Assembly: GCF_000429525.1 (NCBI RefSeq)
Contig: NZ_AUCA01000023.1
Location: 1-56,932, forward strand
Direction of reading: 5' to 3'
From: Alicyclobacillus contaminans DSM 17975
GTDB taxonomy: Bacteria > Bacillota > Bacilli > Alicyclobacillales > Alicyclobacillaceae
Length of the DNA: 56,932 nt
A program made the translations under genes and the position numbers. The notes under the pieces were generated by a model. That model was not told the origin of the DNA, searched no databases, and saw only the letters and a program-made list of their open reading frames with translations. Positions 1 to 56,932 of the stretch are shown here, piece after piece. The first letter of the stretch is position 1; every line of letters starts with the position of its first letter.

Positions 1-102
1 GCTCACATCCGGCAGACGCAATTGCCAAAGGATCACGTAGAGCGGATTATACAAATGTATACAGAGCAGACCGAGCAACTACAACTTGATATCGCCGTTT
101 AG
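1..102 (+). CDS. C-terminal end of an unidentified protein
   Basis: An open frame runs from base 1 to a TAG at 100-102 and gives 33 residues ending in QLQLDIAV. The start lies outside the window. The peptide is polar and helix-prone (Glu, Gln and Lys rich, no membrane segment), as in the last helix of a small soluble protein. No family can be recognised from so short a piece. Its only support as a gene is the clean frame from the window edge. Confidence 0.4.
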   Translation, partial: AHIRQTQLPKDHVERIIQMYTEQTEQLQLDIAV

Positions 103-547
103 ACGGTTTCAACTGGACAGAAACCAAAACAAGGAAGTGTCATCAAGGCCAAGGGATTCGTATGCCCTTTATAAGCTGTCTATCGTTACCGCTTGTGGAT
201 ACCGACCACTCCACCTGGTTTCCAAGGAATGAATACCCATAAGAGGAAAGTGAATTGCTGTGTTTTACGCCCTCATAAACTCATTCGGAAGGCTTTTCGG
301 ACACGCTCTACAAGCATGGGATAGAACCCAAAGGGAAGAGTCCCTATTTGAACAAAGATGGCACGTTCAAATGGTTGACCATGAGGTGTCCATCTATTAT
401 TATAAAATGTACGAATTATTTGAATAATAATCAAATAATAATCGAAATTTGTGTAGATGAGTATCCCGGCCATTGTGAATCAATAGCAGTCGAAAAACCA
501 GAACTCCTTACATTCCGAATTGAGTAAATGAAGAAAGGGGGGATCAT
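103..547. other. Intergenic region upstream of azlC
   Basis: No convincing gene is seen. The stretch 400-460 is very AT-rich and carries an inverted repeat (listed separately). A minus-strand open frame at 273-473 has no ribosome binding site and no recognisable content. A strong ribosome binding site (AAAGGGGGG at about 533-541) sits directly before azlC. Confidence 0.5.
415..439. promoter_or_regulatory. AT-rich inverted repeat upstream of azlCD
   Basis: ATTATTTGA at 415-423 and TCAAATAAT at 431-439 are perfect 9-base inverted arms separated by 7 bases, about 110 bases before azlC. Position and symmetry fit an operator for the azlCD pair, which is often controlled by Lrp/AsnC-type or other regulators. 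Palindromes also arise by chance in such AT-rich DNA, so this is a weak call. Confidence 0.3.
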
Positions 548-1267
548 GTGGGTCTCGATACCACTATAACAAGCAAGATTTCTTGGCGCACCACTGTTCA
601 GCAAGGGTTTCGTGATGCTCTTCCTCTTGCAATCGGTATTGCCACGTATGGAATTCCATACGGGGTCCTAGCAACTCATTCAGGGTTTGGGTTATTAAGC
701 ACTTTGGCAATGTCGTTCTTAGTCTTTTCAGGATCTGTCCAGATGGTATCCGTTGCAATGCATACTGCAGGCGGCGGCTTGGTGAGCATTCTTGGGACAT
801 CGATACTTATTAACTTGCGAAATCTCCTTTATGGCGCATCATTGGCGTCTGGACTTGCACCAGCAAAAAAATGGAGATGGCTCTTGGCGTTCGGTGTGTC
901 TGATGAACCATTCGTCCTTGGCAGTGCTCGTTTTCGAGCTTGCGGTCCAGATCCTATGTACTTTGCAGTTGTTGCACTTACCTTCTATTTGACTTGGATT
1001 TTAGCCTCCTTCATTGGAGCTATCATTGGGAGTCATATCAATACAACAGGACTCGGATTGGAACTTGCGTTTCCTATGACCTTCGTTGCCATCCTGATGC
1101 AAATACTTGTTGACATCCAAGTCATCTCGACTGCAGCAGCAGGTGCCGCAATCGCAATTGTAATTGAAGCAGTTTCACCTGGCTCCCCTTATGTCATTTT
1201 AATCGCCGGTATAATTTCCCCCTTAGTGGGTTGCTACGTAAGGAGTCGACAAAAACATGTGGAATAA
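548..1267 (+). CDS. azlC: AzlC-type branched-chain amino acid exporter, large subunit
   Basis: 239 residues, the normal AzlC length. The protein is hydrophobic with about seven to eight membrane segments. It carries the family landmarks near the N-terminus: a polar start, then GIATYGIPYGVLA around residues 30-42, and the FSGSVQMVSVAM stretch around residues 60-71. AzlC is the membrane-pore partner of a two-component exporter of leucine and related branched-chain amino acids. The start is a GTG at 548, chosen because AAAGGGGGG ends about 6 bases before it; the nearby ATG at 546 is out of frame. Its 3' end overlaps azlD by 11 bases, so the two are translationally coupled. Confidence 0.9.
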   Translation: MGLDTTITSKISWRTTVQQGFRDALPLAIGIATYGIPYGVLATHSGFGLLSTLAMSFLVFSGSVQMVSVAMHTAGGGLVSILGTSILINLRNLLYGASLASGLAPAKKWRWLLAFGVSDEPFVLGSARFRACGPDPMYFAVVALTFYLTWILASFIGAIIGSHINTTGLGLELAFPMTFVAILMQILVDIQVISTAAAGAAIAIVIEAVSPGSPYVILIAGIISPLVGCYVRSRQKHVE

Positions 1268-1592
1268 TTGGGTTCTGATATTGTCTCTAGCCCTGGTTAC
1301 TTATGTTAGCAGGCTATTGGGAATAGAGGCCTTAATAGGTAGGCAGGTCAATTCCAGAGTTGAAATGTACTTTCATTTTGTTCCCGCAGGTGTGATTTCA
1401 GCGCTCGTTGTATCGCAATTGTTCGTAACAAACAAAGGGCAGTTGTCCCTATCCATTCCCGTTTTAGTCGGTGGATGCGTTGTAGCCGTCTGTATGAAAA
1501 TCACAAAATCATTTCTTCTGGCAATTATTTTGGGAGTCGTAGTCGGTGCTCTCGTAAATCAGCTTATTCATCTTCATACGATTCCACTATAA
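1257..1592 (+). CDS. azlD: AzlD-type branched-chain amino acid exporter, small subunit
   Basis: 111 residues with about four membrane segments, the usual size and topology of AzlD. The family-typical opening (short hydrophobic segment, then TYVSRLLGIEALIGR) and the FVPAGVISALVV stretch are visible. AzlD acts with AzlC as the small membrane subunit of the amino acid exporter. The ATG at 1257 lies inside the last codons of azlC. No further gene follows in the operon. Confidence 0.88.
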   Translation: MWNNWVLILSLALVTYVSRLLGIEALIGRQVNSRVEMYFHFVPAGVISALVVSQLFVTNKGQLSLSIPVLVGGCVVAVCMKITKSFLLAIILGVVVGALVNQLIHLHTIPL

Positions 1593-2190
1593 AAACTTAG
1601 GAATTGTGGTATGAATGAACTTGGCTATTCTTGCTGACGTTTGTCGTTGCCTACACCTTACGTTGTTTGGTGGAATAGGCCTTCAGCCTGTCTCACCACG
1701 TAAGATTGGCTTCTCTAGTGATTAATAAATGAGCCCCCACCTCACACGACAAAGAGACAGCGTCGTTACTGCATGCGCTTTCCACTCCACCCAGCCGCCC
1801 ACTTAATGAAGCCGGTTGTTCTGTAACCTATACTCAAATCAGCAGCCTGCTTGTAAGCGTAGGTTGCAAGTCTTTCTTCTCCTGTTGGCCCCCTGCGGGG
1901 CCATACATAATTGGAATTGTCCCTGCCTCGGCTGAGGAGGGGGCTCTTTTCGTTACGCTGTGGGCTGGCCGGGTTGCGGTTCAACCAGCACGCGCTTGAG
2001 CCTGGCTGAACCCATGAGACGCGTGATACATCGGCGTGGCCGCATGTGCGCCAGACTCACAATGCGCAAAATCCGACGCGGTTTCCGTCCCCCTGAGCCA
2101 GACGATGCAAATGGCCATAAAACGTTACCATCCAAAGTTCGCCGGATATGGTGTAATAGATGTATTCGACGAAGGAGGAGTGACTTTAGA
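1593..2190. other. Intergenic region with several short hairpins
   Basis: No convincing gene. A GC-rich hairpin GGCCCC-CTGC-GGGGCC lies near 1887-1902 and a second, CCTCGG-CTGAGG, near 1926-1937 before GGGGGCTCTTTT; either could end the azlCD transcript or belong to a leader. A minus-strand open frame at 1766-1984 has a plausible-looking C-terminal stretch (ATYAYKQAADLSIGYR) but no good start, and may be a gene remnant. Confidence 0.4.
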
Positions 2191-2277
2191 GTGTTCCTCA
2201 TCTTGCTCATCACCTGCGCGGCAATCATAGCTTTTGGCTGGGTCATTTGGGCAGCAAAAAACCTGCTGCACAAATAG
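2191..2277 (+). CDS. Very small membrane protein (28 residues)
   Basis: A GTG at 2191 follows AAGGAGGAG (2172-2180) at a workable distance. It opens a 28-residue frame that is a single hydrophobic helix (FLILLITCAAIIAFGWVIW) ending in the basic tail AAKNLLHK. The frame stays open further upstream (in-frame ATG at 2062), but that part is arginine-rich with no ribosome binding site. Such one-helix peptides are common in sporulating Bacillota as membrane effectors. No family is recognised, and the call rests on the ribosome binding site plus the membrane helix. A hairpin follows at 2305. Confidence 0.4.
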   Translation: MFLILLITCAAIIAFGWVIWAAKNLLHK

Positions 2278-2304
2278 CATGGTGCACACCTTCACCGGAC
2301 CATA

Positions 2305-2328
2305 CCCCCATTCCTCAAAGGATGGGGG
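2305..2328 (+). terminator. Hairpin after the small membrane ORF
   Basis: CCCCCATTC and GGATGGGGG pair over 9 bases (one G-T) with a small loop, followed by a weak T-containing tail (ATTCGTT). Placement 28 bases after the small ORF fits a transcript end. The tail is poor, so termination is uncertain. Confidence 0.4.
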
Positions 2329-2510
2329 ATTCGTTATGCAGTGGCCTGAGGCGTCGGCGCCTTGCGCTGGACCGGCGAGAGCGCGCTGAGCGCCACGCCA
2401 AAGGTCCGCCGCCAAGGGGTTTTAGCCCAACAGACAGATTTTGAATTTTTAGCGTCCAGTTGGGCAACTTAGAGGTGTCCTTTTCAAAAACCCTGCAAGG
2501 TGGTATAGAT

Positions 2511-3065
2511 ATGCGGACAATACGGCGATTGCTTGTGAGTACCATGGTATTCTGCGCGGCATCGTTTTTCGGGGATTTCCAACCCACGCATGCATTTGCG
2601 CAGCAGCGCACCACGACTGCAACGGTTCAGTTCCGAGTGGTATCGGCAGAAGATTACCGGGCGTTGCCTGGCGCCCGAGTCATTGTCGTTTCGGAAGACG
2701 GGCGACTCCTTGCGTCTGGGCTCACCAATGCACAGGGGATTTGGTCATCATCGCTCACGGTCCCTTTGGATTCTCGATTCCAAGACCTCGGTATTGTCAC
2801 AGCCATTGGCATTGCCAATGGGCACAACGAAAACGTGGTTTTTGAAGTACCTATCAAGCAGGGCACCGTACAACCCATTACCTTGTACCCCATCCGACCG
2901 AAACTCCGTAACGAGGCATCCGCCTCATTGGGACAGTTGCATCACCTGGATGTGATACACATCGTCAATCGCTACGCCCAAATGTTGGGGCTGTCCAAAC
3001 AGCCTGCGATTGCTGGAGAGTCGGGGTATTCTCCATGGAGTCCTTCATTAAAGGCCGGGCGTTAG
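2511..3065 (+). CDS. Small secreted protein of unknown function
   Basis: 184 residues from the ATG at 2511. That start is preferred over the in-frame TTG at 2460 because AAGGTGG lies 8 bases before it and the signal peptide then begins cleanly (MRTIRRLLVSTMVF..., probable cleavage after THAFA). The mature part contains TATVQFRVVSAEDYRALPGARVIVVSEDGR and a following LTNAQGIW motif. This resembles the beta-sandwich, carboxypeptidase-regulatory-like domains found on exported proteins. No catalytic motif is seen. It converges on the coat gene 3213-3737, with a shared hairpin between them. Confidence 0.6.
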   Translation: MRTIRRLLVSTMVFCAASFFGDFQPTHAFAQQRTTTATVQFRVVSAEDYRALPGARVIVVSEDGRLLASGLTNAQGIWSSSLTVPLDSRFQDLGIVTAIGIANGHNENVVFEVPIKQGTVQPITLYPIRPKLRNEASASLGQLHHLDVIHIVNRYAQMLGLSKQPAIAGESGYSPWSPSLKAGR

Positions 3066-3165
3066 GCCCTCTACCGATTCAGTGCGGCGCATGCGGGGGA
3101 TATCGTGATGAAAAGCGGTCCACTGGCGTTGTGGCCGTGTCATACGACGCAACATGGCATGATTC

Positions 3166-3192
3166 GCCCCCACCTCGTGATGAGATGGGGGC
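3166..3192. terminator. Bidirectional hairpin between convergent genes
   Basis: GCCCCCACCTC and GAGATGGGGGC form an 11-base stem with one mismatch. It lies between the secreted-protein gene (plus) and the CotD-like gene (minus), where a shared terminator is expected. The T-tracts on both sides are weak. Confidence 0.5.
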
Positions 3193-3212
3193 TTGTTGCG
3201 TCTGCCGAAGGA

Positions 3213-3737
3213 TTATCCGTGATGTCCGCATGGCTTGCAGTGGGTGCCTGGGCATCCCGGATCAACGACCACATGCTTTGTCATCGGTTGATAGTAATGC
3301 TTCGGCACATTGACAATGATGTGTCGGTTGACCGTCACCACAGGATGAACAACGGGAACCTCGCGCGGAACATAGCAATCCCGGATCACATATTGCGGGT
3401 CGCAGACGATGGGCGGGCAGTGGGTTTTGTGCGATACGGGTGCATGCGCCGGGGTATGTGCCGCCACATAGTGACCAGAAACGTGCACTTTCTTCTTCAC
3501 CGCCTTTGGTACGCCATACGGAATGTAAGCCGGTGTGGGATACGCGGCAGGCGAATCATCAAAGTGTTTGTACACGCCGTGTGGATCCGAAGCGGATTCG
3601 TGCCAATGATGAGATTCTTTGTCGTGCTTGTAATGTCCGCTGTAGTCCGATTCCTGCTCAAAGTGATGTGACGCTGATTTCTTCCATTTGGATTTTCCAT
3701 CCCATGGATAACCGTGCTGTCCTGGATGCTCTGCCAT
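3213..3737 (-). CDS. CotD-like histidine-rich spore coat protein
   Basis: 174 residues. The N-terminal half is very rich in His, Ser, Lys and Asp with no signal peptide. The C-terminal half carries the CotD-type core: CPPIVCDPQYVIRDCY, then VPREVPVVHPVVTVNRH, then a Cys-rich tail (PGCPGTHCKPCGHHG). CotD proteins are inner-coat components; the Cys, His and Tyr content suits cross-linking. The ATG at 3737 has AGGGAGGA 8-10 bases before it. A CATACATGT element (3770-3779, read on the minus strand) resembles the -10 of mother-cell sigma factors E or K, which would fit a coat gene. The protein is longer than B. subtilis CotD (about 75 residues) because of the N-terminal extension. Confidence 0.72.
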   Translation of the reverse strand: MAEHPGQHGYPWDGKSKWKKSASHHFEQESDYSGHYKHDKESHHWHESASDPHGVYKHFDDSPAAYPTPAYIPYGVPKAVKKKVHVSGHYVAAHTPAHAPVSHKTHCPPIVCDPQYVIRDCYVPREVPVVHPVVTVNRHIIVNVPKHYYQPMTKHVVVDPGCPGTHCKPCGHHG

Positions 3738-4116
3738 CGAGATGATTCCTCCCTATCCTGAAGATACATTACATGTATGAACACCCAGTCAACGAATGTC
3801 CTAGTCATTCGGCCATTTTCCCGTGTCAGATCTGGAAATGGGCCGGATGAGGTGGACAGGCGCACACAACCTTAGGCGGAAATGCGAGTGTTCCGTCAAA
3901 GCGGTGGAGGTTACGGAGCCATGCTTGTTTGGAAGCGTGTGCCACCGTCGCTTCAAATCCCCCACACCGCTGCGAACCCACAAAAAAAACGGCAGCCGCC
4001 TCATCGCGACTGCCCAATCGGAACAACAAGGGGGAAACTGGAGCGTACTGGCTGCCATCGTTCGATGACACTACCATCATGGACCGGTCTGCGGCGTTTT
4101 AGACGTCCCACCGAAA
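3738..4116. other. Divergent intergenic region before spoIID
   Basis: No gene is supported. The left end should hold the minus-strand promoter of the CotD-like gene. Several overlapping open frames (for example 3882-4919 plus) have no start signals and are shadows of spoIID or of non-coding DNA. A strong minus-strand terminator lies inside at 3982-4014. Confidence 0.5.
3982..4014 (-). terminator. Strong intrinsic terminator on the minus strand with no gene before it
   Basis: Read on the minus strand, GGCAGTCGC (4014-4006) and GCGGCTGCC (3999-3991) form a 9-base stem (one G-T) with loop GATGAG, followed directly by eight T (3989-3982). This is a textbook Rho-independent terminator. The only sequence upstream on that strand is 4015-4190, which has no credible protein gene, so a short non-coding or antisense RNA is implied (see findings). 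Confidence 0.75.
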
Positions 4117-4145
4117 GAATATTCGTGAACGCCTCGTCATACTTG
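4117..4145 (+). promoter_or_regulatory. Sigma-E-type promoter of spoIID
   Basis: GAATATT at 4117-4123 matches the sigma-E -35 pattern, and CATACTTG at 4138-4145 matches its CATACA-T -10 pattern, with a 14-base spacer. Transcription would begin around 4152, about 45 bases before the chosen spoIID start. In B. subtilis spoIID is a sigma-E (mother-cell) gene, so sequence and context agree. A small hairpin (CTTGTCT-AGG-AGACAAG, 4142-4158) overlaps the -10 and the expected start. Confidence 0.75.
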
Positions 4146-4197
4146 TCTAGGAGACAAGCCCGGCCCAAGCATCGTCTGGGCGGGGGTGAGGAGGAAT

Positions 4198-5424
4198 ATG
4201 GCAGTGGTCGGAAGGTGGGTCATCGGAACCATCAACACGCGCAGATTTTGGTTGGGCTTCCGGGTGAGGCTGCGCCGGTTCCTCCGCGCGCTGCGCCGCA
4301 CCCGCGCTGGCGCACGGAACCAACCGCCGTCAGCCTCCGTCATCCGCTTTCCACACTGGAACAGTCGGTTTCGGGCCTGGATGAAGGAGCACATGGATTG
4401 GCGCGGAAAATTGACCGTGGGCCTCACGGCGGCGTTCACCGTGCTCATTCTCGTTCCGTCCATGACCGCGCTCGCCGTGCATCGGCCGGATACGGATCTC
4501 GCGCGCGCATGGCTGCATGCCGACGACGCCCAGGTACAGGTTCGCGTGTACGACATGGCGGCGGGCCGGGTTCACTCGGTCGCGCTGAACGACTATCTGG
4601 TGGGGGTGCTCGCGGCGGAGATGAGTCCCAAGGACAGCATGCAGGCGCTGGAGGCGGCGGCGGTGGCCGCCCGCACCTATGTGGTTCACGCCATGACGCG
4701 TTCCGATTCGTCCGCCGATGCCACGTTCGCGGCGCAACACGGCGCCGACATCACCACCAGTGCCAGCCTCGACTTGCCCTGGTGGTCCATGGCGGAGCAG
4801 GAGGAGCGGTATGGCGCGGACATGGGGGTGAACACGGTTCGCCTCCAGCATGCGGTGCTCGACACCGATGGGATGATTGTGACGGCCAATCAACAGCCCA
4901 TCCTCGCCTTCACGTTTGAACAGTCGGTCGGGCGCACGCGCGACGGCAGCCAGCGATTCGGCAAATCCCTGCCGTATCTGCCGAGCGTGCCCTGTCCGGA
5001 CGATACCGACACGCCGCATCCGCCCATCCCCCTGTCCGAAGACAGGCTGGCGAGCGCGCTGCAGATTCCAAAGGCCAGTCTGCAGCTGTCGTCGCTCCAA
5101 GTGGTCGGGCGCGACGCCGAAGGCTATGTGAAATCGGTCCAGTACAAGAACCGAAGCTGGACCGGGGACGCCTTCGCCGCCGCCGTGGGGCTGCCGTCGG
5201 CCAACTTTACCTTTACGGTGCAGGGACAGCGGTTGATGGTCACCTGTCGAGGGACGGGCAACGGCATCGGAATGAGCCTGCACGAGGCGCGGGCCATGGC
5301 CGCCAAAGGAAAGTCGTGGGCCGAGATTCTCGCCTATTTCTACCCGGGCACCAAGATAGAAGCGGACGATCCGTACGTCGCCCATCTCCGCTCCGCCACA
5401 ACGGGGGCCGCCGCGGCGGGGTGA
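4198..5424 (+). CDS. spoIID: Stage II sporulation protein D (peptidoglycan lytic transglycosylase)
   Basis: 408 residues. SpoIID trims glycan strands, with SpoIIM and SpoIIP, to drive engulfment of the forespore. The SpoIID/LytB domain is clear: VALNDYLVGVLAAEMSP (with the catalytic-type Glu), AAAVAARTYVV, and the C-terminal TGNGIGMSLHEARAMA and WAEILAYFYPGTKI. A membrane anchor (LTVGLTAAFTVLILVP) lies near residues 71-90, so about 65 basic residues precede the anchor; SpoIID usually starts directly before it. The ATG at 4198 is preferred because it lies just after GAGGAGG and a fitting sigma-E promoter. An ATG at 4393 with AAGGAG upstream would give a normal-length protein and remains possible. 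Confidence 0.88.
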   Translation: MAVVGRWVIGTINTRRFWLGFRVRLRRFLRALRRTRAGARNQPPSASVIRFPHWNSRFRAWMKEHMDWRGKLTVGLTAAFTVLILVPSMTALAVHRPDTDLARAWLHADDAQVQVRVYDMAAGRVHSVALNDYLVGVLAAEMSPKDSMQALEAAAVAARTYVVHAMTRSDSSADATFAAQHGADITTSASLDLPWWSMAEQEERYGADMGVNTVRLQHAVLDTDGMIVTANQQPILAFTFEQSVGRTRDGSQRFGKSLPYLPSVPCPDDTDTPHPPIPLSEDRLASALQIPKASLQLSSLQVVGRDAEGYVKSVQYKNRSWTGDAFAAAVGLPSANFTFTVQGQRLMVTCRGTGNGIGMSLHEARAMAAKGKSWAEILAYFYPGTKIEADDPYVAHLRSATTGAAAAG

Positions 5425-5504
5425 TTGAGACGTTCACGGGGAGAGGGGGCGGTTGACCGGTTCCAGATGCGGCGGCCCAAGCGTCCGGCGGAGATCTCTG
5501 AGGG

Positions 5505-7178
5505 TCACCTCGCCGCGGGCGGGCGCACTGCATACAGTCTCCAGCCAGGAAATTGCTTCACCAACGTCGCCCATTTTGCACCGTGCGCGTAGAACTGCGG
5601 GTATTGAAGGTTGATGGCGTCAAATTGAAATACGGTATCCGGTTCCGGAACCAGCATGAATTGCACGTGATGCGCCGGCGGGTTGTGCAGGGCTGCTTGA
5701 AAATCTCTGTCGCTCGTGATGATGAGACGCTTGGGATTCCGGGTGTTCACAATCACGTTGAACGCCGAAAACGAGTCCATGAGAATGAAGGAATGGGGCG
5801 CGTGCGCATCCAGGTATTGCGCAATCTCCCTCGTTGTCTCCATTCTTCCCAGATTCCAGCGCTGGTGAATGATGTCGTATTCCTCCGGTGCAAGGCGCGC
5901 ATTGTCCATCACAAAGCAGACACCGCTTCCGCTCGTGACCAGTGCCAGCGCGACTCCGTAAAGCACGCGCCGCCGCTGAAATCTTGATGCGGGCGCCTCA
6001 CATCGTTCGGCCTTCCTCGCGGCAGGTTCTCGGTTCGCGAGCTCATACGGCATCCACGCGATGGTCAACGGCAGCGGATAGAAGAAAAACCGAAGCCATC
6101 CATACGAGTGCCCCTCGAGCAAGAGCACAAATTGCAGCGACGGTATGCTCAGGATGAGGAGGGTCAGCGTCAGGCTCGACCATGTCCACAAGCGTCCGTG
6201 CAGCCAGCGAAACACCATCAGCGCCAGGTACGGGAGGACAAAAACAGCCAGTCGCTGCGCCATGAAGGCCATCACGTGCAGCGGATGGCCAACCATTGAC
6301 GAAAATTCCTCGGTCGACTGCAACACACTCGACTGGGACTGATTCGAGTACGCGGAGTGAAAGAAGTACAGGGGATCTTTCATGATGATCCCATTCGAAA
6401 GAATCCAGATAATCCCGGCGTACACACTGGGAGTCAGAAAAACGAGCAGCGAGGCTGTCGTATACCAGCGCTGCTCCCGTCGGATGGAGCGCATTCCCCA
6501 AGCATGGCCTCCCGGCGGCAGCGTCTCCAAACCGGCCAGTACATTCCGGCTATGCCGCCATGCGGCCATGGTCACGGCGAGGGCCATGGCCATACCGAAC
6601 GCCACTGCCTCATAGCGCGTCAGGAACGCCAGGGACAGCGCAATGCCAGCACGGGTGAGATCTTTCACCGCGTGCGACGCCAGCCAGTCCGTCCATGCAC
6701 ACACGCACCACACCAGAAAGAAGGAAAACATCATTTCGCTCATCCCGTTGGCACCGTACAGAAACAGAAAGGGATGGATGGCCAGCAGGCCGGCCATCGC
6801 GAGTCCCCACCCCACGCTGCCGAGGTGCTTTCGGAATTGGCGGAGGATGAGCACCGCTTGCCCGGCCGCCGCCACGGCCGCCAGGATGACCCCAGCCAGC
6901 GCGTGGGAGACGAGGAGTGGGCAGAGTCGCGAAAGCAGAACCAACGGCAGCTCGGCGAGACTGGGCAATGGATTCCATACAAAGCCAATCGCCGCCAGAT
7001 GCGGATCGCGACTGAAGAACACATAGTATGCATTGGCGACTCGACTCAGCGCGTCGTTCGGAATGTCGTACTTCACGACGCACAAGAAATATCCGAATGC
7101 GAATTCCGCACAAAACATGAACAGAAATACAGTCCAGTCGAGACGAACCTCACGTGTTCGCATCTCGGGTTGCATCAT
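5505..7178 (-). CDS. Polytopic membrane protein, probable GT-C-fold glycosyltransferase
   Basis: 557 residues with roughly ten to twelve membrane segments and a soluble C-terminal part of about 130 residues. The first outer loop carries an acidic NDALSRVANAYYVFFSRDPHLA stretch, and the segments that follow resemble the ArnT/PMT-like (GT39/GT83) transferases that use polyprenyl-phosphate sugars. The substrate cannot be read from sequence. Its start overlaps the last 29 bases of the upstream GT2 gene; AAGGAG lies 10 bases before the ATG at 7178. The two genes form one minus-strand operon, probably building or modifying a surface polysaccharide or glycoprotein. Confidence 0.65.
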   Translation of the reverse strand: MMQPEMRTREVRLDWTVFLFMFCAEFAFGYFLCVVKYDIPNDALSRVANAYYVFFSRDPHLAAIGFVWNPLPSLAELPLVLLSRLCPLLVSHALAGVILAAVAAAGQAVLILRQFRKHLGSVGWGLAMAGLLAIHPFLFLYGANGMSEMMFSFFLVWCVCAWTDWLASHAVKDLTRAGIALSLAFLTRYEAVAFGMAMALAVTMAAWRHSRNVLAGLETLPPGGHAWGMRSIRREQRWYTTASLLVFLTPSVYAGIIWILSNGIIMKDPLYFFHSAYSNQSQSSVLQSTEEFSSMVGHPLHVMAFMAQRLAVFVLPYLALMVFRWLHGRLWTWSSLTLTLLILSIPSLQFVLLLEGHSYGWLRFFFYPLPLTIAWMPYELANREPAARKAERCEAPASRFQRRRVLYGVALALVTSGSGVCFVMDNARLAPEEYDIIHQRWNLGRMETTREIAQYLDAHAPHSFILMDSFSAFNVIVNTRNPKRLIITSDRDFQAALHNPPAHHVQFMLVPEPDTVFQFDAINLQYPQFYAHGAKWATLVKQFPGWRLYAVRPPAAR

Positions 7179-9099
7179 GACAGGGAAACTCCTTCATCCG
7201 TTGTGTCCGTGAGTTGGGCGGAAACCAATCCGTGTTCGGTTTTTCCCAATAAAAGGGATTCGCAACCAGTTGCCATACGGCCCGGTACGCGGCAATGCTC
7301 ATCAACGCCCAGTACACAGGGGCGAGTACCGCGGACCAGACCAGCCGGAAGGACAACAAACCAGGATTCGACGTCGCGTACCGATGCGCAAACGCATAGG
7401 TTCCCACCACGCCGCTGTACACGAACACAAAGTTGCCAAGCACCAACAGAGACGCGGCCACGTAGTAGATGGCGCCCGGAAACAACGCCGGGATCCACTG
7501 TTGGTGCTGGGCATACCAAAGCACCATCATGGCCCAGAAGGGCGGGTTCATCAGGGGGAGCAGCGGCGTTCCGAGAATCATCGCCTGGAATCCCCAGAAG
7601 CCGCGCCCGCCAATGTCGCGGTACAGTTGCACGGGATGGCGCATATGCACCAACCAGGTCTGAATGTACCCCTTTATCCAACGCGTCCGCTGCCGTATCC
7701 AGTTCCGTACCTGGCTGTTCGCTTCTTCCCACGTGGTGGAATCGACGATGGCCGTTTGATACCCGAACTTGTACAGCCGGACGCCCAAATCCGCGTCTTC
7801 CGTGACGTTGTACGGATCCCAGGCATTCAGTTCCTTCAACGCGGACATCCGAAAGTGATTCGACGTTCCCCCGAGCGGCACGGGAATATTTAAGGCCATG
7901 ACGCCGGGCAGCAGCAACCCAAACCAGTTGCTGTATTCCTGCGTGAACCAGCGCGTCAGCAGATTTTGGTTGCCGTTGAAGTAATTCAACTTTGCCTGAA
8001 CACAGACCACGCTGGGCCCTGCCTGTTGAAAGGTGAGCAGCACCTTCTTCAGTTGATCCGGCTCCGGTCTGTCCTCCGCGTCGTAGATGACCACATAGTC
8101 GCCACGCGCTCGGATGAGCCCGTAATTACACGCCTTTGGCTTCGTCCGCGGATGAGAGTTCGGCACCAGCACGAAGGTGAAGTAGTAAGGAATCTTCAAT
8201 TGCTTGGCCCGCTCGATGGTCTCGGTATCGTCTTCCTCCAACAGGAGACGAACGTCCAATTTATGCTTTGGATAATCCAGCGCTTCGATGTGACGCACCA
8301 GGTCCGCCAATACGTTGGCCTCGCGGAACAGCGGAACCAAAATGGTATAAATCGGAAGTTTATCCTCGTCAAGTTTCGAAATGTCTGCGGGGCGAACTTC
8401 ATGTGTCGTCGTGTTCATGCCTCGATAGATGATCATCGCTTTGAACACAGCCAAGAAAAAATATAGGGATTGGCATACCACGTTGACGATGAATAGATAA
8501 TGCTTTCCCGACACACAACAAGCCAGGATGGAACCGAGGACGAGGAGGCAAAAGATCATCACCTGGTTCCTCGTCAGCACGCGTGTCGCGGAATTCTGCG
8601 GTTGTTCCATCTCCAATTTGTTGATGCTTTCAGCCAACAGGTCCCGCTTGTATACCTGACTCCACAAACGCTCCAATTCGTAAGGCGTGGCCAGAACCTG
8701 TTCGATTTGTTTGGATGTGTAAGAGGAAAGAATGGAACGTTCCTCTTCGGACAGCGGTTCGCTCACCGCCACCCGAAGCGTGTCCCCGTGTTCTTCAATG
8801 GCGATGGCGTTAAACCGCCTTGCCAATGGTGCCGGCAATGGGTGCTCAACGCCGACGGGTTCCGTCACATCCGCCCGATGGAAGTGCAGCTGCTCCGCGA
8901 GCACGTTAAATAAATCGCGAGGTTTGATAAAGTCCAGTGCAATCAAAATCTCTCCCAATTTACCGCCGGACTTCTCCTGGAACGCCAGGGCGGCTTGCAG
9001 CTGTTGGGGCGTGATGCATCCCTTCTGCAGGAGTAATTGTCCCAACGGCGGCGTTTCTTCGTGTTCTGTTTCGTATTCTTGTCCCACCTCGGGTGCCAT
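7150..9099 (-). CDS. GT2 glycosyltransferase with N-terminal MshEN domain
   Basis: 649 residues. Residues 15-160 form an MshEN (GspE/PilB N-terminal) domain: PLGQLLLQKGCITPQQLQAA, GGKLGEILIALDFI, then the LPAPLARRFNAIAIEE repeat. Two membrane segments follow (about 178-220), then a GT2 domain with a DAEDRPEP metal-binding site, TEDADLG acid site and QRTRWIKG acceptor motif, and further C-terminal membrane segments. This is the layout of processive exopolysaccharide synthases. MshEN domains bind cyclic di-GMP in ATPases such as MshE, so regulation by that messenger is a reasonable inference. The motifs are intact. The gene leads the operon with the GT-C-like protein. Confidence 0.85.
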   Translation of the reverse strand: MAPEVGQEYETEHEETPPLGQLLLQKGCITPQQLQAALAFQEKSGGKLGEILIALDFIKPRDLFNVLAEQLHFHRADVTEPVGVEHPLPAPLARRFNAIAIEEHGDTLRVAVSEPLSEEERSILSSYTSKQIEQVLATPYELERLWSQVYKRDLLAESINKLEMEQPQNSATRVLTRNQVMIFCLLVLGSILACCVSGKHYLFIVNVVCQSLYFFLAVFKAMIIYRGMNTTTHEVRPADISKLDEDKLPIYTILVPLFREANVLADLVRHIEALDYPKHKLDVRLLLEEDDTETIERAKQLKIPYYFTFVLVPNSHPRTKPKACNYGLIRARGDYVVIYDAEDRPEPDQLKKVLLTFQQAGPSVVCVQAKLNYFNGNQNLLTRWFTQEYSNWFGLLLPGVMALNIPVPLGGTSNHFRMSALKELNAWDPYNVTEDADLGVRLYKFGYQTAIVDSTTWEEANSQVRNWIRQRTRWIKGYIQTWLVHMRHPVQLYRDIGGRGFWGFQAMILGTPLLPLMNPPFWAMMVLWYAQHQQWIPALFPGAIYYVAASLLVLGNFVFVYSGVVGTYAFAHRYATSNPGLLSFRLVWSAVLAPVYWALMSIAAYRAVWQLVANPFYWEKPNTDWFPPNSRTQRMKEFPCHDATRDANT

Positions 9100-9338
9100 C
9101 CTTGGTCCTCACTCCTGTATGGACGCCGATGCCTCAAAAATATCCCATGTTAACATTATGACCTTGTCGAATGGCTTTTGGAAGAACCTCTTTCTGGAAT
9201 ATCAGGGGCGTGGTGGGATAAACGAGGTTCCGTTCGGCTCATTTTCACAGGACGGGCAGTTGGATAAGGGGAAGGTGACGGTTGTACCGGCGGCGGAGCA
9301 TGCCTCTACCCACCAGGTTCACTTTGTGATATGTTTTA
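9100..9338. other. Divergent intergenic region between glycosyltransferase and gal operons
   Basis: No gene is seen. It must hold the minus-strand promoter of the GT2 operon; no clear -35/-10 pair was recognised for it. Confidence 0.4.
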
Positions 9339-9376
9339 ATCAAAATTGATTCGAAACAACTTTATTTCAATATTAT
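9339..9376 (+). promoter_or_regulatory. Putative promoter/operator of the gal operon
   Basis: The small palindrome AATCA-AAAT-TGATT (9340-9351) is followed by AT-rich TATTTCAATATTAT (9363-9376). TTGATT (9346-9351) with CAATAT (9368-9373) at 16 bases could act as a sigma-A promoter, with the palindrome overlapping the -35. A GAAGGAGG ribosome binding site and the regulator start follow at 9385 and 9401. Self-regulation by the first gene is an inference from position. Confidence 0.4.
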
Positions 9377-9400
9377 CGTTGTACGAAGGAGGCGCGGGGG

Positions 9401-10357
9401 ATGAGCGAGGACAGCCAGCACGGTGCGGATGAGCTGCACGTGACCCGCGTGCTGATGACCCAACTGGATGACTTTCTTCCCATCGCCAAAGCGCTTTCGT
9501 CCGAGTTGCGCGTCGCGATGTACAAACAGCTGCTGCGCCGGTTCATGAACATCAACGAGATTGCGGAGATGTTTCAAATTCCGCCGTCCACGGCGGCGGT
9601 GAACATCAAGAAACTGGAAGAGGCCAACCTGATTAAAACAACGCTGATTCCCGGCACGCGCGGCACGCAGAAGGTGTGCGCCGCGGTCATCAGCCGCATT
9701 GTTCTCGACGCCGGCACGCCCGATATGTCGGCGGAAAACCACGTGTTGATTCCCATGCCCATCGGGCATTTTTTTGACGCCGAAGTGCACCCCACCTGCG
9801 GGCTGTTGAGCGAGACCGGCATCATCGGGGAATTGGACGATCCCGGATCGTTCGTGGAACCTGACCGCGTGCACGCCCAGCTCATCTGGTTCCGCCACGG
9901 CTACCTGGAGTACCGGTTCCCGAACCGGGCGCCGCGCGGAAGCACGGTGACGGGGCTTGAGGTGAGCATGGAAATTTGTTCGGAAGCGCCGCTGCACAAC
10001 AACAACTGGCCATCCGACATCACACTGTGGTTGAACGGCGTGGAGGTCGGCACCTGGACCAGTCCCGGGGACTTCGGCGGAGAGCGGGGGTTGCTCACGC
10101 CGCTCTGGTGGGGCACGGACAATACCCAGTACGGCCTGCTGAAGACTTGGCGCGTCAGCCGGGAGGGCAGTTTTGTCGATGGCCGCAGGGTCTCGGATGT
10201 GACGTTGGACGACCTGCGGTTGAATCAGGGATCGCACATCACATTGCGCATCGGCGTGAAGGCGGATGCGGACAATGACGGCGGACTGAACCTGTTCGGC
10301 CGCCGGTTTGGCAACTACGAACAGGATATGGTGATGCGTCTCGACTATATCCGATGA
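9401..10357 (+). CDS. ArsR-type HTH regulator with C-terminal sugar-binding-like domain
   Basis: 318 residues. Residues 25-85 are a winged helix-turn-helix of the ArsR type (LSSELRVAMYKQLL, then MNINEIAEMFQIPPSTAAVNIKKLEEANLI). The C-terminal 200 residues are beta-rich with no catalytic motif; stretches such as NNNWPSDITLWLNGVEVGTW look like a jelly-roll ligand-binding domain. Known ArsR proteins are mostly single-domain metal sensors, so the added domain suggests sugar or effector sensing. It is the first gene of the gal operon, 19 bases before galT, and so very probably controls galactose metabolism. The ATG at 9401 has GAAGGAGG 8 bases upstream. Confidence 0.75.
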   Translation: MSEDSQHGADELHVTRVLMTQLDDFLPIAKALSSELRVAMYKQLLRRFMNINEIAEMFQIPPSTAAVNIKKLEEANLIKTTLIPGTRGTQKVCAAVISRIVLDAGTPDMSAENHVLIPMPIGHFFDAEVHPTCGLLSETGIIGELDDPGSFVEPDRVHAQLIWFRHGYLEYRFPNRAPRGSTVTGLEVSMEICSEAPLHNNNWPSDITLWLNGVEVGTWTSPGDFGGERGLLTPLWWGTDNTQYGLLKTWRVSREGSFVDGRRVSDVTLDDLRLNQGSHITLRIGVKADADNDGGLNLFGRRFGNYEQDMVMRLDYIR

Positions 10358-10376
10358 GTCAGGGAGGGGATGGCGG

Positions 10377-11357
10377 ATGGCGGAACTGCGTTACAATCCG
10401 TTGCTGCGAGATTGGACCATGGTCGCCTCGCACCGGCAGAACCGGCCGAACATGCCGAAGGACTTCTGTCCATTCTGCCCGGGGTCCGGCCGCGTTCCGG
10501 ACACCTACGATGTGCTCAAGTACGACAATGACTTTCCGGCGCTGTCGCAAGACCCGCCGGAGCCGGACGATGTGGGTACGGCGCTGTACCCGGTAAAGCC
10601 GGCGTACGGGAAGTGCGAGGTGATTCTCTACTCGCCAGATCACCACGCCACGCTGCCGGAGCTGCCCGTTGCGCACATCCGCAAGCTGGTGGACCTGTGG
10701 GCGGATCGATACGTGTCGCTGGCGGCCAACCCGCGCCACAAGTACGTGCTCATCTTCGAGAACCGCGGACCGGAGGTGGGGGTGACCATGCCCCATCCGC
10801 ATGGGCAGATTTACGCGTATCCGTACATTCCGCAGAAGCTGCGGGTGGAACTCGAATCCTGCGAGGCGCATCGGCAGGAGACGGGTCGGTGCCTCGTCTG
10901 CGACATCAACCGCGAGGAGCAGTCGGCGGGGGTGCGGATGCTGGTGGAGACGGATCACTTCGTGAGCTACCTGCCGTTCTTCACGGATTACCCGTACGGC
11001 GCGTTCATTTCGAGCAAGGCGCACCTTGGCAGCCTGGCCGAGTTCTCCGAAGCGGAGAAGGATGATCTCGCCAACATCCTGAAGCAGGTGACGGCCGGCA
11101 TGGACGCGTTGTTTGATCGGCAGTTCCCGTATATGATGGTGCTGCATCAGTCGCCGGTGAACGGGCCGGACACGGAGGCGTACTACCACTTTCACATTGA
11201 GTTTTACCCGCCGCTGCGGGCGAAGGATAAGCTGAAATACCTCGCCTCGTCGGAAACGGGGGCCTGGGCTCCGTGCAATCCGACGGCGGTGGAGCAGACG
11301 GCGCCGGAACTGCGGGCGGCCATCCAGCGGGCGAAAGGAGCGAATGTCCATGCATGA
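10377..11357 (+). CDS. galT: Galactose-1-phosphate uridylyltransferase
   Basis: 326 residues. It exchanges UDP between UDP-glucose and galactose-1-phosphate in the Leloir pathway. The class I active-site motif is present (TMPHPHGQIYAYPYIP around residues 139-154, the second His of HPH being the nucleotidylated residue). The zinc-type CPFCPG motif lies near residues 31-36 and the AYYHFHIEFYPP motif near 263-274. AGGGAGGGG lies 8 bases before the ATG at 10377. The 3' end overlaps galK by 14 bases. Confidence 0.95.
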   Translation: MAELRYNPLLRDWTMVASHRQNRPNMPKDFCPFCPGSGRVPDTYDVLKYDNDFPALSQDPPEPDDVGTALYPVKPAYGKCEVILYSPDHHATLPELPVAHIRKLVDLWADRYVSLAANPRHKYVLIFENRGPEVGVTMPHPHGQIYAYPYIPQKLRVELESCEAHRQETGRCLVCDINREEQSAGVRMLVETDHFVSYLPFFTDYPYGAFISSKAHLGSLAEFSEAEKDDLANILKQVTAGMDALFDRQFPYMMVLHQSPVNGPDTEAYYHFHIEFYPPLRAKDKLKYLASSETGAWAPCNPTAVEQTAPELRAAIQRAKGANVHA

Positions 11358-12567
11358 CGGGAACAACGTCCTGTCCCAGTTTCTCGACTTTTCGCCGGGA
11401 CCGGTGGACGAGGTGCGCGTGTTCTTCGCGCCGGGCCGGGTCAATTTGATTGGCGAGCACACCGATTACAACGGCGGTCACGTGTTTCCCGGCGCGCTGA
11501 CCCTCGGCACCTGGGTGTTTGTGCGACCGCGCCGCGACCCGGTGTACCGGTTTGCGTCCACCGCGTTTCCGCTGCAGGTGCGGGTGGACGGGCCCGCCTT
11601 CCAGTATCGGGCGGAAGACGACTACGCGAATTATCCGAAAGGCGTCCTCTGGGCGTTGCAGGAGGAGGGGCTTCAGCTGCCCGGTGCGGACCTGTTCTTC
11701 CACGGCAATCTGCCGGGCGGCGCCGGACTCTCCAGCTCCGCGTCGGTGGAGGTGGCCACCGCCTTCGCGATGAACGCCTTGGTCGGCGGCGGATTGTCCA
11801 CGGAGCGGTTGGCGCGGCTGTCGCAGCGGGCGGAAAACGAGTTCGTCGGAGTCAACTGCGGCATCATGGACCAGTTTGCGGTGGCGATGGGACAGGCGGG
11901 GAGCGCTCTCCTGCTCAACTGCCGCACCCTCAAGTACCGCGCGGTGCCGGTGCGGGCGCCGGGATACCGGTTCGTCATCACCCACACTAACAAACGGCGC
12001 GGGCTGGCCGACTCCAAGTACAACGAGCGCCGGGCCGAGTGCGAGGCGGCGCTTGCGCAGCTGCGGACGGTTCGAAAAGATCTGACCTGTCTTGCGGATT
12101 TGTCGAAAGAGGAATGGAACGCGCTGGCGTGGCACCTGAAGGACGATGTGCTGCAGCGGCGCGCGCGCCACGTGGTCACGGAGAACGCGCGCACGCTGGA
12201 GGCCGCGCGGCGGTTGGCTGCGGGCGACCTGCCCGGCTTCGGTCAGCTCATGAACGAGTCGCACATCTCCCTGCGCGACGACTACGAGGTGACCGGTCCC
12301 GAATTGGACGCGCTCGTGGAAGCCGCGTGGCAAACGGAGGGCTGCCTCGGCAGCCGCATGACCGGCGCCGGATTTGGCGGCTGCACCGTGAGCCTCGTCC
12401 GCGAAACGGCCGTCGAGCGCTTCCAGGATGAGGTGGCCCGGCAGTACGAGCGCGCCACCGGCCTCGCGCCCACCTTTTACGTGACCGATCTCGGTGCGGG
12501 CGTGCGCGAAGTGACCGCAGAAATCGAAGGGTTGTACATGATGGGAGAGGGGAAGATCGAATCATGA
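11344..12567 (+). CDS. galK: Galactokinase
   Basis: 407 residues, a GHMP-family kinase that phosphorylates galactose at C1. All three signature motifs are intact: APGRVNLIGEHTDYNGG near residues 30-46, the ATP-binding LPGGAGLSSSASVEVA near 124-139, and the C-terminal MTGAGFGGCTVSLV near 339-352. An AAAGGAG ribosome binding site lies inside the end of galT before the ATG at 11344. The 3' end overlaps galE by 4 bases. Three overlapping or touching genes in a row indicate tight translational coupling. Confidence 0.95.
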   Translation: MSMHDGNNVLSQFLDFSPGPVDEVRVFFAPGRVNLIGEHTDYNGGHVFPGALTLGTWVFVRPRRDPVYRFASTAFPLQVRVDGPAFQYRAEDDYANYPKGVLWALQEEGLQLPGADLFFHGNLPGGAGLSSSASVEVATAFAMNALVGGGLSTERLARLSQRAENEFVGVNCGIMDQFAVAMGQAGSALLLNCRTLKYRAVPVRAPGYRFVITHTNKRRGLADSKYNERRAECEAALAQLRTVRKDLTCLADLSKEEWNALAWHLKDDVLQRRARHVVTENARTLEAARRLAAGDLPGFGQLMNESHISLRDDYEVTGPELDALVEAAWQTEGCLGSRMTGAGFGGCTVSLVRETAVERFQDEVARQYERATGLAPTFYVTDLGAGVREVTAEIEGLYMMGEGKIES

Positions 12568-13574
12568 GTGTGCTTGTGACCGGAGGAGCTGGCTACATTG
12601 GCAGCCACACCGTCGCCGAGCTGGTGGCCCACGGCGAGTCGGTGGTGGTGCTGGACAACCTGCGCCAGGGGCACCGCGCGGCGGTGCTGCAGGCGCCGCT
12701 GTACGTGGGGGACATCCGGGACACCGCGTTGGTCTCCGAGATTCTGCGCAAGCACGAGGTGGACACGGTCGTCCACTTCGCCGCCCATTCATTGGTCGGG
12801 GAGAGCGTGCAGAAGCCCCTCGACTACTACGACAACAACGTCAACGGCACGGCCAAGCTGTTGTCCGCGATGCTGGAGAACGGTGTGAAGCGCATCGTCT
12901 TCTCGTCCACCGCCGCAGTCTACGGCGAGCCGGTGCGGACGCCGATTGACGAAGCCGATCCGACCGTGCCCACCAACCCGTACGGCGAGACGAAACTGGC
13001 GATTGAGCGGATGTTCCGTTGGTGCCATGACGCGTACGGATTGCAATCGGTCAGCCTGCGCTACTTCAACGCCGCGGGCGCCCATCCGACGCTGGCCATC
13101 GGCGAGGATCACAGCCCCGAGACGCACCTGGTGCCGATTGTGCTCCAGGCTGCGCTCGGGCAGCGCCCGCACGTGGCGGTGTTCGGCAACGATTACCCTA
13201 CGTCGGACGGCACGTGCATCCGTGACTACATCCACGTCATGGACCTCGCCAGCGCCCACCGCCTGGCGGTGGCGCGGCTGCGCAGCGGGGACGGTGGCTG
13301 CGAGGCGTTCAATCTCGGCAGCGGCACCGGCTACTCCGTGCAGCAGGTGATTGACGTGGCGCGCGAGGTGACCAGGCGCGACATTCCCGTTCAGCAGGCG
13401 CCGCGCCGCGCGGGAGATCCGGCGGTGCTCGTGGCGTCCTCGGGCCGCGCCAAGGAAGTGCTGGGATGGCAGCCGCTCTACAACGACCTGGCAACGATTG
13501 TGGCCTCCGCATGGAACTGGCACCAAAGCCATCCGAACGGGTACGCTGACAGAACGAAACCGGAGGAAGCCTGA
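12564..13574 (+). CDS. galE: UDP-glucose 4-epimerase
   Basis: 336 residues, an extended short-chain dehydrogenase that interconverts UDP-galactose and UDP-glucose. The N-terminal Rossmann motif VTGGAGYIGSH, the FSSTAAVYGEP serine region and the catalytic NPYGETKLAIE (Tyr-x-x-x-Lys) are all present, as is the C-terminal sugar-binding half. It completes the Leloir operon. The epimerase can also make UDP-galactose for polysaccharides, which may link the operon to the neighbouring glycosyltransferases. A strong terminator follows. Confidence 0.95.
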   Translation: MSVLVTGGAGYIGSHTVAELVAHGESVVVLDNLRQGHRAAVLQAPLYVGDIRDTALVSEILRKHEVDTVVHFAAHSLVGESVQKPLDYYDNNVNGTAKLLSAMLENGVKRIVFSSTAAVYGEPVRTPIDEADPTVPTNPYGETKLAIERMFRWCHDAYGLQSVSLRYFNAAGAHPTLAIGEDHSPETHLVPIVLQAALGQRPHVAVFGNDYPTSDGTCIRDYIHVMDLASAHRLAVARLRSGDGGCEAFNLGSGTGYSVQQVIDVAREVTRRDIPVQQAPRRAGDPAVLVASSGRAKEVLGWQPLYNDLATIVASAWNWHQSHPNGYADRTKPEEA

Positions 13575-13610
13575 TGTCATCCTGAGGCGAGAATCGACGC
13601 GGGATACGCA

Positions 13611-13652
13611 AAAATGGCGTGCGAATGGATCTTCGATTCGGCACGCCATTTT
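13611..13652. terminator. Strong bidirectional terminator after galE
   Basis: AAAATGGCGTGC-GAAT and ATTC-GGCACGCCATTTT form a long stem with a 9-base loop, followed by TTCTTGTT on the plus strand and preceded by an A-run that gives T on the minus strand. It ends the gal operon and also lies just downstream of the minus-strand MFS gene. Confidence 0.85.
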
Positions 13653-13695
13653 CTTGTTGCGACAGGGATCATTCGGTTGACCACGTCTCTTCATT

Positions 13696-15081
13696 CTAGA
13701 CGCGGTACTCGGCGCTGACAGGAACCCTGAGCCGACCGTCGGTGACGGTGAATAACAGCGCCAAGGCGCTGATGACGACCATGATGCCGGCGATACGATG
13801 CATGCCGGTGTCTGAAACGCTCGCGTGGAAGAAAACTTCTACGATTGCAGAAGACGCGATGGACCCAATGTATCCAAAGGTACGGAATAGACCCGAAGCG
13901 GTGCCCATCTGGTCGGCGGTGACCTGAGTGTACAATGCAGTCTGATTGCCGCTGACGGTTGTACCCAACGTCACGCCGAACGCAAGGGTGATCAATAAAA
14001 TCCACATCATGGGTGCGGTTGCAGTCAGAAAAAGCAATCCAATGGACGCGAGCATGCAGGACATGGCCGCCACGATGAGCGGTCCGCGTACCAGGTTCCG
14101 CTTCGAGATGGGGCCCACAATCACGGCGGAAAGTCCGCTCATGGGCAGCAGCAGGAGTCCGGTTTCCAGCGCGGAGACACCACGCAATGCCCCAATCCAC
14201 TCCGTGACACCGTACAGCACCGTGTAAATGCACAGCGTCAGCGCAGCGAACCGTACGTAGGTGCGCGTCAGCGCAAGATTCGACGCGAGCATGCGAACAT
14301 CAAGGAACGGGCGCTTTGCTCGTAACTCCCACCAGACCAGGGCCGCGCCGAAAACCACCGCCAGGCAGATGTCCCACCAGGCGGGATTGGGCAACGAGAA
14401 CAGGAAGACCAGCAGGGCGGTCATGGTTGCAGAGAATCCGATGATGCCAGTCACGTCCAGGCGAGCGAATATGTCTCGGACGGACATGTCACCTTGGACA
14501 GGCGCGTCCCGTGGAATCCATAACACGGCCATCCCAAACGCGATGAGGGCAAAAGGAATATTGATAAGAAACGTCGTTCGCCACCCCCACGCATCCACGA
14601 GCACTCCGCCAACAGGGAGTCCCACGGCGGCCGTGACCACGCCGGCAATCTGCAGCGCGCCAAGCACACGACCGGGGGGTTTAGACATCCCGGCGACTTC
14701 CGCTCGTCGACGGATGAGGAGCATGGCCGATGGATAGGCGGTTGACGTACCAATGCCGATGAGAATCCGGGACACGACCAACATGGTCAGGTCGCGTCCC
14801 ACCCCACCCAACACCCCTCCCAACAGCACCATGAGAATTCCGGCGAGGAAGACCCGGCGAGGTCCGAACTCCTCCGACAGTTTTCCGGCCGTGGGCTGAG
14901 CGATGGAACTGGCCAGGTAGAGTACCGTAACCAACATGGTCGTTTGGGCCACGGAGACATGCATGAATGCAGCGATGGGTACGAGCGCGGTGGCAATCAT
15001 GGAACTGTTGATGGGGTTTAGTGTAGACCCCATATACAGCGGTGCTACAAACTTCCAGGAGAACGGATTGCCACTCGGCAT
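13696..15081 (-). CDS. MFS drug-type efflux transporter
   Basis: 461 residues with twelve to fourteen membrane segments. Major facilitator features include a TM1 with NPINSSMIATALVPI, motif A (GKLSEEFGPRRVFLAG near residues 64-79) and a motif C-like PVGGVLVDAWGWR region. The layout resembles drug:proton antiporters. The ATG at 15081 is chosen because GAGGAG lies 10 bases upstream; 20 more codons are open upstream without a ribosome binding site. It lies 14 bases after the isochorismatase-like gene and shares its TetR-controlled promoter. The substrate is unknown; a small toxic compound acting as inducer is likely. Confidence 0.85.
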   Translation of the reverse strand: MPSGNPFSWKFVAPLYMGSTLNPINSSMIATALVPIAAFMHVSVAQTTMLVTVLYLASSIAQPTAGKLSEEFGPRRVFLAGILMVLLGGVLGGVGRDLTMLVVSRILIGIGTSTAYPSAMLLIRRRAEVAGMSKPPGRVLGALQIAGVVTAAVGLPVGGVLVDAWGWRTTFLINIPFALIAFGMAVLWIPRDAPVQGDMSVRDIFARLDVTGIIGFSATMTALLVFLFSLPNPAWWDICLAVVFGAALVWWELRAKRPFLDVRMLASNLALTRTYVRFAALTLCIYTVLYGVTEWIGALRGVSALETGLLLLPMSGLSAVIVGPISKRNLVRGPLIVAAMSCMLASIGLLFLTATAPMMWILLITLAFGVTLGTTVSGNQTALYTQVTADQMGTASGLFRTFGYIGSIASSAIVEVFFHASVSDTGMHRIAGIMVVISALALLFTVTDGRLRVPVSAEYRV

Positions 15082-15095
15082 GATGGATGCACTCC

Positions 15096-15677
15096 TCAGT
15101 CTGCTTCTCCCGCACGACTTGCGGCCAGATTGTTGATCCAAGCGTCGACCGTCAATACCTCCGCCTGACGAGGGAACACTTTCTCCGTAAGCACGCGATG
15201 AACCTCATCATCGTGGTCGGCGCATGCGTCCGCAAGCACTGTGATGGCGAAGTCTTTGTCTGCCGCTTCGCGCAACGTCGAAAGCACGACACCGCTCGTG
15301 GCAATTCCGGTGAGAATCAATGTGTCGATTTGTTTGGCGCGGAGAATCACTTCCAGGTTGCTGCCGGAGAACGCACTCACGCGATGCTTCGTGACCACCG
15401 GTTCCCCCTTCTTTGGGGCTATGGACTCGTGAATTTGCGTCGCAGGGTCCGAAACGGTCATGCCACCCATTTGAGGAAGTTGTGAGAATGACTTGTTTCT
15501 TGGATTGATCTCCGGATACCCTTCGCTGAAGGCAACGCGTACGAAGATGACGGGGATGTTGTGTTGGCGCGCAGCTTCCACCGATTTTTGGACCGCTGGC
15601 AACAGGCCTGCGTGGTTTTGAAAATGAGAGACAATGCCGTTCTGCATATCCATCACGAGCAGGGCGGGTTGGTTCAT
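15096..15677 (-). CDS. Isochorismatase-family hydrolase lacking the usual catalytic cysteine
   Basis: 193 residues, with the isochorismatase fold: ALLVMDMQNGIV (catalytic-type Asp) at the N-terminus, VVTKHRVSAF (catalytic-type Lys) near residue 110, and LILTGIATSGVVLSTLREAA near 135-154. In cysteine hydrolases of this fold the last motif carries the nucleophile (as in TNVCV); here the aligned position is Val, as in some isochorismatase-like proteins without a Cys. It may therefore hydrolyse its substrate by another mechanism or only bind it. The ATG at 15677 has AAGGAG upstream. It is first in the operon with the MFS pump, divergent from tetR. Confidence 0.82.
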   Translation of the reverse strand: MNQPALLVMDMQNGIVSHFQNHAGLLPAVQKSVEAARQHNIPVIFVRVAFSEGYPEINPRNKSFSQLPQMGGMTVSDPATQIHESIAPKKGEPVVTKHRVSAFSGSNLEVILRAKQIDTLILTGIATSGVVLSTLREAADKDFAITVLADACADHDDEVHRVLTEKVFPRQAEVLTVDAWINNLAASRAGEAD

Positions 15678-15707
15678 GGGTTTTGCACTCCTTTGGGTTG
15701 ATTTATA

Positions 15708-15762
15708 ATCAAACGGAGAATTCTCCGTTTGATAATAACCGGAGACCTCTCCGTTTGTCAAA
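15708..15762. promoter_or_regulatory. TetR operators overlapping the divergent promoter
   Basis: Bases 15708-15733 are a perfect 26-base palindrome with half-site ATCAAACGGAGAA. A second, imperfect site, CGGAGA-CC-TCTCCG, lies at 15740-15753. On the minus strand, TTGACA (15762-15757) is a perfect -35 and TATTAT lies 18 bases downstream, so the second operator fills the spacer and the first lies just past the -10. This is the classical arrangement for repression by the divergent TetR protein at 15799. Confidence 0.85.
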
Positions 15763-15798
15763 TCGGGTTGAAACTATTCGAGGTTGGGATTGGATGTC

Positions 15799-16407
15799 GT
15801 GAAACATACGGGAGAAACACACGGCCGCGCGGAACGCCGCGATGCGGCCGAAAATCGCCAGCGCATCCTGGACGCGGCCCTGAAGCTGTTTGAAAAACAT
15901 GGCGTGGAGCAGGTGAGCATGAACCAAATTGCCATAGAGGCGCAAATTGGTCCGGGAACCCTCTATCGCCGGTACAGAAACAAGAGTGAATTGTGCCTGG
16001 ATTTAATCAAGGACAGCGTGGATCAGCTGTTCGAAGACATTGCGGCGTATTTGGTCAATCATCAGGATGATCCGCCCCGTCAACGATTGAAGGGGATGCT
16101 CCGCTTGTTCATCTCTTTTCGCGAGAAAAAACTCGAGTTGCTGAAAGGCGTCGAGGAAAGGGCGCGAACCAATGGACCGCAGACCCGGACGCAGAGCCCG
16201 GTATACCAGGAACTGCATGACATCGTGGTCAAGCTGTTTGACGAGATGAGCGAGAGCGAACCTGCGGAAGCGAACAGTGTGTTCAAGGCCGATATGCTGT
16301 TGATGGCATTAACCAGCGATTCCTATGTCTTTCAGAAAGATGTGCGGGGTTATTCACCGGAATCGTTTTTAGAACAGCTCTGCCGGACGTTTTTCCCGAT
16401 GAAGTAG
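15799..16407 (+). CDS. TetR-family repressor
   Basis: About 202 residues. The N-terminal helix-turn-helix is typical of TetR (NRQRILDAALKLFEKHGVEQ, MNQIAIEAQIGPGTLYRRY). The ligand-binding C-terminal half resembles other regulators of drug-type transporters. The start is uncertain: GAGG at 15780-15783 lies close to in-frame TTG codons at 15784 and 15790, and a GTG at 15799; the latter two are the most plausible. Divergent placement over two CGGAGA palindromes indicates that it represses itself and the isochorismatase-like/MFS operon. Confidence 0.87.
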   Translation: MKHTGETHGRAERRDAAENRQRILDAALKLFEKHGVEQVSMNQIAIEAQIGPGTLYRRYRNKSELCLDLIKDSVDQLFEDIAAYLVNHQDDPPRQRLKGMLRLFISFREKKLELLKGVEERARTNGPQTRTQSPVYQELHDIVVKLFDEMSESEPAEANSVFKADMLLMALTSDSYVFQKDVRGYSPESFLEQLCRTFFPMK

Positions 16408-16568
16408 GTACCGATGGATAATGTTCCTTTCCCGGGGGCGCTGGAGATGGCGGTGTGGACCTTCCAAGCCCGGTTTGGTCCCTTGAACAGAGGTTCGGAC
16501 GGCTGGGCCGTACGCTGCTGAGTCCATGACGCGAACGGCCCGTTGAAGAAGTTCCAGCGCCCATCCAA

Positions 16569-17483
16569 CTAGCCGTCCAATGCCGACTGGATGGACTGTG
16601 TCAGAGTGGATGTGCAGTTCAGTGTCACATCGCCCACCTGCACCGTTTCGCTGGCGATGGAGAATCTTGCGGACAGCGCCGTTCCCTGCGACGTGCGGAA
16701 CGTGGCCGTGATGGTCCTGGCCGGTCCGGAGACGGCCAGACCACTGGACACCCCGGGCGTGCTCATGTGCAGCGCGTTGAACGCCTGCACCACCTGTGGA
16801 ATCCAGTGTTTGTCGGTGATGGTCTTCGACGTCTGTCCGTCCGTCAGTGTCACGGACACAATGTCGTTCGGCAGATAGGTGTCCTTGGGGCGCTCGGGCG
16901 TCACAATGTACAGCGCTTTGACGGCGAACGTGGTCTTCCCGGACTCGGCGGACAGGAGGAATCCCACATCGATATCCGGCGCGGAGACGGGCTGGCCGGG
17001 GGGCACGCCGTCTTTCGTGAAGCTGACGGTCCCAGAAACCACCGCCCCATTCGCCGTGGATTGACCGTGTCCGCTCTCGCGGTACCCCAACGTCCGCAGC
17101 TGCTTGGCGTACCAGGCTTCAATCTGGTCCGGCGTCGCCTTGACCTGGAAGTACAGCGTGCCATCCACCAGATCCCCGTCGAGCGGCGTGCCCATGTCGC
17201 CGATGCGTTTGTCGGGGGCCGCCTTGGCCGCTCCCGGATAGACAGGCAGGTACACCACCACCGGTTGCTTTGGCGGGACTATTTGGGGGAGCGCCTGTTC
17301 GACCCTGGGGTCCGGCTGAAGGGTCAATGGGACATTCGGCTTCGGTACATTCTGAAAAAAGACGATGGCCTGCGGTGTCTCTCCGGTGGTCGTCTTTGGC
17401 TCCGGCTGGGCAGCCAGGGCAGGTCCGCAGGCACAGAGCAGAGAACTGCTCAGTGGAATCGTAAGCGCGATCCATTTCCTCAT
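16569..17483 (-). CDS. Secreted or lipid-anchored protein of unknown function
   Basis: 304 residues from the ATG at 17483, which follows GGAAGGAGG. The N-terminus is a signal sequence (MRKWIALTIPLSSSLLCACGPALA) that could be cleaved as a lipoprotein before the Cys of CACG, although the lipobox is not ideal. The mature part is beta-rich with a WYAKQLRTLGYRESGHG stretch seen in small extracellular or periplasmic proteins. No enzyme motif is seen. It faces away from the next lipoprotein gene (17676), with the divergent promoters in the roughly 190 bases between. Confidence 0.6.
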   Translation of the reverse strand: MRKWIALTIPLSSSLLCACGPALAAQPEPKTTTGETPQAIVFFQNVPKPNVPLTLQPDPRVEQALPQIVPPKQPVVVYLPVYPGAAKAAPDKRIGDMGTPLDGDLVDGTLYFQVKATPDQIEAWYAKQLRTLGYRESGHGQSTANGAVVSGTVSFTKDGVPPGQPVSAPDIDVGFLLSAESGKTTFAVKALYIVTPERPKDTYLPNDIVSVTLTDGQTSKTITDKHWIPQVVQAFNALHMSTPGVSSGLAVSGPARTITATFRTSQGTALSARFSIASETVQVGDVTLNCTSTLTQSIQSALDG

Positions 17484-17675
17484 CTCGACACCTCCTTCCA
17501 AAGAAGGTAGACGCGGTCCGCAGGGGATTCGTTACAGCATGCGAAGTTTGGCCGGCCGCCCAACTTTTTGCTGGGGCGTCACACTTCCCGCCGCTCCACC
17601 GTCAAAAGCATGTCAGGCGAAACGCACACGGCCGCAATCCTCGCCGGCCGATGAACACACGGGAGGCGCGTGAAC

Positions 17676-18716
17676 ATGGGAAGAGTCACGCTTTGGATAG
17701 GCACCGTCCTCGTCGGGACGGCGTTGCTCGCCGGCTGCGGGTCTGCGAAACCCGCTGCGGACAATCCAACGGGCGTGGGGGTGGCGGGCAACGACACCGG
17801 AACCGCCCCGGCCAATTCGCCGGCCGCCAACACCCCCTCGGCCAACGATGGCAGCGGCAGCGCACCGCCGGCCGCGAACACGGGCGAATTGGGTCAGACT
17901 TCCACACCGGGCAACAGCACAGAGCCCGGTCCCACTACCGCCGCGCAGTCGCTGGTCCGGGAGTCCATGCAGTTGGCGCAGCGCGGCGAAGTGATTGACG
18001 TGCCGTTCGCGGTCACACAGGACATGGGGACGGTGGAAGCCGCCTGGGGCAAGGCCACCAGCCAGAGCAGCGCAGGCGCCGGGCAGTACGCGAGCTACGG
18101 CAGGCATGCCGTCGCCTTCGGGTTCAACAAGGGCGAGCAGATTTTCGACGTCCGCTCTTACAGCAGCAAACTGCAGGCCATCACCAAATCGGACGTCCAG
18201 TCGGTGCTCGGCCAGCCCGGAGAGACGCGCGAGACGTCCGATTCGGTCATCTACATGTATCCCGCCGGGGCGGACTACCAACTGCTGTGGGTCTTCCCGA
18301 AGACGGGCAGCACCAACCACGTCGACCACGTGTCGGTGTTCTGGCCGCAGGGCACCATCAACACCATGGCGCTCAATTTTCCGGCCCCGTCGGTGGTGGT
18401 GGACAGCGCGCCGGGCAGCGTCGGCCGGCTGTTCACCTTCTCCATCCAAAATCCGCCGAAGGGGTATTGGCTCGTGGAACTGGAGTGGATCCCGACCCAC
18501 AACGGTCAACCGCTGGTGAACACTGTCTCGCAGGCGCTCCAAAACGGGCAGCGCGGCGGCGGGGTAACCGGCTTCTCCATCAGCGGCGACGGGCAGACGT
18601 CCAGCTTCGTCTATGCGCCCACGGACGCGGGGGTCTCCGGCCAGGTTCGCCTCATCTTTCAGAACACGGCCGGGTCCGCAGTGATAGGCACCAGCCCAAC
18701 GGTGACGCTCAGGTAA
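17676..18716 (+). CDS. DUF4309-type lipoprotein
   Basis: 346 residues from the ATG at 17676, with GGGAGG 9 bases upstream. A clear lipoprotein signal (VGTALLAGCGSAK) is followed by an 80-residue Ala/Gly/Pro/Ser linker. Residues about 100-230 resemble the DUF4309 family of B. subtilis YjgB (IDVPFAVTQDMGTVEAAWG, then YGRHAVAFGFNKGEQIFDVRSY, then VQSVLGQPGETR). The C-terminal 110 residues look like an immunoglobulin-type beta domain. It probably sits on the outer membrane face; its function is unknown. Confidence 0.72.
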   Translation: MGRVTLWIGTVLVGTALLAGCGSAKPAADNPTGVGVAGNDTGTAPANSPAANTPSANDGSGSAPPAANTGELGQTSTPGNSTEPGPTTAAQSLVRESMQLAQRGEVIDVPFAVTQDMGTVEAAWGKATSQSSAGAGQYASYGRHAVAFGFNKGEQIFDVRSYSSKLQAITKSDVQSVLGQPGETRETSDSVIYMYPAGADYQLLWVFPKTGSTNHVDHVSVFWPQGTINTMALNFPAPSVVVDSAPGSVGRLFTFSIQNPPKGYWLVELEWIPTHNGQPLVNTVSQALQNGQRGGGVTGFSISGDGQTSSFVYAPTDAGVSGQVRLIFQNTAGSAVIGTSPTVTLR

Positions 18717-18729
18717 CCGCAGGAGAACG

Positions 18730-19518
18730 TCAGGTCCCGCACCGTCCCAGCTTTATGCTGTGGTCGCCGAGCGTGTAGAGGTAGGTCTTCAAATCGTGAA
18801 AGCACCCAAGGCAGCGTTTCGTGTGCGGGACCTCCAAGGAATTGATCTCGTAGACGGACGTGGTGTGGGAGTAGCCGAGAAAGTGTCCCGGCAGCCGGGG
18901 AATGACGTCCGGCACGTTGACAATGCGCCAACTGTCCGGCACCCGGGTGTCCACCGCATGGGCGAATGCCGCATCTCCCACCATGGGCGATCCGAACGTG
19001 AGCAGACGGGCCGGGATGCCGCGCTGCGCGAGCACCAGCGCGTGCAGGGTCGCCAGTGCTCCGCCGAGGCTGTGGCCGGTGACGACAAACCTTGCTTCGT
19101 CCGGCAGCGCGGCCAGGTATTCCGGCAGCGTGCGGACGGCCCCGGTCTCGGGCTCAACAAACCAGAATGAATCGTAGAACCGCGTGAAGCCGAATTCCGT
19201 CTTGCCGCTCCCGGGGGCGAGCGGGAATTCGGTCAGCGCAAATTCGAAGTCGTCGATGAAGTCGAGCAGGCTTTCACTGCCGTGCAGGACCACGGCGTAC
19301 TGCGCTGCGTCCAGCTGGGATTGCAGCACCACGCCGATGAATTCCCTGCGCGTCAACCCAGGCAGCCCCGCGGCGGAGGTGATGTTGCAGACGACGCGCC
19401 AGTCCGCCGGGAACGTTGCGGGCGGCGGGTTGGTCACGCCCGGGGTGTACATGGATTCCACCGTCTGGATGAAACGGCCCCAATGCCTCGCCCAATCCAC
19501 GTCCAAATGCTGAGGCAT
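18730..19518 (-). CDS. Class 3 lipase family protein
   Basis: 262 residues, alpha/beta hydrolase of the Lipase_3 type. The nucleophile elbow VVTGHSLGGALATLHAL lies near residues 145-161. The acid is in VNVPDVIPRLPG near 198-209, and a His occurs in the C-terminal GDHSIKLG. No signal peptide is present, so a cytoplasmic enzyme or non-classical export is implied. The start at 19518 is favoured over 19524 because it is better spaced (8 bases) from GAGGAGG. It stands alone between two plus-strand genes. Confidence 0.8.
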   Translation of the reverse strand: MPQHLDVDWARHWGRFIQTVESMYTPGVTNPPPATFPADWRVVCNITSAAGLPGLTRREFIGVVLQSQLDAAQYAVVLHGSESLLDFIDDFEFALTEFPLAPGSGKTEFGFTRFYDSFWFVEPETGAVRTLPEYLAALPDEARFVVTGHSLGGALATLHALVLAQRGIPARLLTFGSPMVGDAAFAHAVDTRVPDSWRIVNVPDVIPRLPGHFLGYSHTTSVYEINSLEVPHTKRCLGCFHDLKTYLYTLGDHSIKLGRCGT

Positions 19519-19633
19519 GCGCATTCCCTCCTCGTGTGAGCCGCAGGATCAGTCCCTCGCTTCCATAGATATGCCACTTTCATGGTGACATTGGAATATT
19601 TCCAAAACAACACAGACTCAGAACAGAGTACAA

Positions 19634-19662
19634 GTATAAAACATTGGGAACGTGGCGAGACT
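19634..19662 (+). promoter_or_regulatory. Sigma-F promoter of spoIIQ
   Basis: GTATA (19634-19638), a 15-base spacer, then GGCGAGACT (19654-19662), which matches the sigma-F/sigma-G -10 consensus GG-N2-A-N-A-N-T exactly. The spoIIQ start lies 21 bases downstream. In B. subtilis spoIIQ is a forespore sigma-F gene, so this element fits both sequence and context. Confidence 0.85.
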
Positions 19663-19683
19663 TCCTAGTGAGGTGAGCGCTAC

Positions 19684-20379
19684 ATGGATGAAAACAAGCA
19701 TCCACAACATTCCCAAGCAAACCAAGAGATTGAACAGGGCAGCCAGACACCGCGCAAGGTGAAGTTGCCCGGAAATCGCAAGATTTTTGCAAAGCGCTGG
19801 GTGTATCCCGCGATTTACCTCGGAGCAGCCGCACTCATCATCGGACTTATGTACATCAAGAGCCAGTCCGGCGGCAGTGCGCCTGCAACGAGCACCGACG
19901 TGGAGAATCCGGGCGCAACCACGGCATCGACCGCCAACGAATTCATCTGGCCGGCGGCGGAAGGTACGCAGACCAAAATCACCATGGGCTTCTTCAGCGA
20001 CAAGGCGAGCCAAAAAGACCAGGCGGCTGCGCTGGTGTTCTTCGACAACACGTACTACCCGCACGCGGGCTACGACATCCAGGCGACCAACAAGCAGCCG
20101 TTCACCGTCGTCTCGGCCACCAACGGCAAGGTCACGTCGGTGGAGCCAGATCCGGTCAACGGGCTGACCGTGGAAGTGACCACCAGCGATGGCTACGTGG
20201 TGCACTACGCGTCGCTTGGCAGCGTAAAGGTCAAGGTCGGCGACGCCGTGTCGCAGGGACAGCCCATCGGGACGAGTGGCACCTGTGCCTACGAAAAATC
20301 CCAGGGCAACCACGTCTACTTCGAGGTCGACAAGAACGGATCCGCAGTCGATCCCGGTTCGTTATTGCCCAAGGCCTGA
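19684..20379 (+). CDS. spoIIQ: Stage II sporulation protein Q (forespore LytM-domain protein)
   Basis: 231 residues: cytoplasmic N-terminus, one membrane segment (VYPAIYLGAAALIIGLMYI near 40-58), a linker, and an M23/LytM domain. SpoIIQ is made in the forespore and joins SpoIIIAH across the intermembrane space to form the feeding-tube channel. The first metal motif is intact (HAGYD), but the second, normally H-x-H, reads HVYFEV, so a metal ligand His is replaced by Tyr. The domain is therefore probably a binding module rather than an active peptidase. GAGGTGAG precedes the ATG. Confidence 0.88.
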   Translation: MDENKHPQHSQANQEIEQGSQTPRKVKLPGNRKIFAKRWVYPAIYLGAAALIIGLMYIKSQSGGSAPATSTDVENPGATTASTANEFIWPAAEGTQTKITMGFFSDKASQKDQAAALVFFDNTYYPHAGYDIQATNKQPFTVVSATNGKVTSVEPDPVNGLTVEVTTSDGYVVHYASLGSVKVKVGDAVSQGQPIGTSGTCAYEKSQGNHVYFEVDKNGSAVDPGSLLPKA

Positions 20380-20413
20380 GGATTTCCCGAAAACTTGATA
20401 CACCTGCAGGTTT

Positions 20414-20445
20414 GGCCGTCTCTATGGAGACGGCCGCTTTCTTTT
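20414..20445 (+). terminator. Terminator after spoIIQ
   Basis: GGCCGTCTC-TATG-GAGACGGCC is a perfect 9-base stem with a 4-base loop (20414-20435), followed by GCTTTCTTTTATTT. It separates spoIIQ from spoIIID. Confidence 0.85.
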
Positions 20446-20525
20446 ATTTCCCGACAAGAAAACGAGAGAAATCGGAAGAAAATCGAATGAAACAAGCGGT
20501 GATGGGCCGTAATGGGATAAACCAA

Positions 20526-20554
20526 GTCATACGGTGTACACCCCCTCATATACT
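20526..20554 (+). promoter_or_regulatory. Candidate sigma-E promoter of spoIIID
   Basis: GTCATAC (20526-20532), a 14-base spacer and CATATACT (20547-20554) resemble the sigma-E -35 and -10 with about two mismatches each. The start would be about 35 bases before the spoIIID GTG. B. subtilis spoIIID is a sigma-E gene that also activates itself. Confidence 0.5.
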
Positions 20555-20593
20555 GTATCAGACCATCTGAGCAGAACTGGGGAGGCGAGGGGA

Positions 20594-20914
20594 GTGCATG
20601 ATTATATCAAGGAGCGTACGCTGAAAATCGGTGAGTACATCGTGGAGACCCGCAACACGGTGCGCACAATTGCCCGCGAGTTCGGCGTCTCAAAAAGCAC
20701 GGTGCACAAAGATTTGACAGAGCGCCTGCCGGAAATCAACCCTGACCTGGCAAACCGGGTGAAGGAGATTCTGGAGTACCACAAGTCCATTCGCCATCTC
20801 CGCGGGGGCGAGGCGACGAAGCTGAAATACAACAAAGAGACGACGGATGTCGAAGAACCGGTGGAGACGTCGAAAAATTTCAGCGGGCGAAAAGGAGTTT
20901 CCAGCGGGTTGTAG
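20594..20914 (+). CDS. spoIIID: Sporulation transcription factor SpoIIID
   Basis: 106 residues from a GTG at 20594, giving the family's conserved start (V/M)HDYIKERT. This small mother-cell DNA-binding protein switches genes from the sigma-E to the sigma-K stage. The helix-turn-helix is clear (TVRTIAREFGVSKSTVHKDL), and the basic C-terminal helix region YHKSIRHLRGGEATKLKY is conserved. It is about 13 residues longer at the C-terminus than the B. subtilis protein (93 residues). GGAGGCGAGG lies 8 bases before the GTG. mbl follows, as in B. subtilis. Confidence 0.95.
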   Translation: MHDYIKERTLKIGEYIVETRNTVRTIAREFGVSKSTVHKDLTERLPEINPDLANRVKEILEYHKSIRHLRGGEATKLKYNKETTDVEEPVETSKNFSGRKGVSSGL

Positions 20915-21151
20915 AAACTTTACCTATTGTATACGAGAAACCGATTCACGCGTACGGTCTTGGGCGCTGGCTGTAGCGCGAATTCGGAGAATGGGCGGAT
21001 GAGACGGAACGTGGTGCCAGCGATTCGGACAGACGGAGGGGCCGCTGTGTAGCGGGACGCCGGTCGGTCCTTGCGAGATGGTCAGCTTGAAACGTCACCG
21101 TGGCAACAGATACGCTCAGATGCACGCTCAGTTGGGGAGGACTCGCCGCAA

Positions 21152-22177
21152 ATGTTTTCAAAGGAAATTGGAATTGACTTGGGGACCGCAAACGTCTTGG
21201 TTCATGTCAAAGGCCAGGGCGTTGTGCTGAATGAACCTTCCGTGGTGGCCATTGACCAGATCACCCGTCAGGTGGTGGCGGTCGGTGAGGAAGCCCGGAA
21301 GATGCTCGGGCGGACGCCGGGGAACATCGTCGCGATTCGACCGCTGCGCGATGGTGTGATTGCCGATTTCGAAGTGACAGAAATCATGCTTCGCCACTTT
21401 ATCCGAAAAACCATCGGTAAGAGTGTCATGTTTCGGCCGCGTCTGATGATCTGCGTGCCGGCGGGAATCACGTCGGTGGAGCAGAAGGCGGTGCGGGAAG
21501 CAGCGGAAGCGTGCGGAGTCAAGCACGTTGATCTGATAGAGGAACCCAAAGCGGCCGCGATTGGGGCGGGACTGAACATCTTTGAACCGAGCGGCAGCAT
21601 GGTGGTGGATATTGGAGGAGGTACCACAGACATCGCCGTCCTGTCGCTCGGCGATGTCGTGACCTCCAATTCCCTTCGCATCGCGGGGGACAAGCTGGAC
21701 GACGCGATTGTGAAGTACATCAAACGCCAGCACAACCTGCTGATTGGGGAACGGACAGCGGAAGAGCTGAAGAAGGAGCTGGCGACGGTGTATCCGGGAA
21801 GCCGGATGGGCCAGCAGCAGGACGTGCGCGGGCGCGACATGGTGTCGGGACTCCCGAAGACGGTGACGGTCCGAGCGGAGGAGATGCAGGAAGCGCTGCA
21901 GGAGCCGATTGAGGCCATCATCGCGGCGACGAAGCAGGTGCTCGAAAAAACGCCGCCGGAACTCGCGGCTGACATCTTTGACAAGGGCGTCATCCTGACG
22001 GGCGGCGGTGCGCTGGTGGACGGATTGGACAAGCTGATGCAGGAAGAGCTGCAGATTCCGGTGCATGTGGCGGAAGACCCGATGAAGTGCGTGGTCATCG
22101 GAACGGGCATGGTGTTGGACAACCCGTCCTGGCGCAGAGCCGGACGCGGAGCGACAAAACGCAGGAAGGCGTGGTGA
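21152..22177 (+). CDS. mbl: MreB-like cell-shape actin Mbl
   Basis: 341 residues. This bacterial actin polymerises under the membrane and guides side-wall synthesis. The phosphate-1 motif IGIDLGTANVLVHVKG, the connect/phosphate-2 region MVVDIGGGTTDIAVLSLG and the adenosine motif ILTGGGALVDGLD are all present. Its place after spoIIID and before flhO identifies it as Mbl rather than MreB or MreBH. The ATG at 21152 has GGGGAGGA upstream; the longer open frame from 21071 lacks a ribosome binding site. Confidence 0.93.
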   Translation: MFSKEIGIDLGTANVLVHVKGQGVVLNEPSVVAIDQITRQVVAVGEEARKMLGRTPGNIVAIRPLRDGVIADFEVTEIMLRHFIRKTIGKSVMFRPRLMICVPAGITSVEQKAVREAAEACGVKHVDLIEEPKAAAIGAGLNIFEPSGSMVVDIGGGTTDIAVLSLGDVVTSNSLRIAGDKLDDAIVKYIKRQHNLLIGERTAEELKKELATVYPGSRMGQQQDVRGRDMVSGLPKTVTVRAEEMQEALQEPIEAIIAATKQVLEKTPPELAADIFDKGVILTGGGALVDGLDKLMQEELQIPVHVAEDPMKCVVIGTGMVLDNPSWRRAGRGATKRRKAW

Positions 22178-22183
22178 GTAGAC

Positions 22184-23395
22184 ATGCTGCGAGGGTTGAC
22201 AGCGGCAGCGTCCGGGATGTTGGCGGATGAGCGGCTGCAGCAGGCGTTGGCGAACAACCTCGCCAACTCGGAGACACCGGGCTTCAAAGCCACGTCCGGC
22301 GCATTGATGTCGTTTCCGGAACAATTGGAGCAGCTGTTGAACTACGGGCAGAACGGCGGTGGACAAGCCATCGGGAAACTGGGCACAGGCGTGGCGTTTC
22401 AGGAAGGCGTGCCGCTGTTCAGCGAAGGACAGCTTCAGCAGACCAACCGCAACCTCGATGTGGCGGTGGTGGACACGACGCCGGTGGGCACGTACGCGGC
22501 GGTGGCCGGCGCCAACGGACTGGTGTCGCAAACGGGAACCATCGGTGTGGGTGCGCAGGGACGGTTGTCGGTGAACGGTCAGCCGCTGGCGGTGATTGGC
22601 CCGGATGGACAAGCTGTGCAGGGTGTGTACGCGGTCCGCAATCCGGCGTATCAGGGAACGAGCCTCTATGCGGCGGACGGCAAGCCGGACTGGGACGCGG
22701 CGGGCAATCCGAGTTACGTGTTCGAGAATGCGGCGGGTCAGGTGCTGGGTGCGCCCGGACAGCCGGGATTTGAGAACTGGGGCGTGCGCATTGGCACGCA
22801 GGACGATATGGGGTTGCACAGCTTCTTCCCGGTGGCCTACCAGTCACCGGAAGGCAACAATGGCATCGCCGTCACGCGGGACGGGCACTTTGACGTGACC
22901 GCCAACAACATTCTGGTGGACGCGAGCGGCAATGCGGTGCTGCCGGTAAACGCGCAGGGTCAGCCGTTGGTGAACGCACGCATCCAGATCAATCCCCAGT
23001 ATCAGGGCACTGACCTGTTCGGCCCAAACGGGGGGCCGGTGACGGACAAGAACGGCCAGGCTTCCTACCGGATTGTGGACGTAAACGGAAATCCGCTGCC
23101 GGTGCAGGGGCGGCTTGGCACGGTGGACGTGGATGTAACGCAGCTCTCTCCGCTCGGGCAGACGGAGTTCATGGTCGGCAACACACTGGCGCCGGCATCG
23201 GTGCTGGCGCAGCTGCGCCCGGGGACCGGCACGCTCAAGCCGGGGGAGGAGGAACTGAGCAACGTGGACGTGACCTCCACCATGGTGAATATGATGGCCG
23301 TCATCAACAGCTATGAGGCGAATCAGCGCGTGCTGCAGACGTATGACACCGAATTGGACAAGGCCGTCTCGGACGTCGGCAAGGTGAACGCGTAA
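22184..23395 (+). CDS. flhO: Flagellar rod/hook-family protein FlhO, enlarged
   Basis: 403 residues, FlgF/FlgG family. The N-terminal rod motif (LRGLTAAASGMLADERLQ, NNLANSETPGFKA) and the C-terminal motif (NVDVTSTMVNMMAVINSYEANQRVLQTYD) are both clear. B. subtilis FlhO is about 270 residues. The extra 130 lie between residues 100 and 225, where the usual DGFFxV core is interrupted by a beta-rich insertion before FFPVAYQSPEGNNGIAVTRDGHF. It begins 6 bases after mbl and is followed by flhP. It forms part of the distal rod. Confidence 0.88.
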   Translation: MLRGLTAAASGMLADERLQQALANNLANSETPGFKATSGALMSFPEQLEQLLNYGQNGGGQAIGKLGTGVAFQEGVPLFSEGQLQQTNRNLDVAVVDTTPVGTYAAVAGANGLVSQTGTIGVGAQGRLSVNGQPLAVIGPDGQAVQGVYAVRNPAYQGTSLYAADGKPDWDAAGNPSYVFENAAGQVLGAPGQPGFENWGVRIGTQDDMGLHSFFPVAYQSPEGNNGIAVTRDGHFDVTANNILVDASGNAVLPVNAQGQPLVNARIQINPQYQGTDLFGPNGGPVTDKNGQASYRIVDVNGNPLPVQGRLGTVDVDVTQLSPLGQTEFMVGNTLAPASVLAQLRPGTGTLKPGEEELSNVDVTSTMVNMMAVINSYEANQRVLQTYDTELDKAVSDVGKVNA

Positions 23396-23430
23396 AGAAC
23401 CGGAATTCCATCTGAGAAGGCGGTGTGAAG

Positions 23431-24234
23431 ATGCAATCGTTGTGGACAGGGCTGTCCGCACTGCAGGCGAGTCAGCAATGGTTAAATCGCGTGGGGGACA
23501 ATCTGGCCAACGAGGACACGGTCGGATATTCGGCGGACGAAGGGAGCTTCGCGGATACGTTCACGGCGCTCCTGAACCAGAGTGCGCCGGTGAACGCGGC
23601 GGCGGGCCGCATGACGCCGCCCAACTGGCGCGGCGGCACCGGGGTGATGGCGGTCAGCGAGGAAAAGGACTTCTCGCAGCTGCCGTTGCAGCGCACGGAT
23701 AACCCGATGGACTTGGCCATCCAGGGGGACGGTTTCTTTGCGGTGCAGGGCGCGAACGGACAACTGCTCCTCACGAAGGCCGGCGACTTCACCTGGAGCG
23801 AGACGGCCAACGGCCAATTTGAACTGGCGACGCAGGCCGGGCAGCCGGTGCTGGATACGGCGGGGCGGCCCATCACATACAGCGGGACCAGTCAGCCCAC
23901 GCTCGGCGTGGGGCCGAACGGGGATGTCACCATCAACGGCCGGAGCACGGGGCAGCGGCTGGCTCTGGTGACGGTGCCGCTGCCGGGGCAGCATCTGACG
24001 CCGGTGGACGGCAACGCGTACGTGGTGAACCCGGGCGTGGCGGTGACCGTGGCCAACCGTGGCAACACCAACACGGGCGGCCAGATTGAGCAGGGAATGC
24101 TCGCGATGAGCAACGTCGATTTGACGCAGCAGATGACCGACATGATTGCGGCCCAGCGGATGTTTGATTTGAACGCGGAGTCGGTGCAGATGACCAACCG
24201 CATGATGGGCGACGCGAACCAGATTCGCAGATAA
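23431..24234 (+). CDS. flhP: Flagellar rod/hook-family protein FlhP
   Basis: 268 residues, the normal FlgG-family size. It shows the N-terminal motif (LWTGLSALQASQQWLNRVGDNLANEDTVGY), the core motif NPMDLAIQGDGFFAVQG and the C-terminal SNVDLTQQMTDMIAAQRMFDLNAES. It forms the rod with FlhO. The ATG at 23431 or a GTG at 23425 could start it; AAGGCGGTG is just upstream. It ends the mbl-flhO-flhP unit. Confidence 0.9.
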   Translation: MQSLWTGLSALQASQQWLNRVGDNLANEDTVGYSADEGSFADTFTALLNQSAPVNAAAGRMTPPNWRGGTGVMAVSEEKDFSQLPLQRTDNPMDLAIQGDGFFAVQGANGQLLLTKAGDFTWSETANGQFELATQAGQPVLDTAGRPITYSGTSQPTLGVGPNGDVTINGRSTGQRLALVTVPLPGQHLTPVDGNAYVVNPGVAVTVANRGNTNTGGQIEQGMLAMSNVDLTQQMTDMIAAQRMFDLNAESVQMTNRMMGDANQIRR

Positions 24235-24425
24235 ACACGGCGGCCCGGTGGTCCGCCGAAGGCTTGATAGAATTGCAAATAGAAGTGGTTGGTGGGTTTG
24301 TCGCAGAACAACGACTGTGGATGGCGGTGGCAAACCCACCACGCTTTTCTGAAGGTCCCTTTTGGCACCTGGCGGTTTGGCGTGCTTTGCGCACTTGGGC
24401 AAACATCTTCAAGAAATTGGATTGG
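24235..24425 (+). other. Intergenic region with two stem-loops after flhP
   Basis: CGGCGG and CCGCCG (24238-24259) form a short hairpin right after flhP and may end its transcript. A larger stem follows: GGTGGGTTTG (24291-24300) pairs perfectly with CAAACCCACC about 30 bases later (near 24331-24340), followed by ACGCTTTTCT. This resembles a terminator or a structured leader. No ORF is supported. Confidence 0.45.
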
Positions 24426-24454
24426 TTGCTGGAAACAAGCCGTAGATTTATAAT
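24426..24454 (+). promoter_or_regulatory. Sigma-A promoter of pgsA-like gene
   Basis: TTGCTG (24426-24431), a 17-base spacer and a perfect TATAAT (24449-24454). The gene starts 27 bases further on, after AAGGGGG. Confidence 0.7.
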
Positions 24455-24480
24455 GGGCGGTGTGCTAAGGGGGTACTATC

Positions 24481-25020
24481 TTGAATCTCCCAAATACCAT
24501 TACACTATTTCGGTTTGTTCTTATCCCCGTTTATCTTTGGGCGTTTTATGGAACCGAAAGCGAGCACAAGGTCGGCGCGCTGTTCGTGCTGCTGGTGGCC
24601 GGCTTTACCGATATTCTGGACGGTTGGCTGGCAAGGCGCAACGGGCAGGAGACGCAGATGGGTCAACTGTTGGATCCGCTGGCTGACAAACTGATGCTCC
24701 TGTCGGTGTTGTTTTCCCTGCTGCAGTCCGGGCGCGTGCCGTGGCTGGTGGCGGGATTGCTGTTGTTCCGGGATGCGGCGATGATTGTCGGATCCGCGTT
24801 CTTTTATATCCAGGGCAAACGGGCGGTCCCCAAGGCGAACCGCTGGGGGAAAACCACCACGGTGGTGTATTATGTAACTATCTGCGCCGTGATGCTGCAG
24901 TGGCCGAGCAGCGACGCGGCCGAGGAGCTATTGTGGGTCACGGTGGTGCTGTCGTATATCACCACACTTCTGTACGTCGCCAGCATGCGGCTGATTGACG
25001 TGCGTCGACGTGTCCTGTAG
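24481..25020 (+). CDS. pgsA: CDP-diacylglycerol-glycerol-3-phosphate 3-phosphatidyltransferase-like protein
   Basis: 179 residues with about four to five membrane segments. The CDP-alcohol phosphatidyltransferase signature is complete: DILDGWLAR, then GQLLDPLADK, matching D-G-x2-A-R-x8-G-x3-D-x3-D. The N-terminal NLPNTITLFRFVLIPVY is typical of PgsA, which makes phosphatidylglycerol phosphate. A genome may hold a second PgsA copy, so the exact product cannot be fixed. The start is a TTG at 24481 preceded by AAGGGGG; the translation begins at the conserved MNLPN. Confidence 0.85.
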   Translation: MNLPNTITLFRFVLIPVYLWAFYGTESEHKVGALFVLLVAGFTDILDGWLARRNGQETQMGQLLDPLADKLMLLSVLFSLLQSGRVPWLVAGLLLFRDAAMIVGSAFFYIQGKRAVPKANRWGKTTTVVYYVTICAVMLQWPSSDAAEELLWVTVVLSYITTLLYVASMRLIDVRRRVL

Positions 25021-25287
25021 CAACGGTCATCTTGCGCGTTCCCACGGCGTAAGCTTGTACGGGGGACGTGAGTACACCCGGTGCGGATCCGGCTGTGGCC
25101 GACAGACGGGATGGGCCGCCATCGGTCCTGCCGCAGCCGGTCCAACACCTATGCCAACCGGCGTCGAGAGCCGCTGCCGGGACTGACCTTATTATCTGCC
25201 GTGCCGGTGACGGTATGTCGGCAATCATTGGCGCAGCCGGAAAGGGCCGACCTCATCCGCTGCGGGATACATAAGGAGTGTGTACCT

Positions 25288-25743
25288 ATGAGCGAATGGA
25301 AGCTGCCCATGTACCCGGAACAGATTCAGCAGTTGCTGGCGCACCGCTATCCGTTTCTGCTGATTGACCGGGTGACGGCTCTGGAGCCGGGGAAGTACGT
25401 GGAAGGATACAAGCTGGTGACCGCCAACGAACCGCAGTTCACCGGCCATTTCCCGAACTACATGGTGATGCCGGGCGTCCTGATGGTGGAAGCGATGGCG
25501 CAGCTCGGTGGCATTGCCGTGTTATCTTTACCCGAGATGCGGGGCAAACTACCCATGTTCGCAGGGATGGACGGCGTGCGTTTCCGCGGCCAGGTGCGGC
25601 CTGGGGATAAATTGGAGATGGCCATCACGATTGACCGGCTGCGCGGCACCATGGGCAAAGGCCACGGCGAAGCGAAGGTGGACGGGCAATTGGTGGTGGA
25701 AGCCAGCATCCTGTTTGCCATTACGGACGCGCCGACGGCGTGA
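25288..25743 (+). CDS. fabZ: 3-hydroxyacyl-ACP dehydratase FabZ
   Basis: 151 residues, hot-dog fold. It removes water from 3-hydroxyacyl-ACP in fatty acid synthesis. LLAHRYPFLLIDRV and the catalytic region FTGHFPNYMVMPGVLMVEAMAQ (His and Glu) are intact. AAGGAGTG lies 7 bases before the ATG at 25288; the open frame extends upstream to 25081 without signals. B. subtilis also has fabZ shortly after flhP. Confidence 0.95.
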   Translation: MSEWKLPMYPEQIQQLLAHRYPFLLIDRVTALEPGKYVEGYKLVTANEPQFTGHFPNYMVMPGVLMVEAMAQLGGIAVLSLPEMRGKLPMFAGMDGVRFRGQVRPGDKLEMAITIDRLRGTMGKGHGEAKVDGQLVVEASILFAITDAPTA

Positions 25744-25805
25744 ATCGCTCCGCCAACACATAGGGACGGAATCCATGGGAGTTCCGGTGGCTCTTGTGCA
25801 CGCAT

Positions 25806-25891
25806 CTCCTGAGGGCGAGCCCCGCGATGTCAGAGTTCGCGCACGCGGGGCTCGGCGCGCCGCCCCATCAAAGGGCGGCCGCACTCAGGAG
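25806..25891. other. Three-way-junction-like structured element at the toxin gene end
   Basis: An outer stem CTCCTGAG (25806-25813) / CTCAGGAG (25884-25891) encloses two hairpins: GAGCCCCGCG / CGCGGGGCTC (25817-25854) and GCCGCCC / GGGCGGC (about 25859-25879). The outer right arm overlaps the last codons of the minus-strand holin-like ORF. It probably terminates that transcript and perhaps fabZ, and could be part of an antisense control region. Confidence 0.6.
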
Positions 25892-25974
25892 CGACCTCTC
25901 CTTTCCAATGCGACGATGGCGAGCACCAACCCGGTGAAATTCACGGCAAAGGTCAGCGCTTCGTACGTCGTCAA
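25885..25974 (-). CDS. Holin-like (type I) toxin-family peptide
   Basis: A 29-residue peptide too short for ordinary gene calling. It starts at a TTG (25974), 6-8 bases after AAAGGGGGTGA (25990-25981), and stops at 25885. The sequence MTTYEALTFAVNF-TGLVLAIVALERRGRS follows the pattern of the putative holin-like toxin family (Hol_Tox): M-[S/T]-x-[Y/F]-E-A-L, one membrane helix, short charged tail. Members are often type I toxins held off by an antisense RNA. The 3' end runs into a strong multi-hairpin structure, as usual for such genes. It lies 68 bases after the sigma-factor gene on the same strand. Confidence 0.7.
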   Translation of the reverse strand: MTTYEALTFAVNFTGLVLAIVALERRGRS

Positions 25975-26042
25975 CCGGCCTCACCCCCTTTCTTTCTCCG
26001 GGGAACGTTTCTCAAAAAGTCACTTGTACGAAGAACACAACT

Positions 26043-26627
26043 TCAATCAAAGTGGCGCAATTTCTTGAGCGCACGCTTTCGCCACGTTTTCACCGTTTCG
26101 GTTCCCACGCCGCACTGGACGGCCAGTTCATCGCAGGGAACGCCGTCCAGCAATGCTTGTATGGCCAGGCGCTCGCGCGGACTGAGCGGTGCGGCATCCA
26201 GCCAGAGCCGGTGAAACATGGCGTTCTCGGCACCCTCCGCCTGCGGACAACCGCCGACGAGAGTGCCCCATAAATCAAAGGCTCCATCCTCACCGGGAGC
26301 GACGGGCGCGTCCGCAGATACGGTGCGACTGCGGTACCGCCAATGGCGGCGCATGGCGGTGCGGACCGCGCCATGCACCTTCTTGCGGATGAAACCGGCG
26401 AACGGGACGCCGGTGCTGGCGTCGTACTGGCGCAGGGCGTGGAGGAACGCGGCGTACGCCTCCTGCAGCGCGTCCTCCCCGGATTCGGTGACGTAGCGTC
26501 GGGCGATTTTGCAGAGCAGCGGCCGGAACCGATGAAGCAGCGTTTCCATGGCCACAGGGTCGCCGGCCTGGGCGGCGCGGACACAATGGTCCAGATCATA
26601 TGCATCCATGGCGGCTGACGTTGGCAT
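26043..26627 (-). CDS. RNA polymerase sigma-70 family factor (ECF-like)
   Basis: 194 residues with region 2 (MDAYDLDHCVRAAQAGD..., SGEDALQEAYAAFLHALRQYD, GFIRKKVHGAVRTAMRRH) and region 4 (LSPRERLAIQALLDGVPCDELAVQCGVGTETVKTWRKRAL). No anti-sigma gene is adjacent. The start is uncertain: the ATG at 26639 touches AGGAG, while 26627 lies 12 bases after it and is preferred. The next gene on the same strand is the holin-like peptide. Targets are unknown; a competence or stress link with the divergent comK is only positional. Confidence 0.8.
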   Translation of the reverse strand: MPTSAAMDAYDLDHCVRAAQAGDPVAMETLLHRFRPLLCKIARRYVTESGEDALQEAYAAFLHALRQYDASTGVPFAGFIRKKVHGAVRTAMRRHWRYRSRTVSADAPVAPGEDGAFDLWGTLVGGCPQAEGAENAMFHRLWLDAAPLSPRERLAIQALLDGVPCDELAVQCGVGTETVKTWRKRALKKLRHFD

Positions 26628-26755
26628 GGGTCGGATCATCTCCTGAACAGGAGGCCGGCCTCCGACCTATTGCGCGCACCCAGAACGTAGCGCACGACGT
26701 GCTGCGACGGAAAACGAAAACTTTCGCACAAGTCTTCAAATTCTAGACATTCTAT

Positions 26756-26784
26756 TGATGAGACAAGTCCACAACCGTATAATA
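26756..26784 (+). promoter_or_regulatory. Sigma-A promoter of comK
   Basis: TTGATG (26756-26761), a 17-base spacer and a perfect TATAAT (26779-26784). It leads into the ComK-like gene about 55 bases downstream. No clear ComK box (AAAA-N5-TTTT pair) was found next to it. Confidence 0.7.
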
Positions 26785-26840
26785 ATAGTTGCGTGAATTG
26801 ACTTAATAAGGAATCATTGGGGGGAGTGACCAAAATTGTG

Positions 26841-27392
26841 ATGAATCGCACATTTTCCGAAATCCCGGTGTACCTGAGCCGCAAGTCCATACCCCCGGCC
26901 TGCGAGTGGGCGCCACACGTGGTTGGGCTGCTGCCCACGTACGTGACCGGGTATGGCGGGAACGCCACGTGGATGTACATGCAGGACGGTCGCCAATTCA
27001 TCGCGGGGATGCACACCAACCGGGCGTTCCGGCAAGTGGCGGGGTACTACGGGATTGATCTGGCGAGCATGCGGGCGCACTACGCGCAGGCGACCCAGCG
27101 CTCGCAGTGGGTTCCTCTGGTGCTGCGCGCGCGCCAGTTGGTCCTGTTCGCGTTCAAGGCGCGGATTCCGGCACTGAAAGGGGACGTGGCGACGGGCTAC
27201 ATCGCCACCACGGCGGTGGACCGGTACGTGGCGGACGTTCGCCCTGGTGACCAGCGCTGTGGGGAGTGGACGCGCATCACCCTCGCGTCCGGGCACGAGA
27301 TTGTGGCGCCCACGCCGCTGCGGCGCTTTCAGGATCACCTGCACACCGCGGCGTATTTCTACATGTATCTGCAACTTCGCAAACTAATTTAA
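26841..27392 (+). CDS. comK: ComK-family competence regulator
   Basis: 183 residues, close to B. subtilis ComK (192). ComK binds AT-rich boxes and turns on DNA-uptake and recombination genes. The family layout is visible: an N-terminal half with CEWAPHVVGLLPTYVTGYGG, a core QWVPLVLRARQLVLFAFKAR (equivalent to the KxPixVxP...FPT region), the aromatic GEWTRITLASGHEIV region, and a C-terminal helix that starts RFQDHLHTAAYFYMYLQL. Similarity to B. subtilis ComK is modest, so function is inferred. The start is GTG 26838 or ATG 26841 after GGGGGGAGTGA. It converges on yvyE with a 4-base overlap. Confidence 0.75.
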   Translation: MNRTFSEIPVYLSRKSIPPACEWAPHVVGLLPTYVTGYGGNATWMYMQDGRQFIAGMHTNRAFRQVAGYYGIDLASMRAHYAQATQRSQWVPLVLRARQLVLFAFKARIPALKGDVATGYIATTAVDRYVADVRPGDQRCGEWTRITLASGHEIVAPTPLRRFQDHLHTAAYFYMYLQLRKLI

Positions 27393-28081
27393 CTCTCAGG
27401 CTGGTCCGCCGCATGCGGCCATACGTTTAACACGAACCCTCCGTCTGGTCGAATGCCCACGAACTCCGCTTCCGATGTGACACACTCTGCTTGGCCATTC
27501 GACCAGTCGGCCACCGACTGCAAAAACTCCGGCACGTCCTCTTCCGGCAACCGCACCTGAAACGACACATCCTCGGCGTAGACGGGGTCCAGCATGGCCA
27601 GGTTTCGCTGCGCCAGCTCATACTCAAACTTCCCGTAGTGGCTGTAGTCCAGCCGCACGGAGACCAGCACCATCCGCCGACACGTGAGCAGCGGGGTGTG
27701 ATTGAGCACTTCCACCGTCGCGTCGGTGTACGCGTGGACGAGGCCGTTGGCGCCGAGCAGCGTTCCGCCGAAGTAGCGTGTCACCACCACCAGGGCGTTA
27801 TGGATGGGACGACGCCGCAACACTTCGAGGATGGGGCGTCCCGCTGTGCCGCTCGGCTCGCCGTCGTCGGAGAAGCGCTCCACCGGCACGCCGAGCCCCA
27901 CCCGGTACGCGTAGCAGTTGTGGGTGGCGGTCTTGTGTTCCAGGCGAATGGCATTGAGCGCCGCCTCCGCCTCCTCCACCGAGGTCACCGGCACCAGGTG
28001 GCCGATGAAGCGGGATTTTTTGATCACAATCTCATATTGGTTCGCCGTCTCCGGCGTGACGAACTCGGTTACCCGCGGCAT
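27389..28081 (-). CDS. yvyE: YvyE/YigZ (IMPACT) family protein
   Basis: 230 residues. The N-terminal IMPACT domain has the family signature: KKSRFIGHLVPV, THNCYAYRVG, DDGEPSGTAGRPILEVL and VVVTRYFGGTLLGANGLVHAY. The C-terminal domain is a ferredoxin-like fold. The family is widespread; eukaryotic IMPACT acts in translation control, but the bacterial role is unsettled. It stands alone, converging on comK. Confidence 0.9.
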   Translation of the reverse strand: MPRVTEFVTPETANQYEIVIKKSRFIGHLVPVTSVEEAEAALNAIRLEHKTATHNCYAYRVGLGVPVERFSDDGEPSGTAGRPILEVLRRRPIHNALVVVTRYFGGTLLGANGLVHAYTDATVEVLNHTPLLTCRRMVLVSVRLDYSHYGKFEYELAQRNLAMLDPVYAEDVSFQVRLPEEDVPEFLQSVADWSNGQAECVTSEAEFVGIRPDGGFVLNVWPHAADQPES

Positions 28082-28442
28082 GAATACCAGCCTCCTTCCA
28101 CAGAGGTGAGCTTGGTGGCATCCTCCGACAATGCACCGTACGACAAAATCACGCGAACCTCAGTATACACCGCGCAGGGCGAACGGAGAAATTGAAGAAA
28201 TATTTGTGGTGATGTAACATATCCGGACTCGGCTCCGTCTATCTATAGGGTGGATAGCGTGGTTGTCCCATCTGTGGGCTTTTCACATCACCTGCATGCC
28301 AAAGTCACTCAACTGGATGGGAATCGCTGGGGCTGGCATCCACACAGGAATGATTTAGGGCTTGCGTACAGGCCCATCCTATTGCAGAATGTTCTTGCGC
28401 AAGCCGCACTGGAGCTTTTGGCAGGCGCAACTGATGAAAATC
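28082..28442. other. Intergenic region upstream of S-layer-like gene 1
   Basis: About 360 bases with no supported gene. It must hold the minus-strand yvyE promoter. Otherwise nothing specific was recognised before the plus-strand promoter at 28443. Confidence 0.4.
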
Positions 28443-28471
28443 TTTACTCTGCCAAGGGTTTTCAGTATAAT
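28443..28471 (+). promoter_or_regulatory. Sigma-A promoter of S-layer-like gene 1
   Basis: TTTACT (28443-28448), a 17-base spacer and a perfect TATAAT (28466-28471). Transcription from about 28478 gives a leader of roughly 430 bases before the TTG start at 28906. The leader (28478-28905) has no good ORF but has local stems, for example TGCCG-N9-CGGCA near 28686-28704. Long stable leaders are common for abundant surface-layer mRNAs. Confidence 0.6.
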
Positions 28472-28905
28472 ACGCTCATGTGATAGACTTGGTTGCCGTT
28501 TCTCCAGACCATACATAATGAAATGCGGCAGAGACAGGTACCAGACAAAAATGCAAAATTCCGCGAAACAAAAAGGAGATTTGCGATTTGTGTCGTAATC
28601 TCTCAAATGAACGTCAGAAATGACGGGGCTTTTCATGGGTTTACAACCGCCATTTGGCGTGAGATCAGCGCACTGAAGGGAGGGATGCCGTCCTGCGGTC
28701 GGCACCTCGGAAGGCGCTTGGCGTGCCGTGACGGAAACGCGTCGGACGGAGCGCAAGCGTGGAAGTCGCAGGCATTGCGAAGATGGCTCCGAGAGGGTTG
28801 AACGCGGGGGCGTAGACGAGAAACAGAGAAAGGTGACTCGTCACCAATCCTTTTCAGTAAAGCATTCAAGTAGTTCATTTGGTTATTCAAGGAGGAGAAA
28901 CAGAC

Positions 28906-31866
28906 TTGAAACGTACGCTTACAGGCATCGCTGCGGCGTCGATGGTACTTGGTGCCTTCGCGCCTGCAGCATTCGCAGCTACGTCAACCAGCTACAAAGT
29001 TGCTGGACAACTGCCTATCATTGTGAACGGCAGTGTTCTGTCTAATCCGTACGAGCTGACGGCTCAGGATTCCGGCAACACCACCGGTTTCTTCCCGGTT
29101 TACTACTTCAACCAAGCGCTGAACAAGATTGGCTTCACGGCTACTTGGAACGGCACGACTCGCACGTGGGCTATTAACGCGCCGGGTGTCGATGCTTCCA
29201 AGATTTCCATCCCTGGCGGTGTTGGCACGGGTAACACCACCATCACCGTGAACGGAACTGTTGTGAAGAAGATCAACACCTTTGCTGCGAAGGATCCGGC
29301 CGGCGGTAAGAATGCGCAAGCGACCACTTACTTCCCGGCTTACTACATCGACGAAGTGTTCAACCAGCTGGGTGCAACGGTTTCCTTTGACGGGACCAAA
29401 GGTTTGACCATCACGGGTGGAACGTCCACGTCGACTGGTGCAGGATCCATTTCTGCGCCGAGTTTCACCGGTCAAAAGGTTGGTACAGGTGCGCAGGCTA
29501 CTCCGGCAATCTCCTTCGGTGATCCTGTCACGGTTTCCGCGACCTTGACGGATCCGAATGGCAACCCGCTGGTCGGTGTCAATGCGCTGCTTGACGTGGT
29601 GTACTATGGCGGCGGTGCTCCGACGGTGAAGGACGCCAATGGCAACATCTTGTCTGCCACCAACGTGACCACCAGCGACGGCGCTGCATTCCAGTATAAG
29701 GTTCCGACGAACTCTGCTGGTGTGGCTTCCGCTCAAATTAGCGTTGGTGCAAACTTGAGCGCCAGCTACATGATTCGTTTTGAAGCGCCTTATAACATTG
29801 CGGGCACGACGAGCACGCTGAAGTCCTCCAAGGGCTATCTTTCCTTCGTTCCCGCGAACAAGCTGGGCATCACGCCGTTGGCTACCTCTACCAATCCGTT
29901 TGAAGCGACTGTGTCGAGCGGTTCCGACAGCACGGCTGGCGTTGTGCCTGTAACGGTCGTCATTCCGCCGAACAGCGCAACCGCGCAAGCTGGTGTGCCT
30001 GTTACGTTCCATTTTGTGAATGCTGGTCCGGCGTTCTTCTCCAGTGCAAACGGCGGTTCGATTGGAACCAATGACCAGACCGTTTACACCGATTCGAATG
30101 GTGTTGCTACTGTCTATGTGGATGCTGCATCCCTCGGAGATGCAACCATTGAGGCGAGCGCAACCAACTACAGCAGTGTCCAAACGACCATTCACTGGAG
30201 CCAGGCTGGCATCGTGAACAAGTTGGACAACAAGACGGCGAGCGGTTATCAAACCTCACCGTCCACGGATGTCTACAACGCCAACCTGGGTGACAATGTG
30301 ACATTCCAGGCAACGGCTGAGGACGAAAACGGCAACCCGGTAGCCAATGCGCAACTGTTGATTGCAAACAGTGAATTGAATGGCGACGTGAATCACCCGC
30401 TCAATTCTGCGCATGGTGGGTATGTGGACAGCAACGGGAATACGACGGACTTCCCGAATGTTAGCGTGCTGAACCTGTCAGGTAGCACCAACCCGTCCAC
30501 GCTGGGTGAAGTCGTGACGACGGATGCTTCCGGTAACTTCAGCTTCACTGTGAACGACTACAAGCTCTACAGCGATGGCTACTACGTATACAGCATCCAG
30601 GGTGGCGTAGTTCAGGATCTGCTGTGGGCCACTCAGGTTAACTGGCAGTCCGGCACCAACCTCAACTACATTGGTATTGCCGGTGCGGCTGGTGAAATCA
30701 AGTACGATAGCAACTCTGTCACTGGCTTGACGGGGCAAGCATCCCTGACCTACACGCCGACCAATGTCACGGTTGTCCGCTTCGCGGGCTTTGTCGGTAA
30801 GGAAGCGCCGCTGGGCGACGGACTGAACCAGACCTACACCCTCTCTACCACGGGTGAGCAGGATGCAGCTATCTGGGGCGTCCATGTGGACAGCAAAGCC
30901 AGCGGTGTTCCGGCTAGCGACTATGTACAAGATCCGGATGGCGGATATTGGTATCAGCTCAATCCTGGCCAACGGGGTGTCGGCAGTATTACCCTCCGGG
31001 TTGCACAGGAATCGAGTGGTTCGAACCTGTTTGACGTCTATGTCAACGGTACGTTGATTGGTACCAACACGCAAACCGGCTGGGACAACACGTCGAACGG
31101 CGGCGACGGTGAATACCAGGGCACTGTGAAGTTGGCGATGGCGGACGATGACAACGGAAGTGCAACACTAACCGTTTCGTCCTCCGGCAAGACGGCGACC
31201 GCACAGATTAACTTCAATGGTGGCCTGCCGTTTGAAACCGAACAGGTGACGCCGCAAATTGTGCTGACGAACGGTCAGTCTCAAGACCTGTCGTTCACGC
31301 TGGAAGATGACAACGGCAACCCGATTGCGAATACGCTTGGCGCCATCCAGTTCGCGGATTCTCCGGATCTGTGGGTAACGAAGATTAATGGGGTTGCGCT
31401 GACGATGAACCAGTCTGGTGGTAGCCTCGGCACCGGTTCTGCGGCAGAACCGACTCCGATTCCGCTGTGGGATACCACGAATGCAAGCGAACAACCGCTT
31501 ACGAACGGCAAGCTGGGTTACAACAGCGTCAACGTCGCAGGCGTTGGTTCCTGGTCGCCAAACGGCAGCACGAATACGGTCTACGCGTACTCTGATTCGA
31601 ACGGTAAGATTACGCTCACCCTGCAAGATGGTGCAGTCTCCTACTGGAGTAACGATGCAATTGCCGGCGGTGGCAGCGTCGTCTCTGCGCCGAATGCAAC
31701 GGGCAGCGTAATCACTGAAAAGATGTGGTCGCCAGTCGGCAACGAGACCAACATCGAAGCGGATTCGAGTGCACCGAAGGCGCAGCTGGTTATCCGTCAA
31801 GCGAACCCAGGTTCCGGTGCTGCTGCATGGACTCAGGTGGGTGTCATCACGTTCGTCGGTCCGTAA
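28906..31866 (+). CDS. S-layer-like surface protein 1
   Basis: 986 residues from a TTG at 28906; GGAGGAG (28891-28897) precedes it and the signal peptide starts there (KRTLTGIAAASMVLGAFAPAAFA). The mature protein begins with two repeats of about 75 residues (INGxVxSNPY...PVYYFNQALNKIG; VNGTVVKK...PAYYIDEVFNQLG) that resemble copper-amine-oxidase N-terminal domains. Several bacterial Ig-like domains follow (SATLTDPNGNPLVGVNALLDV; EDENGNPVANAQLLIAN). SLH domains are absent. It is very Asn/Gly/Thr-rich and beta-rich, as in S-layer proteins. Its paralogue is at 40397. Compared with that paralogue it ends about 85 residues early at a TAA, and decayed coding sequence follows. Confidence 0.8.
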   Translation: MKRTLTGIAAASMVLGAFAPAAFAATSTSYKVAGQLPIIVNGSVLSNPYELTAQDSGNTTGFFPVYYFNQALNKIGFTATWNGTTRTWAINAPGVDASKISIPGGVGTGNTTITVNGTVVKKINTFAAKDPAGGKNAQATTYFPAYYIDEVFNQLGATVSFDGTKGLTITGGTSTSTGAGSISAPSFTGQKVGTGAQATPAISFGDPVTVSATLTDPNGNPLVGVNALLDVVYYGGGAPTVKDANGNILSATNVTTSDGAAFQYKVPTNSAGVASAQISVGANLSASYMIRFEAPYNIAGTTSTLKSSKGYLSFVPANKLGITPLATSTNPFEATVSSGSDSTAGVVPVTVVIPPNSATAQAGVPVTFHFVNAGPAFFSSANGGSIGTNDQTVYTDSNGVATVYVDAASLGDATIEASATNYSSVQTTIHWSQAGIVNKLDNKTASGYQTSPSTDVYNANLGDNVTFQATAEDENGNPVANAQLLIANSELNGDVNHPLNSAHGGYVDSNGNTTDFPNVSVLNLSGSTNPSTLGEVVTTDASGNFSFTVNDYKLYSDGYYVYSIQGGVVQDLLWATQVNWQSGTNLNYIGIAGAAGEIKYDSNSVTGLTGQASLTYTPTNVTVVRFAGFVGKEAPLGDGLNQTYTLSTTGEQDAAIWGVHVDSKASGVPASDYVQDPDGGYWYQLNPGQRGVGSITLRVAQESSGSNLFDVYVNGTLIGTNTQTGWDNTSNGGDGEYQGTVKLAMADDDNGSATLTVSSSGKTATAQINFNGGLPFETEQVTPQIVLTNGQSQDLSFTLEDDNGNPIANTLGAIQFADSPDLWVTKINGVALTMNQSGGSLGTGSAAEPTPIPLWDTTNASEQPLTNGKLGYNSVNVAGVGSWSPNGSTNTVYAYSDSNGKITLTLQDGAVSYWSNDAIAGGGSVVSAPNATGSVITEKMWSPVGNETNIEADSSAPKAQLVIRQANPGSGAAAWTQVGVITFVGP

Positions 31867-32142
31867 GGCAACAATAGCTCACTTGATGGCTCCGCTCAGC
31901 CGAGTTGCATCATAGTTCCGAACCCGTCGAACCTGTCGGTGGACCGCCGACTCTGTGACTGTGTCGTTTGATCAGGACAGTCAACTGGGGCGGCGGAGGA
32001 TGTCACCTCTGACTGGGCGGCAAACGGCACGACGTCGACGGTTCGGAGCGGTCTGGCGGCAAACACCTATCAGGTGGTGCTGGTTTACGGAGTAAATGGT
32101 CAGTTCTATACCAGCAATTCGGTGACGTACACTCAGAACTGA
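31867..32142 (+). pseudogene. Decayed C-terminal tail of S-layer-like gene 1
   Basis: Beyond the TAA at 31864-31866, coding-like sequence continues in broken frames. One frame reads SVTVSFDQDSQ (about 31950-31985); a second, after a shift, reads NGTTSTVRSGLAANTYQVV then LVYGVNGQFYTSNSVTYTQN to a TGA at 32140. Together these look like a C-terminal beta domain similar in position and style to the last 85 residues of the paralogue (VDPAVTSVLVVDQTNG ... GTALSITVQ). The stop and two frameshifts show the tail is lost, unless they are sequencing errors. Confidence 0.65.
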
Positions 32143-32193
32143 GCTTTTGCTCAGAGCCGAGCCAGGGAACATGGATTGCTGAGAAAATCGAAT

Positions 32194-32247
32194 GGGAAGT
32201 CCGGAGGTCGGCGAGCTATCTGCCGGCGAGTCGGACTTCCCTTTTTT
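32194..32247 (+). terminator. Strong terminator after S-layer-like gene 1
   Basis: GGGAAGTCCG (32194-32203) pairs perfectly with CGGACTTCCC (32232-32241) and is followed by TTTTTT. An inner stem (GTCGGC / GCCGGC) is possible. Its distance from the present stop (330 bases) but only 50 bases from the end of the decayed tail shows the gene once extended to 32142. Confidence 0.85.
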
Positions 32248-32611
32248 GGTGCACAAGTGACTTACCATATTATGAGGCGTTTCTCTTAATGAAACGCGGC
32301 TCAGCGGCCTACCTCGTTTCTACGGGCTCTGTAGGGTACGGAGGTACAGAAGACAAGGGTCTACTGCCAACGACCCCCTGAGCACTGACTGGGATAGCCA
32401 GGTGCAGTCTGTACAATCGTCCAATCCGGCTGTTGCTATAAGCAGATATTAAATTCCTGGATACTGATATACACAATGTTCCGGATACAGTGAGCCTGAT
32501 GTGGAACATACGACGTAATGCCGACTTGTCGACAATGAGGGAAGAAAAGGCGATACCGGTCGGTGTGTTAGATTTGGTTGGGCAATACTACCGTGAGATG
32601 AAGGAAGCAGG
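32248..32611. other. Intergenic region before the IS21 remnant
   Basis: No clear gene. A short frame (ATG at about 32500, reading MREEKAIPVGVLDLVGQYY then REMKEAG) runs into the IS left end and may be a gene fragment cut by the insertion. No downstream partner was recognised beyond the right end. Confidence 0.35.
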
Positions 32612-32760
32612 TGTATAGCGCATAATAAAAGTGCAGAACACCGCAACGTAAAAATGCAGACTCGGTGCGGTGCCTGCGGATAGTGAATAGGCACTTGCAA
32701 CACCACTCTTCCAACTCTACCCTAGGGTTTGGCGAAGAACACCTGGGGAGATGAGAGAGG

Positions 32761-34257
32761 ATGTTGAAAGTGCCACAGCAGCAGTATATCAAGTTTCTCT
32801 ACGAGAATGGGGACTGTTCGATTTCCGAAATTGCCAAGTCTCTGGGAATCAACTGGCGTACCGCCAAGAAGTACGCCATCAAGGACGACTGGAATGAGCC
32901 CTTGAGGAAGCGCCGGAAACGGTACCCCATTCTCGGTCCGTACCCTGACATCATCGATACATGGCTGACGGAGGAGCAGTCGCTGCCCCGCAAGCAGCGA
33001 CAGCCAAGCGAATCTTTGACCGGCTGTGTGAGGAGCACGGGTTCGAGGGCAGCCGTCGGACCGTCCAGCGGTACGTGGCCCAGCGTCGCAAGGAGCTCAA
33101 ACTCGAGCGTGCCGAATTCTACGAGCGGCTGGAGCACCCGGGTGGCGAGGCACAGGTGGACTTTGGGACGGCCTACGTGGGATAAGCTGGGCAGTTTGTG
33201 GAGCGGAAAGTGCTGGTGATGTCGTTTCCGTTCAGCAATGCCGCCTTCGCCTTCCCGGTCCGTGCGGAGAACACGGAGTGCTTCCTGGAGGCGATGAAAC
33301 GCATATTCCAGCGGATAGGAGGTGTGCCGAGAAAGATCTGGTTCGACAATCTGTCGGCGGCGGTCGTCTCGATTGACAGGGATGGGGGACGAACGTTTAC
33401 CGACCAGTTCCTGCGGTTCGCGGTCCACTACCGGTTCCAGCCGGAGTTCTGCAACCCATACAGCGGCCATGAGAAGGGGCATGTGGAGAATAAGGTGGGA
33501 TACAGCCGTCGCAATTGGCTCGTGCCTCCTCCCGTGTGCGATACCGACACCGAGCTGGGCGTATCTGGCCCGTAAATCAGGGGCCGATATGGAACGCCCG
33601 CATTACGCCAAGAACGAGCGTATCGCCGACCTGTGGGAAAAGGAGCGTCCAAAACTGCTCGCGTTACCGGCCACGCCGTTCGAGGTGTTCCGCCTGGAGG
33701 CTGCACGTCTGAACAAGTACCGGGAATTGCGGTTTGAGAAAGCCACCTACCCAATGCCGCAGTGCCGGGCGCTAGAGGCGGTGCTGCTGAAAGTGAAATG
33801 GGACGAAATCGAGGTCTTGTCGAGCGACGGGGAATACCGGGTCTTGGGGACGCTTCCACGGCCTTATGCGGACAAGCCCATTACGATTGAGTGGACCGCC
33901 GTGTTCGACGGATACCGGAGGAAACCGCGGTCAGTGATGTACTCGGACCTGGCGAGATACATGCCTCCTTCAGTACGCGCCTTCATACAGGTGGAGGATG
34001 TCGAGATGAGAAAGGCCCGTATCGCCCTCGTTCGTCGCCTGCTGGAGAACCACGAGATGGCCGATATAGGCGCGGCACTCGATACGGTGGCGGGCCATTT
34101 CAGCCCGGAAGCTGTCCTCGAGCACACCCTATACACCATGAAACACCCCGAGTTTCGGCCTGAACCGTTGGTGGAGTCGCACACCCCGGTGGAGATTCAC
34201 GGGCACATGCCCGACTTGCGGCAGTATGACGCCATTCCGGGGGTGAGCAGGTCATGA
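32761..34257 (+). pseudogene. istA: Broken IS21 transposase IstA
   Basis: The N-terminal helix-turn-helix is intact (SISEIAKSLGINWRTAKKYA), then the frame shifts near 32970-33000, meets a stop at 33183 (AYVG-stop-AGQFVERK), and shifts back near 33550-33590 before the C-terminal domain. Joined, the pieces carry the DDE core: AQVDFGTAYVG, WFDNLSAAVV and HEKGHVENKVGY. At least two frameshifts and one stop inactivate it. The stop at 34255-34257 overlaps the istB start, as in intact IS21. Confidence 0.85.
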
Positions 34258-34420
34258 AACAGGCGTTGGCGGACGCATGCAAGAGTTTGCACCTGGGGTA
34301 TGTGATGCCAGGCTGCCCCCCGCACTGGTGGACCGCCTCGTGCACCATGCACACGTGCCGGCCTTCACCGGCGAGAGTTACCGTCTGCAGCATGCGTTAT
34401 CTGAAGTGAAGTCGTCGTAA
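34254..34420 (+). pseudogene. istB: Internally deleted IS21 helper ATPase IstB
   Basis: An IstB-like start (MKQALADACKSLHLGYVM) is joined directly, in another frame, to a typical IstB C-terminus (ALVDRLVHHAHV, FTGESYRLQHALSEV). Some 200 residues, including all ATPase motifs, are missing. The remnant is 167 bases where an intact gene is about 750. Confidence 0.75.
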
Positions 34421-34488
34421 TCTTCAGAGCTGCAGTGCCTATGCACAAATCCGTGTCGTTTCTCTGCACTTTTTGCTTGCGAAAAACA

Positions 34489-34875
34489 GATTGCGAACGA
34501 ATCTGGAAGTGTAGCAGGAGATTTGGATAGAGAACGTGGAGTCGATTGATTTGGACAACGGAGTACAGGTGATTCGGATTGGGAGGATGCTGGACAATCC
34601 CCGCCAACATTTCCTTACTCCACCAACAACTATTGCCAATCTGTCGTTGGAAACGTGACCGGTTTCACGCTATGATTTTTCCCAAACGTATTGTAATCTA
34701 AACGGTATGATATGAAGGAGCATGATTGATAATCATCAAACGACTCTGCCCTCACGATTCATGGAGCAGATGTCAGGTGATTCGGCGTGTTCAGAACTCT
34801 ATTGACACTTGCGAATAGATCATTGAGAAACCAATCCGCTGGTAACAGACATGGACAAGGAGTGCATGGTGTTAC
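34489..34875. other. Intergenic region with promoter of the RND-system operon
   Basis: TTGGAA (34647-34652), an 18-base spacer and TATGAT (34671-34676) form a plausible sigma-A promoter. An inverted repeat GAAAC-N7-GTTTC sits in its spacer and could be an operator. A second TTGACA (34803) has no good -10. A short 27-codon frame at 34722 has AAGGAG too close to its ATG and is not called. A 40-codon frame near 34538 may be a remnant. Confidence 0.4.
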
Positions 34876-36681
34876 ATGAACAAGGAACGATTAAATCAAG
34901 TGAAAGCCGCGATTCTCACGCTTTCATCACTGGCTTTCTTGGCGGGGTGTGGGCTAAACGGCAAACAGGTGGCGACTTCACTGCCTCCGGAAGCTGTGGC
35001 GGTGCAGACGGTGCACCTGTCGAAACAGTCCATCGGCGATACATTTATTGGATCTATCACACCGTATATTCAGACCACTTTATCTCCCGGAGCCAGTGGA
35101 ACGCTGGCGGAGCTGGATGTGCGGGCCGGTTCAGTGGTCAAAGCGGGACAGGTGTTGGGGAGACTGAGTGATGTGACCGCAGTTCCGGCGCAAAACGCGG
35201 CAGATCAGGCGGCGGCGGCGCTGGCCAGCGCCGAAACCCAGTACCAGGATGCACTGGCCTTGTACAACGATAACATGAATGCGGAACAACAAGTGACCAA
35301 CGCTCAGAACGCGGTCGATGAGCAAAAGGCGGCCCTGCAAACGGCCCAGATAAATCTGCAAAAGGCTCAGCTTCAGGCGCAGGCTTCGTTGAATGGCGGC
35401 GGTACACCCCAGGATGAGCAGGCTTTACAGGCGGTGGTGACGGCAGATCAACAAGCGGTGACGTCGGCTACCAAGCAGCTTGAGCTGGCGCAAAGCAACT
35501 TACAGATCCTTCAGCAAACGCTCGATGATGCCAAGGCGCAGTACGGGTCCATCACGAGTGCGCAGGTACAGCAGGCGTATCAGGCTTATCAGGACGCACT
35601 GAACCACTACAATTCTTGGCAGAAGGGGGCATTTGCAGGAACCAACCCCTACAGCGCCGAGCTGACTTCCACGCAAACGGTGTATCAGGCCCTGAGCAAC
35701 GGTTATAACACGCTGCAGCAGGCGCAGCAGAGTTACAATCAGGGGCTTCAGGCGGTCAGCCAAGCCAGCTCTGCGCTCGCGAGCGCCCAGGCCAACCTGT
35801 CAACCGCCCAGAAGAACCTGGCGGACGCGAATCCCGACAGCAATACCAATCAGGCGCAACAGATCCAGCTTGGGGTGGCGGCGGCCCAGGCCTCGCTGAA
35901 GCAGGCGCAGGCTCAGTATAACGCGGCGGTAACGTCGCTCCAGTTGGCCAAACAAATCGCCAGCGACAAAACCCAAGCCAAGGCCAATCTGGACAGCGCC
36001 CTGAATGCGCTGCGCCAGGATCAGGTGAATGTACAGACTGCAAACCGCTCTTTGCAGGCACAGGTTCGAAATGACGAAGTGATTTCACCGATTTCTGGTT
36101 ACGTACAAGCGGTGGGGGCGCAGGTGGGGCAAAGCGTCGGGCCACAAACGAGTCTTGTCACCATTGCTTCCATGTCACCCGTGATGGCGACAGTGCAGGT
36201 GCCGGAGACGGACATCGGCAAGGTGCACAAGGGAAGTCAGATGAACGTGTTCGTGCCGACGACGGACCAGACATTGAACGGACACGTGCTCGACGTGCAT
36301 CCACAGTTGGATAGCACAACGAACCAGTACCCGGTGGACATTCAAATTGACAGCTCTGGCAACAATCTGCTCCCCGGCATGGCTGTGCAGGCCCAGATGC
36401 AGAGCCAGGCATCGAAGCCGGTCATTCTCGTCCCTGCAGACAGTGTCCTGAGCCTGCAAAGCGGAGCAAACGAAGTGTTTGTTGTGCGAAACGGACACGC
36501 GTACAGCAAGATGGTGCAGGTTGGGAATATGTCAAGCACTCAGTATGAAATCATATCCGGACTCGCCGTGGGCGATCAATTGGTGGTCCAGGGTCAGAAC
36601 CTGTTGTCTGATGGAGATGCGGTGAAAGTGGTGTCGACGGACGGTTCAGCAAGCAACGGCAGCACCAAAGCGGCGTCGTAG
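34876..36681 (+). CDS. Long coiled-coil membrane-fusion adaptor of the RND pump
   Basis: 601 residues. A lipoprotein signal (LSSLAFLAGCG, Cys 25) anchors it outside the membrane. Residues 60-100 and 400-430 are the two halves of the biotinyl-lipoyl-like domain, and beta-barrel and membrane-proximal domains follow to the end. Between the lipoyl halves is a coiled-coil hairpin of about 300 residues (105-400). At its centre (221-260) is the motif [20 protein letters not shown] then NPYS, shared with the two other adaptors in this window (45573, 52590). HlyD/AcrA-type adaptors normally have shorter hairpins and dock on TolC, absent from single-membrane bacteria. The RND pump gene follows 51 bases later. 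Confidence 0.88.
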   Translation: MNKERLNQVKAAILTLSSLAFLAGCGLNGKQVATSLPPEAVAVQTVHLSKQSIGDTFIGSITPYIQTTLSPGASGTLAELDVRAGSVVKAGQVLGRLSDVTAVPAQNAADQAAAALASAETQYQDALALYNDNMNAEQQVTNAQNAVDEQKAALQTAQINLQKAQLQAQASLNGGGTPQDEQALQAVVTADQQAVTSATKQLELAQSNLQILQQTLDDAKAQYGSITSAQVQQAYQAYQDALNHYNSWQKGAFAGTNPYSAELTSTQTVYQALSNGYNTLQQAQQSYNQGLQAVSQASSALASAQANLSTAQKNLADANPDSNTNQAQQIQLGVAAAQASLKQAQAQYNAAVTSLQLAKQIASDKTQAKANLDSALNALRQDQVNVQTANRSLQAQVRNDEVISPISGYVQAVGAQVGQSVGPQTSLVTIASMSPVMATVQVPETDIGKVHKGSQMNVFVPTTDQTLNGHVLDVHPQLDSTTNQYPVDIQIDSSGNNLLPGMAVQAQMQSQASKPVILVPADSVLSLQSGANEVFVVRNGHAYSKMVQVGNMSSTQYEIISGLAVGDQLVVQGQNLLSDGDAVKVVSTDGSASNGSTKAAS

Positions 36682-36732
36682 AGGTACGTGCACGTCATCT
36701 GTCTGTTTTCTGAAGGCAAAGGAGAGTAGACC

Positions 36733-39700
36733 GTGAAAATCACAGATTTATCGATTCGTCGCCCGGTCACCATCACCATGCTGATGATTGCCGTAGTCAT
36801 TGTCGGAGCGTTTGCCGTCTTTGAGCTGCCGCAAGAGCTGTTTCCGACGCTGAACCTGCCGGTTGCCGCGGTGACGACCTCGTGGCCGGGGGCATCCCCA
36901 GAGGAAATGGAACAGCAGGTCACGAGACCTGTGGAACAGGCGCTGCAAAGTCTGCCGGGCGTGTCGGAAATCGACTCCACCTCCACACAGGGGAGCAGCC
37001 TGGCGATTGTCCAGTTCAACTACGGTGTGGATATCAATCAGGAAGTCAATCAGATGCGCAGTGTGGTCTCGCGCGTTCAGAACCAGTTGCCCAGCGACGC
37101 GGATGCGCCAGAGGTACAACAGTTCGATCCCACGAATCTGCCCATCATGACGCTGGCCCTGTATGGCTCGGCTTCTCAATCAGATTTGAGCGATATTGCC
37201 CAAAACATCGTGCAGCCGGCTCTGCAGCATTTGAATGGTGTTGCCTCAGCCAGTACGACGGGTGCCTTGACCCGCCAAATTACTGTGCAGGTAGATCCGG
37301 TCAAGCTCAACCTCTATCACTTGTCTATCACTCAGGTAGCGCAGGCGCTGTCGTCTGATAACGTATCTGCCGATGCAGGGCAAATGCAAAAAGGATCTAT
37401 GCTCATTCCAATGCACGTGAATGGTCAATTCACCTCTCCGGATCAACTGCTCGACGTGCCCATCAGCACCGGCAAAGGCACCATCCGTCTGGGCGATGTG
37501 GCCGATGTTCAATCCGGGTTCAAAGATGTTACATTGGTTTCGTCTGTCAACGGACAACCGGCTGTGGGGCTGACCATCACGCAGGCGAGTGGCGCAAACA
37601 CCGTACAGGTATCGAATGAGGTTCACCAGGCAGTGGCGCAACTGCAAGGCCAATTGCCAAAAGGTGTCCATCTCATCATTCAGGAAGATAACGCGCAGAC
37701 CATCCGCGACACCATTAACACAGTTGTCAACCACACGATACTGGGCTTCGTCTTCGGTGTGCTGGTGATTATGTTTCTTCTCCGCAGCCTGCGGACGACG
37801 GTGGTTGTGGCGGTGGCCATTCCGATTGCCGTGTTGTCGACATTCATGTTGATGTACGCGGCGCGTCTGTCGTTGAATTCCATCACTCTTGGTTCTCTGG
37901 CGGTGGGTCTCGGATCCCTGGTTGACTTTTCGATTGTTGTGTTGGAGAGCATTTTTCGTGCGAGACAGTCGGGCCTTGATTCCATCGAAGCGGCGCGGCG
38001 TGGGACACAAGAGGTGGGCCTTGCCGTTGTGGTCGCCGCGATTGCTCAGATTTGCGTTTTTGCACCGTCCATATTCGTCCCTGGCATCGCAGGGCAGTTT
38101 TTCCGCCCGCTGTCCTTGACGGTCAGTTTCTCCCACATCGCGGCGCTGTTTGTCGCGCTGACCTTCACGCCGATGCTGGCTTCACGCTGGCTGCGTGGTC
38201 GCCGCTTCGAAATGGAGGAAACGGTGCCTGGGAAAGACGCTCCGTTTCGCATTTGGGCGCCGTTTGACTGGTTCGGGCGCGGGATGCATGACCTCAACCA
38301 GGCTTATCGCCGCGTCTTGACCTGGGCGTTGGGGCACCGGAAGACAGTGGTCATCGGTTTTGCCGCCACGATGTTGGCGAGTTTCATGATGGTTCCGTTG
38401 ATTGGCTTCGAATTGGTCCCCAACGTCGCGGATAATACGATGTCCATCTCCGTAACGCTCGCGAACGGAACGGACCTGGCGACCACAGAATCCGTTGTGA
38501 AGCAGGTAGAGGCCCTGGCAAAAAAGAATATGCCGGGCATTGAATCTGTCTATACTCAAGTCGGTGGGGCATCTTACGGAACTGGCGCGCAAACGAACAC
38601 GGCGACCATTGATTTGACGTTTAATCCACAAGAAGCGAAACAGATTGCCACCATGGCGAACCGTTTTTCAAACCAGGTCGCCAGCATTCCAGGTGCGCAG
38701 ATTTTGGTGACCCCGGGTACGGCCAACAGCGGACCAGGCGCCAGCAATTCGGTGCAGGTGCAGGTGCAAGGTCCTGACATGAAGACGTTGGAGATTCTCA
38801 GCAATCAGGTGGAAGACATTATGAAGAAGACACCTGGTCTTGAGTACGTGAACAATTCTTTGGCACAGGGGACACCGGATTATCAGCTGAACATTGATCA
38901 CAACGCCCTGGCCAGATATGGACTCACCGCACAACAGGTGGAGTCGGCGTTGCGAACGGCAATTCAGGGAACCGTCGCATCCTCTTTCTACCAGGGGGAT
39001 GAACAGACGGATATTGTGGTGCAGCTGCCGGAGTCGTTTGCGCGGGACATCAACCATCTCTCCGAGATTTCGGTGATGAACAGCCAGGGAAGTCTTGTTC
39101 CCATCCTGCAGGTCGCGAGCTTGACCACATCGCAGGAACCACCGCAAATCAGTCATGTGAACGGCGAGCGATCCGTCACGGTTTCGGCCACTGTGTATGG
39201 TGTCACTTCCGGACGAATCCAGGCTCAGTTGATGAAGGACTTTCAAACCATGCGCATTCCGTCCGGCTACAGTGTGGGATTTGGACAAAACGGAAAATTT
39301 CTCTCGAATACTCTGGTTGATCTTGGGCTCAGTGTTGTGTTTTCAATATTGCTTCTCTATATGGTGATGGCCAGTTTGTTCGAATCGGTGCTGACACCGT
39401 TCGTGATTATGTTTTCACTTCCGCCGACATTCATTGGTGCTGCACTTGGCCTGTTGTTGACCCATCGCTCGCTGAACATTGATTCGGCGATTGGCGTCAT
39501 CATGGTGATGGGGCTGATTGCGAATAACGCGATTGTTTTGGTGGACTACACGAATCAACTGCGGGCAACGGGGATGTCACTTCGCGATGCGTTGTTGATG
39601 GCGGGTCCCATTCGTCTGCGACCCATTCTCATGTCCACTTTGACCACTGTGCTTGCGATGATGCCGCTCGTCATCGGCTATGGCACGGGGGCAGAGACCA

Positions 39701-39876
39701 TGGCTTCAATGGCCACTGTCATCGCGTTTGGCCTCACGTTCTCTACGCTGGTTACACTGGTACTGGTACCGGTGATGTACGTCATTCTCGACAACTGGAT
39801 CCAGCGTATCCGGCGTTGGACTCACCGAGGCCCACGCATTGCTAGGTCATCGCCCGATTCGACACTCAATGTTTGA
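36733..39876 (+). CDS. RND-family efflux pump (AcrB/SwrC-like)
   Basis: 1047 residues, full length. Twelve membrane segments and two large outer domains are evident. The start MKITDLSIRRPVTITMLMIA, the porter repeat PGASPEEMEQQVTRPVEQAL and the C-terminal VMGLIANNAIVLVDYTNQL are family hallmarks. In TM4 the proton-relay region reads LVDFSIVVLES; AcrB has a double Asp there, many Gram-positive homologues have one. B. subtilis SwrC is the nearest functional model, giving resistance to surfactin-type lipopeptides. The GTG at 36733 follows AAAGGAGAG. It forms an operon with the adaptor 34876. Confidence 0.92.
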   Translation: MKITDLSIRRPVTITMLMIAVVIVGAFAVFELPQELFPTLNLPVAAVTTSWPGASPEEMEQQVTRPVEQALQSLPGVSEIDSTSTQGSSLAIVQFNYGVDINQEVNQMRSVVSRVQNQLPSDADAPEVQQFDPTNLPIMTLALYGSASQSDLSDIAQNIVQPALQHLNGVASASTTGALTRQITVQVDPVKLNLYHLSITQVAQALSSDNVSADAGQMQKGSMLIPMHVNGQFTSPDQLLDVPISTGKGTIRLGDVADVQSGFKDVTLVSSVNGQPAVGLTITQASGANTVQVSNEVHQAVAQLQGQLPKGVHLIIQEDNAQTIRDTINTVVNHTILGFVFGVLVIMFLLRSLRTTVVVAVAIPIAVLSTFMLMYAARLSLNSITLGSLAVGLGSLVDFSIVVLESIFRARQSGLDSIEAARRGTQEVGLAVVVAAIAQICVFAPSIFVPGIAGQFFRPLSLTVSFSHIAALFVALTFTPMLASRWLRGRRFEMEETVPGKDAPFRIWAPFDWFGRGMHDLNQAYRRVLTWALGHRKTVVIGFAATMLASFMMVPLIGFELVPNVADNTMSISVTLANGTDLATTESVVKQVEALAKKNMPGIESVYTQVGGASYGTGAQTNTATIDLTFNPQEAKQIATMANRFSNQVASIPGAQILVTPGTANSGPGASNSVQVQVQGPDMKTLEILSNQVEDIMKKTPGLEYVNNSLAQGTPDYQLNIDHNALARYGLTAQQVESALRTAIQGTVASSFYQGDEQTDIVVQLPESFARDINHLSEISVMNSQGSLVPILQVASLTTSQEPPQISHVNGERSVTVSATVYGVTSGRIQAQLMKDFQTMRIPSGYSVGFGQNGKFLSNTLVDLGLSVVFSILLLYMVMASLFESVLTPFVIMFSLPPTFIGAALGLLLTHRSLNIDSAIGVIMVMGLIANNAIVLVDYTNQLRATGMSLRDALLMAGPIRLRPILMSTLTTVLAMMPLVIGYGTGAETMASMATVIAFGLTFSTLVTLVLVPVMYVILDNWIQRIRRWTHRGPRIARSSPDSTLNV

Positions 39877-40208
39877 TGGGGTGTACCCCGCTCGGTGGCT
39901 GGACACGACAGGTATCCAACGAGGAGAGCCACCATGGATGAAGTGAACTTCCATTGGAGAGGGGCGGGCCTTTGTGAATTGCACCTCCGTAAGTGGACAT
40001 GCGGTCAACAAGATGTGTGATGAACTCTACTTTACGGGGGTGCTTTTGGGGGCAATGTATAGCGTGCTCGACCAAGCGGCTACATCACTGCCCCCTTCGC
40101 TTTGCCACATGGCCATCTTTGGCCACATAACCCGTGACGAAAAACTCACTCTCGTTAATAATCTTCCGCGTTTTCTCAAAAAATAAACTAGGCTTAAATA
40201 ATGCAGTA
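39877..40208. other. Intergenic region with weak short ORFs
   Basis: A 28-codon frame at 39934-40020 (MDEVNFHWRGAG...) has GAGGAG 7 bases before its ATG. An overlapping 70-codon frame at 39974-40186 ends FGHITRDEKLTLVNNLPRFL. Neither resembles a known family and at most one can be real. Confidence 0.35.
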
Positions 40209-40238
40209 TTGAAATAGTGAGAAAATTAGTACTATAAT
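40209..40238 (+). promoter_or_regulatory. Sigma-A promoter of S-layer-like gene 2
   Basis: TTGAAA (40209-40214), an 18-base spacer and a perfect TATAAT (40233-40238). It gives a leader of about 150 bases before the gene, much shorter than that of paralogue 1. Confidence 0.6.
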
Positions 40239-40396
40239 ACCGGAGAGCGGCTTTTCGCTGCTTGTCATTCATTCTTTCTTCAGCTCATGTCTCGCTCTGA
40301 CGCTCATGTGGGTAGGGGGGCCATTTTGACTCTTTACATGCTGAGGGGGCGAACAAGCAGACGGATGTCAACAGGTGGTTAAAAGGGGGAATTGTG

Positions 40397-43300
40397 ATGA
40401 ACAGTCTGAAATCAACATGGACCTCAATGGCAGGTGCTAGTTCGAGGAACGCTGCGGCCGGCGGAAATCAAGTGTCTCTAAAACGTGCACTCACAGGTAT
40501 TGCGGCAGCATCTGTTGTACTCGGTTTGTTCTCACCGGTGGCGTTCGCGGCTTCTTCAGGATTGACCAAAGCCAGTCAGCTGCCCATTGTGGTAAACGGC
40601 ACGGTATTATCCAATCCATTCGAAATGACGGGCAAAGATTCAGGGAACACCACCGCATTCTTTCCGGTCTACTACTTCAACCAAGCATTGAACAAACTTG
40701 GCTATCAAGCGACCTGGGATGGTGTAAATCGCATTTGGGCCATCACGGCGCCTGGTGTCACCCCGGCTTCGGTGGCCGGTGGCGTCGGAAACGGGAACAC
40801 CACTGTCACCGTCAATGGTACGGTTGTGAAAAAGTTCAACACCCAGGTTGCCAAGGATCCGGCTGCCGGACCGTCCGCACAACCAACCACCTACATGCCG
40901 GTGTACTACATCAACAACGTCCTGGAAGCCATTGGCGTACAAGGATCCTGGAGCGGCTCCAATGGGTTGAGTCTAACTGGCGGCCCAAGCACATCTACGG
41001 GTGTGGGTTCCATCAGTACAGTGACTTGTACGGGGCAAGCCCTCGGGACCGGATCGCAAATGCAACCGGCAACCTCTTTTGGGAAACCAATTACGGTTTC
41101 GGTGAAGTTGACAGATCCCGATGGGAATCCGCTGGTTGGTGTGAACGCTTTGTTGGATTTGGTCTATTATGGTGGCGCGCCCACCGTGACCGATGCAAAC
41201 GGCAATACGTTGTCCGCTCAACAGGTGAGTACAAGCGATGGGGAAGCATTCCAGTACAAGGTTCCTACGAACCAGGATGGGGTGGCGAGTGCCAACGTTT
41301 CTGTTGGAACGAATATATCTGCTGGTTATTTGGTACGATTTGAAAGCCCTTACAATCTAGCTGGTTCAACGGCAACCTTGAAATCTGACAAGGCCTACAT
41401 AGGATTCGTCGCGCCGAACCACCTGGGCATTTCACCGTTCGCGACAGCAGCGAGTCCGTTTCAAGCCAGTGTTTCCGGTGCAAGCAGTGGCACTGCAGGA
41501 CTCGTACCTGTTATCGTGGTCATCCCACCGAACAGTACAACCGAACAAGCGGGCGTACCCGTTACATTCTCACTGTCTAACAATACAGCATCCGCTTTCT
41601 TCTCCACCATGACTGGGGGGTCAATTGGAACGAGTCCACAAACGGTCTACACCGATGAAAATGGTGTAGCAACGGTTTTGGTCAATGCCAGTTCCATCGG
41701 TCTCGTCGAGGTTACAGCCAGCGCGACCAACTATAGCGACGTTCACACGCTGATCAGTTGGTCACAACCCGGTATTGTGAACAAGTTGGACAACAAGACG
41801 GCGAGCGGTTATCAAACTTCTCCGTCCGACAATGTTTACAATGCCAACCTGGGCGACAATGTGACATTCCAGGCAACGGCTGAGGACGAAAACGGCAACC
41901 CGGTAGCCAATGCGCAACTGTTGATTGCAAACAGTGAAGTGGATGGCGACGTGAATCACCCGCTCAACTCTGCGCACGGTGGGTATGTGGACAGTAACGG
42001 GAATACGACGAACTTCCCGAATGTCAGCGTGCTGAACCTGTCAGGTAGCACCAACCCGTCCACGCTGGGTGAAGTCGTGACGACGGATGCTTCCGGTAAC
42101 TTCAACTTCACCGTGAACGACGACAAACTCAAAAACGACGGATACTACGTATACAGCATTCAGGGTGGTGTAGTTTCGAATCTGCTGTGGGAAACGCAGG
42201 TGAACTGGCAGACTAGTACAAATTTGAACTATATTGGTATTGCGGGTGCTGGCGGTGAAATTAAATACGACAGCAATGCCATCACGGGTCTGACCGGCCA
42301 GGCGGCTTTGGGCAACTACCAAATGAACTCAATCGTTGTACGTTTCGCTGGATTCGTTGGCGATGACGCGCCACTGGGCGCCGGATTGAATCAGACTTAC
42401 ACCCTTTCCACCACGGGTGAGGCGGATGCAGCCATCTGGGGTGTCCATGTGGACAGCAAGGCGAGCGACGTTGCTGACAGCAACTACGTGGCTGACCTGG
42501 ATGGTGGCTATTGGTATCAATTGAATCCGGGACAACGCGGTGTGGGCAGCATCACGCTGCGCGTGGTACAAGATGCGACGAATTCGAATCAGTACGACGT
42601 TTACATCAACGGAATCCTGATTGGGTCCAACACGGAAACTGATTGGAACGACAGAAGTAACGGCGCGGATGGAGAGTACCCGGGTACCGTGAAGTTGGCC
42701 ATGGCTGATGACGATTCCGGCAGCGCAACGCTCACGGTATCCTCATCCGGCAAGACGGCGACCGCACAGATTAACTTCAATGGCGGTCAACCGTTTGAAA
42801 CCGAAGGGGTTACTCCGCAAATTGTGCTGACGAACGGTCAGTCTCAAGACCTGTCGTTGACGCTGGAAGATGACAACGGCAACCCGATTGCGAACACGCT
42901 TGGCGCCATCCAGTTCGCGGATTCCCCGAATCTGTGGGTAACCAAGATTAATACGGTTCCGTTGACGATGAATCAGTCTGGTGGTAGCCTCGGCACCGGT
43001 TCTGCGCCAGAACCGACTCCGATTCCGCTGTGGAATACTGCTGGAACTGAACAGCCGCTTACGAACGGCAAGCTGGGTTACAACAGCGTTAACGTCGCAG
43101 GCGTTGGTTCCTGGGCGCCGAGCGGTGGAAATACAACCACGGTCTACGCGTACTCTGATTCGAACGGTAAGATTACGCTCACCCTGCAAGATGGTGCAGT
43201 CTCCTACTGGAGCAATGATACGATTGCCGGCGGTGGTAGCGTTGTCTCTGCACCGAATGCAACGGGGAGCGTAGTCACTGAAAAGCTGTGGTCGCCAGTC

Positions 43301-43705
43301 GGCAACGAGACCAACATCGAAGCGGATTCGAGTGCACCGAAGGCGCAACTGGTTATCAGTCAAGCGAACCCAGGTTCCGGTGCTGCTGTATGGACTCAGG
43401 TGGGGGTCATCTCGTTCATCGGTGCGAACAACGGCGGTACTACAACGGGTCAAAGCAACTGGATTAGCAGTGCATCCGCGAAGTTTGACGGTCTGCTGGA
43501 GACAGCCATTCAAGCGACGGTTGATCCGGCGGTCACGAGCGTGCTGGTGGTGGATCAAACCAACGGCAAGGAGCTCGGACCCCTTTCAGCGAGCAACGGT
43601 AGCGTGAGTGGTAATCTGCTCGGTGCAACCAAGGGCGATGTGCTGGTCCTGACCCCGTACGAAGGGACCACGGCTGGTACAGCGTTGAGCATTACTGTTC
43701 AATAA
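40397..43705 (+). CDS. S-layer-like surface protein 2
   Basis: 1102 residues from the ATG at 40397 (GTG 40394 is also in frame); AAAGGGGGA lies just upstream. The signal peptide is long: about 30 polar residues precede KRALTGIAAASVVLGLFSPVAFA, the part matching paralogue 1. The domain order is the same: two copper-amine-oxidase-N-like repeats, then Ig-like domains. The C-terminus has 85 more residues (NNGGTTTGQSNWISS ... GTALSITVQ). The N-terminal third has diverged from paralogue 1, but long DNA stretches in the middle and C-terminal thirds are nearly identical, suggesting gene conversion. No SLH domains. Confidence 0.82.
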   Translation: MNSLKSTWTSMAGASSRNAAAGGNQVSLKRALTGIAAASVVLGLFSPVAFAASSGLTKASQLPIVVNGTVLSNPFEMTGKDSGNTTAFFPVYYFNQALNKLGYQATWDGVNRIWAITAPGVTPASVAGGVGNGNTTVTVNGTVVKKFNTQVAKDPAAGPSAQPTTYMPVYYINNVLEAIGVQGSWSGSNGLSLTGGPSTSTGVGSISTVTCTGQALGTGSQMQPATSFGKPITVSVKLTDPDGNPLVGVNALLDLVYYGGAPTVTDANGNTLSAQQVSTSDGEAFQYKVPTNQDGVASANVSVGTNISAGYLVRFESPYNLAGSTATLKSDKAYIGFVAPNHLGISPFATAASPFQASVSGASSGTAGLVPVIVVIPPNSTTEQAGVPVTFSLSNNTASAFFSTMTGGSIGTSPQTVYTDENGVATVLVNASSIGLVEVTASATNYSDVHTLISWSQPGIVNKLDNKTASGYQTSPSDNVYNANLGDNVTFQATAEDENGNPVANAQLLIANSEVDGDVNHPLNSAHGGYVDSNGNTTNFPNVSVLNLSGSTNPSTLGEVVTTDASGNFNFTVNDDKLKNDGYYVYSIQGGVVSNLLWETQVNWQTSTNLNYIGIAGAGGEIKYDSNAITGLTGQAALGNYQMNSIVVRFAGFVGDDAPLGAGLNQTYTLSTTGEADAAIWGVHVDSKASDVADSNYVADLDGGYWYQLNPGQRGVGSITLRVVQDATNSNQYDVYINGILIGSNTETDWNDRSNGADGEYPGTVKLAMADDDSGSATLTVSSSGKTATAQINFNGGQPFETEGVTPQIVLTNGQSQDLSLTLEDDNGNPIANTLGAIQFADSPNLWVTKINTVPLTMNQSGGSLGTGSAPEPTPIPLWNTAGTEQPLTNGKLGYNSVNVAGVGSWAPSGGNTTTVYAYSDSNGKITLTLQDGAVSYWSNDTIAGGGSVVSAPNATGSVVTEKLWSPVGNETNIEADSSAPKAQLVISQANPGSGAAVWTQVGVISFIGANNGGTTTGQSNWISSASAKFDGLLETAIQATVDPAVTSVLVVDQTNGKELGPLSASNGSVSGNLLGATKGDVLVLTPYEGTTAGTALSITVQ

Positions 43706-43726
43706 CGTCTGTGATCAGTGAGGGCG

Positions 43727-43750
43727 GGGAGAGAGCAAAGGCTCTCTCCC
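43727..43750 (+). terminator. Hairpin after S-layer-like gene 2
   Basis: GGGAGAGAGC and GCTCTCTCCC form a perfect 10-base stem with loop AAAG, 21 bases after the stop. No T-run follows. A second hairpin, GGCGTCTGCGG / CCGCAGGCGCC (43865-43902), is followed by CTCCTTGTT. Confidence 0.6.
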
Positions 43751-43902
43751 ATACCCTTCAATGGAGCAAAGGGGCCGCTCGGAAATTCGTTTCAGCTAGC
43801 CAGGATACAGCCGATGAGGTTCCTGTGACCCTGTCGTAACCATAGCGTGCATGCAATGGGTTGAGGCGTCTGCGGTCAATGACGCGATAGGCCGCAGGCG
43901 CC

Positions 43903-44183
43903 CTCCTTGTTGGTGCCGTTTAATTCACTGGAATCAACGTTCAATCAGCCCCTGTGTCGCTACCACTCCTCATCCTCTCCAGTCAAAACTTGAAGCCGTT
44001 TCGTGAGAACGAAAGTGTGATCCCCCGATAATCCACATACCCCTGTTGCGGGCGTACGACCCGCGGGCTTTTCCGCACCGAGGCCACACACTCCACGGCA
44101 TCTTACCTTGACCCTTGTCAGACACCTACGTTGCACGGGCAAATTAAATTGATTGATAAATGTTTTTTCTGCGAATCATTTTG
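43903..44183. other. Intergenic region, possible IS605-type 3' remnant
   Basis: No intact gene. On the minus strand 44142-43950 is continuously open and contains TTTCGT-TCTC-ACGAAA and GGCTTCAAGTTTTGAC, a pattern recalled from the 3' (guide-RNA) region of TnpB-carrying IS605/IS1341 elements. A GCGGG / CCCGC stem lies near 44052-44073. No TnpB zinc-finger motif is present, so this is a tentative remnant. Confidence 0.3.
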
Positions 44184-44192
44184 TGCTATAAT
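44184..44192 (+). promoter_or_regulatory. Extended -10 promoter of the marR operon
   Basis: TGCTATAAT at 44184-44192 is a perfect extended -10. There is no good -35 at 17 bases (TTTTCT). It lies 119 bases before the chosen MarR start, and AT-rich flanks could hold the MarR operator. Confidence 0.6.
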
Positions 44193-44310
44193 TTCCGCCG
44201 TGGCCTTTAATTTCGCATGATAGGTTATGGGCTCTCAAACTTACTACAAAAACGGTCAAACAGACCTACGTGCGCCATTGCGCACCTCAGAGGCAGAGGG
44301 GAGTGATGCA

Positions 44311-44766
44311 GTGCTTGACTCGCGTCTCCGGATTGAGTTGTTGATGTCGTATCGCCGCTTGCAGCTGCAATTCAAGGCGACCGCGAGAGCATTCGCGGCA
44401 CGAGTCGGTTTAACCGAGTTTCATCTTTTCGTGTTGTCCGCATTGGTAGAACACCAAGAGATTAGTTTACGTCAACTTGCGGAACTCATTGCCACCTCGG
44501 AAAGTCAAGCCAGCGTGACGGTGGATGAGCTGGTGGAACGGGGATGCATACATCGTGTGCGCGCAAAAGAGGATCGCCGACGCTTGGTTCTCCGGCTGAG
44601 TGAAACCGGGGAGGGCCTGTTGCGCGATGTATTCGGAGAGAACTCGCCCTTTCAACGGATGATGACGCGTGTCATGGACATATCCGAAGAAGAGGCGAAA
44701 TTCCTGATTCATCTCAATCAACGAATTTTGGTGAATTTACAACGAGAGGGAGTGGGCCATTCGTGA
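44311..44766 (+). CDS. MarR-family regulator of the EmrAB-type system
   Basis: 151 residues from a GTG at 44311, with GAGGGGAG 7 bases upstream. The open frame reaches 44227 but that part is polar and lacks a ribosome binding site. The winged helix is typical of MarR (LTEFHLFVLSALVEHQEISLRQLA, ATSESQASVTVDELVERGCI, EDRRRLVLRLSETG). MarR proteins repress efflux operons and are released by drug-like ligands. It overlaps the next gene by 4 bases (GTGA). Confidence 0.85.
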   Translation: MLDSRLRIELLMSYRRLQLQFKATARAFAARVGLTEFHLFVLSALVEHQEISLRQLAELIATSESQASVTVDELVERGCIHRVRAKEDRRRLVLRLSETGEGLLRDVFGENSPFQRMMTRVMDISEEEAKFLIHLNQRILVNLQREGVGHS

Positions 44767-45419
44767 GTGCGAAAGGGCGGAAGATCATCTTGACCATTGT
44801 CGCCGTCGTGGTTGTCGTCGGCGCGTTGGTCGGCGCTTGGATCTACCATCAATCCCAACTGTATTTATCCACGGATGATGCGTATATAGACGGGCGTGAG
44901 ATTGTCGTATCCGCCTCCGCGTCAGGACAATTAGAAAATTGGTCTGGGCACGAGGGAGCTACGTTTCAGCAGGGCAGTACGGTAGGACAGATTGAAGCGC
45001 GCACGGGTGATGCGACATCAACGGTTCCCATTCCTATTCCGGCCAATGCGACCATCGTGCAAAATGACGCGGTGGATGGTGAGTTCGTCTCTGTGGGAAC
45101 GCCGCTGGCGTACGCATACAACATGAACGACCTGTGGGTCACCGCCAACGTCAAGGAAAAACTGATACATACTTTCGCGGTGGGAGCCCCTGTCGATATT
45201 ACGGTGGACGCTTATCCGGGCGTGGTGCTGCACGGGAAGGTTGTACGCATCGGCCTTGCGACTGCCAACACGTTTTCACTGTTGCCGACGGAAAGTACCA
45301 ACGCGAACTTTACCAAGGTTCAGCAGGTTGTGCCTGTGAAGATTGAGATGGACGGTTATCAGGGAATCGGTTTGGAACCGGGGCTCAGCGTGGAAGTTCG
45401 CATTCATAAACAACACTGA
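44763..45419 (+). CDS. Short EmrA/HlyD-like protein without a coiled-coil hairpin
   Basis: 218 residues. A membrane anchor (IILTIVAVVVVVGALVGAWIY, residues 8-28) is followed by the EmrA signature STDDAYIDGREIVVSASASGQL. The lipoyl halves are joined directly, without the hairpin that normally lies between them. The beta-barrel part (NDLWVTANVKEKLIHTFAVG, VDITVDAYPGVVLHGKVVRI) is intact. EmrA proteins normally have about 350-400 residues. The next gene encodes a separate adaptor with a very long hairpin, so this system may use two adaptor types. Confidence 0.8.
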   Translation: MSAKGRKIILTIVAVVVVVGALVGAWIYHQSQLYLSTDDAYIDGREIVVSASASGQLENWSGHEGATFQQGSTVGQIEARTGDATSTVPIPIPANATIVQNDAVDGEFVSVGTPLAYAYNMNDLWVTANVKEKLIHTFAVGAPVDITVDAYPGVVLHGKVVRIGLATANTFSLLPTESTNANFTKVQQVVPVKIEMDGYQGIGLEPGLSVEVRIHKQH

Positions 45420-45572
45420 AACGTGTCAGTTGCCGAAACCCATGGAGTCTATGACACCCGTAATTTGGCGGGTGCTTGGAAGCATGCGGGAGCAGCGGCT
45501 GCATGTTATACATCTCAATTTGAATGTCAGGCATAATTTTTAAGTTACAACCAAGGCAGAGGGGGATTTTCC

Positions 45573-47522
45573 ATGGCGGAGGTTGGAGTGCAAACGGAGG
45601 CGGGCCTTGCCCTGAAATCTTCACGCCGTAAACGATGGGTGGCTGGTGGCATCGCTGTCATTGTGGTACTGGGAGTTGCCGCCGCGGTCGCACTCAAGGC
45701 GACGAATGCGGGCGCAGCGGAGATTCCAGCTACGGATGTGTACAAAGTGACTACCGGCACGCAGGTGACCAGCATTTCAACAACTGGAACGGTGGCATCC
45801 AGTTCAGAGTCCAATCTTGCATTTCAAAATGTCGGAGGCATGATAAAGACCCTCAACGTCGATGTCGGTACACATGTGAAGGCGGGCCAGGTCCTGGCCA
45901 CGTTGGACGACTCCAGTATTCAGGCACAGATAGAGTCTGCCCAGGCCAACGTTGCGGTTCAACAGGGCAATCTGCTGCAGGCGCAGGCCAAGCTGTCTCT
46001 AGCCAAAGAGGGACCGACAGCGCAGACCGTTCAGGTGGCGCAGGCGGGCGTGAAGGCGGCGCAGACCGCTTTGGCGAATGCGCAGAAGGCGTATAAGGAT
46101 GCCCTGGCTAACTACAACGACCGTACGGCTCAGCAGCAGCAATTGGTTGCCGCACAGAATGCGGTGAATCAGGCCAAGGCAGCGCTGGACACGGCGCAGC
46201 AGAACCAGCAGGCGGCGATTCAGGCTGCGCAGAACAACTTGACTGCGGCTCAAACCAAACTGGCGACAGATCAGCAGAACTTGCAGACAGATCAGGCTCA
46301 GTATGGAAACATCACACTGGAACAGGTGCAAAAGGAATATCAAGCCTATGAAGATGCGTTGTCTCACTACCAGGCTTGGCAAAATGGAGCTTTTGGGGGG
46401 GCAAACCCCTATCAACAGTCGCTGCAGGTGGCGCAACAAGTCTATCAAAGCGACAGCCAGGGCTACTACAAGCTGCAGGGAGATGAGACTGCGGTGAAGG
46501 CGGATGAGGCCGCAGTAACCCAGGCGCAGCAGGCTCTGACACAAGCGCAATCCAGCGTGTCAACCGTGCAATCGCAGTATGATGCCGCTGTAAAGGCGCT
46601 GCAAGCCGCACAGCAGGCGTACGACGACAGGACCCAGCAGCAGACTGCCGTTGACCAAGCGGCGAACGCGGTCAAACAAGCACAAGCGCAGGTCCAAAGC
46701 GCTCAGGCGCAATTGCAGCAGGTGCAGCATCCGCAGGATCCAGGTAACATACAGGCGGCGCAGGCCGGCGTGACCACCGCACAAGCCGGTGTCCAGACCG
46801 CTCAGGCACAGGTGAAGCAATTGCAGGTGCAGGATGGATACACGGTGCTGCGTGCTCCGGAAGATGGGGTAATTACAGCGAAAAACGTTGCCGTAGGCGA
46901 TGTGGTTCAACCGGGGCAGGCAGTGTTCACCATGAATGTGAACAAGCGCCAGGTGTATGTGGCGGTGTCCGAAGCGCAGCTGCAGTCCGTCTCGGTGGGG
47001 GATCCGATAACGATGACCATCTCCGCCTTGCCTGGCCAGACTTTTACGGGCAAAGTGTTGGAGATTGATCCCACGCCCATCGACGGTTCTGCGGGTATCA
47101 CGGAGTATCGTGTGAAGGCAGCGCTGGACAACGCGCAACCGGATGTGGTGAAGCCGGGCATGAGCGGAAATGTCGTGATTCATACGAATTTGAAGCATGC
47201 TGGCGTTATGATTCCAGCGATGTCGCTTCAGAATGTGGATGGGTATTATGGTGTTTATGAGCTTCGCCAGAACGGAACGAAATCCATTGACAGTGGCGCT
47301 GCTGCGGCGGCAGCTGGGGTTCCCCCTGTACCGCAGAGTGAACTGGACAAGATAGATCAGAATATGCCGAAGGGCGTGTACTTCCAGCCGGTACAAGTTG
47401 GCTATCAGGGCAACACGCAGGTTCAGATTACGGCTGGATTACGTGAGGGCGACAAGATTTTGCTGGGAGCGAGCCGGTTTACAGTGGAACCCGACGGCAC
47501 CGTATTGTCAAACGATGACTGA
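45573..47522 (+). CDS. Long coiled-coil membrane-fusion adaptor of the MFS system
   Basis: 649 residues with one N-terminal membrane anchor (VAGGIAVIVVLGVAAAVAL, 23-41). Lipoyl halves lie at about 85-112 and 422-455; beta-barrel domains follow. The coiled-coil hairpin spans about 115-420 with its centre near 268. The tip motif [20 protein letters not shown] then NPYQ is at 241-281. A YNDRT motif on the rising arm (181-185) is mirrored by YDDRT on the falling arm (350-354), and Pro-containing breaks at about 148 and 388 are also symmetric. It lies between emrA-like and emrB-like genes. Confidence 0.88.
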   Translation: MAEVGVQTEAGLALKSSRRKRWVAGGIAVIVVLGVAAAVALKATNAGAAEIPATDVYKVTTGTQVTSISTTGTVASSSESNLAFQNVGGMIKTLNVDVGTHVKAGQVLATLDDSSIQAQIESAQANVAVQQGNLLQAQAKLSLAKEGPTAQTVQVAQAGVKAAQTALANAQKAYKDALANYNDRTAQQQQLVAAQNAVNQAKAALDTAQQNQQAAIQAAQNNLTAAQTKLATDQQNLQTDQAQYGNITLEQVQKEYQAYEDALSHYQAWQNGAFGGANPYQQSLQVAQQVYQSDSQGYYKLQGDETAVKADEAAVTQAQQALTQAQSSVSTVQSQYDAAVKALQAAQQAYDDRTQQQTAVDQAANAVKQAQAQVQSAQAQLQQVQHPQDPGNIQAAQAGVTTAQAGVQTAQAQVKQLQVQDGYTVLRAPEDGVITAKNVAVGDVVQPGQAVFTMNVNKRQVYVAVSEAQLQSVSVGDPITMTISALPGQTFTGKVLEIDPTPIDGSAGITEYRVKAALDNAQPDVVKPGMSGNVVIHTNLKHAGVMIPAMSLQNVDGYYGVYELRQNGTKSIDSGAAAAAAGVPPVPQSELDKIDQNMPKGVYFQPVQVGYQGNTQVQITAGLREGDKILLGASRFTVEPDGTVLSNDD

Positions 47523-47547
47523 TGCATCCTCAGGCAATCGGGGAAGC

Positions 47548-47590
47548 GCAACGGTTGCCTGGGGAGCGAAATTCCCCAGGCAACCGTTGC
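47548..47590 (+). repeat. 18-base perfect inverted repeat inside the efflux operon
   Basis: GCAACGGTTGCCTGGGGA (47548-47565) is perfectly repeated inverted at 47573-47590, with a 7-base loop GCGAAAT. It lies between the adaptor and MFS genes and has no T-run. It could terminate part of the transcript or stabilise the upstream mRNA so that adaptor is made in excess. Confidence 0.85.
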
Positions 47591-47717
47591 CCTGACGAGC
47601 CTTGGCCAGTACCGGACCGATGTATTCTGCACATTCTGCACCGCATGGCCGGATGGCGGTCCCTATGCTCCTGGCTGCGTGTTTCTCAGAAACTATGCGT
47701 CTGAAGGGGGGAATTCC

Positions 47718-49319
47718 ATGTCTGCTTCCGCCGTATCGGCAAATCAAGACAGCGGCTCTATGCATCGTGGAGTCATCGTCACGGTCATGGTGTTGGGTGC
47801 CTTCGTCGCCTTGCTCAACCAAACTCTGTTGAACGTGGCGATTCCACATCTGATGAATGCGTTTGGGGTTGATGCGGACACAGTACAGTGGCTGTCCACC
47901 GCATACATGCTGACGAACGGGATTGTCGTACCACTCTCTGCGTTTCTGATTGCGACGTTAACCACACGCACACTGTTCATGGGGTCAGTGCTGATATTTG
48001 TGGTGGGAACGTTGGTATGTGGTGCTGCTCCCAGCTTCTCAGTGATACTTGCGGGGCGTGTGATTCAGGCTATCGGTGCTGGGTTGATGATGCCCCTGAT
48101 GATGACGGTCATTATGAGCATTTATCCACCGGAGACGCGCGGAAAGATGATGGGGGTCATTGGAATTGCGATGTTTTTCGCCCCTGCTCTGGGGCCGACA
48201 TTGTCCGGGTGGATGATTGAAAACTGGTCATGGCGATTGCTTTTCTATGTGACCATCCCCATCGGCCTTTTGGATTTCGCGCTGGCGTTTGTGTTCCTCA
48301 AAAATGTGGGTGAACCCCGTCGAATGAAGTTTGATATTGTCGGCTTCGTGACATCCACTATTGGCTTTGGCACGCTGCTATATGGCTTCAGCGAAGCCGG
48401 AAGCAAGCAATTGCACGACCCTCAAGTCGTCATACCGGTCATCTGCGGGATTATCTTTCTCGTATTCTTTGTCGTTCAGGAGCTTACCTATGATGCACCT
48501 ATGTTGAATCTGCGGGTCTTCTCGGTATCTCAGTTTTCACTCGCGACCATCGTGAGTTCAATTTTAAATATGGCGATTTTTGGAGGGGCGCTTTTGGTGC
48601 CCATCTACATTCAAAACATCCGTGGATATTCAGCATTGGAATCCGGGTTACTGATGTTGCCGGGTGCTCTCATTATGGCGGCCATGTCACCGATTTCCGG
48701 AATCCTGTTGGACAGATATGGAGTGAGACCGCTTGCCGTCATCGGCCTGTCGATTACGGCGGTCACAACCTGGTTGTATACAGGACTTAGCATGGACACC
48801 ACCTATGGACACGTGATGCTGCTGTATACGCTTCGGATGTTCGGTATGTCGTTCGTTGCGATGACCATCATGACGTCTGGTCTGAATGCTTTACCCCGGA
48901 ACCTGGCGAGTCATGGTACCGCAGTTTCAAACACTGTACGCATGGTGGCTTCTTCACTGGGAACGGCCATACTGGTTACCATCATGTCCACGCAGTCCAC
49001 AACCCACTTTGATGCGTATGCCGATATGATGAACGTCAGCAATGCTTCGCTCCACAATGGATTCATGGAGGTTGCGCAAAGTATGGCGTATCAGCTGAAG
49101 GTTCCGCTGAGTACGGGGATTGGCGTTGCGCGCGAAATATGGGCACAGTTGGTGCAAAGCAATGGGACCGTTGAGGGAATTGATGACGCTTTTAGGGTGG
49201 CAGCGGGCTTAGCGGTATTCGCGCTGCTTCTCTCGTTCTTCCTCACGAGACCAAAGCAACAGCCAGTGGCTCAGAAGGCCAGAGTGCAGGGGGCTGCATC
49301 TCCTAAAGAGACATCGTAA
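47718..49319 (+). CDS. EmrB/QacA-type MFS efflux transporter (DHA2, 14 segments)
   Basis: 533 residues from the ATG at 47718, preceded by GAAGGGGGGAA. DHA2 features: LNQTLLNVAIPHLMNAF in TM1, TVQWLSTAYMLTNGIVVPLSAFL, motif C-like FFAPALGPTLSGWMIENWSWR, and fourteen membrane segments. EmrB-type pumps export hydrophobic drugs or uncouplers with an EmrA adaptor. It is the last gene of the marR-emrA-adaptor-emrB unit. Confidence 0.92.
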   Translation: MSASAVSANQDSGSMHRGVIVTVMVLGAFVALLNQTLLNVAIPHLMNAFGVDADTVQWLSTAYMLTNGIVVPLSAFLIATLTTRTLFMGSVLIFVVGTLVCGAAPSFSVILAGRVIQAIGAGLMMPLMMTVIMSIYPPETRGKMMGVIGIAMFFAPALGPTLSGWMIENWSWRLLFYVTIPIGLLDFALAFVFLKNVGEPRRMKFDIVGFVTSTIGFGTLLYGFSEAGSKQLHDPQVVIPVICGIIFLVFFVVQELTYDAPMLNLRVFSVSQFSLATIVSSILNMAIFGGALLVPIYIQNIRGYSALESGLLMLPGALIMAAMSPISGILLDRYGVRPLAVIGLSITAVTTWLYTGLSMDTTYGHVMLLYTLRMFGMSFVAMTIMTSGLNALPRNLASHGTAVSNTVRMVASSLGTAILVTIMSTQSTTHFDAYADMMNVSNASLHNGFMEVAQSMAYQLKVPLSTGIGVAREIWAQLVQSNGTVEGIDDAFRVAAGLAVFALLLSFFLTRPKQQPVAQKARVQGAASPKETS

Positions 49320-49491
49320 AATCTAGGCAACGATATTGCAGCCGAGTTGGTTCTGAAGTCTGATGAATCGAGCGAGAAAGGGAATGTAAGGAATAGAAAC
49401 CGTCTTTGGGTTTGTTGTGAAAGTATTTACTTCGGGCTGTGGCTTCATGTTTGCGAATGCCTTAGAAACAGCAAGGTGCCTCGAACCATTA
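49320..49491. other. Short intergenic region after emrB-like gene
   Basis: No gene is seen. The transcript of the MFS operon probably ends at the hairpin 49516-49546. Confidence 0.5.
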
Positions 49492-49507
49492 GGGGGGGGG
49501 GGGGGGG
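49492..49507 (+). repeat. Homopolymer of sixteen G
   Basis: Bases 49492-49507 are G16, just before a terminator between two convergent genes. Such tracts vary in length by slippage; here it is non-coding. The exact length may also be a sequencing artefact. Confidence 0.8.
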
Positions 49508-49515
49508 CAGAATGT

Positions 49516-49546
49516 CGATAAAGAGGTGCGTGGCACCTCTTTATCG
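49516..49546. terminator. Bidirectional terminator between MFS gene and secreted repeat protein
   Basis: CGATAAAGAGGTGC and GCACCTCTTTATCG form a perfect 14-base stem with loop GTG. It lies between convergent genes and suits both; plus-strand tail GCGTGTTCTTGG is only moderately T-rich. Confidence 0.8.
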
Positions 49547-49591
49547 CGTGTTCTTGGTTCTTGAGCTTGTTCGGCCCATAACGTGTTCCAG

Positions 49592-50398
49592 TCAGCTGTT
49601 GCTGATTGCGTCGCTTGAGCTGGCACTACTACTGTTGCCGACAGTAGTTCCGCTTTGTTGAGGACGCCCTTTTCCACCCTGGAACGTTCCTGTGTGCTCC
49701 AGCATCTGTTTGGCTTTGGACGCAAAATTACTCAATATTTTCTGCTCTGCTGTGGAGGTAAGCTTGCCGCTTTGCACCGCTTGGTCTAACTTGCTTTGCA
49801 AATCTGCTTGCAAGTCGGAAATCAGCGTGTCCTCTGAAATTCCTTTGCTCTCAGCGATTTGTGCGATGGATTGTCCAGCTTGCAAATCCGCCTTCAACGT
49901 GGCTTGGTCAATATTGAGAATTGATGTGAGTTCGCTAAGCGCATTGAACGCCATCCGCTGCCCCGAATTCTTGGCAGCAACCCCGCCCTTTTGTTCGACG
50001 AACTTCTTTTCCTGCGCGTCAAAGTTGCTTAAGATTTTTTGCTCCTGTGCTGACGTAAGTTTACCGCTTTGTACCGCTTGATCCAGTTTGCTTTGCAAAT
50101 CTGCCTTCAAGTCGGAAATCAGCGTGTCCTCTGAAATCCCTTTGCTCTCAGCAATTTGCGCGATGGACTCGCCTGCTTGGATGTCTGACTTCAACGTCGC
50201 CTGGTCAATACCGAGAATGCTCAGCAGCGATGAAATCCCTGCACCCGTTTGTCCCTTGAAGGCATGATGCGCCTTGGCGACGCTCGTTGACGTCGATGTA
50301 CCCGAGTTCGCAGTGGACGCAGCAAATGCCGACGCGGGCACCAGGATGGTCGCGGTCAAACCTGCAGCTCCAATCAGCAATTTTGTTCTTGCGTTCAT
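49592..50398 (-). CDS. Secreted protein with two tandem 75-residue repeats
   Basis: 268 residues. A signal peptide (KLLIGAAGLTATILVPASAFA) is followed by two near-identical repeats (about 55-125 and 157-227). Each has SILGIDQATLKSDIQAG, SIAQIAESKGISEDTLISDL, then LDQAVQSGKLTSAQEQKIL. The helical repeat resembles small exported proteins annotated only as hypothetical. The tail is Ser/Gly-rich. The ATG at 50398 has GAGGGAGGA upstream. The repeats are also close at DNA level, pointing to recent duplication. Function is unknown. Confidence 0.7.
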   Translation of the reverse strand: MNARTKLLIGAAGLTATILVPASAFAASTANSGTSTSTSVAKAHHAFKGQTGAGISSLLSILGIDQATLKSDIQAGESIAQIAESKGISEDTLISDLKADLQSKLDQAVQSGKLTSAQEQKILSNFDAQEKKFVEQKGGVAAKNSGQRMAFNALSELTSILNIDQATLKADLQAGQSIAQIAESKGISEDTLISDLQADLQSKLDQAVQSGKLTSTAEQKILSNFASKAKQMLEHTGTFQGGKGRPQQSGTTVGNSSSASSSDAISNS

Positions 50399-50605
50399 GG
50401 TGATTCCTCCCTCGAAAAGAATGTATTGCTCTATCCATCAACATAGACAGGACATTTGGAGATTTCGTGGAGAAAGTTTAACGTTCGTATGGTGTTTCTG
50501 TGGAAAACGTTATTGTATCTTGGCCTAGTTTGCCAATATGCGTACTGGACTTTCTACAGCCCCTTTACACGCAGTTAAGACCAAGTCAAACTCCGTGTAA
50601 AGGGG
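50399..50605. other. Intergenic region with left flank of the IS3 remnant
   Basis: It holds the minus-strand promoter of the repeat protein and, at about 50560-50604, a stem CCCCTTTACACG / CGTGTAAAGGGG, which may be part of the left end or leader of the IS3 remnant. Confidence 0.4.
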
Positions 50606-51616
50606 ATGATTGTTTTACAGCGGAAGCTGGAAGAACTTGAGATGGAGGACGAGATCCTAAAAAAGTTTCAAGCATTCTCAAAGCAGGTCGAGCGCTCAAA
50701 TACCAATTCATCAACCACCAACAAACGTACCCAATAAAACGGATATGTCGAATCCTTCAAGTGAGTCGACAAGGCTACTACAGCTGGTGTAAACGTCGTA
50801 AGAGTTCCCGCATCATCGACCGTGAGATTCTTGAGCAGTCCATTCTGGAAATCTACCAGGAGTACAAAGGGCGTTACGGAAGTCCACGAATTGCACTCGA
50901 ACTATACAAACGAGGCATGTTCACAAGTAAGAACCGCGCCTTACGACAGATGCAGCGTATGGGGCTTGTTGCAATGCCCTGGAGAAGAAAACAGCGCCTG
51001 GGACGACGGGTACCGGCTCATATGGTCGAGAATCTCGTACAGCGCGCATTTCATGCGCAAACAAAAATACGCTTTGGGTAGGTGATGTCACTTATATTCC
51101 GGTGAAGTCAGGGTTCGTGTATCTGGCCACATGGATTGATGTATTCTCTCGCAAGGTGGTCGGATGGTCGTTGCAGGGCGGATGACACAACAACTGGTGA
51201 TGAACGCATTTGTCCAAGCCATCGGTCGGGAGAAACCGGCGCCAGGGCTTATCCTTCATACGGACCGGGGCTCGCAGTACAGCAGCCGTGCGTTCCAGGA
51301 GCTTGTTCGAAGGCATGGGGGCGTGCCTAGTATGTCCAGGCTCGGAGCTCCCTACGATAACGCCGTCATGGAGTCATTCTACAAGACGCTGAAGACTGAA
51401 TTGCTGACAGGCAAAAGATTTGAAAGCAGGCACGAGGCTGAAAAAGCCATCTTCGAGTACATCGAGATGTTCTACAACACAAAACGGATGCATTCCGCAC
51501 GGAAATATCTCTGCCCAAGGGAGTACGAGATGAAGTATACTGGATTGAAAGGTCTTATCTCCGTGTCAAGAAAACCGTGGGAAGTCCAGCACATTCGTCT
51601 TCCATCCATAAAGTAA
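50606..51616 (+). pseudogene. Decayed IS3-family transposase (OrfA 3' part and OrfB)
   Basis: A truncated OrfA (50606-50737; LQRKLEELEMEDEILKKFQA) ends after a classical -1 slippery site AAAAAAG (50659-50665). OrfB follows in the -1 frame (YQFINHQQTYPIKRICRILQ, GYYSWCKRR, GRYGSPRIALELYKRG). It then suffers two frameshifts, near 51060 and 51172. The joined DDE core is visible: WVGDVTYIPVKSGFVYLATW, LILHTDRGSQYSS and YDNAVMESFYKTLKTEL. The N-terminal part of OrfA is missing. It is inactive. Terminal repeats could not be fixed. Confidence 0.82.
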
Positions 51617-51697
51617 CTTTGAGTCATTCCAGCGGGACAGGTATAATAGCAACCAGTCAAGATGAACCACAATTGGTTACAGGTAGGTGGATGTAAG

Positions 51698-52300
51698 ATG
51701 AAGCGAGGCACAAAGGCACTCTTGGCACTTGTGATGGCAGGTTCGGCGACCCTCTTTGTCGGCTGCGGGACCTCGACCGATACCAATAGCACCTCCAATA
51801 CGGCAAATGCAAATAACGCTACGTCCAATTCGACGACAACGAAACCATCCAGTTCTTCCACTGGGAAGGTGATGGTGATTGGTGGACAACAGTACGAGGG
51901 TTCTGCGAATCTGAAGAAATACGAATCGAAAGCGGCTGCCAATCCCAATAACGCCGAGGCGCAGATAGATGCTGGCCGCAGTGCCCATGTCAACGGGGAT
52001 GATAAGGCGGCCATCAGCTACTACGAAAAGGCGATTAAGATTGATCCTAAAAATGCACAGGCGTATAACAACATCGGAAACATCTACTTCCGAGACATGA
52101 ATCAACCGCGTTCAGCGGTGCCTTATTATCAAAAAGCCACCCAGGCGGACCCAACTTACGTATACGGATGGTGGAATCTCGCATTGGCGGAGAAAGCGTT
52201 GGGAAATAACACAGCCGCGCAGGAAGCCGTGAAGGAAGGATTGCAGAAGGTTCCGAAGTCAGATCCGAATTACAAAAACCTGGAAAACGCACTCAAGTGA
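51698..52300 (+). CDS. TPR-repeat lipoprotein
   Basis: 200 residues from the ATG at 51698. A lipoprotein signal (ALLALVMAGSATLFVGCG) is followed by a 45-residue Ser/Thr/Asn linker and three tetratricopeptide repeats (EAQIDAGRSAHVNGDDKAAI, YYEKAIKIDPKNAQAYNNIG, YYQKATQADPTYVYGWWNLA). Such proteins act as surface scaffolds for protein complexes. It stands between the IS3 remnant and the ABC-type export system, with its own terminator. A role in that system is only positional. Confidence 0.82.
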   Translation: MKRGTKALLALVMAGSATLFVGCGTSTDTNSTSNTANANNATSNSTTTKPSSSSTGKVMVIGGQQYEGSANLKKYESKAAANPNNAEAQIDAGRSAHVNGDDKAAISYYEKAIKIDPKNAQAYNNIGNIYFRDMNQPRSAVPYYQKATQADPTYVYGWWNLALAEKALGNNTAAQEAVKEGLQKVPKSDPNYKNLENALK

Positions 52301-52328
52301 TGCCATGGTGATTTCGCCATCGTCGCCT

Positions 52329-52377
52329 GTTGCCAAAGAGCCTCTGACGCCAAGTCGGAGGTCCTTTGGCAACTTTT
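52329..52377 (+). terminator. Strong terminator after TPR lipoprotein
   Basis: GTTGCCAAAG...CCTCTGAC pairs with GTCGGAGG..CTTTGGCAAC in a long stem, followed by TTTTC. It isolates the lipoprotein gene from the ABC operon. Confidence 0.85.
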
Positions 52378-52589
52378 CTATTTACATTCCCTACTTCATA
52401 TCACCGCCAAATCTTCTCCATACTTTCTCCATACCATATTGATGTGCCGTGGATATAATTAGCATAAGTTTGGGCGCGTGCACGGTTCTGGAGTTGGTCG
52501 AAGCGCCGAATTGTCTCACGTGCCGACTGCGCGCTCCGAAAATCAAGCTAGATCTCTGAACAGTTTGATGTGGTCATGGGGGAGTTAAG

Positions 52590-54689
52590 ATGGTGGGGAC
52601 CAGTGTAGGGCAAGAAAGTGAATTTATCCAGCCGATGTTTAAGAAATCCCGGCGAAAGTGGATCTACTCCGGTATCGCGGTGGTGGTTGTGCTCGGTGCT
52701 GGGATTCCTGCACTGGCGCATACGCTCGGTGGTTCCACGCCAATTCCGGCCAATGACATCTACCAGGTTCGGTACGGGAATGTTATGCAGACGGTGAGTG
52801 CTTCGGGAACCATTCAGGTACCGACTGAAATCGATTTGAATTTCTCCGGATCTGGTTCTTCGGGCAGCGTAAAGAGCGTCGGTGTAAAGATTGGGCAGAA
52901 GGTGAAGGCTGGGCAGGTGTTGGCCCAGTTGGATGACTCAACCGCGCAGACGCAGGTTGCGACCGCAAACGCCCAGGTTGCGCAGGCCAAGGCCAATTTG
53001 GCTTCTGCACAGGCAAAACTTGCTCAGGATGAAGAAGGTCCCACCAAGTCGGCGATTGCGATTCAACAGGCAAACGTGGAGAAGGCTCAGGCTACTTTGA
53101 GTGCGGCGAATCAACAGTATCAGCTTCAGCTTCAGCAGTACAATGACCGAACCAGTGATGAGCAGGCGCTGGTGAACGCGCAAAATGCGCTTGCGAAAGA
53201 CGAGCAGACAGCCAACGATACGTCCTCCGTGTCGTCTGCGCAAGCCCAGGTGGACTCTGCCCAGGCAGCCTTGGCTGAGGCGGAGCAAACGCTGCAGCAG
53301 GACCAAGCGCAATACGGAAACATCACCGAAGAACAGGTTCAACAGGCATATCAAGCATATCAAGATGCTCAGGCCCGATATTACGGTTGGGCCAATGGTG
53401 CTAATACAGGATCGAATCCCTACAGCACACAGTTGCAAAACGCCGAGAACCAGTACAACACCTTAAACTCTGAATACCAAGACCTGCAGCAGGCCCAACA
53501 GGCGGTGAACAATGCCAAAACCACACTGGCCCAAGCGCAGGCGGACCTGAAGACTGCGCAGACCCAGGTGGCCCAGGCGCAACAGCAGATACAGGCGGAC
53601 GAACTCGCGGTTCAACAAGCGGAAGACGAGTACAATAACCGCACCACAGCCAAGCAGAACCTCGAAAATGCGCAGAGCCAGGTGCAGCAGGCGCAGGCGG
53701 ATCTCGACAGCGCCAAAGCGAGCCTGCAACAGGCGGAACAGCCGGCGGATTCAGCAACCATCAAGCAGGATGAGGCGTCGATTGCCGGTGCCCAGGCCGG
53801 ATTGCAATCGGCAGAGGCCAATCTTGAGTCGGCGCAGCTCCAGGTGCAAAACACCATGCTGAAGGCGCCCATTGACGGGGTGGTGACACAGGTGAACATC
53901 AAACCGGGAGAGCTGCCTAGCAACTCCACACCAGCGATTGTGATTGACGATTCGGTTGCCACAGATCTGCAGGTGAACATACAGGTCAGCGAATCGCAGA
54001 TGGGTTCCATCAAGCCGGGGCAGGCTGTCGACTATACCGTATCTACATATCCAGGTGAGACGTTCCATGGGACCATCACTGAGATCTACCCAACACCGCA
54101 GGTGGTGTCCAACGTCACGGAATACACGGTGATGGCCACCATTGACAACTCATCTGGCAAGCTGAAGCCGGGAATGACCACGAATGTCACGATACACACG
54201 GCGGAAAAGGATCACGTCTTGACCGTCCCCGCCATCGCTCTGCAAACACGGGGAAGCATTGAAGGGGTCTACGTCTATGACACCTCTGGCACCTCTTCGC
54301 AGAGTGGTAACAGTGTGTCCGTCGGATCTTCCGTCCGGACCGGAGGATTCGGGGCAACCAGTAATGGAACCGGAGCAGGTACAGGGGCCAAGACCGGGTT
54401 TGGAACAGGGGGCGGCACCCGAGGCGGCGCGGCGAACGGCATTTCATTTGGCACCAATGCCAAGCTCCCCAAAGGTGTTCGATTCCAACCGGTTGAGGTG
54501 GGTCTGTTTGGGACCAACACCGTGGAAATCACCGCTGGATTGAGCCCTGGCGAGGAGATTTTGCTTCAATTGCCGGGTAACTCAGCCTCCACGAACACCC
54601 CCAGCAGCAGCGGCGGAATTCGCATGGGCATGGGCGGATTTGGCGGCGGTGGCGGTCGGGCCTTTGGCGGCGGAGGAGGCCGTGGATAA
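52590..54689 (+). CDS. Long coiled-coil membrane-fusion adaptor of the ABC system (MacA-like)
   Basis: 699 residues. Membrane anchor at 24-43. Lipoyl halves lie at about 90-115 and 422-450, and beta-barrel and membrane-proximal domains follow. The hairpin (about 118-420) has the tip motif [20 protein letters not shown] then NPYS (239-279), mirrored YNDRT (184-188) and YNNRT (348-352), and symmetric Pro breaks (about 150 and 385). A Gly/Thr/Ser-rich insertion (570-615) and a C-terminal tail of Gly, Phe and Arg ([16 protein letters not shown]) are unusual. Its stop overlaps the ATPase start (TAATG). MacA-type proteins work with MacB. Confidence 0.9.
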
Positions 54690-55399
54690 TGGGGGCTTTG
54701 ATTGAAATCCGGAATTTGGTGCGCCAATACGTCATGGGTGGTCAAATCATCCGCGCGCTGAACGGTGTGAATCTGGAGATTCAGCGAGGGGAATTCGTGG
54801 CCATCATGGGGCCATCCGGGTCAGGGAAGTCCACCTGCATGAACATGATAGGCTGCCTGGACAAACCCACGTCGGGGAGCTATGTCATTGACGGAAACGA
54901 CGTGTCACAACTGACCGAGGACCAGTTGGCCGAACTCCGAAATCGGAAGATTGGCTTCGTGTTTCAAAATTTCAATCTGCTGCCGCGAACCACCGCCCTC
55001 GAAAATGTGGAGCTGCCAATGATGTACGCGGGCGTGCCCGCCCGCGAACGCAGGCGACGTGCGGTGGAAGCACTGGAACGTGTGGGACTGGGTGAGCGAC
55101 TGCACAATCGGCCAAACGAGCTGTCCGGTGGTCAGCAGCAGCGCGTCTCTATTGCACGTGCGTTGGTTAATCGCCCAGCTCTGATCTTGGCGGACGAACC
55201 GACTGGGGCGTTGGATTCTCAGACCACCGAAGACATCCTCAAGCTGTTTGAGGAACTGCACCAACAGGGCAACACCATTGTCATTGTGACGCACGAAGAC
55301 GAAGTCGGCCAGCACGCGCACCGCATTGTGCGGTTTCGCGATGGTAAAGTTGAATCTGACCTGCCGACGGATCGAGCTCGGGAGGTAGAGCCTGTATGA
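54689..55399 (+). CDS. MacB/LolD-type ABC transporter ATPase
   Basis: 236 residues, intact. Walker [10 protein letters not shown] (near 42-50), Q-loop [17 protein letters not shown], signature LSGGQQQR, Walker [13 protein letters not shown] and H-loop VTHE are present. The family drives MacB/LolCDE-type mechanotransmission. It overlaps the permease gene by 4 bases. Confidence 0.95.
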
Positions 55400-56616
55400 T
55401 GTGGCTGGAAACCGTGCGCGTAGCATGGCGAAGCATCAGAGCCAACAAGATGAGGTCTTTCCTCACCATGCTCGGCATCATCATCGGCGTCATGGCGGTC
55501 ATTGGTAGTTCCGCCGTCGGTGTGGCCGCCAAGAATTCCGTCACCAAGCAGGTGGAAGGACTCGGATCGAATGTCATCACCGTGATGCCAGGGGCCGTGA
55601 CTTCCGGCGGGATCAACCGCGGATTTGGCTCGGCATCCACACTGAAGTATGAGGACGTGTCTGCCATCCTTCAGCAAGATCCCGATGTGGCGATGGCCGC
55701 CCCGCTGGTTTCACACAACTCTCAGGTGGTGTTTGAGTCGAACAATACCTCCACGGCGATTGAGGGGACAACGCCGGATTACATGAACATCCACAACATG
55801 GCGATTGCGGAAGGGCGGTTTTTCCAACAGCCTGAGGTGGACCACAGCGCCAATGTGGCGGTGCTCGGTAGTTCCGCCGCGCAAACGCTGTTTGCCGGGA
55901 CTGGCGTCAACCCCATTGGTCAGACCATCACCATTGACCAGATTCCGTTCACCGTGATTGGGGTAGCTGCCCCCCAAGGATCCAACGGATTTCAGAATCT
56001 GGACGACGCTATCGCCATTCCAATCACAACGGAAATGAATCTGCTGACAGGCAGTGATTCGGTGCAGTCCATCAGCGTGTCCGCGAAATCGGCCGATGTG
56101 ATGACCCAGGCGCAGAATGAAATTGAGGCCACCCTGCGCGTGCAGCACCAGTTGGCGGCAGGGCAGCCCGACGACTTCACCATCATGAACCAGCAGACGA
56201 TTCTCAACGCTCTCAGCAGCATCACCACCGTCCTGACACTGCTGCTGGGAGGTATTTCAGCCATCTCGCTGTTGGTCGGCGGCATTGGCATCATGAACAT
56301 CATGCTGGTGTCGGTAACGGAGAGAACGCGCGAAATCGGCATTCGGAAAGCCATCGGTGCCAAGCGGCGAGTGATTATGAATCAATTCCTGCTGGAGTCA
56401 CTGACGCTCAGTTTGATGGGCGCGGCCATGGGACTCATCATCGGCGGTGGTTTGGCGGAGTTGATTGGAAACCTGATGCACGTGGGGAACGTGTTGTCTC
56501 TCACGGCCGTGGTGCTCGCCGTCATCTTTGCCGTTGCGGTGGGGATTATCTTCGGAGTTTATCCGGCTCGAAAGGCCTCCAAGCTGAAACCGATTGACGC
56601 GTTGCGGTTTGAATAG
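55396..56616 (+). CDS. MacB/FtsX-type ABC transporter permease
   Basis: 406 residues. One N-terminal membrane segment ([20 protein letters not shown]) is followed by the MacB periplasmic-type domain and three C-terminal segments ([24 protein letters not shown], then [18 protein letters not shown], the coupling loop). The ATG is inside the end of the ATPase gene. With the adaptor and ATPase it forms a complete MacAB-like exporter. The substrate is unknown; antimicrobial peptides are typical for Bacillota homologues. Confidence 0.95.
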
Positions 56617-56651
56617 GGGGGCTGGGCCCACAAGGGGAATGGAGTGATATT

Positions 56652-56701
56652 GAGCCGGGAGAAGGCCTGTCTGCGCGTTGGGCAGGCATTCATCCTGGCT
56701 C
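56652..56701 (+). terminator. Hairpin after the ABC operon
   Basis: GAGCCGGGA pairs with TCCTGGCTC (one G-T) around an inner GCCTG / CAGGC stem. No T-run. It probably ends or stabilises the ABC operon transcript. Confidence 0.5.
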
Positions 56702-56828
56702 GTCATGCCAAGTCAAATGTAAAAGGCTACGAATGAGAGAAAAGACGTATTGAACCCCACATTGTCAAGACAGATGGGATGGCTTTTAAGAAAGAGATGA
56801 TAGATTTACAATTCAGATAAAAACCGTC

Positions 56829-56932
56829 TCACGCTGCGTTCTGTTGCATTTTCCAGTTTCTGAATTCCGACGGTGACCGATAACCTAGTGCGGAATGAGG
56901 TCGGTCCGTGTTGTAAAAGTGAATGTATGACT
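56829..56932 (-). CDS. C-terminal end of an IS3-family transposase (OrfB), runs off the window
   Basis: The minus strand is open from the window edge to a TGA at 56831-56829 and reads YIHFYNTDRPHSALGYRSP then SEFRNWKMQQNAA, the classical C-terminus of IS3 OrfB. The rest lies beyond the right edge. It differs from the IS3 remnant at 50606, so it is a second element. A possible IS end (AACCCCACATTGTCAAGACA) lies at about 56753-56775. Confidence 0.85.
   Translation of the reverse strand, partial: SYIHFYNTDRPHSALGYRSPSEFRNWKMQQNAA

Follow-up and report, generated by a model that had tools for sequence, protein, structure and literature searches.

In the EmrAB-TolC system of E. coli (8ZAR/8ZAL), mutation of L302/L303 in the adaptor EmrA abolishes pump-mediated resistance, according to PMC13139468. 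Two reviews describe further arrangements. In TriABC-OpmH of P. aeruginosa a single pump depends on two distinct adaptors (PMC4338810), and in DSY0927 of Desulfitobacterium hafniense a coiled-coil-less MFS-type adaptor is fused to an RND-type adaptor (PMC4338810, PMC4446572). The membrane-proximal domain (MPD) is said to go with transporters having large periplasmic domains, not with MFS pumps (PMC4446572), and the hairpins of Gram-positive adaptors are called puzzling or difficult to explain, since they have no outer-membrane channel to reach (PMC4338810, PMC4446572).

We analysed a window of 56,932 nucleotides from Alicyclobacillus contaminans DSM 17975 (contig NZ_AUCA01000023.1), in which genes for a regulator, two adaptors and an MFS pump follow one another; all features given below lie on the plus strand. 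The MarR-family regulator gene (44227..44766; Pfam MarR_2, 38 bits) overlaps by 4 bp the gene of the first adaptor, EmrAs (44763..45419), which is followed by the gene of the second adaptor, HlyL (45573..47522), and by that of a DHA2/EmrB-type pump of 533 aa, read from the ATG at 47718 (47718..49319). The pump scored 443.8 bits against TIGR00711, above the cut-off of 230.2, and aligned with EmrB of 8ZAR over residues 16-509; its TM11-TM12 region aligns by sequence with that of EmrB and is longer. A MarR gene was within the module in 8 of 11 intact giant-pair loci (the window, L034, L035, L040, L041, L049, L053 and L125) and absent from it in L069, L126 and L127. The B. subtilis genes YhbI-YhbJ-YhcA presumably form a comparable MarR/short EmrA/MFS operon.

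EmrAs is an EmrA-type adaptor of 218 aa with a TM helix, a lipoyl domain and a beta-barrel bearing a beta-CL loop at about residues 170-188. A reading made earlier from the sequence alone had described it as hairpinless, and the AlphaFold model (mean pLDDT 85.7) agreed: strands 84-91 and 96-101 of the two lipoyl halves are linked by a 4-residue turn (92-95), the single N-terminal helix spans residues 3-33, a hairpin helix is absent, and the chain ends past the barrel strands, so that there is no MPD. EmrA was the top match in the fold search. The hairpinless BesA of Borrelia (4KKS/4KKT/4KKU) matched with E 2e-10, although BesA, according to the reviews, belongs to an RND system that has an outer-membrane factor of its own (PMC4446572, PMC4338810). 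Against the EmrA/EmrK profile TIGR00998, EmrAs scored 109.5 bits, below the curated cut-off of 390.8. Its family profile aligned with E. coli EmrA at E 8e-40 in two pieces, skipping EmrA residues 97-184 on the hairpin side. The beta-CL loop was present by sequence, with fsllP...nftKv of the family profile aligned with SAFSLLPAQNATGNWIKVVQ of EmrA, and in this profile alignment it falls on L302/L303 of EmrA ring 1. The LL of the loop is replaced by LI, MV, VV or EI in some giant-paired EmrAs. In the model the loop sits in the low-confidence stretch 168-183, with pLDDT below 50 over most of it, and its shape is therefore not reliably predicted. Judged by sequence, EmrAs has retained the loop with which EmrA grips EmrB in E. 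coli, and it looks capable of docking on the pump. The locus shares with EmrAB-TolC a TIGR00711-family pump and an EmrA-like adaptor with a beta-CL loop, and differs in that EmrAs is hairpinless, the second adaptor is of another family and no TolC was found in the genome.

HlyL was confirmed as the giant-hairpin protein that the sequence-only reading had seen in the next gene: it has 649 aa and a hairpin of about 310 residues, its lipoyl motifs enclosing an insert of 314 residues. The predicted model (mean pLDDT 77.1, pTM 0.36) showed helices between residues 114 and 422, broken at 147-149, 183-184, 245-248, 272-280, 352-353 and 386-392. A C-terminal MPD-like region was read from the model, and only a short turn stands at the position of the EmrA-type beta-CL loop. 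Profile scores, the model and the tree together place HlyL among MacA/RND-type adaptors. It scored 138.2 bits against the RND_mfp profile TIGR01730 (cut-off 94.9) and 33.9 bits against the MacA profile NF008606, below the cut-off of 342. In the fold search EmrA (4tko) had the best E-value, followed by MacA, but the TM-scores on the query were low, at 0.17-0.25, and the search does not tell EmrA from MacA. In a quick adaptor tree with hairpin columns removed (SH-aLRT only; 50 of 68 adaptors, the 18 without a match to one lipoyl motif being left out), HlyL fell in a common clade of 23 rows with MacA-like ABC-linked adaptors (SH-aLRT 98), apart from EmrAs-linked adaptors of other families. A paralogue of HlyL is the MacA-like ABC-linked giant adaptor at 52590..54689, with 41% identity over HlyL residues 14-578. 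HlyL resembles MacAB-TolC and YknXYZ in that its nearest kin are MacA-like ABC-linked adaptors; it differs from them in its insert of 314 residues and in having no ABC pump alongside, the gene after HlyL being the MFS pump with no adjacent MacB-type ABC pump. These results support the recruitment of one adaptor from another system that the sequence-only reading had considered, with HlyL coming from a MacA-type ABC system.

The same adaptor pair was sought in relatives, and it recurred in 13 of the 41 family genomes searched. In a 109-row EmrAs tree, the giant-paired EmrAs (14 rows, plus L036, where a contig end hides HlyL and the pairing is not visible) formed one clade with SH-aLRT 100. This was a quick tree with SH-aLRT only, with 2 fused rows omitted and rows above 240 aa trimmed to the last 225; L034-L039 were labelled by hand, because a contig end cuts HlyL in L037, L038 and L039 and hides it in L036. 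In a careful subset, 11 of 11 giant-paired EmrAs fell in one clade (support 100/100). The giant EmrAs-linked adaptors likewise formed one clade of 11 rows in the quick tree (SH-aLRT 99), including L126, whose adaptor L126_9540 was automatically labelled ABC and is counted here as EmrAs-linked. The pair was kept through four gene orders, in one of which a contig end cuts HlyL. The MFS pumps beside the pair in Alicyclobacillaceae belong to two distant clades, and a single pump clade was rejected by the AU test (p-AU 6.65e-48; 27 rows, 11 versus 16); in L041 other genes separate EmrAs from the nearest MFS gene, about 3.5 kb upstream. Since each adaptor forms one clade and the pumps form two distant ones, the pump was swapped while the adaptor pair stayed, and the pairing seems to have survived the exchange of pumps.

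Outside the family, we measured hairpin inserts in loci of the phylum Bacillota. A hairpinless EmrA adjoined a hairpinned adaptor in 22 of 38 unfused loci, a figure that is not an unbiased prevalence because the 40 phylum loci were hand-picked from the list of relatives by score, best first, with near duplicates skipped. Among these 22, L159 counts as weak, its adaptor being followed by its own ABC/FtsX genes. One adaptor per MFS pump, taken earlier as the rule from known EmrAB systems, therefore does not hold among the Bacillota loci examined. Inserts of the EmrAs-linked adaptors in these loci were 80-225 residues in 21 of 22 measured, against 314 in HlyL, and the hairpinned partners outside Alicyclobacillaceae came from another part of the adaptor tree. 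In 2 of the 40 loci the hairpinless EmrA is fused to a hairpinned adaptor (515-517 aa). L180 and L181 seem to be of the DSY0927 type, and EmrAs with HlyL follow the same pairing logic, although DSY0927 is a single fusion protein that goes with an ABC pump and here the genes are separate, the pump is MFS and the giant hairpin is MacA-related. Pairing of a hairpinless EmrA with a hairpinned adaptor is thus an already known principle, as in the reported DSY0927 fusion. TriABC-OpmH places two adaptors on one pump, as the present module would; unlike the MFS module here, it has an RND pump, adaptors 36% identical to each other and an outer-membrane channel. The heteromeric adaptor-ring argument, drawn from TriABC and DSY0927 in the reviews (PMC4338810, PMC4446572), gains many Bacillota cases.

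The two adaptors are complementary, since EmrAs has the loop and lacks hairpin and MPD, while in HlyL the hairpin and an MPD-like region are present and the loop is missing. The reading we favour, and consider probable, is a two-adaptor MFS efflux module in which EmrAs docks the pump and HlyL supplies the tube, both around one MFS monomer. EmrAs would be the pump-facing half of EmrA, with the membrane anchor, the lipoyl/beta-barrel ring and the EmrB-holding loop. HlyL would supply what EmrAs is without, a hairpin tube with a conserved tip at its end; if straight, its arms, about 150 residues long, would extend roughly 20 nm beyond the lipoyl ring. Most likely the two would assemble around one MFS monomer, and in such an assembly substrate would therefore pass from the pump into the ring and then into the HlyL tube, in a single-membrane bacterium. 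Mixed EmrAs/HlyL rings, which the earlier reading had raised, would fit both the complementary anatomy and the natural fusions. We infer EmrAs-HlyL co-assembly, its ring stoichiometry, conduit function, wall crossing and toxic-compound export. With EmrA's jobs apparently split over two proteins, such loci provide a natural test for telling the half of an adaptor that engages the pump from the half that carries the substrate.

EmrAs-MFS dyads without a second adaptor made up 43 of the 109 EmrAs rows, and EmrAs is evidently able to serve alone. The dyads speak for two separate complexes sharing only the MarR regulator, with an EmrAs ring on the MFS pump and HlyL serving the ABC pump 5 kb downstream or another, as do the MPD-like region of HlyL and its paralogy to an ABC-linked adaptor. 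We consider this unlikely, though the strongest of the alternatives, because the ABC system already has its own adaptor in the window, the EmrAs-HlyL pair stays together through the pump swap and changes of gene order, the pair is present in L040 and L053, whose fetched stretches showed no ABC gene, and fusions covalently join both adaptor kinds in other Bacillota.

HlyL carries a hairpin-tip module of 58 residues (46305..46478; HlyL residues 245-302, with NPY at 278-280), which recurs in giant adaptors of MFS, ABC and RND systems in this order. The genome of the window carries it in adaptors of all three pump classes, namely HlyL, the adaptor at 52590..54689 and an RND-linked giant adaptor at 34876..36681. 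Among 52 adaptors, 9 of which were not measurable, hairpin length varied in steps of 14 residues, with 314, 342 and 412 residues among the lengths of different species, while the tip kept its place at the midpoint. This module is the newest element of the finding; no description of it or of the MFS two-adaptor module was found in the literature searched, which left most subscription papers outside its reach. Such stepwise lengths with the tip in place point to a spacer that makes contact at its end more than to a free chaperone, and they weigh against a further alternative, in which HlyL works with the same pump and its hairpin acts as a substrate chaperone or wall anchor beside a ring of EmrAs alone. 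Very large Gram-positive adaptor hairpins without an outer-membrane partner, for which one review suggests a folding role (PMC4446572), favour that alternative, as does the lack of a credible TolC in the genome, but we hold it to be improbable. Accidental adjacency, or a decaying EmrAs, is barely credible: although the G002 and G009 contigs break inside HlyL and show no intact neighbours there, the pair occurs in those 13 family genomes, and the truncated relic without orthologues envisaged earlier is ruled out by EmrAs relatives throughout the Bacillota and by purifying selection (dN/dS 0.027-0.084 in three comparisons).

A wider and tentative idea, which we rate as doubtful, is that MFS, ABC and RND pumps across this order might all use giant hairpins as wall-crossing tubes. 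The shared tip might dock on a putative receptor at the wall's outer face, the hairpin might gauge wall thickness as a ruler whose arms each lengthen by entire heptads, and an MFS pump might join only through a pump-fitting EmrA half paired with the tube half. What a Gram-positive hairpin touches becomes an approachable question through the 58-residue tip, because its end is conserved in three pump classes and its length changes by heptad steps around that fixed tip.

Candidate partners were sought in the window's own genome. The sole match to the TolC-type factor (PF02321), at 22.6 bits against a cut-off of 22, fell within the coiled coil of the adaptor at 52590-54689, and none was found to Omp85 (PF01103), so no TolC-like or Omp85 partner there is credible. 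The S-layer homology domain (PF00395) was also absent from this genome, and the neighbouring proteins of 995 and 1103 aa are therefore not called S-layer proteins. The 1103-aa neighbour had no Pfam or NCBIfam match; within its own genome it had 11 matches including itself, 9 of them partial and limited to the first 270 residues. Of the non-pump families, a TPR lipoprotein family occurred most often close to giant adaptors, in the window and in 7 of 28 fetched loci; it was present in 25 of 61 relatives, not always alongside giant adaptors. As a tip receptor it is no more than a side observation, since its lipobox, seen by eye, would place it at the membrane and it does not always accompany giant adaptors.

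Promoters and terminators in 43700-49600 showed no excess over shuffles (3 against a mean of 3.9, and 5 against 4.9). Between the HlyL and pump genes lies a strong inverted repeat (47548..47590) with a 5-base loop and a 19-pair stem of 18 Watson-Crick pairs and one G-U, without a T-run. It was also found as a self-complement match and is not in the list of terminator-like sites. The RNA fold of 47523-47672 had a z of -4.33, with 0 of 200 shuffles equally stable.

Four co-directional genes on the + strand of the window encode a MarR regulator (44227-44766), the hairpinless EmrA-type adaptor EmrAs (218 residues, 44763-45419), the giant-hairpin MacA/RND-type adaptor HlyL (649 residues, 45573-47522) and a DHA2/EmrB-type MFS pump that passed TIGR00711 (47718-49319); the two-adaptor observation was confirmed. 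As the sequence-only reading had proposed, the lipoyl halves of EmrAs are joined directly, and the predicted model showed no hairpin: strands 84-91 and 96-101 are linked by a 4-residue turn, and a helix spans 3-33. The hairpin of ~300 residues read in HlyL also held, with 314 residues between its two lipoyl motifs. In the predicted HlyL model a segmented hairpin (114-422, tip loop at 272-280) was followed by an additional beta-rich C-terminal region that resembles a membrane-proximal domain (MPD), and pLDDT 77 and pTM 0.36 make the overall arm pose unreliable. A helix rises 1.5 Å per residue, so arms of 142-158 residues would span ~21-24 nm if straight. A 19-pair stem-loop without a T-run, whose stability greatly exceeds that of shuffled sequences (z -4.33), lies between hlyL and the pump gene (47548-47590).

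EmrA was nearest to EmrAs by both sequence and fold (8ZAR, profile E 8e-40; Foldseek rank 1), followed by the hairpinless BesA. EmrAs did not reach the EmrA family cut-off (109.5 versus 390.8 bits), as expected because the hairpin is absent. In PMC13139468, EmrAB-TolC is described with a TolC:EmrA:EmrB stoichiometry of 3:6:1 and an EmrB bundle trapped above a ring made by beta-CL loop residues L302/L303, whose mutation abolished resistance. By sequence this loop is kept in EmrAs, where the family profile fsllP...nftKv aligned with SAFSLLPAQNATGNWIKVVQ of E. coli EmrA, and falls in a low-confidence stretch of the predicted model. The L302/L303 site reads LL or LI in giant-paired EmrAs, with MV, VV or EI in other giant-paired relatives, and by sequence HlyL carries just a short turn at the beta-CL position.

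At E 1e-8, 72 of 101 relatives had an EmrAs match, and at E 1e-15 at least 136 of 398 phylum genomes did, the latter set including ordinary hairpinned EmrA. The dN/dS values were 0.084, 0.027 and 0.033 for EmrAs, 0.076 and 0.080 for the pump, and 0.073 for HlyL, for which two further comparisons were saturated. The pair was present in 13 of 41 Alicyclobacillaceae genomes and 7 of 16 genera, with the MFS pump in varying order (EmrAs-HlyL-MFS, EmrAs-HlyL-MarR-MFS, EmrAs-MFS-HlyL, or MFS-EmrAs-HlyL with HlyL cut); at one EmrAs-HlyL locus the closest MFS gene lay ~3.5 kb upstream. Both adaptors shared a contig in G000, G013, G014, G020, G022, G028, G029, G032, G035, G036 and G040, and G002 and G009 were counted though the contig ends within HlyL. 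Named records with the pair, partly identical with the counted assemblies, were Alicyclobacillus macrosporangiidus, A. montanus, A. fastidiosus, A. fructus, A. mali and four MAGs, plus A. tolerans and Alicyclobacillaceae bacterium I2511 with a contig-end cut. The distribution is patchy, and the pair was not seen in 28 of the 41 family genomes, including the same-genus G001.

In the 109-row EmrAs tree, 14 giant-paired rows and locus L036 formed one clade (SH-aLRT 100), nested amid dyads of EmrAs and an MFS pump without a second adaptor. A careful 27-row tree placed all 11 giant-paired EmrAs together (100/100; 100% of 200 bootstrap trees). In a 50-row adaptor tree built with hairpins removed, the 11 giant EmrAs-linked adaptors formed one clade (support 99) within a 23-row clade (98) shared with ABC-linked MacA-like adaptors, which supports the earlier suggestion of recruitment from another system. 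Five RND-linked giants grouped separately (100), and adaptors of other families fell on the far side of a branch with support 94. The pumps of giant pairs split into two distant clades; in the careful 27-row MFS tree no bootstrap tree united them, and a single clade was rejected (p-AU 6.65e-48), the tested group being set by gene neighbourhood though a quick tree had already been seen. On the simplest history, a MacA-type partner joined a hairpinless EmrA on a single occasion, and a later exchange of the pump left the pair intact.

The sequence-only reading took one adaptor per EmrAB-type pump as the norm, which is not the rule in the Bacillota loci examined. Among 40 fetched loci, 38 carried an unfused EmrAs, and 22 of these had a hairpinned adaptor no more than 2.6 kb away on the same strand, with an MFS pump in 19, ABC-type genes in two (L172, L183), and in L159 an adaptor with its own ABC/FtsX genes. 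The lipoyl-to-lipoyl insert reached 297 residues in L159, against 80-225 in the other 21. This same-strand zone held 23 hairpinned adaptors, with four beyond it, although it made up 223302 of 970910 strand-bases. L180 and L181 encode fusions of 515-517 aa, a hairpinless EmrA half plus a hairpinned half, adjoining two ABC-type genes; DSY0927 is described with the same arrangement (PMC4338810, PMC4446572). Tandem hairpinless EmrAs, present in six loci, are another two-adaptor design; the two copies differ (L076, L077, L078, L084, L086, L089), and one MFS pump adjoins on the same strand in five of the six. Elsewhere, EmrAs directly follows an MFS gene distant from EmrB in L063 and L068 (scores of 116 and 109 bits against the local MFS profile), and no recognised pump gene was found near the hairpinless EmrAs of L042, L043, L044, L079-L081, L083 and L088; its neighbour in L079 is presumably ribosomal protein L19-like.

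We moderately favour a division of labour, in which the short adaptor would dock the pump and the long one would form a tube that may cross the wall; this model draws on the way the parts complement each other, on their common history, and on repeated pairing and fusion. A mixed EmrAs/HlyL ring, also raised by the sequence-only reading, is a plausible prediction.

Pumps that use two different adaptors are already known in principle; new here are the stable giant pair and, foremost, a shared tip module. This 58-residue segment at the hairpin midpoint (HlyL residues 245-302, NPY at 278-280) is common to three window adaptors beside RND, MFS and ABC pump genes, with 10 invariant columns, NPY included, across 10 rows. 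In a 30-row alignment, columns at least 80% conserved numbered 13/58 in the tip versus 23/237 in the arm helices, mean conservation of the tip (0.52) was not above that of the arms (0.47-0.54), and NPY was absent from seven rows, three of them without a recognisable tip. The tip profile gave 50 matches in 27 of 101 relatives (open frames of 374-899 residues), confined to families f1 (23/41 genomes) and f2 (4), and those fetched were adaptors. In the phylum sample it matched the own genome and one of 397 others; this sole match outside the order (L280, G420) was weak (E 2.3e-5), in a 745-aa open frame.

NPY or NPF occurred in 37 of 43 adaptors measured. The 13 EmrAs-linked giants among them had inserts of 314, 328, 342 or 412 residues, in steps that are multiples of 14, and all placed NPY 9.0 residues beyond the midpoint; inserts were 304-349 in seven RND-linked giants (NPY at +7 to +7.5) and 258-420 in ABC-linked ones. 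In the five genomes in which both kinds were measured, MFS/ABC lengths (314/309, 314/290, 342/315, 342/315, 412/406) suggest a common distance, although these genomes are related and their number is small.

Omp85 had no match in the own genome and no credible TolC was found there, the sole PF02321 match, 0.6 bits above cut-off, being the coiled coil of the adaptor downstream of the pump gene. Giant-adaptor pumps of RND, MFS and ABC kind are grouped within 22 kb (34876-56616), and at least two kinds also occur together in L034, L041, L049, L069, L132 and L143. The RND operon is flanked by two large secreted-looking proteins (28879-31866 and 40394-43705; 77% identical over ~1000 residues), the second without a match in a Pfam/NCBIfam scan; giant adaptors also have relatives of these genes nearby in L126, L133 and L134. 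A TPR lipoprotein family (51662-52300), found in 25 of 61 relatives, recurs near giant-adaptor pumps in the window and in seven of the 28 loci fetched (L034, L035, L041, L049, L131, L132, L143), and is a possible accessory component.
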